DNA from: Sialis fuliginosa
Lineage: Eukaryota; Arthropoda; Insecta; Megaloptera; Sialidae
Direction of reading: 5' to 3'
Assembly (NCBI GenBank): GCA_961205875.1
Contig: OY540810.1
Coordinates: forward strand, 16,182,001 to 16,246,000
Length of the DNA: 64,000 bases
Under the pieces are notes generated by a model. The model was not told the origin of the DNA. It searched no databases and saw only the letters and a list, made by a program, of their open reading frames with translations. This document shows, piece after piece, positions 1 to 64,000 of the stretch. The position numbers and the translations under genes are program-made. The first letter of the stretch is position 1. Every line of letters starts with the position of its first letter.

Positions 1-255
1 AATGTTAAAATAAACATAAAAATAAATTTCAAGTATAGTCGCTACTAAACGTCAAAGTTCCTATTGGAAATCCCTGTATAAGAGATACATCAAAATTATG
101 TACCACCATTTTGAATAGTTTGATTCATTCTAGAGATAAGTTCCTAAAACCATTTACCTAACTTTAATATTTAAGTCGGTGCAGATGTTTTAAACTACAT
201 AAAATTAGTTTTCAGATTTAAATAATATACGAATATATATATTAATTAAAATTAC
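1..255. other. AT-rich intron or 3' flank of the ZAD zinc-finger gene
   Basis: No open frame or finger motif is visible on either strand. It is either the intron after the last visible finger exon or, if the frame stops at 242-244, the 3' flank. No convincing polyadenylation signal is seen on the minus strand. Confidence 0.5.
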
Positions 256-1727
256 CTAAATGAGACATCATGTGAACAGTTAACTTATATCGGCTGAGGA
301 ACTCTTTACCGCATCGATCACAAACGTGTCGTTTAGCTCCGGTGTGAGTTTTTAAGTGAATTTGTAACTCTCCACGTTTTTTAAACGTTTCACCTAAAAA
401 ACATCACATGTTAATATCAAATGGATATTTTAAAAAGTATATAAATAATACCGCAAAAATGACATTGTAACGAATTCCCAACGGAATGTTCGGTAAGAAC
501 GTGTTTCATTAGTTCAGTGCTTTTGGTAAACTTCTCTTCGCATTTAAAACAAGAAAAATACTTTTCATCTACAATGAATTAATGTGTAAATTATTACAAT
601 AGGTTTTTAAAATATATTTTTATTTATTTTACCTGTAGCTAGGCCAACATGAACACGGACATGTTTTTTTAATTGATACGCCCCCATAAACTCCTTTCCA
701 CAATGACCACAAATGTGTTCTTGTGCTTCTTTGTGACTTTTGCGATGGGCTTTTAATGCAACTTGCTGTTGAAACGTTTCACCTAAGATATTAATAACAA
801 ATATTAACAGAACAGTTGCATATAATTAATAATTATATATTAATATATGATATGATAAAATATACTTACCGCAAACTTCACATTTAAGTCGGTATTCACT
901 GTGGAGTCGAAGATGAGTTGCCAAGTTTCCCTTTGTAGCAAATTGTTTGTCGCACTGAGCACAAGAAAATGGTCTTTCCCCTAAAATATCATTTGAATAA
1001 TTTTTTACAGAAAAAATTCAGATATTTATAAATACCTGTGTGAATACGAATATGTATTTTTAAACGATGTGACGTCATGAATTCTTTATTGCACTCTGTA
1101 CAAATGTGTCGTTTAGCACCTGTATGGCTCTTTCTATGTACGGCCAGTGAAGTTTCCTTTTCAAATTCTTTATTGCAATAGTTACATTTGTATTGTTTTG
1201 CTTCTTTAGCTTCGTTATTTTCGATGCTATAGCTTGAATCATCATCACTACTGATTGTGTCATTGAAATCATCCATGAACGATTCATCTTTTGCCGTGTT
1301 TTGAACCTTCAATAATTAAATTTTATTTTTATGTTCGAGTACATAAAAATAAACATGCATTACCTCGTTTTTTTTTCTTTGATACTCAATCAGTAATGTT
1401 TCCGATTTTTTGCATTTTTGTCGAAACTCGTATGCAATTTTGGCTTGTACGAAACATATATCACAAATACGCTTTGAAAATTCATCCTGTGCTTTTACCT
1501 ATATCGTAAAGAAATTTTAATCAGTTTATTTTTGTTTTATTTAATTTTTATTGTTATTTTCTACTCACTTTTACAGAAGCGCATTCCATTAGAATTTTAT
1601 CAACACTGATGTCCTGAATTTCCAGAGTAATTACCTCAAATATAGATCTTACATTATTCCCTTTATCTAATAAGCAAACTCTACAGGCTTTATCGACAGA
1701 TTTGGAATTAAGTGTTGAAATTTCCAT
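256..1727 (-). CDS. ZAD-domain C2H2 zinc-finger protein (partial, runs off the left edge)
   Basis: Probable DNA-binding transcription regulator. Seven coding exons can be joined in frame: 1569-1727, 1364-1498, 1036-1306, 870-980, 633-782, 452-568 and 256-393, giving about 360 residues. The first two exons form a zinc-finger-associated domain: CRVC near residue 15, then ICDIC and the usual C-terminal helix ending KCKKSETLL, which in the family coordinates zinc and dimerises. An acidic linker (SSDDDSS) follows, then eight C2H2 fingers, several split by introns inside the CxxC knuckle. Most fingers are spaced in the usual way, but the linkers are degenerate apart from one HTGER-type linker. The last visible exon ends at a possible donor (255); if it is not spliced the frame stops at 242-244. 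More fingers probably lie outside the window. The ATG at 1725-1727 is the only one that gives a complete ZAD. DNA target and orthology are unknown. Confidence 0.85.
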
Positions 1728-2262
1728 TGTTTTATAACAATAAACTACAAAAAACGGCCATCAACATTTGATATCCATGTAACGTCTGTATCTATTTTCA
1801 CGCACGGGGGTGTCACTCTAGTGGTAAAATTGGAAACACAGTTTGACATTAACGGGTGTAGGGATCTCAGGGGCATGGGCGGTAAGGGGAAGTCGGGTGA
1901 AGGGATCTCAGACGTATGAGAGGTAAGAGGAAGTGTCTTGCACAACAGTACAACGTTGATAAAAATTTTGCAACGATGTAAAAAGTTTAGACATGAAGAT
2001 GTGTGCGAAGTATTTTAAAATGGCGTATAGAACTTCGGGGAGTGTATCGTTTGCAAAACGTTGACGTTATTTTTCAATATTAATGTAAGTATTTAATTAT
2101 TATTAGTTTTTCTATTATATATGACTGATTTGCTTCTTTATTTTAATTTATGTGTTGAGATACAACTTTGAATTGAACTTATTTTTATTAAAAACAAGTA
2201 TAAATATTTTTATGCTAATAATTAAACTTATAATTTAATGAAATTTATTCTTCACTTTACAG
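1728..2262. promoter_or_regulatory. Upstream region of the ZAD gene, possibly a divergent promoter
   Basis: This segment is richer in G and C than its surroundings between about 1795 and 2060. It separates the minus-strand ZAD start codon from a possible plus-strand splice donor at 2085 (TAAT followed by GTAAGT). Short reading frames at 1745-1945 have no recognisable domain. I infer a bidirectional promoter region; no TATA box or clear initiator decides the start. Confidence 0.35.
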
Positions 2263-2318
2263 ACACTACATACATCATATTTCCTGATCTTGAAGATAAA
2301 GAAACATTAAGAATATTG
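2263..2318 (+). CDS. Possible isolated coding exon, unrecognised
   Basis: A 56-nt segment is bounded by a good acceptor (pyrimidine-rich, TTTACAG) and a donor (GTATGT). Only one frame is open, and it reads TTYIIFPDLEDKETLRIL, which looks coding in composition. The upstream donor at 2085 would join it in a frame carrying a stop just before the junction, so that exon could only be untranslated. No following exon was found; a small inverted-repeat element lies 33 bp downstream. It could be a relic or an exon of a plus-strand gene with widely spaced exons. No family was recognised. Confidence 0.2.
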
Positions 2319-2350
2319 GTATGTACTCAAGTTTGATGTGTTTTTATAAT

Positions 2351-2521
2351 TAAGGCTCAATTCCGACTAGCCACTTCCAGCAACTAAAATATGGCTCAAT
2401 CGGCTCAATGTTGCCAAGTAACAGCCACTGCCAGTGACAGTATTCCTTCAAAACTCGACTTCAGTTTATATTCAACTTCAAGGCATTTTTTAGTGACTTG
2501 AAGTGTCTGAGTTGAGCCTAA
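2351..2521. mobile_element. Small TIR element (MITE)
   Basis: The ends form a near-perfect terminal inverted repeat: TAAGGCTCAA at 2351-2360 and TTGAGCCTAA at 2512-2521 (9 of 10 match). Further partial inverted similarity continues inward (cacttc and agtgact stretches). There is no coding capacity. The superfamily is unassigned and no convincing target-site duplication was found. Confidence 0.5.
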
Positions 2522-3778
2522 CTTACGAGAACTAGCACCTTTAAAATATCAGGAAAACTAACATATTTTAAAGAAAATTAACATGTTTAAAATATGCAGT
2601 GAGTTATCAAAAATGCTAGGTAACGTGGTGAGAAATAAAATGTGCTAATTTTCATGGCAAAATATCATACATGCTAGTTTTCGTAAGGAATAAAACGTGC
2701 TAGTCTTAATAACGCAATTGATATAATGTAATATTGTACTTGAAATATATAAATTTTGTGAATTAAGTGTAAAAAAATGTAAACCAAGTAATTTGTCATA
2801 GTTAATAAACATTAATTAAAACAATTTTGTATTTTTATTTCATTAATCTTAACGTAAGAATATTTTATTTATTCTTTAATAATCCGTGATGTTTTATTGT
2901 GTCTGACATAATTTGTGCATTTAATTTTTTGTACAATAAAAAATATTGTTCGACATAATAAAACATCATGGGTTGTATAGGTTAGGTTTAATTCCAATAA
3001 ACAGAAAACATATGTGGATTTCAAATATTCGTATACTGGTACATGATTGGTGCAGAGAATATATATACCCAACCAATCAGAACCGTCGCACCTCTTAATG
3101 TCAAACGATGTTTCCAGTAAAATAACGTTGAGTGTCGCTTCTGTATATTTATTATTCTGTGTTTTCACGTATTATTTGAAATTATTTTTATGTAAATTGA
3201 TTTTTCCCTTTATGTCATTCATATTTAATATTCAATAACAACTTTTAATTATTTCAAATAAATATAAATAACCATTTAATTAATTATATAAAACATACAA
3301 AATACTTATATTTTCTGAAAATAATTTAAAAATCATATTATAAAATGCATCCAACTATATAAAAATTTAATTATATTAGCGGGAATACAACTGTCAAAGT
3401 GCTTATTGAAATTTTTTTAAAGTAATCAGTGCTCGATTTGTTTCTAATTAATTTATTAAAAACGCAATTTTAAGGTAATTATATTTTTTACTCGCCTCTT
3501 AACATCAATATTATTTAAGTAATGATGATTTTTGAAGTTTATATAGATTCCTAAGCTGTTTTGAAAAATAGTTATCAAATTTGGCTTTATTCACTTTATT
3601 ATAATGTACTACTCACAGAATAAATATAGTAGGTACTACTGTCAAATTTTATCAAATCAGTTTCAATAACAATCAATGCATAAAATATTTTTTTTTATTT
3701 ATAAAAAATCTTACATAAAATCACACAACATTTAATCTATTTGTAATAATACTTAAATATTACAATAAATGTATCAGA
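2522..3778. other. AT-rich intergenic region, 3' of ZNHIT1
   Basis: No supported gene. Short frames on both strands (2869-3168 minus, 3047-3238 plus) overlap each other and have no known domain. A TTTATT run near 3690-3700 reads as AATAAA on the minus strand and would serve as the ZNHIT1 polyadenylation signal. Confidence 0.5.
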
Positions 3779-4296
3779 TCAAGCAGTCCACTTGAGGCAA
3801 CGCGTGTCCGTGTGAGTCTGTAGACACCTGATGCTACAATAACGGGCACCACAAGGAATGCACGTGTAACAGCTAAAGTTACCACAGACAGCACAAAACT
3901 TCCGGATGGGTAAATCAGAAGGACCTACTTGCGCTGACATATAGTTAGGAGGATCAGGATTATAGTTTTTTTCATCTTCCAACAGCTGTACGAATGTTTT
4001 ACGATATTTCTGTCGATAGTATTCTGCTGTACGACTTTTACGTTTACGACGCTGTTCTAAACTATCCTGTAAATAACAACAATGGTAATAGTTTAAAAAA
4101 TTGCAACAATTAAAATTTATTTTACCTGAAATTTAGGAGCTTTTTTGCTCATAACCAAGTCAGCATGTGGGTCTTCATGGAAGTTATCTTGTTCTAGAGC
4201 TTCTAAAGCTTTTCGTTGCCTTCTACGTCTCGCTGCTTCATCTAATACACGTTTTTTGTCAGCATCCTTAATACGACCCGACTCACGTGACGCCAT
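3779..4296 (-). CDS. ZNHIT1: Zinc finger HIT domain-containing protein 1 (SRCAP/SWR1 complex subunit)
   Basis: Two exons, 4126-4296 and 3779-4066, encode 152 residues (human protein 154). In the family this is the Vps71/p18Hamlet subunit of the SRCAP/SWR1 chromatin remodeller, which exchanges histone H2A.Z in the nucleus. The N-terminal part has a basic region and the conserved block LEALEQDNFHEDPHADL. The C-terminal HIT zinc finger begins FCAVCGNFSCYTCIPCGARY and ends with TRCLKWTA, with all the usual zinc-binding cysteines and the histidine. The start is MASRESGRIKD at 4294-4296; the frame is open further upstream, but only into the GTF2H5 coding sequence and without an ATG. The start codon follows the GTF2H5 stop by 13 nt, so it is probably translated from a shared mRNA. 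Confidence 0.95.
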
Positions 4297-4309
4297 TTTG
4301 AATTTGTGA

Positions 4310-7300
4310 CTAGGTTCCTTTCTCAGCAACTGGAAAACTTATCTGGTCCATAAGATCATCAATTTTAGCTTGTAATGTTTCGATAACGTCCGCCGATACA
4401 AATAAATGTGTCTCGTCTAAATCTTGGATAATAAATCGTCGGCCGAGTTTCAATGTTTCATCTAAATGTAAAAGGAACTGTTTCATAGTCTGGTCACTGA
4501 AAAAAATATTTAAATTCAGTGTTTACCTATACTAATAAATAAAGCGAGAAAGTTTGTGGGTTTGTCAGAGTAATCTTGAAAACTATTGGACTGATTTTGA
4601 TAAAATCTGCATCAATTTGTTCCTTGAAATCTCAGATAATCTATAGGCTACATATCATCACACTTTCCATGTAGTCCTTTCTAAACTATAAGATATATCA
4701 AAATTATGCTTCAATTATAGTTTTGTAACATGAAAGATGATTGATCTAAGCATTGTAATTTTATGTTGAACCAGTCATCTTTCATGTTATATTTTTTATT
4801 TTATTTATTTTTATTTAATTTATCAACAGATATAACTAGCCTGTAATTTTAAAAACATGTCAAAGCGCAAAGGAGTTAGTGCGGATGAGAAACGTGTACG
4901 AATGTTACAACTTTTCTATGAAAAAAAGGAATTTTTTCAATTAAAAGTCAGTATTTCTTATTTGTAACTTTGTATACGAATAATTATGTTATTGATTGTT
5001 CCAGGAATTAGAGAAGATCGCTCCAAAAGAAAAAGGAATCATTGCACAAAGTGTTAAAGATGTTGTGCAAACCTTAGTTGATGATGGTCTTGTAGATACT
5101 GATAAAATTGGAACTTCAGTTTATTTTTGGGCGTTCGCAAGGTATTTGTTAATAGAGGAATTTCATAAATAAATTTTGTTGTAATTGATTAATTTTTTTA
5201 TGACAGCAAAGCAAAACATACCAGAAAAAGAAAATTGAATGAATTAGAAGGAAGTATACAAGAAAACAAACAAAAACTGCAAAAAATAGAAAATAGCTTA
5301 GCGTCAATTAAAGTAAGTATTATAATTGAATTGGTGAGAAGAAGAATAGTACAGATTCAAATTCTGCTTTTTGTTGTTTTTTTTTACAAGAATTAGTTCA
5401 ATAAATGTAGATCAAAATATTGAGCATAAAAGCAATATTATACCGGCCTTCCTTCATTGTTTTTTTTATTTAATTTTCTATTCCTTCATTGGTTGCAAGT
5501 ATGTTTTAAAGAGTGAGTGGAAGAACAGTACCTGTCCAGCACTAGTTCTGTTTTTCTACTCAGCCGCTATGATGACCTTGGGTCTAACTGACTGTACTTG
5601 CTATACTAATATATATATATATATATAATATATATAGTGTTTATGTGTTTGACCAAAGTAATCTTGATAACTACTGGACTGATTTTGATAAAACATGCAC
5701 TAAAAAACTAGAGAGATATACCCACAGTAGCAACAGATTTTTATCAAAATATTTATGACCACTAGCATGTGTCTTAACTTCTTTTTTCAAATTCTTTAAC
5801 TTGTAATGTTTGTATAATACTACTTTTAGTTCAATTAAAGTGACTTTTCAGATAAAGTGCGAAGTTGAGAGGAAGAACAGTACTTGTCCAATGATTTTAT
5901 TAATTTTTTTTTACACTAACAAAATATTTGTAATGACCTGTGACTGCATTAACAGATCCTTGGGGACTGTGCGGAAGCAGCCGTAAAGTTAGATGGCTTC
6001 AAAGTTCATAAGTTGTAACCTGCAAATTTTTGAAACTTAAAACTTGATTTGAATTGAGAATTTTGGTTTATATAGTACTGTTCTTCTCACTGATTCAGTT
6101 ATAATAGGGTATTTGACCAAATTTAAAAAGGCTATGATTTAAACGGGCGGTAATGTATTACAGTTTCGGTCAGTATTAAAATAAAAATAGTAAGTTCAAT
6201 AACATATTGGATGATAAAATGTGAGCAGTAAAAAAATGGAAGCGAGCAGTAATATATTATGAAATGGGTGGTTGAATAAATACTTTGGGAAGTAAAATAA
6301 ATGATTGGGCAGTAACGCGTGAGCAGTAACTGAATCAGAATGGTCCGTTAAAAATATTGCGGTAAGCGGTAACCATTTTTTTCTGAGAAGGCAATGCGGG
6401 ACGGACTTTTTTTTAGAAATTTTATAATGTTCAAAAATAATTTTTTGTTTAAAAATAATAAATTTAATGTTGCACATTCATGATGATACCCGATTTTTAT
6501 TTATAATTAAAAGACCGGGAGGGGGAATCTTTTATGGGGCCCATTAACATATAATTTACCGCACACAATATAATATATATTTTTTACATATCTCTGTTAC
6601 AACACAAGGGAGAGGGGCAAGGGGCCCTGCCCCCTTATATTTTGGTAATCAGCAGGGGACCATATGGTTATTCCATAAATATTATATGTGAATGGCCCCA
6701 ATAAAAAAAACTACCCCCTCCTACCAAAAAATATCCTGGTTACACCAGTGCAGCAGGGGATCAAGTCCCCTTGCCCCCCACTGATTACACCGATGCACCC
6801 GCGCCTTACTGTCACGTAAGTCCATTTATTTTAACCAAAAGTCAAATAGTCAATAGTGTCAAATACCCTATTACTTTAATAATTATTTTAAAAACCTAAT
6901 ATATTCAATAAATAGGAGGGACGCGAAGATACCGAAGAACGAAAGGAAATATTAATAGATATCGAAAAATTGAAAGAAGAAATAGATGCTATATTGAAAG
7001 AAATACAAAAATATAAAGATAATGATCCTGAAGTATTGGAGTTTTTAAAGAAAGAAACAAAAGTAAGTTTCTTCTATATAGTTATTTTTTTTTATATCAC
7101 GATAGATAATAATTAAAATTGTATTTCAGTTAATAAATGAGGCAATAAATCGATGGACCGATAATATAGATGGTCTGAAATCATGGATTAAAAGTAAATT
7201 TTTCATTGAAGAGGAAACTTTAAATAAACAATTTGGAATACCGGCAGAATTAGAGTATATTGAAATCTAATTATTAAAATTCACGAAATGTATATGTTAT

Positions 7301-8460
7301 TGTAAAATATGTAATAATAAACCTAATATTACTGTTTTCTGACAATTTCTTTTAAACTTGAAGTACACTTGTCAATTTTTTCAACAATTGACTTAATCAA
7401 TGACACTGATAAAAAATTGTAAATGAAATATCTTTGATGAACAAAATGCACAGAATAATAATAATTAGTACAAAATCAGCACAATTAGTAATTATTTCAG
7501 TTTGCAAACATTAATATCCTTAGAAATTACCAAAAAATTTACAGAAAAATGCAAGGTATATATAAAGACAAATTAGCTTAGCTTCTTGACTAATCAGCGT
7601 TAACACGGGAATTGACGTCACCACGAAGACATATTTAAATGTTAGAAATGTATAAGAGATTATCAATTACAAAAATTCCTTTATGTATTCTTGTTTTTTT
7701 TTTTTTTATATTTTAACAACACATACAATCAAAGAAGTACAAATTCGACATTGCAAAATCATAAAAAAAGCTATCAGACAATTTGGTCTATTCGGGAAGT
7801 GTCATTTTTTCTATTCTTAAGTCGGCAAAAAGTTTTGTGATTCTGACAGCTTTTTATGATTTTGCAATATCAAATTTATACTTCTACGATTGTATATAAT
7901 GTTAAAATATAAAAAAAATACGAAACAGGAATTTTTTGTAATTGATATTCTATTATACATTTCTAACATTTGAATATGTCTTCGTGGTGACTGATTGGTA
8001 AGGAGCTGATGAGACTATCTTGTCTTTATATCAAAAACACTGTATACATAGACTAAGTGAGCCATAGCACTTTATGTAAATCAGCGTCAATCATAAATAA
8101 TAAGAGAAAGAAAATATTGAGTATCTACATGACTGGACTGTCGTTTCTGGAGTATCTTTATTCTTGTTCTTTTTTTTTCTACCGAGAGTTATGGTTTTCG
8201 GCTGGCTCACTGCCTCTATGTTATATTATCTCGATGCTTTAAATACCTTGAGAAAAATGTAACATGTTTCATTTTCAGTAATAAATCGAGCTTAAAATTG
8301 TCAAGTGTAAACTCGATTTTCAATCGTCAATTTTAAGTACCTAAAATTGTTGAAAAACTGATAAGTGTAACAAGCATTTAATATTTTTTTGTTAGCAATA
8401 TTCTGAATAATAAAATAAAACTTACCACTGCACAAGCACTCCTTTCATAACATTCACCAT
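4310..8460 (-). CDS. GTF2H5: General transcription factor IIH subunit 5 (TTDA/Tfb5), split around MND1
   Basis: Exon 1 (8426-8460, 35 nt) encodes [11 protein letters not shown] and the first two bases of a Cys codon, followed by GTAAGT. Exon 2 (4310-4496) starts after TTTTTTTCAG with the third base and continues [13 protein letters not shown] through [15 protein letters not shown] to TAG. The phases match and the joined product has 73 residues (human 71). TTDA stabilises TFIIH by binding p52 and supports nucleotide excision repair and transcription. The [16 protein letters not shown] and LMDQ blocks are family signatures. The 3.93-kb intron contains all of MND1 on the other strand, a Helitron-like fragment and a foldback element. 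The stop codon is 13 nt before the ZNHIT1 ATG. The 12-residue first exon is easy to miss; without it the first ATG would be at 4486. Confidence 0.93.
4528..4700. mobile_element. Helitron-like 5' fragment in the GTF2H5 intron
   Basis: The stretch beginning TATACTAATAAATAAAGCG, with downstream motifs such as GGACTGATTTTGATAAAA and ATAGGCTACATATCATCAC, is of a type dispersed in many insect genomes. A second, shorter copy begins near 5591 in MND1 intron 3. No 3' CTRR end was found nearby, so this is a fragment. Assignment to Helitrons rests on memory of similar insect sequences. Confidence 0.4.
4726..4789. repeat. Short hairpin just upstream of MND1
   Basis: The arms at 4726-4743 and 4772-4789 are inverted copies over 18 bp with a single difference (a possible G:U pair), separated by about 28 nt. 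It lies 67 bp upstream of the MND1 ATG and inside the GTF2H5 intron, so RNA from either strand could fold there. Function unknown. Confidence 0.6.
4857..7270 (+). CDS. MND1: Meiotic nuclear division protein 1 homolog
   Basis: Five exons: 4857-4946, 5005-5141, 5207-5312, 6916-7062 and 7130-7270, encoding 206 residues (human 205). MND1 pairs with HOP2/PSMC3IP and stimulates DMC1/RAD51 strand exchange in meiotic recombination. The N-terminus [18 protein letters not shown], the winged-helix block [10 protein letters not shown]...[15 protein letters not shown] and the GTS-YFWAF segment are family hallmarks. A long coiled coil (about residues 76-155) follows, then a C-terminal NRWTDNI...LKSWI and FGIP motif. 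All five exons are intact and join in frame. The gene sits antisense inside GTF2H5 intron 1. Intron 3 (1.6 kb) holds repeat fragments. An AATAAA-like signal lies near 7316. In insects that have lost DMC1 the role of MND1 is unclear, so germline expression is inferred from the family. Confidence 0.95.
5313..6915. repeat. Repeat-filled MND1 intron 3
   Basis: The intron contains related fragments around GGAAGAACAGTACYTGTCCA at about 5518 and 5870, and inverted pieces near 5335 and 6073 (tagtactgttcttctc). A TA microsatellite lies at about 5607-5636. G/C-tract repeat debris (GGGGGCAAGGGG and its complement) lies at about 6510-6790. No gene is visible. The fragments look like the ends of one degraded inverted-repeat element. 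Confidence 0.5.
7567..8030. mobile_element. Foldback element in the GTF2H5 intron
   Basis: Two arms of roughly 220 nt are inverted copies meeting near 7800. Matching blocks include CACCACGAAGACATATT with TGTTAGAAATGTATAA on the left and their complements on the right, and TGCAAAATCATAAAAA with its complement around 7755 and 7853. There is no coding sequence. Divergence of perhaps 15-20% suggests an old insertion. It lies between the MND1 3' end and GTF2H5 exon 1. Confidence 0.7.
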
Positions 8461-8969
8461 TTTTACTTTGAATGAACGTTGGCTGCACTGATGAATATTT
8501 ATTTAAATGTGTAGAATGAATTAGGAATGCATCTCTCCTTGTTTATACCATGTCATTGGCATGGGATAAAAATACACACGGAACCATACGCAGTATGAAG
8601 TATGTAATATAAAAGTTTACAAAAATAGACAAAACATAAATAAACCAGTGATAACTAAACAAATAGTTGTAGAAATTTATCATTTCGAATATTTATAACT
8701 AATTCGAATGTTGATTCATAGCGAAATTGTTGTATTTTATCTTTATTAAGTAATTCAAACTAAATTAATTGCGTTTATATCTTGCATTCGATGTTAGACT
8801 GTACATTTTATCGTTTTTCAATTTTATAATATTTTACGCAACTACCAAAATTTTGAACCTTGACCTTGTATTTTTTCACGTCGCCAGAGATTATTTTAAC
8901 TTTCCCCACCGTTTGCGTTCTTACCACATTTCGTTTTAAATATAGTTTAGTTGTGATAACTTTTAAAAA
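8461..8969. promoter_or_regulatory. Divergent promoter region of GTF2H5 and HADH
   Basis: The 509-bp region separates the start codons of two head-to-head housekeeping-type genes. It is AT-rich with no reading frame or obvious TATA box. An ACTTTTAAAAA run directly precedes the HADH ATG. Bidirectional promoter use is inferred from the geometry only. Confidence 0.5.
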
Positions 8970-10022
8970 ATGGCTCAACCTTTTGCATTGTTGAAAAGAA
9001 GTCTGTGTACCTCACCACACATTATAAAAAATGTTACAGTCATTGGAGGCGGACTTATGGGATCTGGTATTGCACAGGTTAATTTACATAATCATTTTTG
9101 TTTACATAATAGAGTTGTTACATCACATGTCTTTCTATGTAGGTCGCGGCTCAGACCGGTCATAACGTTGTCCTGGTCGATACAAACACTCCTGCTTTAG
9201 ATAAAGCAAACCAAGTCATTCACAGGAGCCTTTACCGTGTTTCCAAAAAGCTTTTCAAAGAAAAACCGACGGAAGGAGAACGTTTCGTCGCTAATGCCGT
9301 CGCTAATTTGACTTGCTCGTTAGATGCTCAGGACGCAGTCCGTGACAGTGACCTTGTCATCGAAGCGATCGTCGAAAACTTGGAAGTCAAGCACAAACTT
9401 TTAAAGTCTTTAGATGAGGTAATTAAATGAACTTATAAAATGTTATATTGACTGAATAAAAATATAAAAATTCTTACAGGCTGCTCCAGCAAAAGCGATA
9501 TTTGCTACAAACACCTCATCTCTTTCCGTCGCTGAGATTGCATCAGTGACAAACCGTAAAAATCGATTTGGGGGTTTGCATTTCTTTAATCCAGTGCCTG
9601 TTATGAAACTTCTGGAAGTCATACGGATTCCAGACACTTCAGATGAGACTTACGATGCTTTAATGGCATTCGGAAAAACTATTGGGAAAACGTGTATTTC
9701 GTGCAAAGATACACCCGGATTTGTAGTGAACAGGCTGCTTATACCGTACATAGCAGAAGCGATCCGAATGTACGAGAGGGGCGATGCTTCTGCTCGAGAT
9801 ATCGATACCGCAATGAAACAAGGCGCGGGTGTGCCCATGGGGCCCATAGAGCTTGCTGATTATGTTGGCCTGGATACAATCGGGTTTATTTTGAATGGGT
9901 GGCATCAGAAGTACCTTGATAATCCACTATTTAAACCTTCAGCGACCCTTCAAAAACTTATTTGCGAAGGTAAACTTGGAGTGAAAGCAGGAGAAGGGTT
10001 CTATGAGTACAATAAAAAATAA
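8970..10022 (+). CDS. HADH: 3-hydroxyacyl-CoA dehydrogenase, mitochondrial
   Basis: Three exons (8970-9077, 9143-9418, 9480-10022) encode 308 residues, close to the human 314. The enzyme oxidises short- and medium-chain 3-hydroxyacyl-CoA to 3-ketoacyl-CoA with NAD+ in beta-oxidation. The N-terminus ([15 protein letters not shown]) is basic with no acidic residue, as in a matrix presequence. The Rossmann motif [11 protein letters not shown] is at residues 26-36. Catalytic His162 (HFFNPVP) and Glu174 form the dyad, and Ser141 and Asn212 sit at the other conserved active-site positions, each offset by four from human numbering. The C-terminal helical dimerisation domain ends [14 protein letters not shown]. 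No missing residues. A polyadenylation-like AATAAA lies near 10062. Confidence 0.97.
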
Positions 10023-10380
10023 AGTTGTAATTAACAATTGGGCATGTCAATTATTTTTACAATAAATATAAATGATATTTTTAATATAGTTTTATTTCAG
10101 TAAACCTTTATCTTTTCACTTGGGTTGTTTGATAAGTGATAAATTGCTATTTACTTTATATGGTAATGGCATGAAATGTTTAATAACGCTGATTAATTTC
10201 TGTCAAGTTCATATGTACACGACAAGGACAAACGACCGTTAATTTTAACAATTCCGAGAGAGATAGTGTTTCATTCTACAATTGAAAAACACGTGCAATG
10301 ATTTATTATTTTAACCAAACAAATTTCGAGTTTGAAAAATATTAAATTAAACATATTTATAGTGGGTTTACGTAAGAATT
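10023..10380. promoter_or_regulatory. HADH 3' UTR and NOM1 promoter region
   Basis: AT-rich spacer with the HADH polyadenylation signal near 10062 and no reading frame. The NOM1 start codon at 10381 is preceded by GTAAGAATT. The NOM1 transcription start must lie in this 358-bp interval unless a 5' untranslated exon exists elsewhere. Confidence 0.5.
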
Positions 10381-13300
10381 ATGGCGAAAATAAAAAAAAG
10401 ACCACAGAAGAAAACTAGGAAAGAAATTAGGAAAGAGAAACGCAAAGAAAAAAAAATACGAAAAGCGGAATTTTATACAAAAAAGAAAATAATACCTGGT
10501 AGATTTGTTTTGAATCCAAATAGACTTGAAGAAAATGCGGATAGATCTGATGAAGTTAAAAATCCGAAACCAAAAAACTACGAAGATAAAAAAACGGATA
10601 AGGTTACGATAACTTATTTTATTTTGTATTACATACCTGTATGTTTCCTAATATAAAAAAAATATTTGTTTTATTTTAATAGAATAACAGTGTTGGCGTT
10701 TTTGATAAATTATCTCAAGAGCATAAAAAAGAAAAACAAATAAAAAAGAAATTAGAGAAAGAAATGCAAAAACAAAGAAAAATGAAACTTTTAGAAGCAA
10801 ATCAAATGGAAGAACGAGAAATCAAAAAACTGGAGAAAAATTTGAAATTAAATAAAAAGAAATCAAAAAAAATACCTAAATCTTTCACTGATGACGGCTT
10901 AGACTGTATCCTTTTAATATCAATAATACTTTACTATTAAAGAACTAATTTTAAAATAAATTCTTAAAGGGGGAGTACTACTTTGTGAGCACGAAATCAA
11001 GGGTCAAAATTTTTTGCTTAAATTCCATTGAATATCAATTTTAAGATGTTTATATATCATTTAAACCACTAAAAAAATTGTCAAAGATGAATTAATACAT
11101 TAGATGTAACCGATTAAACCAATATAAAATTATGTTTTTTACAAAGTACTACCCCCCTTAACAAAATTCAGATATATTAGAACTTTGTGAAACAGAAACA
11201 ATGAAAGAAGCTGTCGAGAGTGAACGGCAACTAATCGATGCAACAATAGACAATGAATTTGAAAATGATTTTACGGAAGTTTTAAATAAATCTAAACTTG
11301 TTAAAAAACAAACGAAATCTACTGATAATAACAGAGATGAAGAATCTAACAATAGCGATATGAATGAAAATAACTTCAGTGATATGGATGAAGATAATTC
11401 TTCTCAAAACAATGATTCAGGAGACGAAGAAGATTTGAGTGATGTGGACATGGATGAAGAAAATTCTATGGAAGATAATGATTTAGAAGAAGATAGTGAT
11501 GAAAAAAGTGATAATGAAGATGATAATATTATGAATGAAAATGAAGAAAATAATAAGAAAGAATTTTGGGAAGATATTTACGGTAGAACGAGAGATAAAG
11601 ATGGAAATATTGTAGAGGTAGGTCACTACAATAATTCTTAAACTGTGAAATGGAATCCTCAAAAGATCACATAAAGATTTTGAGGGGTTTTAGAAAATTA
11701 TAATTAAGGAGTCGTTGTAGTTCAAGAGTTAAATAATTTTATTTTCAGAAACCAAAAGATGTGTATATTCCACCGGCAGTTAGAGCCCGAATGGCGTCAA
11801 GTAATAACTGTGTTGAAGATGATCGTTTGAAGAGACAGATGAAAGGTAATAGTTGAGCAACACCACTCTAGAATTTTGAAAAAATCGTTTTTTTTTGCTT
11901 AAACAATGCTTTAACATCATAAAAACAATATGCACTTGGTTCTATAGTAAAAAAAATCACAGTGCAGGTGCTTAAGGTTACTCAAAAGGTCACCAGGGTA
12001 CACTATGTAAAACTTTACTGCCGTAAAACTTTAAATGCGTTTTTCTTTAAATCACTTTTTTCAATCTTAGCGAACACATTACATCAACACGGTTGCATGG
12101 ATCAGTTTGAAATTTTGACAGTAGCTTCACAATTAGATCCTTTATAGAAGTACATAGAGGTTTTTCGATTCGATGTAAACTTTTTACTTTATAAACAATT
12201 TACTGCTTTTTTCAAAAGTGCACCATTGCTACAAAATTTAATTAAATAAAAAATCCCTACGTACTTCTATAACCATTAGTATAATAATATAGATTTTTTT
12301 TTTTTTTGCTTCAGGTCTTATATTTTATGAGAAATTTGTCCACTATTGGATGTGTTTTTTTTAAAAAGATCTTTTTGAAGATTGGCTCTTTCGCCGCCGT
12401 TTTCTACAAAAATACTAATAATAATAAATTTTTTCTATACTTATAATAATGTATGCTGAATAAACCTTCCAAAAAAGAATTCCCATTCCTTTTATTATAC
12501 TCCCAAGAAAAATCGTCAAAGTTCGGGCTTTTTTTGGTCACTAGAGTGGTGTTACCTCTTAAGTCAACTCAATAAACAATTTAAAAAAAACAGTGATTTA
12601 CAGATAAATGTGAAAAAAAATTAAATCTACACAAAGTAAAAATGTAGCAGAATTTGTATTTTTTAATATTTAATTCAACTACTATCATAAAAGCTTATTT
12701 TAACATTTTGAAAATTTTGAGAAACCATATAGATCTTGGCTTCTGGGTGTAAGCCGCGTCGGTTTGGTCGTGTTATCGGCCAACGTTTCGTCACACATTG
12801 CAGTGGACATCTTCAGGGCACTTCTAAAAGTGCTTTTTTTAGAAGAGCCCTGAAGATGTCCACTGCAATGTGTGACGAAACGTTGGCCGATAACACGACC
12901 AAACCGATGCGGCTTACACCCAGAAGCCAAGATCTATGTCAAGACCACCGCGGAAGCCTCAAGATTTGAGAAACCATGATTATCAAAATGATTTTTTTAC
13001 AGGATTGTTAAATCGTTTAGCAGAAAGTAATTTGCATCATATAAGTAATGAAATAGAAGCTTTATATTCGAATCACAGCCGTTATTCTGTTAACAGTCAT
13101 TTGACGACGCTCATCCTTGAAGCTTTAATAAGTCCAATACTCGCACCTGTTAGGCAAGTCGCTGATTACGCACTATTATTGGCATCGTTACATGCTAATG
13201 TTGATACTGAGATTGGTACGTTAATAATTTTTGATTGTGTTAGAAATTATTCTAATTTTAAAAATTATTATTTTTCAGGTGCATATTTTCTTCAGTCGCT

Positions 13301-16217
13301 TATAAAACAATTTAACAAACTGTTTAAACAAAAGCAGTCAGTTGAAAATAAAGAATTAGAAAACGTTGTTAATATTCTTTCGGAACTTTACAATCTTAAA
13401 GTAAGTTAACTTATGTAGAATTGTAGAACCCAAAATAACTAACTTCAGAAAACAAATGTCAGATATAAGGAATTAAAAAACTACGGTTAGGTTAGTACAT
13501 TATAGATTTCTTAATTACCTAGGTAATTGGTGCGGTTCTAATACATGACATTTTAAAAGTATTATTAAATCTCGAAGGAAGCGGAGAGTTGACGGAACAA
13601 TACGTAGCGTGCGCGATAGCGATCCTACGTGCGACTGGTCCGTTATTACGTCGTGCAGATCCCGTTGCATTGAAAGATACGTTACTTAAGGTTCAAAATA
13701 TAATCGTTGAAGACAACTCGTCACAAACAGGGTAAGTTTTATATAATTTATTGCAAATTTGATTGAATAACATTGAATTTTCAGCACGAGGTTAAAGTTC
13801 TTATTGGATATTTTGGTATCGATTAAAAATAACAACTTTACAAAAATTCCTAACTTTGATCCGGATTTTTCCGAACGTTTACGTAAAGTTTTGCGTTCTG
13901 TAATACGAAAAGGGAATTCAGTGACACAATTAAATATTTCATTAAATGATTTATTACAAGGTACATGGTCAGTGAAATTTAAATGAAAATGTTCATTTTA
14001 AATGATATTTTTTATAGCGGAAACTCGCGGTCGATGGTGGGCTGTCGGTTCAGCATGGACAGGAACAATCGACACTGTCCCGAAAGAAGTTAAATCAACG
14101 GTATCACAGTTTAGTCAACAACTTTTACGACTGGCCCAAGATCAACGTATGAATACAGATTCACGCAAAAATATATTTTGTATTCTGATGTCTGCAGAGG
14201 TACGTTAAGTATAGAGCTGTACTAAAGTACTTAAGGTTTATTGGCCTAGCACCCCGTAAGTTGTGAACTATCTGTTTTTTTTTTAATAAGAAAAAAAAGA
14301 TTTGATTTTGAAAAATTTAGTTTTTAATTTATATGCAAAACACATGTACATTTAATAGAATTTTTTACATTGTTAATAATTAAAAGTAAAAAATTAAATA
14401 TAATTTGGTGACCACAGCATATCTCATACAAAAAATTGTGCAACAGTGAATGGAAATATATATAAAATATATATAAAATTCCCAGTACATAATTGCGCAC
14501 GTTGTCTGTAAGTCGTACTCTATTACTACCAACGTTGTCATGGCAGAGTGTTATCTTAGTAGTTTGTCATTACTTTGAATAAACCTGATTCTGAAACCAC
14601 ACGTGAATGTATATGTTTTATAATTTTTATAGTATTTAAAAGGGTTGAAGTTTCAAATAATCAGTGTTTAAAACGTCTTTGTATAGAATTTTTGTGTAGA
14701 ATTTCAATAAATTGAGCACTTCCGGCAAGTTCTCTCATTTATCGTGTATTAAAAACTCTATTTTTAATATCCAGTTACTCAAAAACCATACGTCCAATAT
14801 TAAAAAAAAAATAGTAAAATATATAATATATATATTTATATATATATAATATATATATTTTAGACTTTTATCTGTACATTGCTCTAACGATCGAATAACC
14901 TTAAGTATTTAAAAAGTATTTTTTCAGTTTCAAATTTATACAAATGTAGTACTTACAATTACATAAATTTAAGTACAATTACAGAAAGTATTTATTTCTA
15001 CTTAACACATTCAATGCAAACAAATTATTGAGAACATTCGTACGCGGTTGACAAATTTTAAATAAGAAAAATAACTAAAAAAAGTGTATAGTAATACTCT
15101 TTATAATATAGGTACAACAAAATAACCTAAAAATGAAAATATAAAATCAATTTATTAAAGAATATTAGGTATATATATCGTACTAATTCACTGAACACGG
15201 CTACTATGTTCACCACGTGGCTACAATATTTGTATGAACACGGGAGCCATGTTCACCGCACACTATGTTAACGTTGTACTGTTAAGTACATTTATTGTAT
15301 AAAGTACTTGTACTTATATACATATTTTTTTGTATTTGTGCACAGCTCTGCTAACTAGTATACAAGTACTTCACGTGTCTCAACATTTATCTTTATAACT
15401 TTATTATGGAATGGAATTTTCAAACTTTTTTTTAATACTTGTAAAAATATAGAGAATAATAGTCAATAATTAAAAAAAACGTTTTTTTGAATATTCTGGA
15501 AATATCTAACCCCTTAATAATATTTATCTGCTGTGGAACTGTAATAATTAATTATTACCCTTCTTAGGATTATCTTGACGCATTCGAAAAACTCTTACGT
15601 CTAGGATTACGTTCACCTCAAGACCGTGAGATAATGTACGTTCTTTTGCACTGCTGTCTAAGAGAAAAGCAGTTCAATCCATACTACACTCTAATCGCTC
15701 AGAAGTTCTGTGAATACGACAGGAAATATCAAGTAAGTCTAATTTGAATACGTTTACAAATCTAACAACTAAATTTTTCAACCCACAGATGGCCCTACAA
15801 TGCAGTATCCGAGACCGAATACGGACTTTCAATGAATCTCAAGACAAGGGTCGGCATGAGGTGGTCAACCTCGCTCAACTACTCTCGGATCTTCTTATAA
15901 ACGATACGATACACACAGGTTTTGTTCTACGTGCACTGAACGCTAATGAAATAACGGATATAACTCGTGCGTCTTTGAGAGTGTTACGTCTGAGCTTGTT
16001 GAACATTCTTATACACGCAGATTCCGATAGCGTTGAGCGGGTGTGGCATAAAACAAAAGTGCCGCAAGTACGGACGCATTTAAGATTGTTTATTAAACGA
16101 TTTATTTTGTGTGAAACGGTTAATGCTAAGTTAGACGAGGATAAGCGGAGTTTGTTGAAGAGAAGAGCTGCGGCTGCAGAAAAGATATTTTGCGGTGAAA
16201 ATGTTATACAGTTTTAA
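10381..16217 (+). CDS. NOM1: Nucleolar MIF4G domain-containing protein 1 (Sgd1 family)
   Basis: Eleven exons: 10381-10602, 10683-10905, 11172-11617, 11749-11845, 13003-13215, 13279-13400, 13523-13731, 13785-13960, 14018-14199, 15568-15732 and 15789-16217. They encode 827 residues (human about 860). The family acts in the nucleolus in 40S subunit biogenesis and binds the RNA helicase eIF4A3. Order: a very basic N-terminus (KKRPQKKTRKEIRKEKRKEK), a Lys/Glu-rich stretch, a strongly acidic Ser/Asp/Glu segment (about residues 235-285), then EFWEDIYGRTRDKDGNIVE and the conserved YIPPAVRAR. The MIF4G domain starts about residue 330 (LLNRLAESNLHHI), with LLRRADP and TRGRWWAVGSAW as clear signatures. 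A C-terminal MA3 domain (about 630-745) begins DYLDAFEKLLRLGL. Introns 2 and 4 carry transposable elements, one ending 25 bp before an acceptor; the frame is intact throughout. Confidence 0.95.
10964..11161. mobile_element. piggyBac-like MITE in NOM1 intron 2
   Basis: A TTAA is present at both ends (10964-10967 and 11158-11161). The TIR runs inward as AGGGGGAGTACTACTTTG on the left and the complement CAAAGTACTACCCCCC on the right, with small differences. Length is about 200 bp with no coding sequence. TTAA target duplications are the hallmark of piggyBac. The right end is about 10 bp from the exon 3 acceptor. Confidence 0.65.
11859..12553. mobile_element. Non-autonomous TIR transposon in NOM1 intron 4
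   Basis: A perfect 13-bp terminal inverted repeat is seen: AACACCACTCTAG at 11859-11871 and CTAGAGTGGTGTT at 12541-12553. The 695-bp interior is AT-rich with no transposase-like frame. The left end is only 13 bp from the exon 4 donor. Target-site duplication and superfamily are not clear. Confidence 0.65.
12716..12977. mobile_element. Penelope-like foldback insertion with 13-bp TSD
   Basis: The direct repeat TTTGAGAAACCAT occurs at 12716-12728 and 12965-12977 and flanks a 236-bp insertion. Inside, arms of about 90 bp are almost perfect inverted copies (left about 12732-12818, right about 12844-12935) around an AT-rich loop. Both arms carry the block CCTGAAGATGTCC...GACGAAACGTTGG. The right arm has an extra tail of roughly 28 nt. 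The layout, a truncated inverted piece plus a full arm with a tail and a long TSD, matches the element at 18778-19001 and suggests a retroelement of Penelope type. It ends 25 bp before the NOM1 exon 5 acceptor. Confidence 0.7.
14200..15567. other. NOM1 intron 9, no gene
   Basis: A 1.37-kb AT-rich intron. It holds a TA-rich microsatellite (about 14817-14862) and short repeats of the phrase around GTACTTAAGGTT. No reading frame or element ends were recognised. Confidence 0.5.
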
Positions 16218-16380
16218 ATATATTTGTAATAATTGATGTATATAATATTTTAAAATAAAATGTATCATTGATATTTCCACAAAACAATTAATCATGTAAT
16301 CCGATACCTGTTTTATGGGGGTGGTTCCTGTAATCTTCTAAATTGTGATTTATTCTTTGTACGAATGTGTGTTAGGCAAG

Positions 16381-16515
16381 ATGGTTATTGAAAAAAAAAG
16401 TGAGGAAAGTAAATGTAAAAAAATGGGTAACAAATCTGTTAAAAGACAGAATGTAAGTGAAATGTTATATGGAAGAAGTGTAGATTATGGGAAATCTAGA
16501 TCATCGAGATATAAG
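16381..16515 (+). CDS. Possible first exon of an unrecognised gene
   Basis: An open frame starting MVIEKKSEESKCKKMGNKSV and ending RSSRYK runs straight into a consensus donor (AAG followed by GTAAGAAAG). The composition is Lys/Ser-rich, with a plausible YGRSVDYGKSRSSRY motif, and looks like a nuclear or fast-evolving protein. No continuation exon was found in the following repeats. It starts 163 bp after the NOM1 stop and 129 bp after the last NOM1 AATAAA-like signal (16252). It could be chance or a gene fragment. Confidence 0.25.
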
Positions 16516-18225
16516 GTAAGAAAGTAATAAATATAAATTCAATTTAAAAAACTATTAGAAATTACTGAGCCGATTAAACGAATTTAATTATTGATATTAT
16601 AAAGTTTGTATAATTTTAAATGTTTTAAATTAAACCGGTCCTGTATTTCTGTATAATTTCAAGCATAAACGTCAAATTGGGGTACATAACAAATCAAGGT
16701 ATATGTAAAGTATAAGGTAGTCTCGTAACTCACAGAATAATAAATATGTCGTAACTCTGCGCGAGAGGGAAAATACGTCATTTGGTTTACCCAAATCATA
16801 ACAGATGTAGAGAAGGGGAAAACGTCATCAGATGTACTCAATCACAACAAATGTAGCCTCACTCAGCGCGATACGTCATCTGATTTGCCAGAACTGATTG
16901 GTCAAAAGTTATGAGGTAAACTTGATAACAAATCAAATATCTGCCCCCTGTCCCCCAGATAATTTAAATCGGCGACTCTCAAACATAGTTTCGCGAATTT
17001 TAAATTTTGCGGCACTTCATATAATAATAATATATGTAGATTATTTTATCTTTTTTTATTTTTAAATTAAACATCGGAAGATTGAGTAGCCCGTCCACCC
17101 CACGGGAAAACAACGTATTAGGCACGATTTCCTATAAATATACCAAAATGGAACTAGGAAGTTTATATTAGGGGAACGATAAAAATTACCATTGAAGTTT
17201 ACGACACTGTAAATTGCAATGAAAATAAATAGACTTCAATCAACACACGATTTTGAAATATTAATAAGTAACTAGACGCAGTGACGTAACTAAGATTTTA
17301 TAGGGGGAGGGGAGAGATTTTTATGGACATACAACATATAATTTACATATATATTATATGGTACAGACATCTGGCCCCTTGCCTGTTTCAACACTGCGGA
17401 GGGGACAGGACCACCTGACCCCCTACTGGTTACGTCATTGATTGGACGCTTGGTTAGAAATAAGTGACAATTTCCATTCAAATATTAAAAATCAACAAAA
17501 AATACATACATTTCGTCATATCTGATGGAACTGACTGAAGATGAGTTACTAAAAAAAGTTGATACATATAAATTTTGTCGTTCAAGCAGTCAGGTAAAAG
17601 AGAGACAATACGGACAATACTAATAACGTAGGTACCTTCAAGGTCATCCGGTATATGTACACCATGTGATTGCTACTGTTGTGACAAAAACTTGACTTTA
17701 AAATTTTAAAATTAATAGTTAGTTCTGTTTGTTATTCATGTGCCTACGTCAAGTGTGATTGGCATTGACAATCGATGGGCGACATACATCAATAAAACAA
17801 TGGAAATTGACGAAGGGGGGAAAGTATAAGTATATGTTGTGTGTACAACAAATAATAATGTACATACATACTATATACATATGCATATTATTGTATACCT
17901 ATATATGAATGTATATTATATATCAACACTTATTTTGTGAACAATAATCGGCGTCTCTTTAAAATCGTCTAATGAATATTAAAAAATTATGAGATGTAGG
18001 TAGGTACAGTTTGCATATTTTTCGAGACTAGTGATTTAATTACAAAGGAATTTACGGAATATTTTATTGTTGGCAACAATAAGTATCAACAATTCAACAT
18101 TATTTTTGCAATTGATTCTTGAAATGGTAAATTTCAAATGGCAACAAACAACAATGTGTAGCAACTAGCATGTCACGTGTAGTGTGGACGGTTGCCATTA
18201 GTTGCTTCATTGTCTTTGTCAATAT
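16516..18225. other. Repeat-rich intergenic region
   Basis: No supported gene. A G/C-tract repeat occupies about 17280-17460: a phrase like CAGTGACGTAACTAAG with GGGGGAGGGGAG on one side, and CCCCCTACTGGTTACGTCA on the other, in inverted orientation. The small frames here fall in that repeat. Confidence 0.5.
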
Positions 18226-18777
18226 TGATTTTGCTTCTCGCAATATCGAAGTTACGAAAAGCTTTGTGATCGTTTTAAAATGAGACAAAAAAATTGTTCT
18301 CCCATTTCAAAATTGTAAGGAGGAATTTTTGTAATGAAACCAGTTTCGTGAAACTTGGTTTGTGAAACGTGTTTCATATTTCCAGCACACAAATAAAACT
18401 TTTTTAATAAACTAATGCTGTATTGGTGGCTCCGAAAAAAAAGAAACGTATGTTCTGGGTTCATTTATTTCGATAAAGATTATTGTTTTGCACGTCATAT
18501 ATAAGTCCATGTAAACAGAACCCTGTGTCTGTCCCCTGAATCCTTGTGACACGCATAACGTATGAACCACTGAACCGCTATTAATGAAATTTGGTTGGAT
18601 GGTTGGGTTTGGCTTGAGAACGGCCCCATTTCAAAATCGTATGTAAGGGTTAGGGGTGCCATCCCAAAATATTTATTTTTTCTCATGAACGACACATTTT
18701 ATAGAATCTTTTTTGTAGAGCATTCAATTTTTTATAATATAGGTCTACAACGTTTGTTTGCTTTAAAAAATCGTCAT

Positions 18778-19001
18778 TTGTTTTTATTATTTAAATTAAA
18801 ATATACACCTTAACCACAATAAACCAATGTCACTCGACACGTGTTTCGACTTCACAAGAAGTCCTCATCAGGAGCCTAACAGTTCCAGTCTGGAACTGTT
18901 AGGCTCCTGTGACATTGGTTTATTGTGGTCAAGGTGTATATTTTAGTTTAAGTGACTAGAAACCACAGTTTCTCCGTTTTTCCAGTAGTTGTTTTTATTA
19001 T
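18778..19001 (-). mobile_element. Penelope-like insertion with 13-bp TSD and hammerhead
   Basis: The 13-bp direct repeat TTGTTTTTATTAT at 18778-18790 and 18989-19001 flanks a 198-bp insertion in a family A copy. The insert is an inverted repeat: the left arm begins near AATATACACCTTAACCACAA and the right arm is its complement. A long central hairpin (18871-18908, GGAGCCTAACAGTTCCAG and complement) lies between. Only the left arm holds the hammerhead core; the right arm lacks about 35 nt at the corresponding place. A 40-nt tail follows the right arm. Hammerheads in pseudo-LTRs are an established trait of Penelope-like elements. Confidence 0.75.
18824..18925 (-). ncRNA. Hammerhead ribozyme (Penelope type)
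   Basis: Read on the minus strand: CTGATGAG (18871-18864), stem II GACTT-loop-AAGTC (18863-18848), then GAAAC (18847-18843), a very short stem III from the palindrome ACACGTGT, and the GTC cleavage triplet before GAGTGACATTGG. All invariant core positions (CUGANGA, GAAA, UH) are present. The 3' strand of stem I can pair with CTC next to the core and with CCAATGTCA upstream across the central hairpin. The minimal stem III is typical of Penelope-like hammerheads, which may work as dimers. Activity is untested. Confidence 0.75.
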
Positions 19002-19085
19002 ATTATCGGTTTTTATTTAAATTCAATAATTAACTACCTTGGTGAATTTAGCACTGTGGATTTACTTGGCAGATGTTTTGTTTTA

Positions 19086-22000
19086 AACTGCCGACTACGA
19101 AGAATTTTATCTGAAAATTGTGACTCCCACTTTTTTTTTGTCGTTACGCCTCCATTTTAATGAGAACGATTTATATATTATATTAAAGATTATAGCATTG
19201 TATTTGATTTGGTAGATATAGATTATAAAACCGTAATTTGTTAGTTTATTATATTTTATAATATTAATTTAATTACGTTGATATATGATATAAATTTATT
19301 TTGTGGGGAGAGGAAGCTCCATAGCCTCCCATTAAATCCGTTAGTCTGAATTTGAGAGTCTATTAACAACATGCGTACAGGGACGCCGACTACATGGGGC
19401 TTGAGGGGCTCAAGCCCCCCCCCCCCAATAAATGTATGTGTAGTTGTGCCTGTGTAGTTGATTATAATAAAAGTATATGAAAAGCATGCACGGCACCGTC
19501 AACTAGAACCTACAATACAGTTGATTCAGTACTGTCGTGTCAAACTTTAACTGTTAAAGTTTAACAGTTAATTGACAAAAATATTTTAAGCAAAAAACTC
19601 TATATTAACATATGTCCGAAATTTTTTCATAAAGGAGCTACATAGCACTCCGAAGATTTTTCGAAAATGAGTTTTTATTTAATATCTAGAGAACCTATTG
19701 TGATGCAGTTATGAAATTTGATAATCGGTTTAGTATTAATAAGTTTAATCGATTTTCAGTATCAACCAATAATAATTTAGACCGGGACTGTATGGGCCAG
19801 TGCCGTAGCGAACATAATTGGCGCCCCTGAAAAACATAAAGTAATATAATATATAGAATATCGTCGTCTTGGGGGCCATTTGGTGCCCCTTTGCGAGTAG
19901 CGCCCGGGGCATGATAGCCCCCCTTGCCCCCCCCCCTCGCTATGCCACTGGTATGGGCTAGTCGGCCTGTCGATAAAATACTAAACCATGTATCAAAGTT
20001 TATAACTGTATCACAATGCATTCTCAAGATATTAAATAAAAACTAATTTGGGACAAAATATTTAGAAGACTGTAGCACACGGGAAATTTCCGGACACACG
20101 TTCATATAAAGTTTTTGCTTAAATTTTGTTTCTCAATTTATTGTTAAAGTTTGGCACGCCAGTCCTGAATCATCTTGAATGCATTCGGCCAGTCATGATT
20201 TTTTATTTATTTTTAGATTCATTTATATTATATTAAAAACAATTTTTATAATAAGAATTTATTGTAATTTTATCTCACAGATACATTTTTATAAATTATT
20301 TGAGAAATGAACGCGACGGTAAAGAGTTATTTTACAATTAAAACAACTTGGCTGTTTGTTAGGTTAATAAATAAAATTATTAATTACTGAAACGAAAACA
20401 AAATCCGTGAAAAAAATTGTTTATGAAAAAAAGCATCTTACGTCAAATTTATTGGGGGGGTACACGATATTATTATTTTGTCTTATATAAGGGAGAAGAG
20501 AGTCAAAAAAAATTGGACCCCCCAATATTTTTAACAAGTCGGCACCCCTGCATGCGTATATTTAAAAAAAATAAGAGTATTCACTAATAGCGCAGATAAA
20601 CTGTTAATGATGTATAAATAAAAGAAAATAGTATCTATGGAAATTATTAATAACCGTCTGAAGAGTCATAAATAGAGTCTCAAAAATACAATTGTGAAAA
20701 GTATTATTATTATACATCTATTTATAAATGCATAGGTATATTTTTATATACAGTCATGCACTTTATTACTTTTGATATAAATTAATTTCTACGTCATGCA
20801 TGCAGCATGATGCAATTTATTATTTTAGGACAGTTACGTTTTTGCGGTCAAGGGCCCTAAAACCAGATCATTTCTAATTGTAAGTTAATTTTACTTCTAC
20901 ATCGAGATAATTTTTTATCATTTTCACCCTTCATGGCCCTTGTAAGTGTAGGGAGGGGGGTAACAGGATTCTAACATGGATACCGGCGCGACAAGTTGAT
21001 ACGCCTCTGCATAAAAATATTTAATATTTCAAAAATCGGATGAATTTTTTTGTACTATCATAAAAAAATTCCTAACGGTCACATGACCTACGCAGATATA
21101 TGCACTTGTTTTGTAAAGGGAATGCACAAACACAGCCCCTTTCTGTCAACCTTGAGCAGAGCTGGTGATTTCCTTTTCCTGGGACCCGTACGTACACCGA
21201 TCGTGACGTCACCAGCCGTACAACCCCTGCACCCTGCACGCTCTTGAGAAGCTCCGAAATATTGGTATAAAAACTGGACGTATTTTGAAAATAAATCAGA
21301 ACTCGCTCAGGAGGTCTCGATCGACTTATTGCGAGTCACTGTGATATCCACAAAACTTTCCTGGTGGGTTTTCGACACCAGGCTACGCCGCTCACGGAAG
21401 TCACCACCAGGTCAGCTCTTGCCGTCTCCTACGACGCTGACTACCGCAATAGGTTGTGGGGGCAATGCTGTTTATTCAAAATTATCTAATCATAGTATAT
21501 CCTTAGGACTCGATATAAACAAGGGTAAGTGCGGATCCAGAGGGGGGTGGGGTGAAGGACATAACTCCCCACCCCAAACCTCTAAAATGAAATAAATTAA
21601 ATAGAAAAATATTAGAACTAAATAGGTATACTAAAGCAAGTTTTTTTGTCCATTTCACAGACCATGACATCCCCTACCAACTTTAAATCTAGATCCGCTC
21701 CTGAACAAGGGTGGAATCAAAGGGGGTTTATACGAGTAACACTGTGTACTATTGCTTTTCCACAGAAAATAATTTTTTATTAACCAAAAATTTTTGAAAA
21801 AATCCACCCCTCCCATAGATAAATTTAGTCATTACCCCCAAGGGATCTAGCCTGAATTGCTGCATCCGCCCTTAGTCCAGAAGTAGCATGCACGATGCAC
21901 CTGTCACTAGATACTGTAAACTGACATTTAAAATGCTAGTGTATGTTCAATAATAATATAAACTGTGAGTCAAAATACTTAGGTAGGGCCGGTAGGGCTG

Positions 22001-24599
22001 TGGTCCGCCCCACCACCTACGTGAACTAATAAAAAATAATAATTAGTAAAAACAAAGAAAATAAAAGGTCAAGGTCGTCTTGGGCACGCACATGATAGGG
22101 TTCTGTAATCATTCTCACTAACATTTTTTTTTTTAATTAACTACATTTCTACAATATAAAGTAAAAAAATCTAGTGTTCGTTATAATTGGAAAGTATTAA
22201 TTAAAAGCTACATTCTGAATTTTTTTCAGAGTTATTGTATCGCTAATTTAGAAATTAGAAGGAGGGGGAGGGGTACTCTGATAACGACTAGGAAAGCAAA
22301 TATCTCATGACAAGGATTAAAATCAAAAGCTCTTAAAACATTTTTATTTCATTTTTTTAAATCTATCTAAAGACATATTACTCAATGAGGTAAGTAAAAA
22401 AAAATTGAGTACACTCTTCAGTCTATGGAGGGGGGTTTAAAAAATTATTTTATCGAAAATCTCATCATTTCTTCACATCTTAATAAGTATATAAATGAGT
22501 GACCAGTGGCGTAGTAACGGGGGGGGGGTCGAACCCCCCCCCCCAAATATTCACTGTTCTTAAAAAACGTATGTTTTGAGTAAACATCAGTTCACAATAC
22601 CTTCAAAAAATTTAACTCATATGTATTTATCCCCCACCCCCCGAAAATTGTTCTTACTACACCATTGGCTGTGACATACACAAGACAGACAGATAGACGG
22701 CCAGACCGAAACTATAATATAAGGGATCCTAGTTTTCAACGGATCCCTAAAAAACGACCCTGACGAACGATACACTTTTTCATATAACAGAGAAAGAACA
22801 AAAATCACATTTCTTATATTTTTAATCGTTACGAAAATGTAAAAATAAAAGTAAATATTTATGAATATCTATTAAAATCGATATTAATTTATAAATTATA
22901 AAATCAAATCAACTCAATCATCGAATAGGTTATACTCAAGATCTGCATTAAGCACCTGTCTTAAATCTACCTACTTTACAGCGGATCAGATTGGTTTTGG
23001 ACACCGACGCTGTGGTTCACGTGCTAGAATTAAATTGGTCCACTGTGACTCAGTATGTTGTTCTTCTCGTTCTTCCTGTCACAATTTTATGTGAGCGGAT
23101 TTATTTTAAATAAAGGATAAATTCGATACTCAAGATTTTACGAAAAGGTTAACATATATATATTATCATAAAATAAAAGAAAACATTGCAATAATGATTT
23201 TTGGTAAATTAAAATATTAATAAATATTTACTTAAATTTTTTTAATTTAGATAAATAATTAAATTAACGGAATATCAAACTTATACGACAGTTTCACTAT
23301 CAACCCCTAAATAGCACCCCCATTTCTCTATTTCCCATTATCTCGTGTTTAATTTTTGTTTTTTCTCTTTATTATAACATTAACTAAATTTTCTGACTGG
23401 TCCTTGCCTGTTATTAAATTTTATTTTGTTAGGCTTCAAAATCCGCTTTGGCACTGGTCTATGAAGTATCATGAAGTGTTTGACAATTATTCGCACGCGT
23501 AGTAAGTAAACACCAATGGTATTAAAACAGTGGTGACTTTATGAAAATTATTTTGTACGGTCAGTCACCAACTGTGTTCTAATAAGTTGAAGTATCACCG
23601 ATCTAAATTCTAAAACAAATACGTAGATAATATCACAGAAAAGTGAAAGTGCTTGTTAACTAACATTTTTTTTAGCTCCTTTAATAATACCGGGCATAAT
23701 AGTTGAACTTTTTATTAGCAAATATCACAGCGTTAAAACGTCACCGCGCCCAAAGTGCCAGGTTCATTCATTTACACGGTTTAAATTCTCGAAATCGACG
23801 CGACGAGGTTTCAATGTTAAGTTATTTGCCAAGGCTGTATTTTATATGAAATTAAATAGTTTTACAGATAAACGTATCAAAATAAAAAAAGTTTTATTTT
23901 GAAAAATCTCTTCTTGATAATCATAAAAATAAAGACATTTATAATGATACAGAGCCCCGAGCTAGAGGGGCGCCAACATGCATAAACAAAAAATCGTAAA
24001 ACAAATACAAAAATTTGTATTTATCACTTGAAATTTTATTGGTGTATCATAGTTATTAGGTACACTGTTTTTTCTTCTTTATTTTTAAATTTGCTGCAAT
24101 ATTTAAAAAAAATATTTGCAATAATCACTTTTTTTAAATCTGCTATTTAATAAAAATTAACAAAATTAAAAAATTAACAACATATTTCAATTTTATTAAA
24201 ATTCGTGATATCATATTTTTATTGTTGTCCCAAAAAAAAAATTGAGAGTGGCTCCTCAGAGCTAGCTACACCACTGGACACGGACCTAGTTTTAAAATTT
24301 GGAGGGAGGGGGTCATGGTCCGTAAATCAGATAAACAAAGTTACTTTAGTATAAGTTAATAAGAGCATTTTTTTTTTATTTACTTAAATTTTAAAGTTTT
24401 CAGATGAGGAGGGGTCATGGGGAACATGACCTTACCTCGCTGGATTCGTGCTTGGTATTATCATACATTGTATTTCTAGTATATAAGTTAAAAAGTTTGT
24501 GCACGCACATATCAAAAAATAAATAATTACAAAAATAATTTTACTTGATAGAATCGTGCAGTAAATAGCCCGAAACGGCCCAAGTGTGCCGCTTTCTGT
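19086..24599. other. Repeat-rich intergenic region upstream of pyd
   Basis: No gene is supported. Long C or G runs with GTGGCGTAG/CTACGCCAC-like phrases occur near 19380-19430, 19850-19955, 20455-20530, 21540-21580, 22500-22545 and 22625-22670. A fragment near 22670-22755 (GGATCCCTAAAAAACG with a GACAGACAGATAGACGG tract) resembles the dispersed insect repeat also seen reversed at 30368-30430. Small reading frames fall in these repeats and have no domain. Confidence 0.5.
21112..21440 (+). mobile_element. Possible LTR-retroelement fragment
   Basis: This is a clearly more GC-rich and CpG-containing island than its neighbours. It holds a TATAAAA box (about 21267) followed some 20-25 bp later by an AATAAA (about 21289), then a GC-rich stretch and CCTGGTGGGTTTTCGACACC, an arrangement like U3-R-U5 plus leader of an LTR element. 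No second LTR, gag or pol was found. It could also be a solo LTR or a promoter of unknown type. Confidence 0.3.
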
Positions 24600-24975
24600 A
24601 CAGAATTATTCAAGTCTCTGAGCTCGAACAGCCGCTGCTGCTGCTTCGCATATTTTCTTGTTCAAACCAGTCAGTGGCCGGCGGTAAAACTGTGGTGTTC
24701 GTTGGGTGTTTTTTTTACATCGAACGAAATGTGTTTATTGCTCCACTAGCTTTCGCTTTTTAAATGTCCCCGAGTGTGTAGTTCTGTGCGCGGTGTTTAA
24801 TTGTCATTGAATTGGCAACAATGTATAAAACGTAACGTACACATTTTGTGATTGTTGTCAATTGATTTGAATTTAAATAAGTTTGTGTTTGGGGTGATTT
24901 TTTTGGGTGCCTGTGTGTCAGTGTGTGATTGAAACATGACGTAATTTATGTGAGATTGCTCTGCGACTGTCTACA
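24600..24975 (+). promoter_or_regulatory. pyd promoter and 5' leader with short uORFs
   Basis: The repeat background stops here and CpGs appear (GCCGGCGG, GCGCGG). A TCAGT initiator-like site lies at about 24671. The putative leader carries very short upstream reading frames: one at about 24728 (MCLLLH), ATG-ACG-TAA at 24936-24944, and ATG immediately followed by TGA at 24948-24953, 22 nt before the main ATG. Such start-stop elements usually lower downstream initiation. The transcription start is inferred. Confidence 0.5.
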
Positions 24976-27900
24976 ATGGAGTCGTTGGCCAACAACGTGA
25001 CTAACACGGGTGATATGCAGGTATTTTTATTCTTCAATGCAACATTCCAACATAACACAGCCACACACCACCGTCATCGTCTCTCATTCCCACTACCTGT
25101 TGCTTTTTGTTGTGCTTGCTTTTTTAAAATTGTTTCCTGAAGAATCGCGTGGTTGACTTTTTAGTCATAAATTTTTAAACGGTTACAAAATTTTGCATTT
25201 AATAGTTTAGTCTTTCTTATTTGCTGGTCCATTTCATTTCTTGCAATACGTTTAATTCGAATGAGAGACATGCTGGTATTTGGTACAATAGTCAAGAGGC
25301 ATTTTAAGGAATTCGATACACCCTTGTTAGATTTGTTTACAGTGAATATTTGAGTTTAAATATGGGAATAAATAACAGAATCCAACATGTGTCATACGAC
25401 AAAAATAGTATTTGATATTTTGTAATGACGTTTATAAATATTATAAAAACTTGTTTTTGTATTGTGGCTTGTATAATTGTGTACTTAATTCAAACAGTTA
25501 ACGATTTTTAAAAACTATCAATATTTAATTAAAAATACTTTTACTAGTCCAATCAAATTAAAAATTTCCTATAGGTGACAAATGGAATAAATATTCGGCT
25601 TGATAATTTTAGTGCCAATCGATGGCTAATGATGTCCCCGGGAAATATACAAAAAAAAATAAAAACAAAAAAACTTGACCACCGCTTATGTTTAAATCAT
25701 CGATGCAGCGAAAACGATGTGAGCTAGAGCAAAACTGGATAGGACCCATTTGACAGAGAATGAAATTTCCTATAAAAAATAATAAAGTTCATATCTCTAA
25801 AGTTAATAGTTTTTGAGTGATTGAAATAATTATGGGTATCAATTTTTTATGTGATAGCAATGTTAACCAATGTTAAAATCCCTACTGTACCTATTTTGAG
25901 AGAAAATTGCGATTTGTAATTCATTATTTCAAAAATTACCCCTCCCCTCCCCCTAGCCAGCCCTTAAGGATACGCCCGGTGGTACGCCCTAAAGGGGTAC
26001 ATTTTAACATTTTTGAACTTTCTGGGCCGCAGGTCAGAATATAATACTGTACCGGAAAGAAATATAATGAAAGTCTAGGGAGACTTAATTTTTTTTAACA
26101 GGGGCACCCAAAAAATGTTGCGGGCTCTTAGCTACGCCACTGGGTACACTAATCACCACTGCTTTTAAATCGCTGATTAAGATTATTTATATAAACCACA
26201 TTATTCATTACAACCTGTCAATAGGTTGTCATTTATATTTAATACCATGCAGATAGCGTTTAAGTTTTTTTACTAATTTATTTCTGTCCGTCCCTGGATT
26301 TGGTAGATAGGTATATAGTAAAAGTTAAAAACATAATTAGAAGTATTTTTATTTTTTATATTAATAGTACCACAAAGTTGTTGACGACTTTCACATATTT
26401 GAATTAAAATTATTTAAAATTTAAATCTGTCATGCCAATAAATACCTAGAAATTAAATACATACGTTTTTAATTTGTAAAAACGTGTTGTTATGTATTTA
26501 GATGAATTAATTATACTAAATTTTAGTATTTTTTAATTTAATTAATGCTTTATTAAGACAGTCGAAATAATTATATGTTAAATCTCTATAACTTTTTACG
26601 AAATTCACTCCAATATGTGAAAAACTATGAAACTACCAGCTAGCGGGGTCGGAAATTGTTTTTTTTTTCAGAAAAAATCGTCATCTTATAAATTGTTAAG
26701 GCAGTTTATATGGCTGAGTTTTCCTACCCCTGGTTTAACGCTAACTAGCCAAACACACTATTTTATTTTGTTATAAATAGTTAGACAGTAATTTTACCAC
26801 TCGGTTGCTTTGTGTCGATAGTTTGGAATGTTATTTAATCAATGCCAGAAATTCTAATTGATGGTTGGTTAGCCGAATAATCTGAACATTGATTTTTTTT
26901 TTACTTGAATACATCAAAAACATCTGCCGAAATTTGTATATTTTTTCGTAAATAAATTTAAAGTTCCGGATTCTACTACCTTTTTGTTTGCGATTATTTA
27001 TCTATGAAATAGAACTGATTAACTTATGTAGGAGATTGGAGTCAGAAACATATTTTTTTAGAAAAATTCATAAATTTATAAAGAGGTATTAATAAACATA
27101 ATTTTTGTGATGCTCTTCAAAATTATGAGGTGCATTTTATGAACTGTCCATAAACAAAATTAGAATAATTAAACATGAATGTTTGCAGTATTGTATTTCA
27201 TTTTATTTAAACAATACTTATTTATGTTCGTTTAGTACAATTTTAATTGGTTTCAAATTACATTTATTGCTTAGGTACAGTGTTATTGTTTTTGTTAGGC
27301 ATAAATAATTAAAACTGACCGTAAGCTATTTCTTTAGGTGCACTTTTACTGAATATCCATGACCTGCACTTTTGTGCATTCGTTATTTTAGCTTAATAAA
27401 TATTAAACGTTAGAAATCACGATTTTCTATTTCGATTCTTTATTTTTAATATTTGCCGTCTTATCGTATGGTTTACATTTAGTTTAATTAAAATTTAGAA
27501 AGAAATCTAGATATCAGATTTAAACAATAATAATTTTAATCGCGTTTTAAAAATAGGACACCTGTTGAAATTTTTATTATTAGTTTTATAATGCGGTCTT
27601 CATAAATACATGTACATATATCTAACTGATTTTTCTATCAGACAGAGATATAGGCCTCAAAATTCGTTACGTGATATTATTGTTACTAATGCGCTCCGCA
27701 AAAATGTACTCCATCCATTGTTAATGAATAAAAGCTTGTAAAAATAAATGTTTTAAATCGCCTTTAAAAGTAATTCAGTGATTATATATTGATTATTAGT
27801 GAAACGTGTATTTGAAACCATCATCACCCCAGATGCGTTAACAAGAACAAGTAACTTAATAACAATCAGCTATTACGGGATTTCCCCGACCGCCTGTGTT

Positions 27901-28396
27901 TGACTCACAGCGGGGAATTGCCTTTTTCACAGTTTTGATTATATTATGCCAGTTCAGTAATCAAAAAGATATTGTACTCTTTTGGTTTTGTTATTTTATT
28001 ATATATTCAAGTATGTATATCTAATATCTAGTTTGCCAGAAAAATATTTTTTAATTAGAAAAACATTCACTGTCAGTATTACGTATAAGAAAATCTCATG
28101 GTACCCACAGATATTTAAATAAATACAGTGCAAAAGCTAATAGTTCTCAGTAACTCGACCATTTTGTAAATTTATTACCATACTTCTGAAACTTCATGAG
28201 TGGCTTCTTTTTGACGAGTCTAACAACTTTTTTATTTGCGAAAATTCTTAAAAATGGGGTATTTTCGTACGTGCAGCCCCGGAATTTTCCGGGCGGCGGA
28301 CTGGAAAACCGGCCCAAGATATTAGTCGGATAAAATGACGAATGGATTATAACTAACAATAAGATAATCCTTAATATATATAAAGCTCAACGTCTC

Positions 28397-28434
<38 letters not shown>

Positions 28435-31400
28435 CGTTAGTTACCTTATCACTCGAGAACCACTTATCCGATTGACGTGTTTTTTTTTTTAATTCATAGG
28501 TACGTTCTCTGGCCAGGTTATAGGCTATATTTTTTTAGGTTAGATAACATAACAACTAAGCAGTGACAATAATAGTAAATCAAGTCGGAAAAATTTTTGC
28601 CGTCGGCGCGCTGTTTTGTAATACGCTGCCTAAACCGTTCAATATAGAATAAAATAATGTAATAAAGAATTGTGTAGAATCAAAAGTTCTTCAATTAAGT
28701 CCGCGACACCATATGTCTAACTTTTATATTTTAGCCACAATGACTGCTTTTATGTTACAAAAAAAACATAAAATATTTGGGTTCTGTTTACATGGACTTA
28801 TGACCTGCAAAACATTAATCCATATCGAAATAAATGATTTCATCGTCATAAGCACTTAATGTAGATATAGTTTGCCCTTTACAGCATCCAATTTGGTCGT
28901 ATAGTTTAGAAAATATCTTAAAATATATTTATAAAGGTAACATCTTAAATGTATGGTGTCGTGCCGCATCGAAGCGAGTACATCAGACTGGATTCGCGTA
29001 CGCTTCGGAGTCCCTCGGCTGATCGTTTGTGTTTATTTTGTTTTCAATAATTAACATTTAAATTTAAACAGAACACAAATTATTTGTACTTTTTTCTTCT
29101 GATTCGTTTTTGTTAGGTAATTTAGGTATTGATAAATTATTATTACAATAATAACTAATCGTGTTTGTACTTAATTAATTAAACTATATTTTTCAAAAAT
29201 CCTAAACAATAATTCCGTAGTCTACGCGAGCGAAGCCGCGTGGGCCCAGCTAGTATGGTGATAAAATGACCAATGGATTTGTAATTTTTTTAGTTTTTTG
29301 ACAAAAATTTTTTAAATGGAATAAAAAAAATCGTTTTTTCACAATTTTGTTTCCAAATATTAATTAATTGTTTTTATGTTCGTACAAATCATAAGAAATA
29401 ACTATATTATACAATACTAGTCTGAGTTTTATTTAACCCCACTGCTACGTATTCACGTCATTCCCTCGACTGTGCATTCCGAAACAGTCACAAATAAATA
29501 ATAATTTTACAAATAATTTTGTACGCGATAAAATTTTAAGATAACATACTCTCGCAAATCTGCCGCCCCCTAAAATTTGCTGATCTAGACCCGGGCCTAC
29601 TTGGCATGTTGAGAAATCCGTCACTGGTTGTATGTATACTTGTTTATAAACCACTTGTTAAAACCGAGGGGCCTAGTAATTAAGTGGTCTGTGCGCCCTT
29701 AAGAACTCGTTCAAAGGCGGAGAGTGTGCTGGGGAGGTATGGGGGGGGAGGGAGGTCGGTCGGTGCAACAACATAAACAATAATAATTATGTAGTTGTTA
29801 AATCACAGATAGGGGACGACGCTACATTGGTTAAATTAAATAACCCAATACAAAGCTGTTTGGTCGCTCGGACATGGGTAGAATTTAAAACACTCTTCTT
29901 GCTTGCTTGCTGGTGTTGTATAAGCTAAAAATAAATAAATATTTTTTAGATGTGGTTACTTGTATTTAATTAATAAAGGTCGTTTTATTTGTTTCTTGAT
30001 ACACAGTTGGGTATTTGACTAAATTTAAAAATATATTGTAAATTGTGCGTATAAGTGGCATATAATAGAAATGTCCAAAAATAATTTGTTTAAAAATCAA
30101 ACCATAAATACACATTTTCGTAAATATCTCGCCACCTACCGGATCCATTTTTTATAAAAATATGTATTTCTTTCCACGTAACTAAAATATATTCAGAATA
30201 TGCGCCAAATCGGACTATAAATACACATTTTCGTAAATATCTCGATCTCAGCGCTACCTACCGGGTCCCAAAAAAGATAAACTTATCGGAGCACCAAATG
30301 AACATATAGTGTCGATACGTCCAGTGGTTTAGGCGTGATGATCTCACATAAATATGCACCGACGTTTTTAGGGTTCCGTAGAAAACTAGGAACCCTTATA
30401 GTTCCGTTCTGTCCGCTCGTCCCCCGTCTATGTAAATTTTATATCGATTTAAATTTGGTATATGAACGTAGATTGACAACTCAAAAACAGATGTGATGAC
30501 ATTTTTGAAAAAAAAAATTGTTTGGGCCCCATTATCTGAAATTATTTTTTTTCACTTACCCCATTGATAGGTCTGCTAAAATGCAACAAAAAGTGTCAAA
30601 TAACCTTTTGATTTTAATCCTTCAGTCACGATATATTTGATTTTCAATGTCGTTATCAGAAAAAAAATCTGAGAAAAATTCAGAATGTAGTTTTTAATTA
30701 GTACTTTCAATGTAAAATTATAGTTTATGAAAAACTTTGAAATAACTGTTTTATAAATCGTAGTGAGAATGACTGCGTACCCAACACGTAACTGCAAACT
30801 TGACAATCATGCATGGTCCATCTTTTTGTACAAGCAGTATGTAGCGTCTGTAGGATAATTTTGCGCAATCACTTTAATTGTACAAGCCACCTGAAGATGA
30901 ATTAAATTTAAATCATGCAAGCTTGACAAGCTTAGCAAGCGTGCTTGTATAAGCGAAACTGAACGTGTGTACTAAGAACGTGCAGGTTTGTACAACCAAA
31001 CGTCAGTCGTAAGTGGGCTCTACAGGTTGCTGTGAATCTTTCGCGGGGGGTTATAGCTTCTCTCATGATCGTATCCTTTTTAATAAAAGGTGACAAAAGA
31101 TTCAAATAAGTTTCTTCATTCATTCTGAGATAATTTTGCCAATCATGCGGATATATCTTCAATTTACTCAGTAAATTAATGTGGGAATATGTTTTTCTTT
31201 TCATTAACCACTCTTCACACCACGATTCTTCTTTCGCGTTTTCCTCTTGTGGATAAGGCGAAAAGCAGCCAAAACGAGCGCATCGTCGTCCGAGCTTAAG
31301 GAGTTTCCTGAGATACAATCGGGCGCAAAAGTACATAAAATTTTTAATTCTCAAATATCTACGTATTACAAATAAAAACCATGAAGATAATTGATAATAA

Positions 31401-34400
31401 CAATAAGTTGCATTGAATACTCACTTATTTTTAACTATTTTTCAACTTTGTAGACGTTTTTACATTATATTTGCATATTTTCTGTTTTAAGAAACAAAAC
31501 TTTTGACAGTGAAAATGTCCTGAATCTATCTTCTTGAAACTAAATTTTTCTAATAATTATTAATTTATTTATTGACTTACATTATTAAATCTCATTTACA
31601 TATCATTAAAAAGTTAAGTGTATAGTCTATATACTACAAATACAAATATTTTTTAATTATTGACGTTAATATTTAGCATTCATAGAAAAGAGTCCAAGCG
31701 CAACCTGTCGCTTGTTTAATAGATCAGTGGCGAAGCGTCCATGGAAGCAGTGCTTCCCTTACTTTATGGGTAAATTAATACAAATATGTGTTTTCAATTA
31801 ATAAATAATTTAAAAATATTATTAGAATATTAATCTTTATGCGCAACTCAAACATTTTAACCAAAAATAGCATTTAATATTAATTTACACGCTCAACTAT
31901 AAAACTATAATACCTCTACGTCTTATTTTCTTGTATTTTAGTCGATATTTGTATGACGAGTTGAATTCAACTGCAGGAAATTTCACTAAAAAATTTCGAA
32001 TTTTAGATTTCGTTAAAAGTATGTTTATTGTATAGAAAATGACGTGAAAAGTTGAATGCTTCAAACCGCAGGTCTGTATCTTAAACCGTTCTCGAAATAT
32101 AGCCTCTCAAAGTTTCAATTTTTTCAAAATTTTGAAGAAAAATGGCCCTAACTTTTGAACGCGTGGTCGGAATTGATTTTAGTTGACGGATTTGCAATCA
32201 GTGTATCAAAATCTATATAATGACATGTATAATACCTTAAAACTCGAAAAAAAAATTCGAGAAAAATCGAAAAAATGTCGATTTTTGACAAAAAAAATTT
32301 TGTCGGATTTTAAAGTATTATACATTAGTCCACGGTATTTAGATTAAAATTCGCCAAATAGAAGAAAAAAATTATAAAGTTTTGATACTTTGTCCACGAA
32401 CTCTCAGTAAGGTTCGGAATAAGAGCCCGAAAAGTTCCCACCTAAATCGTGGATGGAACATCCCCTTTCACGTAAAAAACTACCCCCGGAATGAAATTTA
32501 TCCCAGTTTTTCCCATTTTTCATCCGAACGGCTGTTCGGAGAAAAAAATACTACAGGAATTAAATATTCTACATAAAATTCGACGTAAAAAATGTCATGT
32601 GCACTATTCGGTTAATTCCCAGCCTACTCTCGCAATCGTTGCTCAAAGTGAAGGGTACTTTTGGGAACGCAGCGAAAAATCGGCGTAACAATAGTTTTCA
32701 ACATACATATTTCCAAAACGGCCGATTTTACGTAAAAAATGATTATGATAAAAATTATAGAACTTAATCTTCTCTATGAGATCCATGCACCACGAATTTT
32801 TTTCAAATTTTTTTATTGATTTTTTGCCCATTTTTCACAAACGCGCATGCTATTATTTTACATGGAGAAGATTTTTTAGTAAAAATTATCATCAAAACAT
32901 GGTAAAATATGTTGTCTATGTGTGTGCGTATGTGTATGTGTGCCTGTCCCCTGAATTTTTGTCGCACGCTTAACTCATGAACCACTGGACCGATTTTAAT
33001 GAAACTTTCTTTGTTGGTTCTGACTAGTAGATGATCCCATATAAAAATCATCAAAATCATGTGGAAGGTAAGGAGGTAGTACCTCAAAATCGGTATTTTT
33101 TCAAAGTATCTCAAAAGGATGCATCGTTTGTTTAAATTGTATTATATTTTATAAAAAAAAAGGAGTGTACAATGTACATTTGTGAAAAAAGGCCAAAAAA
33201 TCAATGAAAAACGTTTAAAATAAAAATCGTAGCATATGAATCTCATAGAAGAGATTCAGTTCTATAATTTTCATAATAATAATTTTTTACGTTAAATTCA
33301 CCGTTACAAAAATATTGACGGTGAAAAATCATGTTATGCAGATTTTTCGCTTCGTTCTCAAAACTATCCTTCACTTTGAGCTTCAATTGCAAGAGTAGGC
33401 TGGTGATTAACCGAATAGAACATTATGACATTTTTTACGCAGAATTTTATATAGAATCTTTAATTCTTACTATATTTTTTTCTTTGAATGACGGTTCGGA
33501 AGAAAAATATCGTAGAAAGGTTTACGAAAGGAAATATATTTAAATCCACAAAATATTAGTTCGTTTCATAAGTTGGTTGTCCAATAGAAATATGCCATAA
33601 TTTTATCTCTTCGATATATGGAGTTTATCAACAACATTCATATTGGGTATTTTACCAAATTAAATCTTGACAGACAGTTATCATAGGTGCTACAAAATGG
33701 GGTTAAAATGAAAACGAACAACATTTTATCATTTATTTTCACTACAGAGGCACAATGTCTACCTTACATCTTCAAAATTTTAAACCAGAACTGTCAAGTG
33801 GGTTGCTGAAAACGATCCGGCTGTATTAAAATTGGTTTGCGCTGCTTAATTTATGCTTATCTACTTTCTTTGTCAATCCTAACAAAATAGTGCTCTGTCA
33901 AGGTCATAGGGGCCCCATTATCCTAATGTGCCCAGGGCCTCCAATAGATTAAAGACGGCCCTGCTTATACTCGTGACATTTTTCTAAGTTTATAATCATA
34001 CAATAATCAACACTGAAAGTGTTTTTCATGACGGACACACCTATAAACATAAACTATAGAGATTTCACTTAAAACAAAACAATTACATGACTTACAAAGC
34101 GCAGCTTGCCTTATTTAATATTTATATACCTATCAAAATAATTAACGTTAAGTATGTTTTACAATGTGTTTTTTATTAGTTTCAATAAATGGAATCGTAA
34201 TATTCAAGGTGTCAAATATTTAAATGGTTCTATGGGAAATGAAGATGATACCTACGTCGATTTTTTTAGGAAAGAAAAATTATTAAAGTTTGCTGCTTGT
34301 TCGAAAATCAAAAGAGATTTGGTAAAAATAGGAATTATAAAGAATACGTTTTTGAATTTTCCGCATAATGTCTTTGGGTACTATCAGTTAAAAACAGAAA

Positions 34401-37400
34401 ATTTCCAAAAGTGATATATGAGTTTTTGCCTTATAGAACTACAAAATTGTATATTGTAAAATTGATTTAAAATAACTTTTAGGGACCGATACTAATTGCA
34501 AGAATTGTTATGTTTCCGGTCTATCTACATGATTTATTATTTTGTTAAACATATGGGTTTTGTTGTATTTAAAAAGGTAAATTCTCAGAGGACTAAATTT
34601 CAAGCAAAAATACAATTATTTTATTATATATTTTTAATGTGTTTGTGGAACGTATTGTTCCGATGGGACTCAAAGGGTTAAAGAAATGAATTATTTAATA
34701 TTTAGTTAAAAATAAATTTATAATCTAAATTAATGATTTTTTGATAAACGATAAAATTTTACTGTACAGTGGAAACACATCGTGATATACTTAATTGACT
34801 TATGAGTTAAAAATATCATGTGATACATTTGCACCTTTAGTTCGCCACTGCTGTCAGATTTACATATTCGTAACCTAAAGTTCAACTTGTCTAGGTTCTA
34901 CAGTAAATGTGATATACGTATTTGCATGAAGAAAGTACAATGAATGAGGAACTGATTCTCACAAGAACATTTAATTATAAAACTAATTAATGTAATCATT
35001 ATATAACTATTTATTATACATACATATGAATACACAATATATTGCAAATTGTAACGAACTATTATATCTATAGTAGACAGAGATCGGACTCTATGATTGT
35101 ACCTATACCAGCTACATAATTCTAAACCTTCTTTTGTTCACACACCCCTAATTTTTCAAACGAATACCTAGTGTACCCTTGGCTGTTAAGTTAGTCGTTG
35201 TACAAAAGTACCTTGTATTTGATTGATTTATTGTTAGTCTATAAAAATTATAAATCCTTAATATATGCATGGGCGCCGGGAGGGGGGTGCAAGGAGGTAC
35301 ATTTGCACCCCCCTGGCAAATGAAATAATTAAGAAATACAATTGTTATTTTAAAATTTAATACATTTGCACCCCCCTGGCAAAATGGAAAAAAATTCACT
35401 TCGTGAATAATATGTGAAAATATAAAACTGAGGACCTTTTTTTTTTAGTCGTGTCAAATTCGAATTTTATATATACAAAAACAAATTTTTTTTTGTCTAT
35501 ACTTTCATCTCATATATCTAAAATAATCTAAATGCACCCCTCTAAAAGAAATTCTGCCGGCGCCCATGAATATATATGTATATAAAGCACGCTTAGAACT
35601 CGAGAACTGTTTATCCGATTTTTTTTAAATTCATATATATATTGTCTGGTCAGGTTATAGGATTTATTTTGTTACGTTAGGTAACATTAGGAATAAGCAG
35701 TGACGCTAATAGTAAATCAAGTCGGAAAAAAGTTGTTATCGAAATAAATTATTTCATCGTCATATAAGTACTTAAAGTAGATATACTTTACCCTTTACTG
35801 CATCCAATTTGATCTTTTAGTTTAGGAAATAATTTTAAATAAGGTATATACAGTAAAATATAATAACGACCCGTTTTAACAGTAAAACAAAAGAAAGGAC
35901 CCCACACACTGAACCGATATTAATTAAACTTGGTTGGATGGTTGGGTCTGGCTTGAGGACGGTCCCATTTCAAAATGATCAAAATCGTGTGTTGACATAC
36001 CAAAATATATTTTTTTTAAATGTCTCAAGAACAACACATGTTATGTGAAAATTTTAAAACTCTTTTTTGTAGAGCATTCAATTTCCTATAATATAATACT
36101 CTCTTACAAATATTTATCTCAATTTGCTTTAAAAAGTCGTCATTTGTTTTTATATTGATATTTACTTTGACATTTTAAATGTCATTTTTGACGTTTTAAA
36201 TGTCATTTTGATGTTTGCATAAATTGAGATTTAGATTGAAATTGTCAAAAATTTAAACTTATACGAAAAAATAATCAGGTGCGTCTTAAGAAAAATTTCG
36301 TACTAATATTTTTTAATAAAATTGTATAAAAATTAAATGGTTGATCAATGCCAGGTAATTTATCTGAACACTATCGGTTTTTATTTAAATTGTTCAATAA
36401 TTCATTACTTTTGGTGAAATTAGCACGAGGAAGCAGTGTGCGTTTACTTGGAAGATGTTTTTATTATTATTGTATTAACAAAAAGCAATTTTTTTAATAT
36501 CCTTGACCCCTGACAACTGAAAGTTTGTCGGTATGTTTAGGGGACAGCTTGTATATCCATACTTCTTAACTATTGACAAAGACAAAAATTGATAAACATG
36601 TTCCTAAATAAATAACCCAACAAGAATTAGTAATAACAGTTAAAACGAGCATTTATTTTATTACAGCCTGTATGAAAATAATGAAAGAAGATTTACGATG
36701 AGAGTGAAACAACACAAAATGTTCGAAAATTGTTTTTATTTTTGAACTTTTTAAAATAGAAATAGTTGTAAAGAGTATGTCACAGATACTATTACACTCA
36801 CAAAATTGAAATTCTTTCAAAATAAAAATAAACTTATGGTAAATATAAAATGGTATATTCATTATAATAATAAATTAATAATAATTTAATTAAATATTAA
36901 GATAATTACTTACGATTTTTGAAATTTTCATATATTAAAAAAAAAAAATTATAAAGAGGAAACTTACGTTAGAAACGCTTTGCTCACCCCCATTTCCTCA
37001 CGTAAGGATTCGTATGATTTGACAGACCCCTCCCTACCCATCCCCGCAAAAATCATTATATAATTAATAAACGAGTATTTATTTTGCTATAATAGTTATA
37101 GCAATAGTTCAAAACAATAGATGACAATTTTTATTAGGTACTTTTCTTTTTCTACGACCTCATCGATCTATTTAATATAAAAATAAATCTTATGTTAATT
37201 GTAACATGTAAAGATATATCTTAAAAATGTCAATTATTTTAAAATATCGTGCACTACCGAATTCAGGAGTACCTTAACTATTTTAAAACTCTAATTCTTA
37301 ACAAATTATTATTATATTTTCTTTTGTCCAAAAATTCGAATGAATTGAATTTTTAAAATAAATTTAACTTCTATGCAACCCTCGCAATGAAGGAGGGAAG

Positions 37401-40400
37401 AGGTCAATATCATGTAGACTGCATACGAAAGTTACCAAAATATAATTTGAAAATAATATAAAAAATCTGCCATGCGAGCCACGGGACTTTCTTATACGTA
37501 ATACTGAGAGTGAACAGTGCACGTGATTCTAATTTTATAAAAAAAAATTCAAAATTCTAATTCCCACTGTTTCCAAGTAATTCGAAGAATTCCAAAATCG
37601 ACCCTAGTAAACAACCGTATCCGGAGATTTTCTTCCCAGACAAAAATTAATCTTAAATATAAAATTTCACCCTTCTCCGATTTATTGTATTTGAGTTACA
37701 GCGTCTACAGACCGACCGACCGACAGACATACAGACATCATGACGAAAATAGTCAGAATGGACTCAAGGAAGGTTAAAATGAATTAATTCATTTAAATCC
37801 GGATTTCGAAAAAATCGGCTTTACTATTACTTACTTATTCCTAGTACAATATAAGAAAGTAAAAAGTTTATAAATAATAATAATGCGTTTTTAATTTAAA
37901 AGTCTATTTTGTTAATGAATGGGATATTTATGTAACTCTAGTAAAAATGGGTTTCAAAATCATGTATGTAGATCGCATACGACAATTACCGAAATACAAT
38001 TTGAAAACGTAAGAAAAAAAGTTTAATTAATAATTATAATGGATTTTTAGTTTGAAAGTTTATTTCCTGTGTCAACATCTACAGTAGTTCATAAAAAAAT
38101 ATACCAACTAATCGACAAGGTTAAGGTTAAAAAGTATACTTCCTTCTTAATCCGTATCAACCTCATTCTATACAACTTTCAATGTTGTTTCTAGAAAATA
38201 ATTTAGAGATAATCTTGATTGAATGTATAGTTATATGCCAAGACATATTTTCGTTCCGTGTCTGTCTGTCCGTCTGTATGTGTGTCATAAACCAGTGAAC
38301 CTATATTAATGAAACTTGGTTGGATGATTGGGTCTGGCTTGAGGACAGTCCCATTTCAAAATCGTGTGTAAGGGAGAGGGGTGACATCCCGAAATATTTA
38401 TTTTTTCAAGATATCTCAAGAACGATACATGTTACGTAAAAATTTTATAGGATCTTTTTGTAGAGCATTCAATTTCCTATAATATAGGTTTTCAAAACGT
38501 TTGTTGTAAAATATTCCCTTACAAAGATTTATCTCAATTTGCTTTAAAAAATCGTGTTTTGTTTTTTTAAATTGATAATTACTTTGACATTTTAAATGTC
38601 ATTTTGACGTTTTAAATGTCATTTTGACGTTTTAAATGCCATTTTGACGTTTTAAATGTCATTTTGACGTTTGCATAAATTTAGATTTAGATTGAAATTG
38701 TCAAAAAATTAAAAATATACGAAAAATATTCAGGTGCGTCTTAAGAAAAATTTCGAACTAATATTTTTTAGTAAAATTGTATAAAAATTAAATTTATCTA
38801 AATACTATCGGTTTTTATTTAAATTGTTTAATAATTAACTACCTGTTGTGAATTTAGCACGAGGAAGCACTGTGAATTTACTTGGCAGATATTTTTATTT
38901 TATACTTGCTAAAAGTAATACATAAATGAATTTTTGAATAAATCGGGTCACCTTTGGTTTAACTAAAAATGGCGACGCTGTCGTAACTCTCACTGGAGGA
39001 ATTATCCGTATAGTTTTACATTTTTTGTTTTCCAATAAAAAATCAATTAAATTGTCAATTAAAAAGAGTTTCTATGAAAAATACAAGATGTTTAATTTCT
39101 AAAGAATGAAATAAACTGATTTTCATTATAAAATATAATTAAGTAATAAGTACTTTCTTTTGTCGATTGAAAATACATTTACATACTTGATCGTTAATGC
39201 GAAATTTGTAATTGAATAATTTAGTTACAAAAAGACAGTATATTATTTTGTAGTATCTATATCGAATACAAATACATATTTGCTGTGGGTTGGGATTTGG
39301 CAGTTAGCACTTTCACTACTAGCTGCCTGTAGCTGTATGTGTGACGTGACCTAATATAAGTTAAAACTTACTAAATATCAGCGTGACAATATTATTATTA
39401 TTATGTCTAGTAATTTATATTATTGATTTAAAAAATTATTATGTATTTCAAAAAGTTCGGAATTATTTTTAAGATGAATGAATGATTTTATTAATATATT
39501 ATGTATATTCTTTATCTATGTAATACATACATTTATTCAGAGAACTTCTGCTGTCTTTTAAGTAAATTTTATTAACCATCCAGGAAAAATAGACATGAAA
39601 TTATTGAAGAACATTGATCTATTTTTGAAAATCAAAATCTATTGCAATATACTTAATCATTCGGCAGATATCCATATATGTATATGAACGTATACACTTT
39701 TATATGAAAAATATTATTTAAAATAAAGAAAATGGCACATAAAGGAAGATTTCTGGAGATTTTTTACGATTTTTTTAAAGACAATTTTAGTTATTAGTTA
39801 CTATTGTGTGAAAAATGTGAACCATATAAAAATATACATCTAATAAAAGTTGTAGAACATACATATATTCCGGAAAAAATAAATAGTAGCACACTATCAT
39901 ACAAAATTTAAAAAAATTAGCCTGTCACAAATTTTTTCCTTGTTGGATATCTATTTTTCCTGAATTATCTAGTAGTATTGTTAAGGTGAATTCGAAATTT
40001 TGATGGTGATACCCACTTTGACCTGGATCCATTTACTATTTACGCTATTAATGTTTGCAGACGCTGTAACTCAAAAACGACAAATAGTATAGGAGGGTGA
40101 AATTTGATATTTAGGATTAATTTTCATCTGAGAAGAAAACCTCCTATTTTTGAAAACGATCTTACAACCATCAATTTTTCAAATTAATTTTGAAACAGGG
40201 CAAATTAGAAAAAAAAACTATTAAGTTATACAGTATATTATTTATGTCCAATCTTATTTATACAGATAAAAACACGTTCGCTGTACACTCACAATCAGTA
40301 CAGCTTATAAGAAAATCCCGTAGCAGCTTTTTTTCGTTTATAAGTGAATGTTCTAAGAATTATAATTATTGCTTTTAAAATAATTCCTTAAGGAGCGAAA

Positions 40401-41010
40401 TAAAAAAATAATCTAAATGTCACGTGTATTGGGTAGAGAGAGAAAGATACTCCATCTTACTGACACTAGCAAGTGAAGGAGGGGGTCGAAAATTTCAAAA
40501 ATCATCCATACTATACAATTTTCTTTCAATAACAATTTTTTTTTAATATTCCTGTGAGTGACTGTAATAATATGTACTTCTATACAGAAATATACCAAAT
40601 ATCATGACGGGCGCTACCGACGGCAATTTGTTATTTAAATATATAATTAAGTGGATATACGAAGTGAAGTGTCACTGAACGATCCCATTTAGTTAGAGAG
40701 ACATTATTTTTAGATTTCTATTAAACTAGCGTTGTTGTACAGTCTCAAACCAGAGAATTGTCTATTTTTACGTTTATTGTTAATCGAAAAAGGTTGTATT
40801 TTTTTAACAACTACATATATTTTAAATTGTACAGCCAGTACCTACAAATCTTATTTTAACAGGATGTTTCATTAATTAATCGAAACTATATAGATGCATG
40901 CTGATTTTGCTTCCTCGCAATATCGAAGAAACGAGAAGCTTTGTGATCGTTTTAGAATGAGACAAAAAAATTGTTCTCCGATTTCAAAATTTTAAATTGA
41001 TTTCAAAATG

Positions 41011-41051
<41 letters not shown>

Positions 41052-44000
41052 GTCCCCTGAATCCTCGTCACACGCATAACTCATGAACCACTTGGTTTGG
41101 CGGTTGGGTCTGGCTTGAGGACGGTCCCATTTCAAAATCGTGTGTAAGGAGGAGAGGTGACATCCCAAAATATTTTTTTTTAATATGTCTCAAGAACGAT
41201 ACATGTTACGTAAAAAAATTATAGACTCTTTTTTGTAGAGCATTCAATTTCCTATAATATACATAGGTCTACAACGTTTGTCCTAAATTATTATCTTACA
41301 AAGATTTATCTTAATTTGCTTTGAAAAATCGTGTTTTGTTTTTTTAAATTGATATTTACTTTGACGTTTTAAATGTTATTTTGAGGTTTGCATTTTAGAT
41401 TTAGATTGAAATCTCAAAAATAAAAAATATACTAAAAAATAATCAGGTGCGTCTTAAAAAAAAATTTCGAACTAATATTTTTTAGTATAATTTTATAAAA
41501 ATTAAATGGTTAACCAATGCCAGGCAATTTATCGGTTTTATTTAAATTGTTCAATAATTTACCTTTGGTGAATTTAGCGCGAGGAAGCATTGTGTATTTA
41601 CCTACTTGGCTGATGTTTTTTTAACCTGTGTAGAGAAAAAAGTATAATATCAATATTATCAACTTTTTGACTTCTAAACGTATCAAACAATTATATCACC
41701 CCTTATTTATTTCTTGTAAATTAAATAAACATACATAATACAGTAATAATAATTATCTTATTATGTAACCATTCGTACTACAAATTACATTAATTAAAAA
41801 AGATTAAAGAATTTCATATAATATACAATATCGTATTACTTAATTTATTATACATATATGCACTTGTTAACACATAATTGCACACTATATTTTATATTCC
41901 AGACATTAATATCACACATGAACTATTTCTCGTATTAATTGTGTGTTAAATTTAGTTAATTTAACATGTCAACACTTAATAAATAGCTCTAATGAAGGGT
42001 TACATTTTAATAATAATAATAAAAAATCACACACAATATGTTCATTTAACTGTCGTTTTTCATTGTAATTTATAATAATAGGCATTTTAATGTCATGTTA
42101 TATAAATAGGTGTAATATTTCATGTTTATTTAATTTAAAATATTGTCAGCATTTTGGGTATTTTATTTTATCAAAATATTTTTTATTTTTTGGTCTCATT
42201 TCAATTTTTTTTTAACTTTTCTTATTAAAACAGCCCCTTAACATATTTTTTTATCTCCATAAAAACTTAAACAAAATTGTAATGATACCAGTATTAACAA
42301 ATATCTATTATGTCTATATATACAACTCCAGTTATCATATGGCATCATTTTATAGAACAACAATTTATACACAAAACAAGTATTCAAATATAAGAAACTT
42401 CGTGAGTGGCTTCTTTTTGACGAGTCTAATAACTTTTTTATTTGCGAATATTCTTAAAAATGGGGCATTTTCGGACGTGCAGTCGCGGAAATTTCCGAGC
42501 GACAGACTGGAAAAACGGCCCAAGAAATGTGTCGTATAAAATGATCAATGGATTGTAACTAATTGTAAGATAATATGGTGAGAAAATCGAAAAAATCATC
42601 ACCTTGTCTGCCACCTCCAAGACCAACATGTCTAAATAACGAAGTTATTATAGTTTATTACCAGCTACCTGAAATTGGTAGGATTGTTAAATAATTATTT
42701 TTACAATCCATTGGTCATTTTGTCTAAACAAATATCTTGGGCCGTTTTTCCAGTCCGCTGCACGTTCGAAAATGTCCTATTTTTAAGAATTTTCGCAAAT
42801 AAAAAAGTTGTTAGGCTCATCAAAAAGAAGCCACTCACAAAAGGGTCGACGTACTGAGGACTATATCTATAATGCCAATTCAAGGAATAAAATCATGAAT
42901 TCCGGTACTAAATATGATATGACTTATAGGTATATTCTCGAATATTCCATATTCTTAAAAACATGTATGTTCGGTATTACCTTAACTTAAGGTAATGTAA
43001 TTGTTTAGCTTTTTTTATCATATGATGTGTCTTATATTGGAAAATATTCTCTTCCTCCTTAAAAACTTTCTGCGGACATCCCTGTCACAAATGGTTATCT
43101 ACGGATTAAAATAAGTATGACAATTTTGGAATATCGATATTTTTTAAAGATTGAAATATGACATTTTATTAAAATAGGTCATATCAAAAATATTATTTTT
43201 ATAGGCACTATGAAATTCTGATGAAATTTATGGACATGGTCCAACTGATTACAGTTTAAGTTTAAGATTATAATTATTTCATTAAATTCTAATGATTGCA
43301 AAAGAAAATGTAGCTATTTTGAGGAAGGTATAATAAAATCAACTGTGTTAAATCTCTGTCAGTGGCGATTTTAAATAAGTCTTGGACACCACAACAAAAT
43401 CTAGTAAAAACTGTGAGGCGCAACTAATAACGTAAAACTACGTCTATTGTCACTTTTTTCTTAATGAAAATATCTAAAAATAATGTAGAAAATTAGTTTG
43501 CTTTTTAAGGGTTGAGAGATGGAGGGTTAAAATAGTTATATTATAAATAGGACTATATAATCTATCTATTGGCGTTTTATTTATTATTCTACGATTATTA
43601 GTTTTCAAAGTAACTTTTACACAACAGAAATCTTCTTTTTTTATATTTGATTTATTATTCTATGACTGTGGAAAATAAATTATTTTTCAATTTACAAAAA
43701 TCTCTAATGCCCGGTTTTCTAAAAACAGCATACTTTTCGAAATAAAAATTCGTAACGTGTCATTTCAAACATTCTGTGTATCTGAAAAATTATGTAAAGT
43801 GGAGCAAGATGAAAACAATACTCCTGTGTAGAGAAAAGACAAAGACATTTGTAACAAACATTGACTCCTCCATTTCCTCCGACGATTGTTATCGGCGCGG
43901 TGCGAGGCGACCTTGTGATACGTGGTTCCCACGACGGTCACGGTGCGCTGCCTCCCCCGCCAGGATGTCTGCTCTCAGCACCCTTCTTCTGTCTTTTAAC

Positions 44001-47000
44001 GAAACATCTTCACATACGTGAGTGTAGGGTCACGCCCAGGGGCGCATTAAATTATAACGTATGGGAAAGATAATAGACCTATAAGGTACTGGCACCAGTT
44101 ATGACCGGTATAAGAGTAAGAGTTATTGTTTTTGTGATTGACGGGCTTCTTTTTTGTAATTATCATGAACTCATATTACTAATAAAACAAGTTACTCTTT
44201 AATTAATCAATTTAATTACCAAAGTCTGCAAATATAGTTTGTTTTTTAAATTATAGCCTTTTATTTTCTTTAAGTTTTTTTTCTCCAGTAATGGATAAAG
44301 TAAAACCAGTAATAAGCACGTGGTGATGGACACTTGCTAATGATTACAAAATGATAAGTACTACGATACAAAAGATATAAAAGAAAGAATCGTCAAATTT
44401 GAAACATGCTATGATAATATAATAATTAATAAATAATCATCAAATCACGCTGTAAGACAGTTAAATGTATATAGATTAATATTCAGAAATGGTAGCAATC
44501 AAATATCAACAAATATTTCTAATTCAGTACATTTAATTATTAAGGAATATATTGATCAAAAATGCACTTGTAAGTGGCTCCAAACAGTCCACGTAGTACG
44601 TACTTTGAAACCCTTATGACATACACTCGTGTATGTCTTGACCGATTTTTGTTTGTTTCTGACCATGGACTTCAAAAAGGAGGTGTTTTTCAATTTTGCT
44701 GTATATATTTTTTATGTCAGTTGTATGACTGTTACACATACTTTACTAATATGACTAAAAAACGAAACTATAAATGGCTATATGATGACAAAAATCTAGT
44801 TTTGGAGATATATACTTTCTTTTTATAAATATTTTTCGAAAACGGTTGATCCTATAACAAATGGACAAAATATTATTCGTGTATTTTGTGTCATATAATC
44901 TTCTACAAGAAGCCAACTCGGAAAAAATTAAAGAACAAAAAATACTTGTTAAAAATCGGCGGGTCTACTGACCCCATACACCCCTAGTCTAAATTATTAT
45001 TGTTTGATACTGGATATTAATAACACTTATTAATAATAAATTTCATAACTATGTATATTAAATAAACAATAATTTTGAGCAAAATATTTGGAAAGCTGTA
45101 ATTCCCTCACGAAGAATTTCCGTATACATGTTCATAAGAATTTTTTTGCTTAAAATAACATTCTCTATCTATTGTTATTTTTTTACACTAATTGTAAATC
45201 ATTCTGTATTATAGAATAAAATGTATTAAAATAAAAATGTTTTATGTCCGGTATTAAGAAATTGCTTGATTTTTTTTAAACAGTGGTAATATATGTATAA
45301 TAATGTAAATGTTATGCATTTTATGAGGTACACTTGGTAGCACTTATTTTAAGTCGCTGATTTCTCAAAGTCATTATATGTTTGATTTCATTCGCTACAT
45401 CTGTAAGTGGTTGTCATTTATATTTAATACTTATTTATTAATGTTATTGTTGCGTTAGCTGGTAATCCAGTGATTTTAACTCGACGAGTAAAAATTCCGA
45501 AAAACACTGCTGAAAGGCTTAGCACTTTACAGAAACGGTCTCCGTCACCGCTTCGACCTATGTATTATATGTGATTCAATATAAATGGCATGTTAGATGC
45601 GTCGAAATGGCGCTGCGTTTTGACGCAATTAACATGTAATAGATTTGCAAGGTCAAAGCGGTGACGGCCGTTTCTGTAAAGTGCCAAGGCTTAACTCTGT
45701 GCCGTGTCACACGTATTAAGAAGTATTGCGAATTAGTATTTTCTAATAAATTTTTTAAAGATATATCTAAACTGATTGTGAGATCAAATATTGTTCTGCA
45801 TCAAAGATTGTTCGAAAATTATGCATGTCACTCAAAATATCTTGGCGTGTCACCTCTGACACGTGTATCAGATATCATAGGTTACTCATCACTGACTGTA
45901 ATCGAAAGAAGGCAAATACATATATATTATAGATTGATTGATTTATAATTAAACCAGTAGTTCTCAATAATTTTTATTTTGTAGTAAATTTTGTGAAAAT
46001 CCTGTAATCTTAATCTTGGATTATGTCTATTTCAATTTATAACACAGCCACACACAAAAAAGTGTGTGATACCAAAAAAGCGACCTATATAGCATTGTAG
46101 TATTGGTCAAGTATAGTCGAAATCCATGATACAAATATACATGTATCTTTCCACCATGGTCGAAATCCAAATTTTTGGAATTTTTTGCTTCCAGTTTTTT
46201 TTATTTGAGCTTAGGTTGAATTTTTCCAAGTTGGCTAAACCCAAAATTCAAGCTCAAATAAAAAATAACTGGTATGCAGAAAATTCCAAAAATTTTGATT
46301 TCGACTATGCTCAATCAATACTACAATGCTATATGGGTTGCTTTTTTTGGTTTCGCACACTTTTTTTTTGTGTGGTTGTATAATTAAACGACCAAAACGT
46401 CGCAAATTTCATCCGATAGCCAAAAATCATTGAGCTAAAACATTAATTTATGATTACAGTGGGAATACCGGCAAGTATCCGTGACCCGCGTCCCCGGGTA
46501 CGGTTTCGGTATCGCCGTATCGGGCGGTCGTGACAACCCCCACTTCAGCTCTGGGGACCCTAGCATAGCCGTCAGCGATGTCCTCGCACACGGCCCCGCC
46601 GAACGCTTGCTCCAAGTCAACGACCGGATCCTATCTGTCAACGGTGTCTCCTTACTGAACGTCGACTATGCCACAGCCGTCCAGGTCCTACGAGACTCCG
46701 GCGATACCGTAGTCCTATCTGTTAAACGCAGGGCCCCGCCACCTTCACCAGGGGCACCGACTAGGATAACTCTAACGCGGGCCGGCAAAAAAGATGATTT
46801 TGGAATCGTCATCGGGTGTAAGTTATTCGTTAAAGAAATATCATCAAAGGCGCGCGACCAGTTAGCGCTTTCTAACCAGCATCTGCAAGAAGGTGATATT
46901 GTAACACGTCTACACAATACAAGTTGTGGTGATACTATGTCGCTTAAAGAGGCTCGCAAGATTATGGATAGCTGTAAGGAACGGTTGAGTCTGGTTGTTA

Positions 47001-50000
47001 CGAGACCGCAGCCGAACACACCACCGGGTAAATTCGATACGAACGGAGATAGGAACGTTTTAGACGAAGTTGCAGGACCTCCGTTAGGGTACTCGCAGCA
47101 GAATCTATATGTACAGCCCCCGACGAGGCATCAGAGGGGCCCCAGTAACCAGTCGCATCATGAAAACCAGTAAGTTACAATTATTCAGTTAATCATTACT
47201 AACTTTCTAACTATATTTATGTTATTTAGCAGTGGAATAGAACCTCCAAGACCGCCACCTCCTAGGGCAGACGCTCTGATGAATCCAGGGCGAAGTCCTT
47301 ATGATGAAGATCCTCTAGTGACAAGGAGAGGCGTCGGTATCGCACACCATCCACGGTTAATAGCATTTCAGAAAGAGGGATCTGTAGGAATACGACTGAC
47401 CGGAGGGAACAGAGCTGGGATATTTGTTACAGCCGTGCAACCAGGAAGTCCTGCTTCTTTGCAAGGTTTACAACCTGGGGATAAAATTTTAAAGGTATGA
47501 ATATTATCAGTTATTGTGTAAAATGAACTAATTTTCAAATTTGTATTCAGGTAAATGACATGGACATGGCTGGAGTGACCCGTGAAGAAGCCGTATTGTT
47601 TTTGCTGGGTCTACAAGATCGGATAGAGCTAACGGTTCAGTTATGTAAAGACGAATATGACGGTGCAGTTGCTGCGCAACAAGGCGACAGTTTCTACATC
47701 AAGGCACATTTCCATTATGAAACTCCAGCAAAGGGAGAAATGTCTTTCCGTGCCGGTGACGTCTTCCATGTGGTTGATACTCTATACAACGGAGTCGTCG
47801 GATGCTGGCAAGTGTTCCGCGTCGGCCGCAATAACCAAGAAGTCCAAAAAGGAATCATTCCAAATAAAGCACGTGCTGAAGAATTAGCGACAGCGCAGTT
47901 CAACGCTAGTAAAAAAGACGGCGCGAGCGGCGAGTCCAGAGGAAGTTTCTTCAGACGGAGAAGACCGCAGCACAGACGATCAAAGAGCCTCGGGAAGGAA
48001 CACTGGGACGATATATTGTTCTCTGACGGGACAAGTAAATTCCCTGCATACGAGCGTGTTGTACTGAGACACCCTGGTTTCGTCAGGCCTGTCGTGCTGT
48101 TTGGAGCGATCGCCGATATCGCTCGCGATAAGTTGCTACGTGATTTTCCTGACCAATTTGTGTCACCGCGTACGTATATATATATATATTTACAGCGATT
48201 CATTTCTTTAATTGAATGTTTTATTTTAGAATCGGATAATGAAACAAACAGCAGCAACAAAGGGGGGGCTCCTCACATAATCCGACTGTCTGCAATACGC
48301 GACGTGATGGCAACAGGAAAACATGCCCTCCTAGATGTGACTCCCGCAGCTGTCGAAAGACTCAACTACGCCCAGCTTTACCCAATAGCGGTGCTACTGC
48401 GTGCCGATTCCAAGCTGGTCGTCAAACAGCTCAGACAAGGGTTGCCCAAGACTGCCCATCGAAGTTCTAAGAAACTGTTAGAGCAGAGCGCTCGGTTAGA
48501 ACGGTCGTGGGGTCACCTGTTATCTGCTACTATTCCATTAAGCGATGCCTCGGATCATTGGTATCGGAAGTTACGTGAGATACTTGATCGGCATCAAGCT
48601 GCTGCTCTGTGGACCGCAGAAACTAAGGTAGGATACATTTATTTGGTCGTTTTGTTGATAAAAGGTATATTAAATATTAAAAGATTAAAATATGTATCTA
48701 TAGTAATCACAGCCAAAGTAATCTAGTAATCATGTTATATGTAAACTTTGGGCTCCCGTTTTACCCCCTTTTAGATCTTTTTTAAAAAATCCGGTCTTGT
48801 CACTTTTCTACAAATCGGACAGAGAAAATATATCAAAAAAATCAGGCTTCTAACTTGTATGAAAGTGGGAGAAATTTGTATACCTGAGTTAGTGAGGATA
48901 CTTCCTAGAGATATATGATTATAATTAAAACATAAGTTATCTATGTTGTAAATAAATAATTGTTTTCTTATGATTTTTGATAGCAACTGGTGATTGGGAT
49001 GGTAATCAACTTTCGTAAAGGTTAGAAGATATATACGATACTATATGTATAGTAAATGTAATGTATACGTATGTGTATTATACAATATATAAATGCATCT
49101 CTTTAACCGTTAACCTCATTCTACCGGCCGTCACGGCCATACACAAATCAGTTGTAGTTTGACTTTCGCTGAGAGTGTTTTTCTGTCAGTTTTTAAAGTT
49201 TTTTATTTTAACTGTCACTATATATTGTACTTAGGTATATAACATACAGTAATGTCCAAAAAATTAGCCCCCCCAAATGCATATTTTTAGTTAATTTTAT
49301 GTGCAATCGTTTGATAGTCTTATTTTGTCGTTTGATAGTAATTAGTTTAATTAAATTTTAATAAACAAACATGAAAAAGTTAGCCCCCCCCCCATCTTTG
49401 ATTATAGGTTTCATTTTTGTTTTTAAGATTGATTTTTATTTTAAAAATCTATCGTTTGATAGTTTTCACCTTTGCAGATTTTTAACATTTTAGTTTAACA
49501 ACAATCAAATATTCAAATTTCCCGCGTATTCGTTTTTAAAATTGTAGCCCCCCCCCCCCAAATGCATATTTTAAGTTAATTTTATTTGCAATCGTTTGAT
49601 ATTTGTTTGATAGTGTTTTATAGTCTAATCTTGTCGTTTGATAGTTATTCCTTTAATTAGTATTAATTAAATAACTTTTATGAGAAAGTTAGCTCTCCCG
49701 CATTTGATTATTGAGTTCATTTTGGGTAAACAAGATTCCTTTTTATTTAAAAATGTTTGATATGTAGTACAAACCTGTCGTTTGATAGTTGTTATTTTCG
49801 CAGATTTTTAACATTTTTGTTGAACTACTAATGAATATCATCAGAGGTGGGGGGGCTAACTTTTTCATGAAATTTGTTTATTAAAATTTAATTAAATTAT
49901 TACTATCCAATGACAAAATAAGACTATCAAATGAATATCAAATGATTGTACATAAAATTAACTAAAAATATGCATTTGGGGGAGCTAAATTTTTGGACAT

Positions 50001-53000
50001 TATACAGTAGGGTTTCTTTTTATGCGGATTTAAAGTTACGCAGTGAAATTTTTCAGAGATTCCCCATTTCGTTGAGTGTGGTATCAAATTAAAGCTGGCA
50101 ATTCAAAGAATTTAAATTTGTAAACGTTTTGTTATTATAATAAGAAAAAAATCTGCATTCATCACACTTACTTTTTGTAAAAAATTTTAAATCCAATTGT
50201 AGTTAAATTTAAAATCTAATGCAATAAAGTTTAAAATCCAATTGTTGTAAAACAACTTATTAATACACTTTTATTTATTGAAAATCAAATAAAATACAAC
50301 CCAAAAATTAAACTTTTAATTAAAAATTGATGTCGGCGTCTCAGGCTAGACGTAGGATGGCTGACAAAATTATATATTGAGGTTAACGGTTAAGTATACA
50401 ACATATTTACGTATATATGTGGAGTGGATGTTTTATATCAGATAGTGTTAATGTTAGATCTCTTGTATTGTTATGTTGAATCTTCAGGATACCAATATTG
50501 ATTTTTCTAATATAATTTAATAACTAAACAGGTGTGTAAGAGATGCAATTATATGATAAATGTTATAATAACATGTGGGAAATCTTACAGTAAACTAAAA
50601 TTTAGTTTTAATCAACCGTTCTTTCTAATTATACATAGTTATAGGTATTTATGTAATATTACAAAGGCACATAACATTAGCGTAACAAGCGTGGGGGGGA
50701 CAAGGAGGACTGGTTCCCCTGCAGTGTTGTCACCGCAGTGAGGAGTCAGATAATTATATCATATTTTATAATATAAATGTAAAATATATGTTATATGTCA
50801 ATGCTCCCCTACAAATAATTTTGCCCCTCCCCCCCCTAAAAAAATTCTGGTTATGCCACTGGAACATAGTATCGATGGTAGAGAGCTGAAACCAAATACG
50901 CAACATTTTACCTGATATTGAGTTATACAAACTATTAATTAAAATCAGTAGGTACATGAAAATTACAATAAACTGAAGAAAACATAATTTTTTTCATCAT
51001 ACTGTATTTGGTATATATCACGTATTAGGTTTCAGTTTACTGCTGATAATTAATTACGTAACAATTTAGTTCACACTAAATATGTGTGTGTATTTTATAC
51101 CTTATATACCTTTGCCATTATCAATGCTTTAATACTTTTCTTAAAGGGTTACACACGTGTGCGTTCTGCATCATTATATCTTCAATCGTACCGAGAATAT
51201 CGTATGCCAAAGAGAGGCTCCTGCCCTCCTGTATGTAATTATGTCCCTTATGTGCTGCCGTATAATGCAACGCTTTGTTAAATGTTACTGTGTTTGTTTG
51301 CGTTTTAATTGTTGCACTTTTATACATTTTAATAATGTTTTTCGTTATTTGATAATTTAAACAAAGAAATACTAATTTGCATGATCAAATATGTTTTATT
51401 TTATTTTTGTATTCTTTGATATTAATATTTTAATTGTATTGAAAAAATAATGCATTTTTATAGTTTTGAATTACATTTTTTAGATAAAATATTTTATTGA
51501 TTATTTTTAGTATATTTTTCAAGAAGTGGGGATTTTACAGTATGTAAGGTACCGTGCCCAAACAGGTTTACAGTATAGAACTTCTAGTGTAGTGACTTAA
51601 AAAATTAAACATATAATTAATTAATCAAATATAAAATTAAGTTTATTTTTCCGAACTTTACGATACAATTATAATTAAAGCTATAAACTAGATTTAAATA
51701 TTGTCTATCTGTCACACTAACAAGAGGACGTTACAATGCATGGTTGAGAGATTTCAGTCAGCTTTTGGTGAGGTGAAACTAGAGTATATAAATATATATA
51801 TATACGTGTCCGAGTATTCAATCTCATGGGCATTATTAATAAAGTTATTCAATTTTGAAAATTGTTATATTTCTTGTATACAGTATTTATGGTCGAGCGG
51901 TTAATGTGTAATGCGGTGAATACTGGTTCGAATGTCGGTTTGGGAATTTAACTTTTTATTTTTATTTGCAATTGTTTTCTACTTTTTATTATTTTCTTAT
52001 ACATATTTTGTCTTTATCTCATTTAGATGTTGATTTTTTCGGTAGAAAATACTATTATCGATAATGCATGTTCTTGGATGAAAATATATTCTCATGTAGA
52101 TAAATTTAATGGTTTATTCATAAAGTTAGTAGCATTGATAAAATGTATTTTATAACAATTCTTCATGAATAAACCATCAAATATAACTATGTGATAGGAG
52201 TTATATATTTTAAAGAAACATGCATTATAAATTATCGATAATATTTTCTAGGTAAAAACGTTTTAACGAGATATAGCCAAAATATCTATAAGAAAGTAAT
52301 AAAAAGTAAAAAACAATTGAACAGAAAATAAAAAGTTAAATTCCCAACCCGAGTTTCGAACTAGCGTTCACCGCGTCACTTAGCTAGCACATTAACCGCT
52401 CGATCATATATGATATACATATAACAATTTTCAAAAATGAATACCTTTATTAATAATGCCCATGAGATTGAATGCTCGGACTCGTGTATTTTCATTTTTT
52501 ACTCTAGTTTCATCTCCCAAAGGCTGACTGAAATCCCTCATCCATGCATCGCAATGTCCCCTAGTAAGTACCTGTACATACATGAATTAAAAAAAAAAAT
52601 TTCAATGCATGTAAACTATTGCTTAACGCTTTTGTGACGTTGACCGCATGTTATAGCCTGAGGAAGGCCTGTCGGATGACTTCCTGTTCCCGATGTCATC
52701 ACTACGCCTGTCGTACGCAAGTTCGCCGGAGAGTGACCTTGAACACAGTCCTGGCCGCGGGGCTAGACTGCATCGTGCAAGCTCAGATCCCAGCGTGGCA
52801 ACAGCCGAGCCTCCTACAACGCCTTCAGCCGTACCACCTCCACCTTACCGGCCTGCGGCGCCTGCATCACCGAATCACGGGTCTCCTCACGGACCTGCTG
52901 ATGGAAAGTATGGCTTCTCGTCGTTGCAACCTCCGTCTTCACATCACCACCATCAACAGGTAATCAACGTCTTTCTGTCTGTCTGTCTGTCTGCTTATAA

Positions 53001-54152
53001 CTTGATAATTTATAGGATCTTGATCAAGAGTCACCGATATTAAATGGCAACGGCCATCATCATGGTATGAGTGCTATATATGGAGTCGGGCATGAACGCC
53101 AGCGCAGCGGGCTGTACGTGCATGCTCCGGCCCCAGATCTACCTCCGAGGATAGACCGTGCTGTGAAACCGTCTGGTTCCACAGGTTTATTAGCTCCAGC
53201 GCCTGCTAGGCAGTCCCGCTCTGCTCACGAAAGACTGTTTCCCGCTAAACCTCCGCCAAACCAGTCGTCACCACTCGATATGAACAACGATCAGAGCAAC
53301 TATCATCATTTAGGAAATTTCATCAATAATAGCAGTAGGAATGGTAGTTCGTTAGAGAGACGACAGGATACATCGAAATTGGTAATTTATTAATTAAATT
53401 AAATTATTAACAATTGTGTGTTGATATGTCTGTCTTTCTGTCTTTTACACTTGCAATGAAGAAAATTTAACAGAATGAAGTTAGGTTAGGTTAGGTGTGC
53501 ATATATCTTAAACCGGCTAAGTACACTCATGTAGATAATACAGGTTTCTGTTATGATAATCACAAAAAAAAGTTTTTAGTTTTTTCTCATACGTCACTAC
53601 CAGTCTCAGCAGTTGTTTTTCAATCACGTCAAAGAAGTATAACATCTAACGCTCGTACATAAGTACACACATCCACTTTTTTTTAATTTCATTTCATTTC
53701 TAAACTGACTCAGTGTTCCTAAAGAAGTTTAACGTCATTAACAATAATTTTCCTTATTTCAGATATCATACGATTCGATGTCAAGCTACGACTCATACAG
53801 CAACCATCCACAGCAACGCAGCAACAACAATAACGCTAACACCCATGGACACCACCACGCGTCTCCGAAACGGTACCTGGGACCAAACGCTCATGACGAT
53901 CTCAAGCGCCACTTAGTTGTTGAAACGAGGACAGACTACGGTCGTTATAAACCGGTGCCTCCGCCCAAACCCAAGCACTACAGACCTCCGTTGCAAGGGG
54001 ACGATGGTGCTGGGTATTATTACAACGTTCCAGAACCCCGAGGGGCTGCCGATGGTGCTCATTTACCTCCGAGGCCTCACCCTCCACCCCCACACGTCCC
54101 ACGTGCTTCCGCGTTTGAACTGTATCGTAAACCAACGACTCAGTATAGATAG
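24976..54152 (+). CDS. pyd: Polychaetoid / tight junction protein ZO-1 (MAGUK scaffold)
   Basis: Eight exons: 24976-25020, 46460-47169, 47230-47494, 47551-48169, 48230-48627, 52657-52959, 53016-53381 and 53763-54152, for 1031 residues. ZO-1 proteins link junction membrane proteins to actin at adherens or tight junctions. Exon 1 ([15 protein letters not shown]) joins in phase to [20 protein letters not shown], as in fly pyd. PDZ1 is at about 20-105, PDZ2 about 117-197 ([16 protein letters not shown]), PDZ3 about 295-375 ([16 protein letters not shown]), SH3 about 385-455 ([13 protein letters not shown]), and a GUK-like domain about 505-680. In the GUK the P-loop position reads LFGAIADIA, so ATP binding is not expected, as is usual for ZO. 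Then comes [15 protein letters not shown] and a Pro/His-rich disordered tail ending TTQYR. Intron 1 is 21.4 kb. Alternative first exons cannot be excluded. Confidence 0.95.
25021..28189. other. pyd intron 1, proximal part
   Basis: About 3 kb, mostly AT-rich unique-looking sequence with no supported exon. A G/C-tract repeat end (TAGCTACGCCACTGG) occurs near 26127-26143. First-intron enhancers are plausible in a gene like this but nothing in the sequence identifies one. Confidence 0.4.
28190..28367. repeat. Repeat B, left part, interrupted by a Helitron
   Basis: The stretch with ATGAGTGGCTTCTTTTTGAC, AAAATTCTTAAAAATGGGG and GGACTGGAAAACCGGCCCAAG closely matches 42400-42577, and in inverted form 42700-42845. 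Here it is cut at 28367 by the Helitron, and the interrupted phrase resumes at 29254. Confidence 0.75.
28368..29253 (+). mobile_element. Helitron, 886 bp, non-autonomous
   Basis: It starts TCCTTAATATATATAAAGC and ends CCCAGCTAG, inserted between host A (28367) and T (29254) as Helitrons do. A 5-bp stem, ACGCG...CGCGT, lies just upstream of the CTAG end. The paralogous repeat at 42533-42590 reads straight through the site (AGATAATATGGTG), which confirms the boundaries. It contains a TCTG microsatellite at 28395-28433. No Rep/helicase is encoded. A degraded relative lies at about 35575-35860. Confidence 0.85.
28395..28433. repeat. (TCTG)n microsatellite
   Basis: About nine to ten tandem tetranucleotides near the 5' end of the Helitron. 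Related tracts occur in pyd intron 6 (about 52973-52993) and at about 38255. Confidence 0.9.
29254..30931. other. Degraded repeats in pyd intron 1
   Basis: No gene. The interrupted repeat B continues to about 29300. A G-rich tract lies at about 29725-29765. Two near copies of a phrase around AAATACACATTTTCGTAAATATCTCG occur at 30107 and 30220. A dispersed-repeat fragment beginning TTTTTAGGGTTCCGTAG lies near 30364, an inverted relative of 22670-22755. Confidence 0.45.
30932..31354 (-). pseudogene. PIF/Harbinger transposase N-terminal remnant
   Basis: The minus-strand frame has [18 protein letters not shown], then a block ending [19 protein letters not shown], then [10 protein letters not shown]. 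This is the usual opening of HARBI1-like DDE transposases, in which a W..W block is followed by FRM..ETF..LL and a basic ITP..RL. After [10 protein letters not shown] the frame runs into unrelated sequence (a segment rich in AAGCTTGCxxG palindromes), so the DDE catalytic core is missing. It is an internally deleted or truncated copy inside pyd intron 1, on the opposite strand to the host gene. No start codon is certain; the first ATG in frame is at about 31336. Confidence 0.6.
31355..32449. other. AT-rich pyd intron sequence
   Basis: No exon or element end recognised. A fragment at about 31725-31770 (CAGTGGCGAAGCGTCCATGG) is another copy of the GTGGCG-type repeat edge. Confidence 0.4.
32450..33541. 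mobile_element. Foldback element in pyd intron 1
   Basis: Segments of the left half (for example ATTCGGTTAATTCCCAGCCTACT near 32610 and GAAGGGTACTTTTGGGAACG near 32650) reappear inverted on the right (AGTAGGCTGGTGATTAACCG near 33394, CGTTCTCAAAACTATCCTTC near 33354). Arms are 300-400 nt at roughly 75% identity by eye. The loop holds TG-rich DNA and a diverged piece of repeat family A (CTCATGAACCACTGGACCG). The reading frames here are shadows of the repeat. Confidence 0.65.
33542..34649. other. AT-rich pyd intron sequence
   Basis: No gene supported. An 86-codon frame at 34154-34414 has no recognised domain. It lies just inside the piggyBac-like end described next and might be element-derived. 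Confidence 0.35.
34650..34681 (-). mobile_element. Single piggyBac-like element end
   Basis: Read on the minus strand, TTAA (34681-34678) is followed by CCCTTTGAGTCCCATCGGAA and then CAATACG, a typical piggyBac-type terminus with TTAA target. The partner end was not found, so the extent of the element is unknown. Confidence 0.45.
35275..35575. repeat. G/C-tract foldback
   Basis: GGGCGCCGGGAGGGGGGTGC at 35273-35292 faces TCTGCCGGCGCCCATG at about 35552, with two direct copies of TTTGCACCCCCCTGGCAAA (about 35301 and 35363) between. It is a member of the G-tract repeats scattered through the window. Confidence 0.5.
35890..36470 (+). mobile_element. Repeat family A, copy 2
   Basis: It shares CTTGGTTGGATGGTTGGG, GGCTTGAGGACGGTCCCAT, TAGAGCATTCAATTTCCTA and the GCACGAGGAAGCAGTGTG tail with the other copies. 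The left part is truncated. It contains two copies of the 20-bp internal unit (36169-36209). Confidence 0.75.
37400..37865. repeat. Dispersed repeat C
   Basis: The stretch around GGGACTTTCTTATACGTAAT with ACTGAGAGTGAACAGTG recurs at 63428-63475. Its downstream part, around GATTTTCTTCCCAGAC and TTTCACCCTTCTCC, recurs in inverted form at 40040-40150. No coding capacity. It may be the end of a retroposon family. Confidence 0.55.
38225..38900 (+). mobile_element. Repeat family A, copy 3
   Basis: The family A blocks are in the usual order, with the longest internal tandem array (four 20-bp units at 38586-38665). The tail is GCACGAGGAAGCACTGTG with TTTACTTGGCAG. No coding capacity. Confidence 0.75.
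38586..38665 (+). repeat. Tandem 20-bp unit inside family A copy 3
   Basis: There are four consecutive units of GACGTTTTAAATGTCATTTT, with one or two substitutions among them. The unit is itself nearly palindromic over GACGTTTTAAATGTC. Other copies have two (36169-36209) or one (about 41362) units, so the array varies in number between family members. Confidence 0.9.
38901..40904. other. AT-rich pyd intron sequence
   Basis: No exon supported. It contains the inverted partner of repeat C at about 40040-40150. Short frames at 40190-40378 (plus) and 40413-40598 (minus) have no recognised domain. Confidence 0.4.
40905..41620 (+). mobile_element. Repeat family A, copy 4, with inverted ends
   Basis: The most complete copy. 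The 5' end has GCTTCCTCG (about 40910) and the 3' end CGAGGAAGC (about 41580), an inverted pair that may mark subterminal ends. A TG/TATG microsatellite lies at 41009-41051. Same blocks and orientation as copies 1-3. Confidence 0.75.
42395..42845. mobile_element. Foldback element (repeat B), uninterrupted
   Basis: The left arm (about 42402-42570, with GTGAGTGGCTTCTTTTTGAC) and the right arm (about 42700-42840, with GTCAATG-like and AAGAAGCCACTCAC pieces inverted) are complementary over about 140-160 bp. The left arm includes the phrase that serves as the empty site for the Helitron at 28368. No transposase. Confidence 0.75.
42846..45514. other. pyd intron 1, distal part
   Basis: No exon is demonstrated. 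A GC-rich island lies at 43862-44040 (described separately). The rest is AT-rich with short frames only. Confidence 0.4.
43862..44040 (+). other. GC-rich island in pyd intron 1
   Basis: This 180-bp stretch (CGGCGCGGTGCGAGGCGACC and following) has much higher GC and CpG content than its surroundings. It contains an ATG (43964) whose short frame [17 protein letters not shown] runs to a GTGAGT donor-like site at about 44019. The phase (2) does not match pyd exon 2 (phase 0), so it could only be a non-coding alternative first exon, an enhancer or foreign/mobile DNA. Confidence 0.3.
45515..45700. mobile_element. Short inverted-repeat element
   Basis: GGCTTAGCACTTTACAGAAA at about 45515 and TTTCTGTAAAGTGCCAAGGC at about 45670 are inverted copies. 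Matching continues into CCGTCACCGCTT and AAGCGGTGACGG. Arms are about 42 bp, total about 180 bp. No coding capacity. Confidence 0.7.
45690..45905. repeat. hAT-like element end (relic)
   Basis: The stretch from GTGCCGTGTCACACG to GGCGTGTCACCTCTGACACG and ending ATAGGTTACTCATCACTG resembles the 3' ends of hAT-type elements common in arthropods. It is open for 95 codons but reads as repeated CGTGTCAC motifs rather than a transposase domain. Assignment is from memory of similar ends. Confidence 0.35.
46030..46397. mobile_element. Foldback element next to the pyd exon 2 acceptor
   Basis: Left-arm phrases (CACACAAAAAAGTGTGTGA, TATAGCATTGTAGTATTG, AAATTTTTGGAATTTT, TTTATTTGAGCTTAG) reappear inverted on the right, with the centre near 46225. 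Arms are about 170 nt. The right end lies about 60 bp before the acceptor at 46459, so pre-mRNA could form a long hairpin beside the splice site. Confidence 0.75.
49103..50393. mobile_element. piggyBac-like element carrying a nested Tc1/mariner-like MITE
   Basis: TTAA at 49103-49106 followed by CCGTTAACCTCA is mirrored by TGAGGTTAACGG followed by TTAA at 50390-50393: a perfect 12-bp TIR with TTAA target duplication. There is no transposase frame. The interior is split by the element at 49245-50009. The whole structure lies in pyd intron 5. Confidence 0.7.
49245..50009. mobile_element. Tc1/mariner-like MITE nested in the piggyBac-like element
   Basis: It begins TACAGTAATGTCCAAAAAAT with TAGCCCCCCC and ends GGGGGAGCTAAATTTTTGG with ACATTATACAGTA. 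The ends are inverted copies over more than 50 bp, including AAATGCATATTTTTAGTTAA. The interior has a partial second copy of the same block (about 49545-49700), so the element is internally duplicated. The TA borders and CAGT start fit the Tc1/mariner group. No coding capacity. Confidence 0.6.
50394..51694. other. pyd intron 5, repeat-bearing part
   Basis: A G/C-tract repeat lies at about 50685-50870: GCGTGGGGGGGACAAGGAGG facing CCCCTCCCCCCCCTAAAA and TGGTTATGCCACTGG. No exon. Several frames overlap on both strands at 51084-51360 and are shadows of each other without a domain. Confidence 0.45.
51695..52565. mobile_element. Foldback element with tRNA-like segments
   Basis: Arms of about 400 nt meet near 52150. 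Left and right share ACGTTACAATGCATGG/CCATGCATCGCAATGT, TCTCATGGGCATTATTAATAA/complement and AATTTAACTTTTTATTTT/complement. Each arm holds a tRNA-like block, pointing outward from opposite strands. Divergence is moderate. It lies in pyd intron 5, ending about 90 bp before exon 6. No protein is encoded. Confidence 0.75.
51887..51945 (+). repeat. tRNA-like RNA polymerase III promoter (left arm)
   Basis: TGGTCGAGCGGTTAATG fits a tRNA A box and GGTTCGAAT (51925-51933) a B box, 25-30 nt apart. The segment is like a Ser/Leu-type tRNA head but has no convincing cloverleaf, so it is a tRNA-derived repeat and not a gene. The inverted partner lies at 52343-52407 on the minus strand (GATCGAGCGGTTAATG...TAGTTCGAAACTC). 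Confidence 0.55.
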
Positions 54153-54660
54153 TGATTATTTTTATTTGTTTTTTTTTTTATATTTTGATATGTTTTTTTT
54201 AGTTATTATTATTATTATAACTTTTTTTATATTTTTATTGTTCGGCTACTTCTATAAAAAATAGCAAAGGTTTTAGTTTCCGGAGTATTATCTCAGGGGT
54301 ATTTTAAAGATTAATAAGATGATAGTTACCTATCTGTTATGTTATTTTGACTAATTTTATAAAATCGGCTTACTAACAAGCCTCGGAAATCAAGTCCCAT
54401 TAAAATACATTTTTATGTAGAAGTAGCCTTACAAAATTAATTTTTGATTGGAGATTTATTTTAAAATAAAGTGCAGGCATTTTAATGCATTATAATTTTA
54501 TTTTAATTATGATTTGTAATAGCCAAGTCAATGAAGATTTTTTTACATCGGAACCCTCAGAAAAGCACCGATTTTGATGAATTTTTTTAAATGTTCGTTA
54601 AACATTCCAGCTGTCAGTCATAAAAAAGTTTTTTTTTTCATAATATCTGATTTCTAATAA
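54153..54660 (+). other. pyd 3' UTR region
   Basis: AT-rich sequence after the pyd stop with T-rich runs; an AATAAAG at about 54465 is a candidate polyadenylation signal. No further frame. Confidence 0.5.
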
Positions 54661-56406
54661 TCACATATAAATAATAGCCTTTGTTTGTGTGTCATACAGA
54701 GTGTCCCAAGACTGTGTCAAAGTTCAATATTTCATTTATTATAACAAATGGAAGAAAAATTTAAATACAAAAGTTGTTAGGTTAGACAAGCCGCATATTT
54801 TAAATAGTTATATTTATATAGGGTGTCCCATAAGTGCGTTACAAATCAAAGTTATGTTTTTTTAAATACAATGCGTATATTTTTGATTGATAATCTAAAA
54901 GCATTTATTTTTCTGGATATTTTGATATAAGCATGTGTAGGTTTATACTGAGCGGTTTAGAAATGATGACCATTTTTGTAAGAAAATTGGGTTATTTTCA
55001 ACACCTTGTAATTTTCTAATTACAACAAAAAAACTTTTGTTTTCTGCTAAAAATAATTTTGGCATATGCTCTATTATTGCGATATTACATCAAACATTGA
55101 CAAAATTGTATTCTTTGTACAGGGTGTATCAAAACTCTGAACTTAACTTTTTTCAAAATTTTCAAATAGAACACCCTATATATTTTCACATTTTTGAATT
55201 GCCTGTTCAATTCTAAATACATTTTATAAACTATGTTCTATACCTAAATCCAGCCGTTAAAAAGTTTATTTGAAGATTTTTTAAATCTTAACATGTTTTA
55301 TAAATACAATACAACTTTATTATTATCCATAAAACAATTTGCTAGAACTTACAAACTTTAACAACATGAAAATCTAGAAATTAAATAAACAAAATGATAC
55401 ACAAAAGTTAATTTTTTTTGTTCAAAATGTCCACCAACGGCGTTAAGACCTATCATTCAAATTCAATTAAATCTTCAAATAACTTTTTAACGGCTGGATT
55501 TAGGTATAGAATAGTTTTTAAAATGTATTTAGAATTGAACAGGCAATTCGAAAATGTGAAAATATATAGGGTGTTCCATTTGAAAATTTTGAAAAAAGTT
55601 AAGATCAGAGTTTTGATACACCCTGTACAAAGAATACAATTTTGTAAATGTTTGATGTAATATCGCAATAATAGAGCATATGCCAAAATTATTTTTAGCA
55701 GAAAACAAAAGTTTTTTTGTTGTAATTAGAAAATTACAAGGTGTTGAAAATAACCCAATTTTCTTACAAAAATGGTCATCATTTCTAAACCGCTCAGTAT
55801 AAACCTACACATGCTTATATCAAAATATCCAGAAAAATAAATGCTTTTAGATTATCAATCAAAAATATACGCATTGTATTTAAAAAAACATAACTTTGAT
55901 TTGTAACGCACTTATGGGACACCCTATAAAAATAAAACTATTTTTAAAATATGCGGCTTGTCTAACCTAACGACTTTTGTATTTAATGTTTTCTTCCATT
56001 TGTTATAATAAATGAAATATTGAACTTTGACACAGTCTTGGGACACCCTGTATAATGCATGACGTTGGTTGCAGATGGGTTTTGACATTCAATAGTTTTT
56101 TGTTTTATTTTGACATCTGACAGCACGTGGTTCACAACTGACACAAGCTGTCAATGTCTTAAAAACAGCTTTATTAATTGAAATTATTAAAAAACTAAGA
56201 ATTTCAGAAATATACAAAAATAATTAATAGACCAGGCGTTGAATGTAAAAATGTGTAATGAATGTTCATAATGATGATTTACAGTATTGTAAAATATTAA
56301 TAATAAATAATGGTAAGCCGAAGGCTGAGACCCAAGTACACTTTAGTATCTAAATATGGCGTGATTTGGGCTTGTGGCGCGGAGCATCCAGGGGCAAAGC
56401 CCCTAG
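54661..56406 (+). mobile_element. Helitron interrupted by a foldback
   Basis: It starts TCACATATAAATAATAGCC after an A (54660) and ends with the perfect hairpin GGGGC-AAA-GCCCC running into CTAG (56403-56406) before a T. The start resembles that of the Helitron at 28368. About 1.35 kb of its length is the foldback at 54696-56056. No Rep/helicase is encoded. The 5' boundary is less certain than the 3' one. Confidence 0.6.
54696..56056. mobile_element. Long foldback element (about 1.35 kb)
   Basis: Left end ATACAGAGTGTCCCAAGACT, right end AGTCTTGGGACACCCTGTAT. Matching arms of about 640 nt run to near 55290 and from near 55465. The phrases AGGGTGTCCCATAAGTGCG, CACCCTGTAC and GGAACACCCTATATAT recur inside each arm. 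By eye identity exceeds 90%, so this is one of the youngest elements here. The loop has an AT-rich stretch and TTCAAAATGTCCACC. No transposase. Confidence 0.85.
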
Positions 56407-58005
56407 TATAATATAACGAACATTTTTAAAAAAACATTAAAATCGGTTGATGATTTTCGACTGCTATAAGTAAATAAATTTTTTTTCAATGAATGATATT
56501 GATTTGTAAATATTTTAAATATGAAGAAATTAAAATGCATTTTAATATTTTAATATACAGTGCTTATTACGAATGTCATTTTCTTTTTTTCGAGTTGCTA
56601 ATTTAGAATGAATAGTATCTACAAATTGAGGAAATGTTGTCAATCTTATCTAAAAAATTAATTATGGTAAGTTTTTAAATCGATATGGGTTATATAAATT
56701 TGATTAAATAAAATGAATGCATACTATTATCTGAAAAATGTATATTTTGATTACTTTCTCAAAAAACATTATGTTTTTCTTGACTCATTTACTGTATAGA
56801 TTTTATGAATTAGAATTAATTAATATCAATATATCATTATGTTATAATAGAATTATTTGTATATTTAGCTGTTAAAGATAATTGTAAAGTAATTTTGAAA
56901 TAAAATGTTTTTATTCACTTTAATGATAGATTGATTTATGTATTTTTTATATTTGCAGGTTCTGTGTGTGAACCTTATGAATTCTAAATGACAGATCTCT
57001 ACATAGTGATTTAAAAAATGTAACTTACTTTTTACTTTCTTTTTTAATTAACCCACTTTAATCACTAATTTGTAGAAATTTTGTTTGTTATTACACTACA
57101 CGTTTTCAGACTGAAAATCAAGAAATCAAAGGTACACACTTCAACCATTTTTATCAACAATTACTTTTACAAATGTACAATTGTACCTTGTACAATTAAT
57201 AATATTGAATGTATGAAATCACTGTACTAATACTAATACTTTGTACTTTTCACGTAAATAAAATAAATAACGTCTAGCGCTTCAGGCCAGATACTGATTG
57301 GGCATTTCAGAAACTTGATGTAACGTACTGTTGAGATCAGTTTGCATGCTAGCATAAATTTATAATCAGTATATGTCGACACTCAAAGCAGCTACCACGC
57401 GGGTTTTGATCTCAAATTATAGATCTTGGTTAGAGCTACGAGGTTCAAACATTTAACCAATTTTTATGAGTAAAAAACTTCATATTTATCAGACAATTAA
57501 ATTTTGTATGTCCACGATTACGCTTGTAAATACATATTAATTGAATTGAAAATAAATATCAGTGTATTAGAATATATATTATTTACGATCTAACGTTTTT
57601 AATTTTTTTATTAATATTTTTTAAATTGGTTAAAAGAAAAAATTAACTTTAAAAAAGAAAGTTGAACCGACTTCAAAAATAAAGCACAAAAAAGTATGAA
57701 ATAATATTTAAAGAAAATTAATATCATCTAAATTCTAAATGCAATAGATTTCTTTCTTTATTTTATTATTTAAATTCATTTTTTTATTATGTAAACGGAG
57801 TGAACTACATGTAAACAATTTCCATAGATCAAGTTTTTATTGTCTGAAAATTTGACGTTTAAATGACATTTAACCACGTTGCGAAATAATGTGAAAATTA
57901 TATTTTGGTAAGTGAATCAATAAAGAATATTTATAGACGTATGTAAATTACGTCCTACATAATTTTCTTAATTGCAAATTCATTACATTACTATAAAATA
58001 TAAAA
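56407..58005. other. Intergenic region upstream of DNAJC21
   Basis: AT-rich with no supported gene. The DNAJC21 promoter is expected in the last few hundred bases (about 57780-58005), where the sequence looks unique. No TATA box or initiator is convincing. Confidence 0.45.
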
Positions 58006-59706
58006 ATGAAATGTCATTACGATATTTTAAACTTGTCGCGTGATGCCGACGATTCTGAAATAAAAACTGCGTACAGAAAATTAGCTCTTAAATGGCATCC
58101 AGACAAAAATATAGACAATCCAACCTTAGCAAAGGAACAATTTCAACTAGTTCAACAAGCATACGAAGTACTTAGCGATCGGCAGGAAAGAGCATGGTAC
58201 GACAAGTACCGGGAACAGATATTACGTGGAGGAAGCGAAGGAAAATTCCAAGATAACTCGTTAGATGTGTTTCAGTATTTTACTTCTTCGTGTTTCAAAG
58301 GATATAACGATAATGAAGACGGATTCTATACAGTGTATCGCACTGTGTTCGACAAACTCGCTGCGGAAGACATCGAATATCACGAAACGGAAAGTGATGC
58401 TGAAAATATTCCTAGTTTTGGAAACAGTACCAGTGATTATGAAACAGTTGTTGGTCCTTTTTACGCTTACTGGATGGCATATTCTACTAAAAAATCTTAT
58501 GTTTGGCTAGATACTCATGATATTAGAGAAACAAGAGATCGCAAGGTAATAAAAATGATGGAGAAAGAAAATAAGAAGATACGGATAAAAGCTAAGAAAG
58601 AACGAAATGAGGAAGTCAGAAGTTTAGTTTCATACGTAAGAAAACGTGACAAGAGAGTACAAACGTATAACAAAATGCTTGAAGCTAAAGCTTTAGAAAA
58701 CCGTATTAAACAAGAAGAACTTCGTAAACAAAGGTTGATCGAACGTAACAAAGAACTCGATGAAGCAAAAAAGAAACAACAAGAATGGTCTAAATTTGAA
58801 AACATGAAGTCTGAGTTAAAAGAAATTGAAAAATCTTTAGCAGAACAGTTTGGAGAAGAAATCTCAGATTCAGATATTGAATCTGACTGTGAAGATTTAG
58901 TAGAGAATAATTTATACTGTGCAGCTTGCAATAAAGTATTTAAAACTCCAAAAGCTTTCGGAAACCATGAGTCGAGTAAAAAACATAAGAGCAATGTTGA
59001 AAAACTTCGAGCTGAAATGTTAGGTGAAGATGATATAGAAGAAGAAGAAGTAAAAGAACAATCGGATCTGGAAACTGCAGAAGTTGTGTTAGATAAAAAC
59101 AATTCCGACGAAGAAAAATCTGCAAAGAAATCTAAGAAAAGTAAGAATAAAAAGAAAGAGAATATATGTAATGATATATCGGATGAAGAAATATCATTAC
59201 TTAATACAAGTAAATCACGAAAACGATCTAAAAAACAAAAACGGAATAAAACAAAATCTGAATCGGACAGTGATATACCAAAAGATCCAGAAAATTTAGT
59301 AAAAAATGAAATATCTGATGAAGAAGATATACAGACATTTCTTTTGAATGGTTTATCAAAGAAACAAAAAAAGAAATTAAACAGCAAATCATTAGAATTA
59401 TCTAAAGTTAGAGAAGAAAAAGTAAAACAAGTATACGACAGTGATAGTGAAGAAAATCAATGTAACGGTGATACAAACAACATAACTGAAGATAGTGAAA
59501 GTAAAAATGTAAAAGCTAAGAAAAATAGAACTAAAGTAGATAATTTTCCACCGATTGAAGTAAATAACTGTTGTATCGTGTGCAAAAATAGTTTCCCGTC
59601 AAAAAACAAACTGTTTCAACATTTAAAAAGTACAGGTCATAGTTCACCGATGCCTGACTTTATTCCTAAAACCCAAAAAAAACAGAAAATGAAAAATTTA
59701 AAATAA
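58006..59706 (+). CDS. DNAJC21: DnaJ homolog subfamily C member 21 (Jjj1-type co-chaperone)
   Basis: A single-exon gene of 566 residues. The family stimulates Hsp70 and helps release and recycle 60S biogenesis factors in the cytoplasm and nucleolus. A J domain occupies residues 3-70 with the HPD motif at 31-33 (LKWHPDKN). A conserved region with DGFYTVYRTVFDKLAAEDI and VGPFYAYWMAYSTKKSYVWL follows. A long Lys/Glu-rich coiled coil runs from about 180 to 285. A U1-type C2H2 finger starts at about residue 303 (YCAACNKVF...HESSKKH), then acidic/basic tracts, and a second finger lies at about 522-545 (CCIVCKNSFPSKNKLFQHL). Length is close to the human 531-576. An AATAAA is present at about 59728. 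The start ATG opens directly into the J domain, as in orthologs. The lack of introns, unlike its neighbours, could reflect intron loss. Confidence 0.95.
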   Translation: MKCHYDILNLSRDADDSEIKTAYRKLALKWHPDKNIDNPTLAKEQFQLVQQAYEVLSDRQERAWYDKYREQILRGGSEGKFQDNSLDVFQYFTSSCFKGYNDNEDGFYTVYRTVFDKLAAEDIEYHETESDAENIPSFGNSTSDYETVVGPFYAYWMAYSTKKSYVWLDTHDIRETRDRKVIKMMEKENKKIRIKAKKERNEEVRSLVSYVRKRDKRVQTYNKMLEAKALENRIKQEELRKQRLIERNKELDEAKKKQQEWSKFENMKSELKEIEKSLAEQFGEEISDSDIESDCEDLVENNLYCAACNKVFKTPKAFGNHESSKKHKSNVEKLRAEMLGEDDIEEEEVKEQSDLETAEVVLDKNNSDEEKSAKKSKKSKNKKKENICNDISDEEISLLNTSKSRKRSKKQKRNKTKSESDSDIPKDPENLVKNEISDEEDIQTFLLNGLSKKQKKKLNSKSLELSKVREEKVKQVYDSDSEENQCNGDTNNITEDSESKNVKAKKNRTKVDNFPPIEVNNCCIVCKNSFPSKNKLFQHLKSTGHSSPMPDFIPKTQKKQKMKNLK

Positions 59707-59799
59707 AATTGTAAAAATATTTGTTTTAATAAACTATTTAAACATATATTTATTTTATTTTTATAAAAATCTCAAACTGAAGCATTATTTCTTTTACAG

Positions 59800-60586
59800 A
59801 TGCACTTGTTTCGTCAGTTGCTTTCACGAATTGCTTCAAAGATGAGGTAACAATTACTTGTCAAAGTATTCGTATATTGATATTGAATCTTTTATAAATT
59901 CTAAAATAAAACCAGTAACTTTGTTTTTATTCTATAAAATTTAAAGACCTATCATTACTATATTACAATTTCTTTAATAAATTTCCAGTCGTAAACTAAC
60001 ATACCCAGCTGCGGAACGAAACAAGCAACCGATACTTAACATCCTAAAGCAATACTTAACAGAAGGAAAAATGTTGGAAATAGCCTCTGGTAGTGGACAA
60101 CACGTAGCATACTTTGCACAACACTTACCCTACATCACATTTCAACCATCAGAATATGAAGAATGCCTATTAGAAAGTATTTCAGCCCACATAACTGAAT
60201 CTCAAGTAAATAACGTGAAAAAACCGATATTAATTGACGTAACTCAAGATTGTGCTACATGGAAATTGACCGACAGATTTAATTATATTTACAATGCCAA
60301 CATGATGCATATATCTCCGTATAAATGTACTGAAAGTTTATTTACTAATGCTGGAAAGTTGTTGGATAAAGGGTTGCTTATTACGTATGGGCCTTATGCT
60401 AAAAATGGTGTTATTGAGCCCCAGTCAAATATTGATTTTGATCGTTCTTTGAGATATCAAAATCTACAGTGGGGTTTGCGAGATATTAAGGACCTGGAAG
60501 AGTTGGCAAGAAAGAATGGTTTGATGTTAGAGAATATACATGACATGCCTTCGAATAATAAAATACTCATTTGGAAAAAGATTTGA
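59800..60586 (+). CDS. METTL26: Methyltransferase-like 26 (UPF0585 / DUF938)
   Basis: Two exons, 59800-59846 and 59989-60586, encode 214 residues (human 204). The family has a SAM-dependent methyltransferase fold, but no substrate is known to me. Exon 1 gives MHLFRQLLSRIASKM, a basic, possibly mitochondrial N-terminus. Exon 2 opens SRKLTYPAAERNKQPILNIL, the family hallmark, followed by SAM motif I LEIASGSGQHVAYFA (about residues 45-59). Later come QPSEYEECLLESI, NANMMHISPY and LLITYGPYAKNGVIEPQSN, all typical. The C-terminus LIWKKI matches the family ending. The start codon directly follows TTTTACAG, so exon 1 could follow an untranslated exon. It begins 93 bp after the DNAJC21 stop, same strand. 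Confidence 0.92.
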
Positions 60587-61187
60587 TCTGGTTTATATTT
60601 ATTTCAATTTCAGTAATGTTTGTAATCAGGGGGTTGCCAGAATTCTACATGGGAAATAACAGAACAATTCGCAATTTATTTTCCAACAGAGTTTAATTTT
60701 TAATTTTTCCTTCAAAATTTCAACAGAAGTAATACTGGAAAGCTATAAAGTGAAATTAAATTATGCTATTTTAGCAAACTATTTACAAAATTCAAAATAC
60801 ACAATGAAGTCAAGAATTGCGCATATGCATTTGGTATTCTAGTAACACACCAATAATATCGAATGTTGTTTGAGTGGGATACTTTAATATTTGGTAACCC
60901 TGTTTGTAATAATTTATTTTGATTTTTATTATTAAACATTTTTTTATGATGCTTGTGTGTTTTAATTTTTATATAATTTCCAGTAAATTGGATTATAATT
61001 ATAAAGTATGACTAATGAATTCATTGATTTGTTAATTTTGATATCAGATTATTTAATTAATTCGTAAAGAATATTTTGTATCTTAGCCAATATAAAATCT
61101 ACATTATACTAACTTGATATTAAATAATTGATAGCAAAAACAAAACAAAAACCATATCTCATATTCATTATCTCAATTAATAACAAA
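60587..61187. other. Spacer between METTL26 and the LRR gene
   Basis: AT-rich with no frame of note. It contains the METTL26 3' UTR and presumably the promoter of the LRR gene. No repeat family was recognised. Confidence 0.45.
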
Positions 61188-62084
61188 ATGACAGATAAAC
61201 ACAAAAGCGGGGCTACTGCTGTTTCAGCAGAGGCTCAAATTACTGAAAAACTTAAACAAATCTGTTCCAAGTATGACTGTGATATAGAAAAACTCAAAGT
61301 GACATCTCTAGACTATTATGTAAGCTACTTTTATCTCTAATACATTAAGTAACAGACATAACAATCTGTATTTTAGTTATCACGAAGAGATTCGTTAAGG
61401 AGTAAAATACATGTATTACATATTATTTATTCTGATCATTCGCCTGTTACTATTTTTCTAAAAGATTTCGAGATGACTAATAATTTATTGTCTTCAATAC
61501 ATGATTTCATAGAAACATTAACGACAGTCACTACTTTGATGTAAGTAAAGTAATAAAGTAAATATTCCAGTTAACCCTAGTTAAAATAATATAATAGTTT
61601 ACAGAATTGCCATCTGGATGAATTTCAAATCGATATTCTTGAATCGATAGTTTCGTTAAATACCATTGAAGATATTAACATTGATAATAATCCGAATGCG
61701 CACACAAATGTTTTTAAGCTATTTAGAAATAATACGTCGTTGAAATATGTATCGTTAAAGCATTGCAAAATAAACGATGATGATTTACAAATGATATGTA
61801 ATCAAATGAACACATTTTTAAACTGTTCAATAACGACGGTGAATCTGACGAGTAATTTCGTATCTGATAAAGGTGCACGATGTATCGGTGATATGTTACG
61901 AGTGAATCGAATTTTGACTTCATTGAATTTAGCAGACAATTTTATAAGTGACGATGGATGTTTAGAAATAACAAACGCTATTAAACGATTCGAATTGACA
62001 CACGAAGAGATTGTATTTAGAAGGCAGGAAAATATGAAGATATTAAAAAATGAAATGGTAATATACAATCAGGGACAGAATTAA
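61188..62084 (+). CDS. Leucine-rich repeat protein, LRRC71-like
   Basis: Three exons, 61188-61319, 61377-61540 and 61598-62084, encode 260 residues in a continuous frame. The exon 3 acceptor is the ATAATAG at 61591-61597, which keeps the frame and yields LILQNCHLDEFQIDIL, a regular LRR; the alternative ACAG four codons' worth of sequence later breaks it. Ribonuclease-inhibitor-type repeats follow: LKYVSLKHCKINDDDLQMI, then VNLTSNFVSDKGARCIGDML, then LTSLNLADNFISDDGCLEI. The end FELTHEEIVFRRQENM recalls the segment after the repeats in LRRC71, an axoneme-associated protein in vertebrates. The assignment is from memory. The N-terminal 100 residues have no recognisable domain. The frame may end at 62084 or be spliced at the GTAATA at 62056 into an exon I did not find. 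Confidence 0.7.
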
Positions 62085-64000
62085 GTAGACTTAAAGAAAC
62101 ATGAAAAAAATAATAAGACTAAATGGTAGATACTTTAAGCCTGATAACTAGACACGACAAAAAAATATACATTTTTTCAAATATATATTTTGTAAATATT
62201 TTGTTATATGTAATTTTCAATAAAAATTTGTCACTATTTGACCGAACCAATAAAGCTGACTTTTTTAAATTTGAAAAAATCATGAAAAACTCTGGATAAA
62301 AGTATTCTACACGTTGGTTAATAACTATTATAAAAGCAAGGAGTGGTCATACAAAATTATATAAATTATAATTAAATAATTTTTTATAGGTGTCCACTTA
62401 ATTTTGCCTTTTTATTTTTTTATGGTGTCTCAGTTATCACTAGTTATCAGTCTTAAAGGATCGTTCAGTCAGTCTTACGGCTCTTCTATATTTTAACAGT
62501 TACAAATCTGCAATAAAACTTTTTTATATTTATTCCATCGATTTGTACAAATAAATGTTCCAAGCTTTATTCTTTTTTTAATTTTTCTTTGTGCCACTTA
62601 ATTCTATCCCTGACGGTATGTATGTACCGGATGTTTTATAAAAGAGTTTCCGGCAAATTATTTCCAAAATATCAAATTTTCAGAAAAAAAGTTTCATAGT
62701 TTCGAGTGCGCTAAATATTGACATTATGAGTTAATCTTGAAAAGTTCACCTTGATGGGTTTCCTGGTTCAAATTTTCTTTTTCAAATCTAAACCCTTATT
62801 TTTTGTTGCAGATTTGTAATTAACTTTTGTCTGAAATATTTTTTTCTGAAAATGTCCATTTTACTTCCATGTTCCGAAAGAAATGGAAGTATTGTAATAC
62901 CGTTGAAAAATCGTGTCCGTGTCAAAACTCAAAGAAAAGTTAATTTCCGCATAACGACTGTGCTTGTGTCTGGATGTAGAATTTTCTTTCATTCATGATT
63001 ACTACTGTAAAAATTCACCGATTTGAATTAATTTTTTGGAAAATGTTTGTCTCCAAAAAGAAATATATATAAAATTAAAGCAAATTAAATAATACAATAA
63101 TTTTTTTTTGAGAGGGGGGGTTATATGGATCTTTCTCCCCTCACCCCCCCCAAAAAAATAATAAAAAACTTATCAAATTAATACAAATTAAAATTTAAAA
63201 AAAAACTGTTGAGGGGATCTATGATCCATATGCCCCCCTCTCAAAAAAAATATACATACATAGGACATTTTTTTAAAACAAAAGGTAGCGGAACTCTTTT
63301 CTTGTCAAGCTTTTTACTAAAGAAAATTATATTCAAATATCATTTAAATTAAATTTAAAGCAGCTTTTCTTATTCCGTGAAAAAAAGGTGCCAGAATACA
63401 GTGTACATGTTTGCCATAGGTACCATGGGACTTTCTTATACGTAATACTGAGAGTGAACAGTGTAGGTGATTCTAATTAATTATTTTAAAAAAATCTTTC
63501 TGGCTAAATCATAAATTTTGGAAAAAAATGAATCGAGAATAAATTATAGATAATAACATACTCAAGTTTTTTTCTTATTTCAAAAATAGTTTGAAAATTG
63601 ACATCCGTTTCCGGTTCATAGTACAGGCAATGAAGGGAAAAATTGCCCTGTTTTTGGAACAAATTCGGAGTGGAATGAAATTTGGTACCCATATAGTATA
63701 CATAATAGTACGTCTGTACACAAAAGTCCCCATCCAAAGGCCTTGTGGAAAAAAAATTACAGCCGTTTGAAATTTAATTTAGTTTTTATTGAATAACTTC
63801 AAGACAAATAAAGATACCGAGACGTGCCTTACATTAAAATTTTCAAAAATATTTGCTTTACAACTTTATTTCAAAATTTTCTCCAACGTATCTACATAAA
63901 TTGCTGAAAAATCGCCGTGAATCTGAAAACTAAGTGCGTTTAATCAAAAAAATATGTTTAAATGGATTTTTAAGCTCTTAAAACTGATAATCGAGACAAA
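62085..64000. other. Repeat-bearing right end of the window
   Basis: No gene supported. A polyadenylation-like AATAAA lies at about 62220. A small inverted-repeat element is at 63098-63252 and a copy of repeat C at 63428-63475. The remaining AT-rich sequence carries diverged pieces of low-copy repeats. Confidence 0.45.
63098..63252. mobile_element. Short inverted-repeat element with G/C tracts
   Basis: TTTTTTTTTGAGAGGGGGGG with ATATGGATC on the left is mirrored by GATCCATATG with CCCCCCTCTCAAAAAAAA on the right. TCCCCTCA and TGAGGGGA lie further in. Arms are about 45 bp around an AT-rich loop. Confidence 0.7.

Follow-up and report, generated by a model that had tools for sequence, protein, structure and literature searches.

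With a probability that we put at roughly 0.85, a minus-strand locus in the megalopteran Sialis fuliginosa is the arthropod Tfb5 (p8/TTDA)–ZNHIT1 (Dmp18) bicistronic gene, with an independent MND1 gene in its intron. The locus lies in a 64,000-nucleotide stretch of contig OY540810.1 (positions 16,182,001 to 16,246,000 of the forward strand), which was analysed as a whole and is referred to below as the window; all coordinates are those of the window. A single minus-strand transcript would begin upstream of 8460, be spliced over intron 1 (8426 to 4496) and bear both frames in order. GTF2H5, also known as Tfb5, p8 or TTDA, would be read first from the cap, and ZNHIT1 would be read mainly by ribosomes reinitiating after the 73-codon first frame, possibly with contributions from leaky scanning or from a shorter transcript. 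MND1, which is intact and lies on the opposite strand in the host intron, would be an independent gene.

Two frames in tandem on the minus strand

The spliced frames of the locus were re-derived, and the exon coordinates given in the initial annotation proved correct. The ATG of GTF2H5 is located at 8460-8458, and the coding part of exon 1 (8426-8460, minus strand) is adjoined at 8426 by a GTAAGT donor. From there the frame runs into exon 2 (4310-4496, minus strand), which is preceded at 4496 by the T-rich CAG acceptor ATTTTTTTCAG and is coding up to the stop TAG at 4312-4310. The spliced coding sequence of 222 nt is translated into 73 aa without interruption. The Pfam Tfb5 model (PF06331) matched this translation with an E value of 1.5e-28, and the PDB entry 'General transcription factor IIH subunit 5' matched residues 1-71 (E 3e-24). 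Since the PDB match starts at residue 1 and continues across the junction, the 35-nt coding part of exon 1 is genuine and is joined to exon 2. The exon had been described as 35 nt long; its coordinates hold, but this length is that of the coding part only, and the 5' untranslated region comes in addition.

ZNHIT1 is encoded by two exons on the same strand, which together give a product of 152 aa. The coding part of exon 1 covers 4126-4296, with the ATG at 4296-4294, and the coding exon 2 (3779-4066) contains the HIT zinc finger and ends with the stop TGA at 3781-3779. Pfam zf-HIT (PF04438) matched the product with an E value of 4.1e-9, and the PDB entry 'Zinc finger HIT domain-containing protein 1' matched residues 4-151 (E 2.4e-46). 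On the 3' side of the gene there are two candidate polyadenylation signals of the minus strand, both recognized by motif only, namely an AATAAA at 3694-3699 and, nearer to ZNHIT1, an ATTAAA at 3731-3736.

An intact Tfb5 frame is therefore followed by an intact ZNHIT1 frame on the same strand, and it ends ahead of the ZNHIT1 start with a short gap of 13 nt (4297-4309, minus strand) and no overlap. It had been claimed that there is no room for a polyadenylation signal between the frames. In a scan for AATAAA and ATTAAA, neither motif was present between 4122 and 4794 of the minus strand. Intron 1 of GTF2H5 does have minus-strand AATAAA motifs, for example at 4795-4815, so that premature transcript ends are possible there. 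The accompanying claim that there is no room for a promoter stands for the 13-nt gap alone, but does not extend to its surroundings, as exon 2 of GTF2H5 or the interval 4497-4856 could contain a ZNHIT1 start site.

The identities proposed for GTF2H5, ZNHIT1 and MND1 were borne out by the Pfam and PDB matches, which for all three products exclude chance open reading frames. Likewise, the anatomy together with the published work on the pair lends good support to the proposal that a single mRNA encodes the two small nuclear proteins. On these grounds we infer a shared GTF2H5-ZNHIT1 mRNA in this species, with the two frames probably lying on one messenger RNA. An assembly artefact is scarcely credible as the source of either the nesting or the tight spacing, considering that the splice signals are correct, the phases match, all three frames are intact, and the PDB match of GTF2H5 spans the exon junction from residue 1.

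Relatives of ZNHIT1 exon 2 were searched for in genome contigs and in viral contigs. In the genome contigs, 83 pattern matches led to one locus, which was on a contig named flavobacterium. This candidate was rejected as a relative: in a comparison with all three proteins, its sole similarity was a weak stretch (43% over 37 residues) that lies in a continuous bacterial frame without a HIT finger, indicating a chance match. The viral contigs gave five pattern matches and no relative. As for RNA genes, there were 0 Rfam matches at gathering score and 0 ARAGORN genes within the window.

MND1 in the host intron

Intron 1 of GTF2H5 (4497-8425, minus strand) is 3929 nt in length and contains MND1 on the plus strand. 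An exon search from 4857 resulted in one model, in which the coding span (4857-7270) is made up of five exons (4857-4946, 5005-5141, 5207-5312, 6916-7062, and 7130-7270) encoding 206 aa, and 4/4 introns are of the GT...AG form. The frame is intact and carries the Mnd1 HTH domain (PF03962, E 1.4e-28, model positions 1-60/60) and the C-terminal leucine zipper with capping helix (LZ3wCH, PF18517, E 9.6e-18, model positions 1-55/55). The PDB entry 'Mnd1' matched residues 5-205 of the product (E 1e-32). On the 3' side of MND1, a candidate polyadenylation signal AATAAA, assigned by its motif only, is located at 7316-7321 on the plus strand. The coding sequence lies entirely within this one host intron; its span takes up 2414 nt of the 3929 nt and leaves 360 nt on the side of exon 2 and 1155 nt on the side of exon 1. 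The initial annotation had placed a complete plus-strand MND1 inside GTF2H5 intron 1, antisense to the host, and this was confirmed as anatomy.

The nesting of MND1 is that of an ordinary opposite-strand intronic gene, which is a common kind. According to the available passages of PMC3786989, intronic genes account for approximately 6% of D. melanogaster genes and are often opposite in direction. The same passages quote an estimated conservation of only 20-34% for intronic gene relations among Drosophilidae, and report one nested pair that was not retained in four Lepidoptera. No report of MND1 in a Tfb5 intron was found in the literature searched, of which subscription papers were mostly outside the scope.

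The interference between MND1 and host transcription that had been suggested is speculation. In its functional form, germ-line transcription of MND1 would disturb the host pre-mRNA and thereby lower p8 and ZNHIT1 there. MND1 sits entirely within the host intron and is encoded on the other strand, and in fly p8 mutants the differentiation of germ cells is arrested in meiosis (PMC5090060, abstract), so that a germ-line dose effect is conceivable, and nothing more. However, the coding exons of MND1 are clear of those of the host, intronic genes on the opposite strand are a common finding, and the available passages of PMC3786989 describe the tim2/2mit pair as one for which no shared function was found. 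We therefore regard such coupling as very unlikely. It is a shade less likely again that the nesting is conserved in the insects that keep MND1 and that meiotic MND1 transcription tunes the output of p8 and ZNHIT1 in the germ line; the nesting would matter only if it were conserved and regulatory. The reading that we retain is that of an independent MND1 gene in the intron of a bicistronic host.

The host intron also contains two repeats. One, at 7617-7991 in the part separating MND1 from GTF2H5 exon 1, is a long near-palindrome that is 75% identical to its own reverse complement over 397 aligned columns, and which appears to resemble a fold-back transposon or MITE. A direct repeat of approximately 60 nt with 85% identity occurs in the interval between GTF2H5 exon 2 and MND1 (4552-4611) and in MND1 intron 3 (5639-5699). 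It is probably a scattered mobile-element remnant, and no third copy was found within the window at E 1e-4.

On the other side of GTF2H5 exon 1, a 3-hydroxyacyl-CoA dehydrogenase gene is located on the plus strand within 8461-10022, with 3HCDH domains in 9468-10019 and a likely ATG at 8970. It stands head to head with GTF2H5, and as the start codons are 509 nt apart, the two genes may share a two-way promoter. Elsewhere in the window, successive plus-strand frames at 46454-48726 carry a PDZ domain and then SH3 and guanylate kinase domains, a set that we take to be that of a ZO-1/polychaetoid type protein. A 569-codon open frame at 57997-59706 has DnaJ, zuotin-homology and C2H2 zinc finger domains, presumably like DNAJC21; after it, at 59981-60586, comes a DUF938 frame. 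The plus-strand frame at 12894-13409 had a weak MIF4G match (E 8e-8), and a Pfam scan of the frames 15714-16214 and 30935-31420 gave no match.

Translation of ZNHIT1

The spliced message, read from the start codon of GTF2H5 to just before that of ZNHIT1, contains seven AUGs, of which four share the GTF2H5 frame and three share another. All seven frames close at least 13 nt before the ZNHIT1 AUG, and thus none of them overlaps it. Three more AUGs, 72 to 96 nt upstream of the GTF2H5 start, would belong to the message only if it reached that far. The starts of GTF2H5 and ZNHIT1 share an A at position -3 and a G at +4. A scanning ribosome would have to leak past a strong start and then six more AUGs; for this reason reinitiation is favoured, and we give about even odds that it is the main route to ZNHIT1. 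TGGGA is a ribosome-binding motif of viral termination-reinitiation; a motif search showed that it is absent from the exon 2 part of GTF2H5.

Reinitiation after long frames is called 'presumably very rare' in the available part of one review (PMC5972666). In the passages of another (PMC4705651), the predicted limit for reinitiation is 55 codons, and a counter-example of 102 codons is given alongside. Drosophila cells are also the source, according to these passages, of two factors needed for reinitiation after upstream frames with a strong context.

The main rival to reinitiation is a shorter ZNHIT1 transcript. The locus would then consist of two overlapping units, with ZNHIT1 starting either inside exon 2 of GTF2H5 or within 4497-4856, perhaps at a two-way promoter shared with MND1, and any bicistronic RNAs would yield GTF2H5 only. 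A promoter could be housed in the 360 nt that separate GTF2H5 exon 2 from the MND1 ATG, and on the long message ZNHIT1 has seven AUGs ahead of it. Published fly mutants, as described in the available passages, fit separate expression too: the partner was still normally expressed when the coding sequence of p8 carried a P insertion (PMC7013941), and after a 224-bp deletion removing Dmp18, the Tfb5 transcript was still intact (PMC9514664). However, passages of the same two papers describe the pair as bicistronic, and a silkworm EST carries both frames (PMC2276209, as far as its passages go). In addition, part of the putative promoter stretch (4552-4611 of 4497-4856) is the repeat that recurs at 5639-5699. 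On this balance, two overlapping units are unlikely, and a single transcript bearing GTF2H5 and then ZNHIT1 is the reading that we prefer.

The Tfb5–ZNHIT1 pair in other arthropods

The pair has been described before. In Drosophila, the gene for the ZNHIT1 homologue Dmp18 is CG31917. Its conserved upstream frame, 73 aa in length, was identified as TFB5, and the Ka/Ks value was 0.00 for this frame against 0.09 for the main one; among the cDNAs that contain both frames, the most distant was the Bombyx mori EST DY230769 (PMC2276209, available passages). Dmp18 is called bicistronic with Tfb5 in a passage of PMC9514664, and a passage of the review PMC7013941 states that the gene is bicistronic in 'Drosophila and all arthropods'. 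In the available text on the duplication of CG31917 in a stalk-eyed fly (PMC2737001), the bicistron is unmentioned, and the terms bicistronic, dicistronic and Dmp18 are absent from the abstract and passages of the fly p8 mutant paper (PMC5090060).

Since the pair is already published as bicistronic, the shared mRNA here is not a discovery. The locus is a further instance of the known arthropod bicistron, for which later papers cite Herrera-Cruz et al. 2012 as the source in the fly, and it adds one more species for a bicistronic gene that is reported as general in arthropods. The Tfb5–ZNHIT1 bicistron links a subunit of TFIIH with one of a chromatin remodeller. The locus is also useful as an annotation check, because gene predictors may omit one frame or break up the host gene at MND1.

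Compared with known systems, the same gene pair is found in the same order on one transcript in Drosophila Tfb5 (p8)–CG31917 and in the silkworm EST, and the first frame is 73 aa in length both in the Drosophila gene and here (PMC2276209, passages). Intron 1 of the Sialis gene is 3929 nt in length and holds MND1; the fly and silkworm passages mention neither such an intron nor a nested gene. The 2mit gene in tim2, as described in passages of PMC3786989, is likewise a whole protein-coding gene in an opposite-strand host intron. Unlike such insect nested genes, however, MND1 has a host that is a bicistronic gene with a coding first exon of 35 nt.
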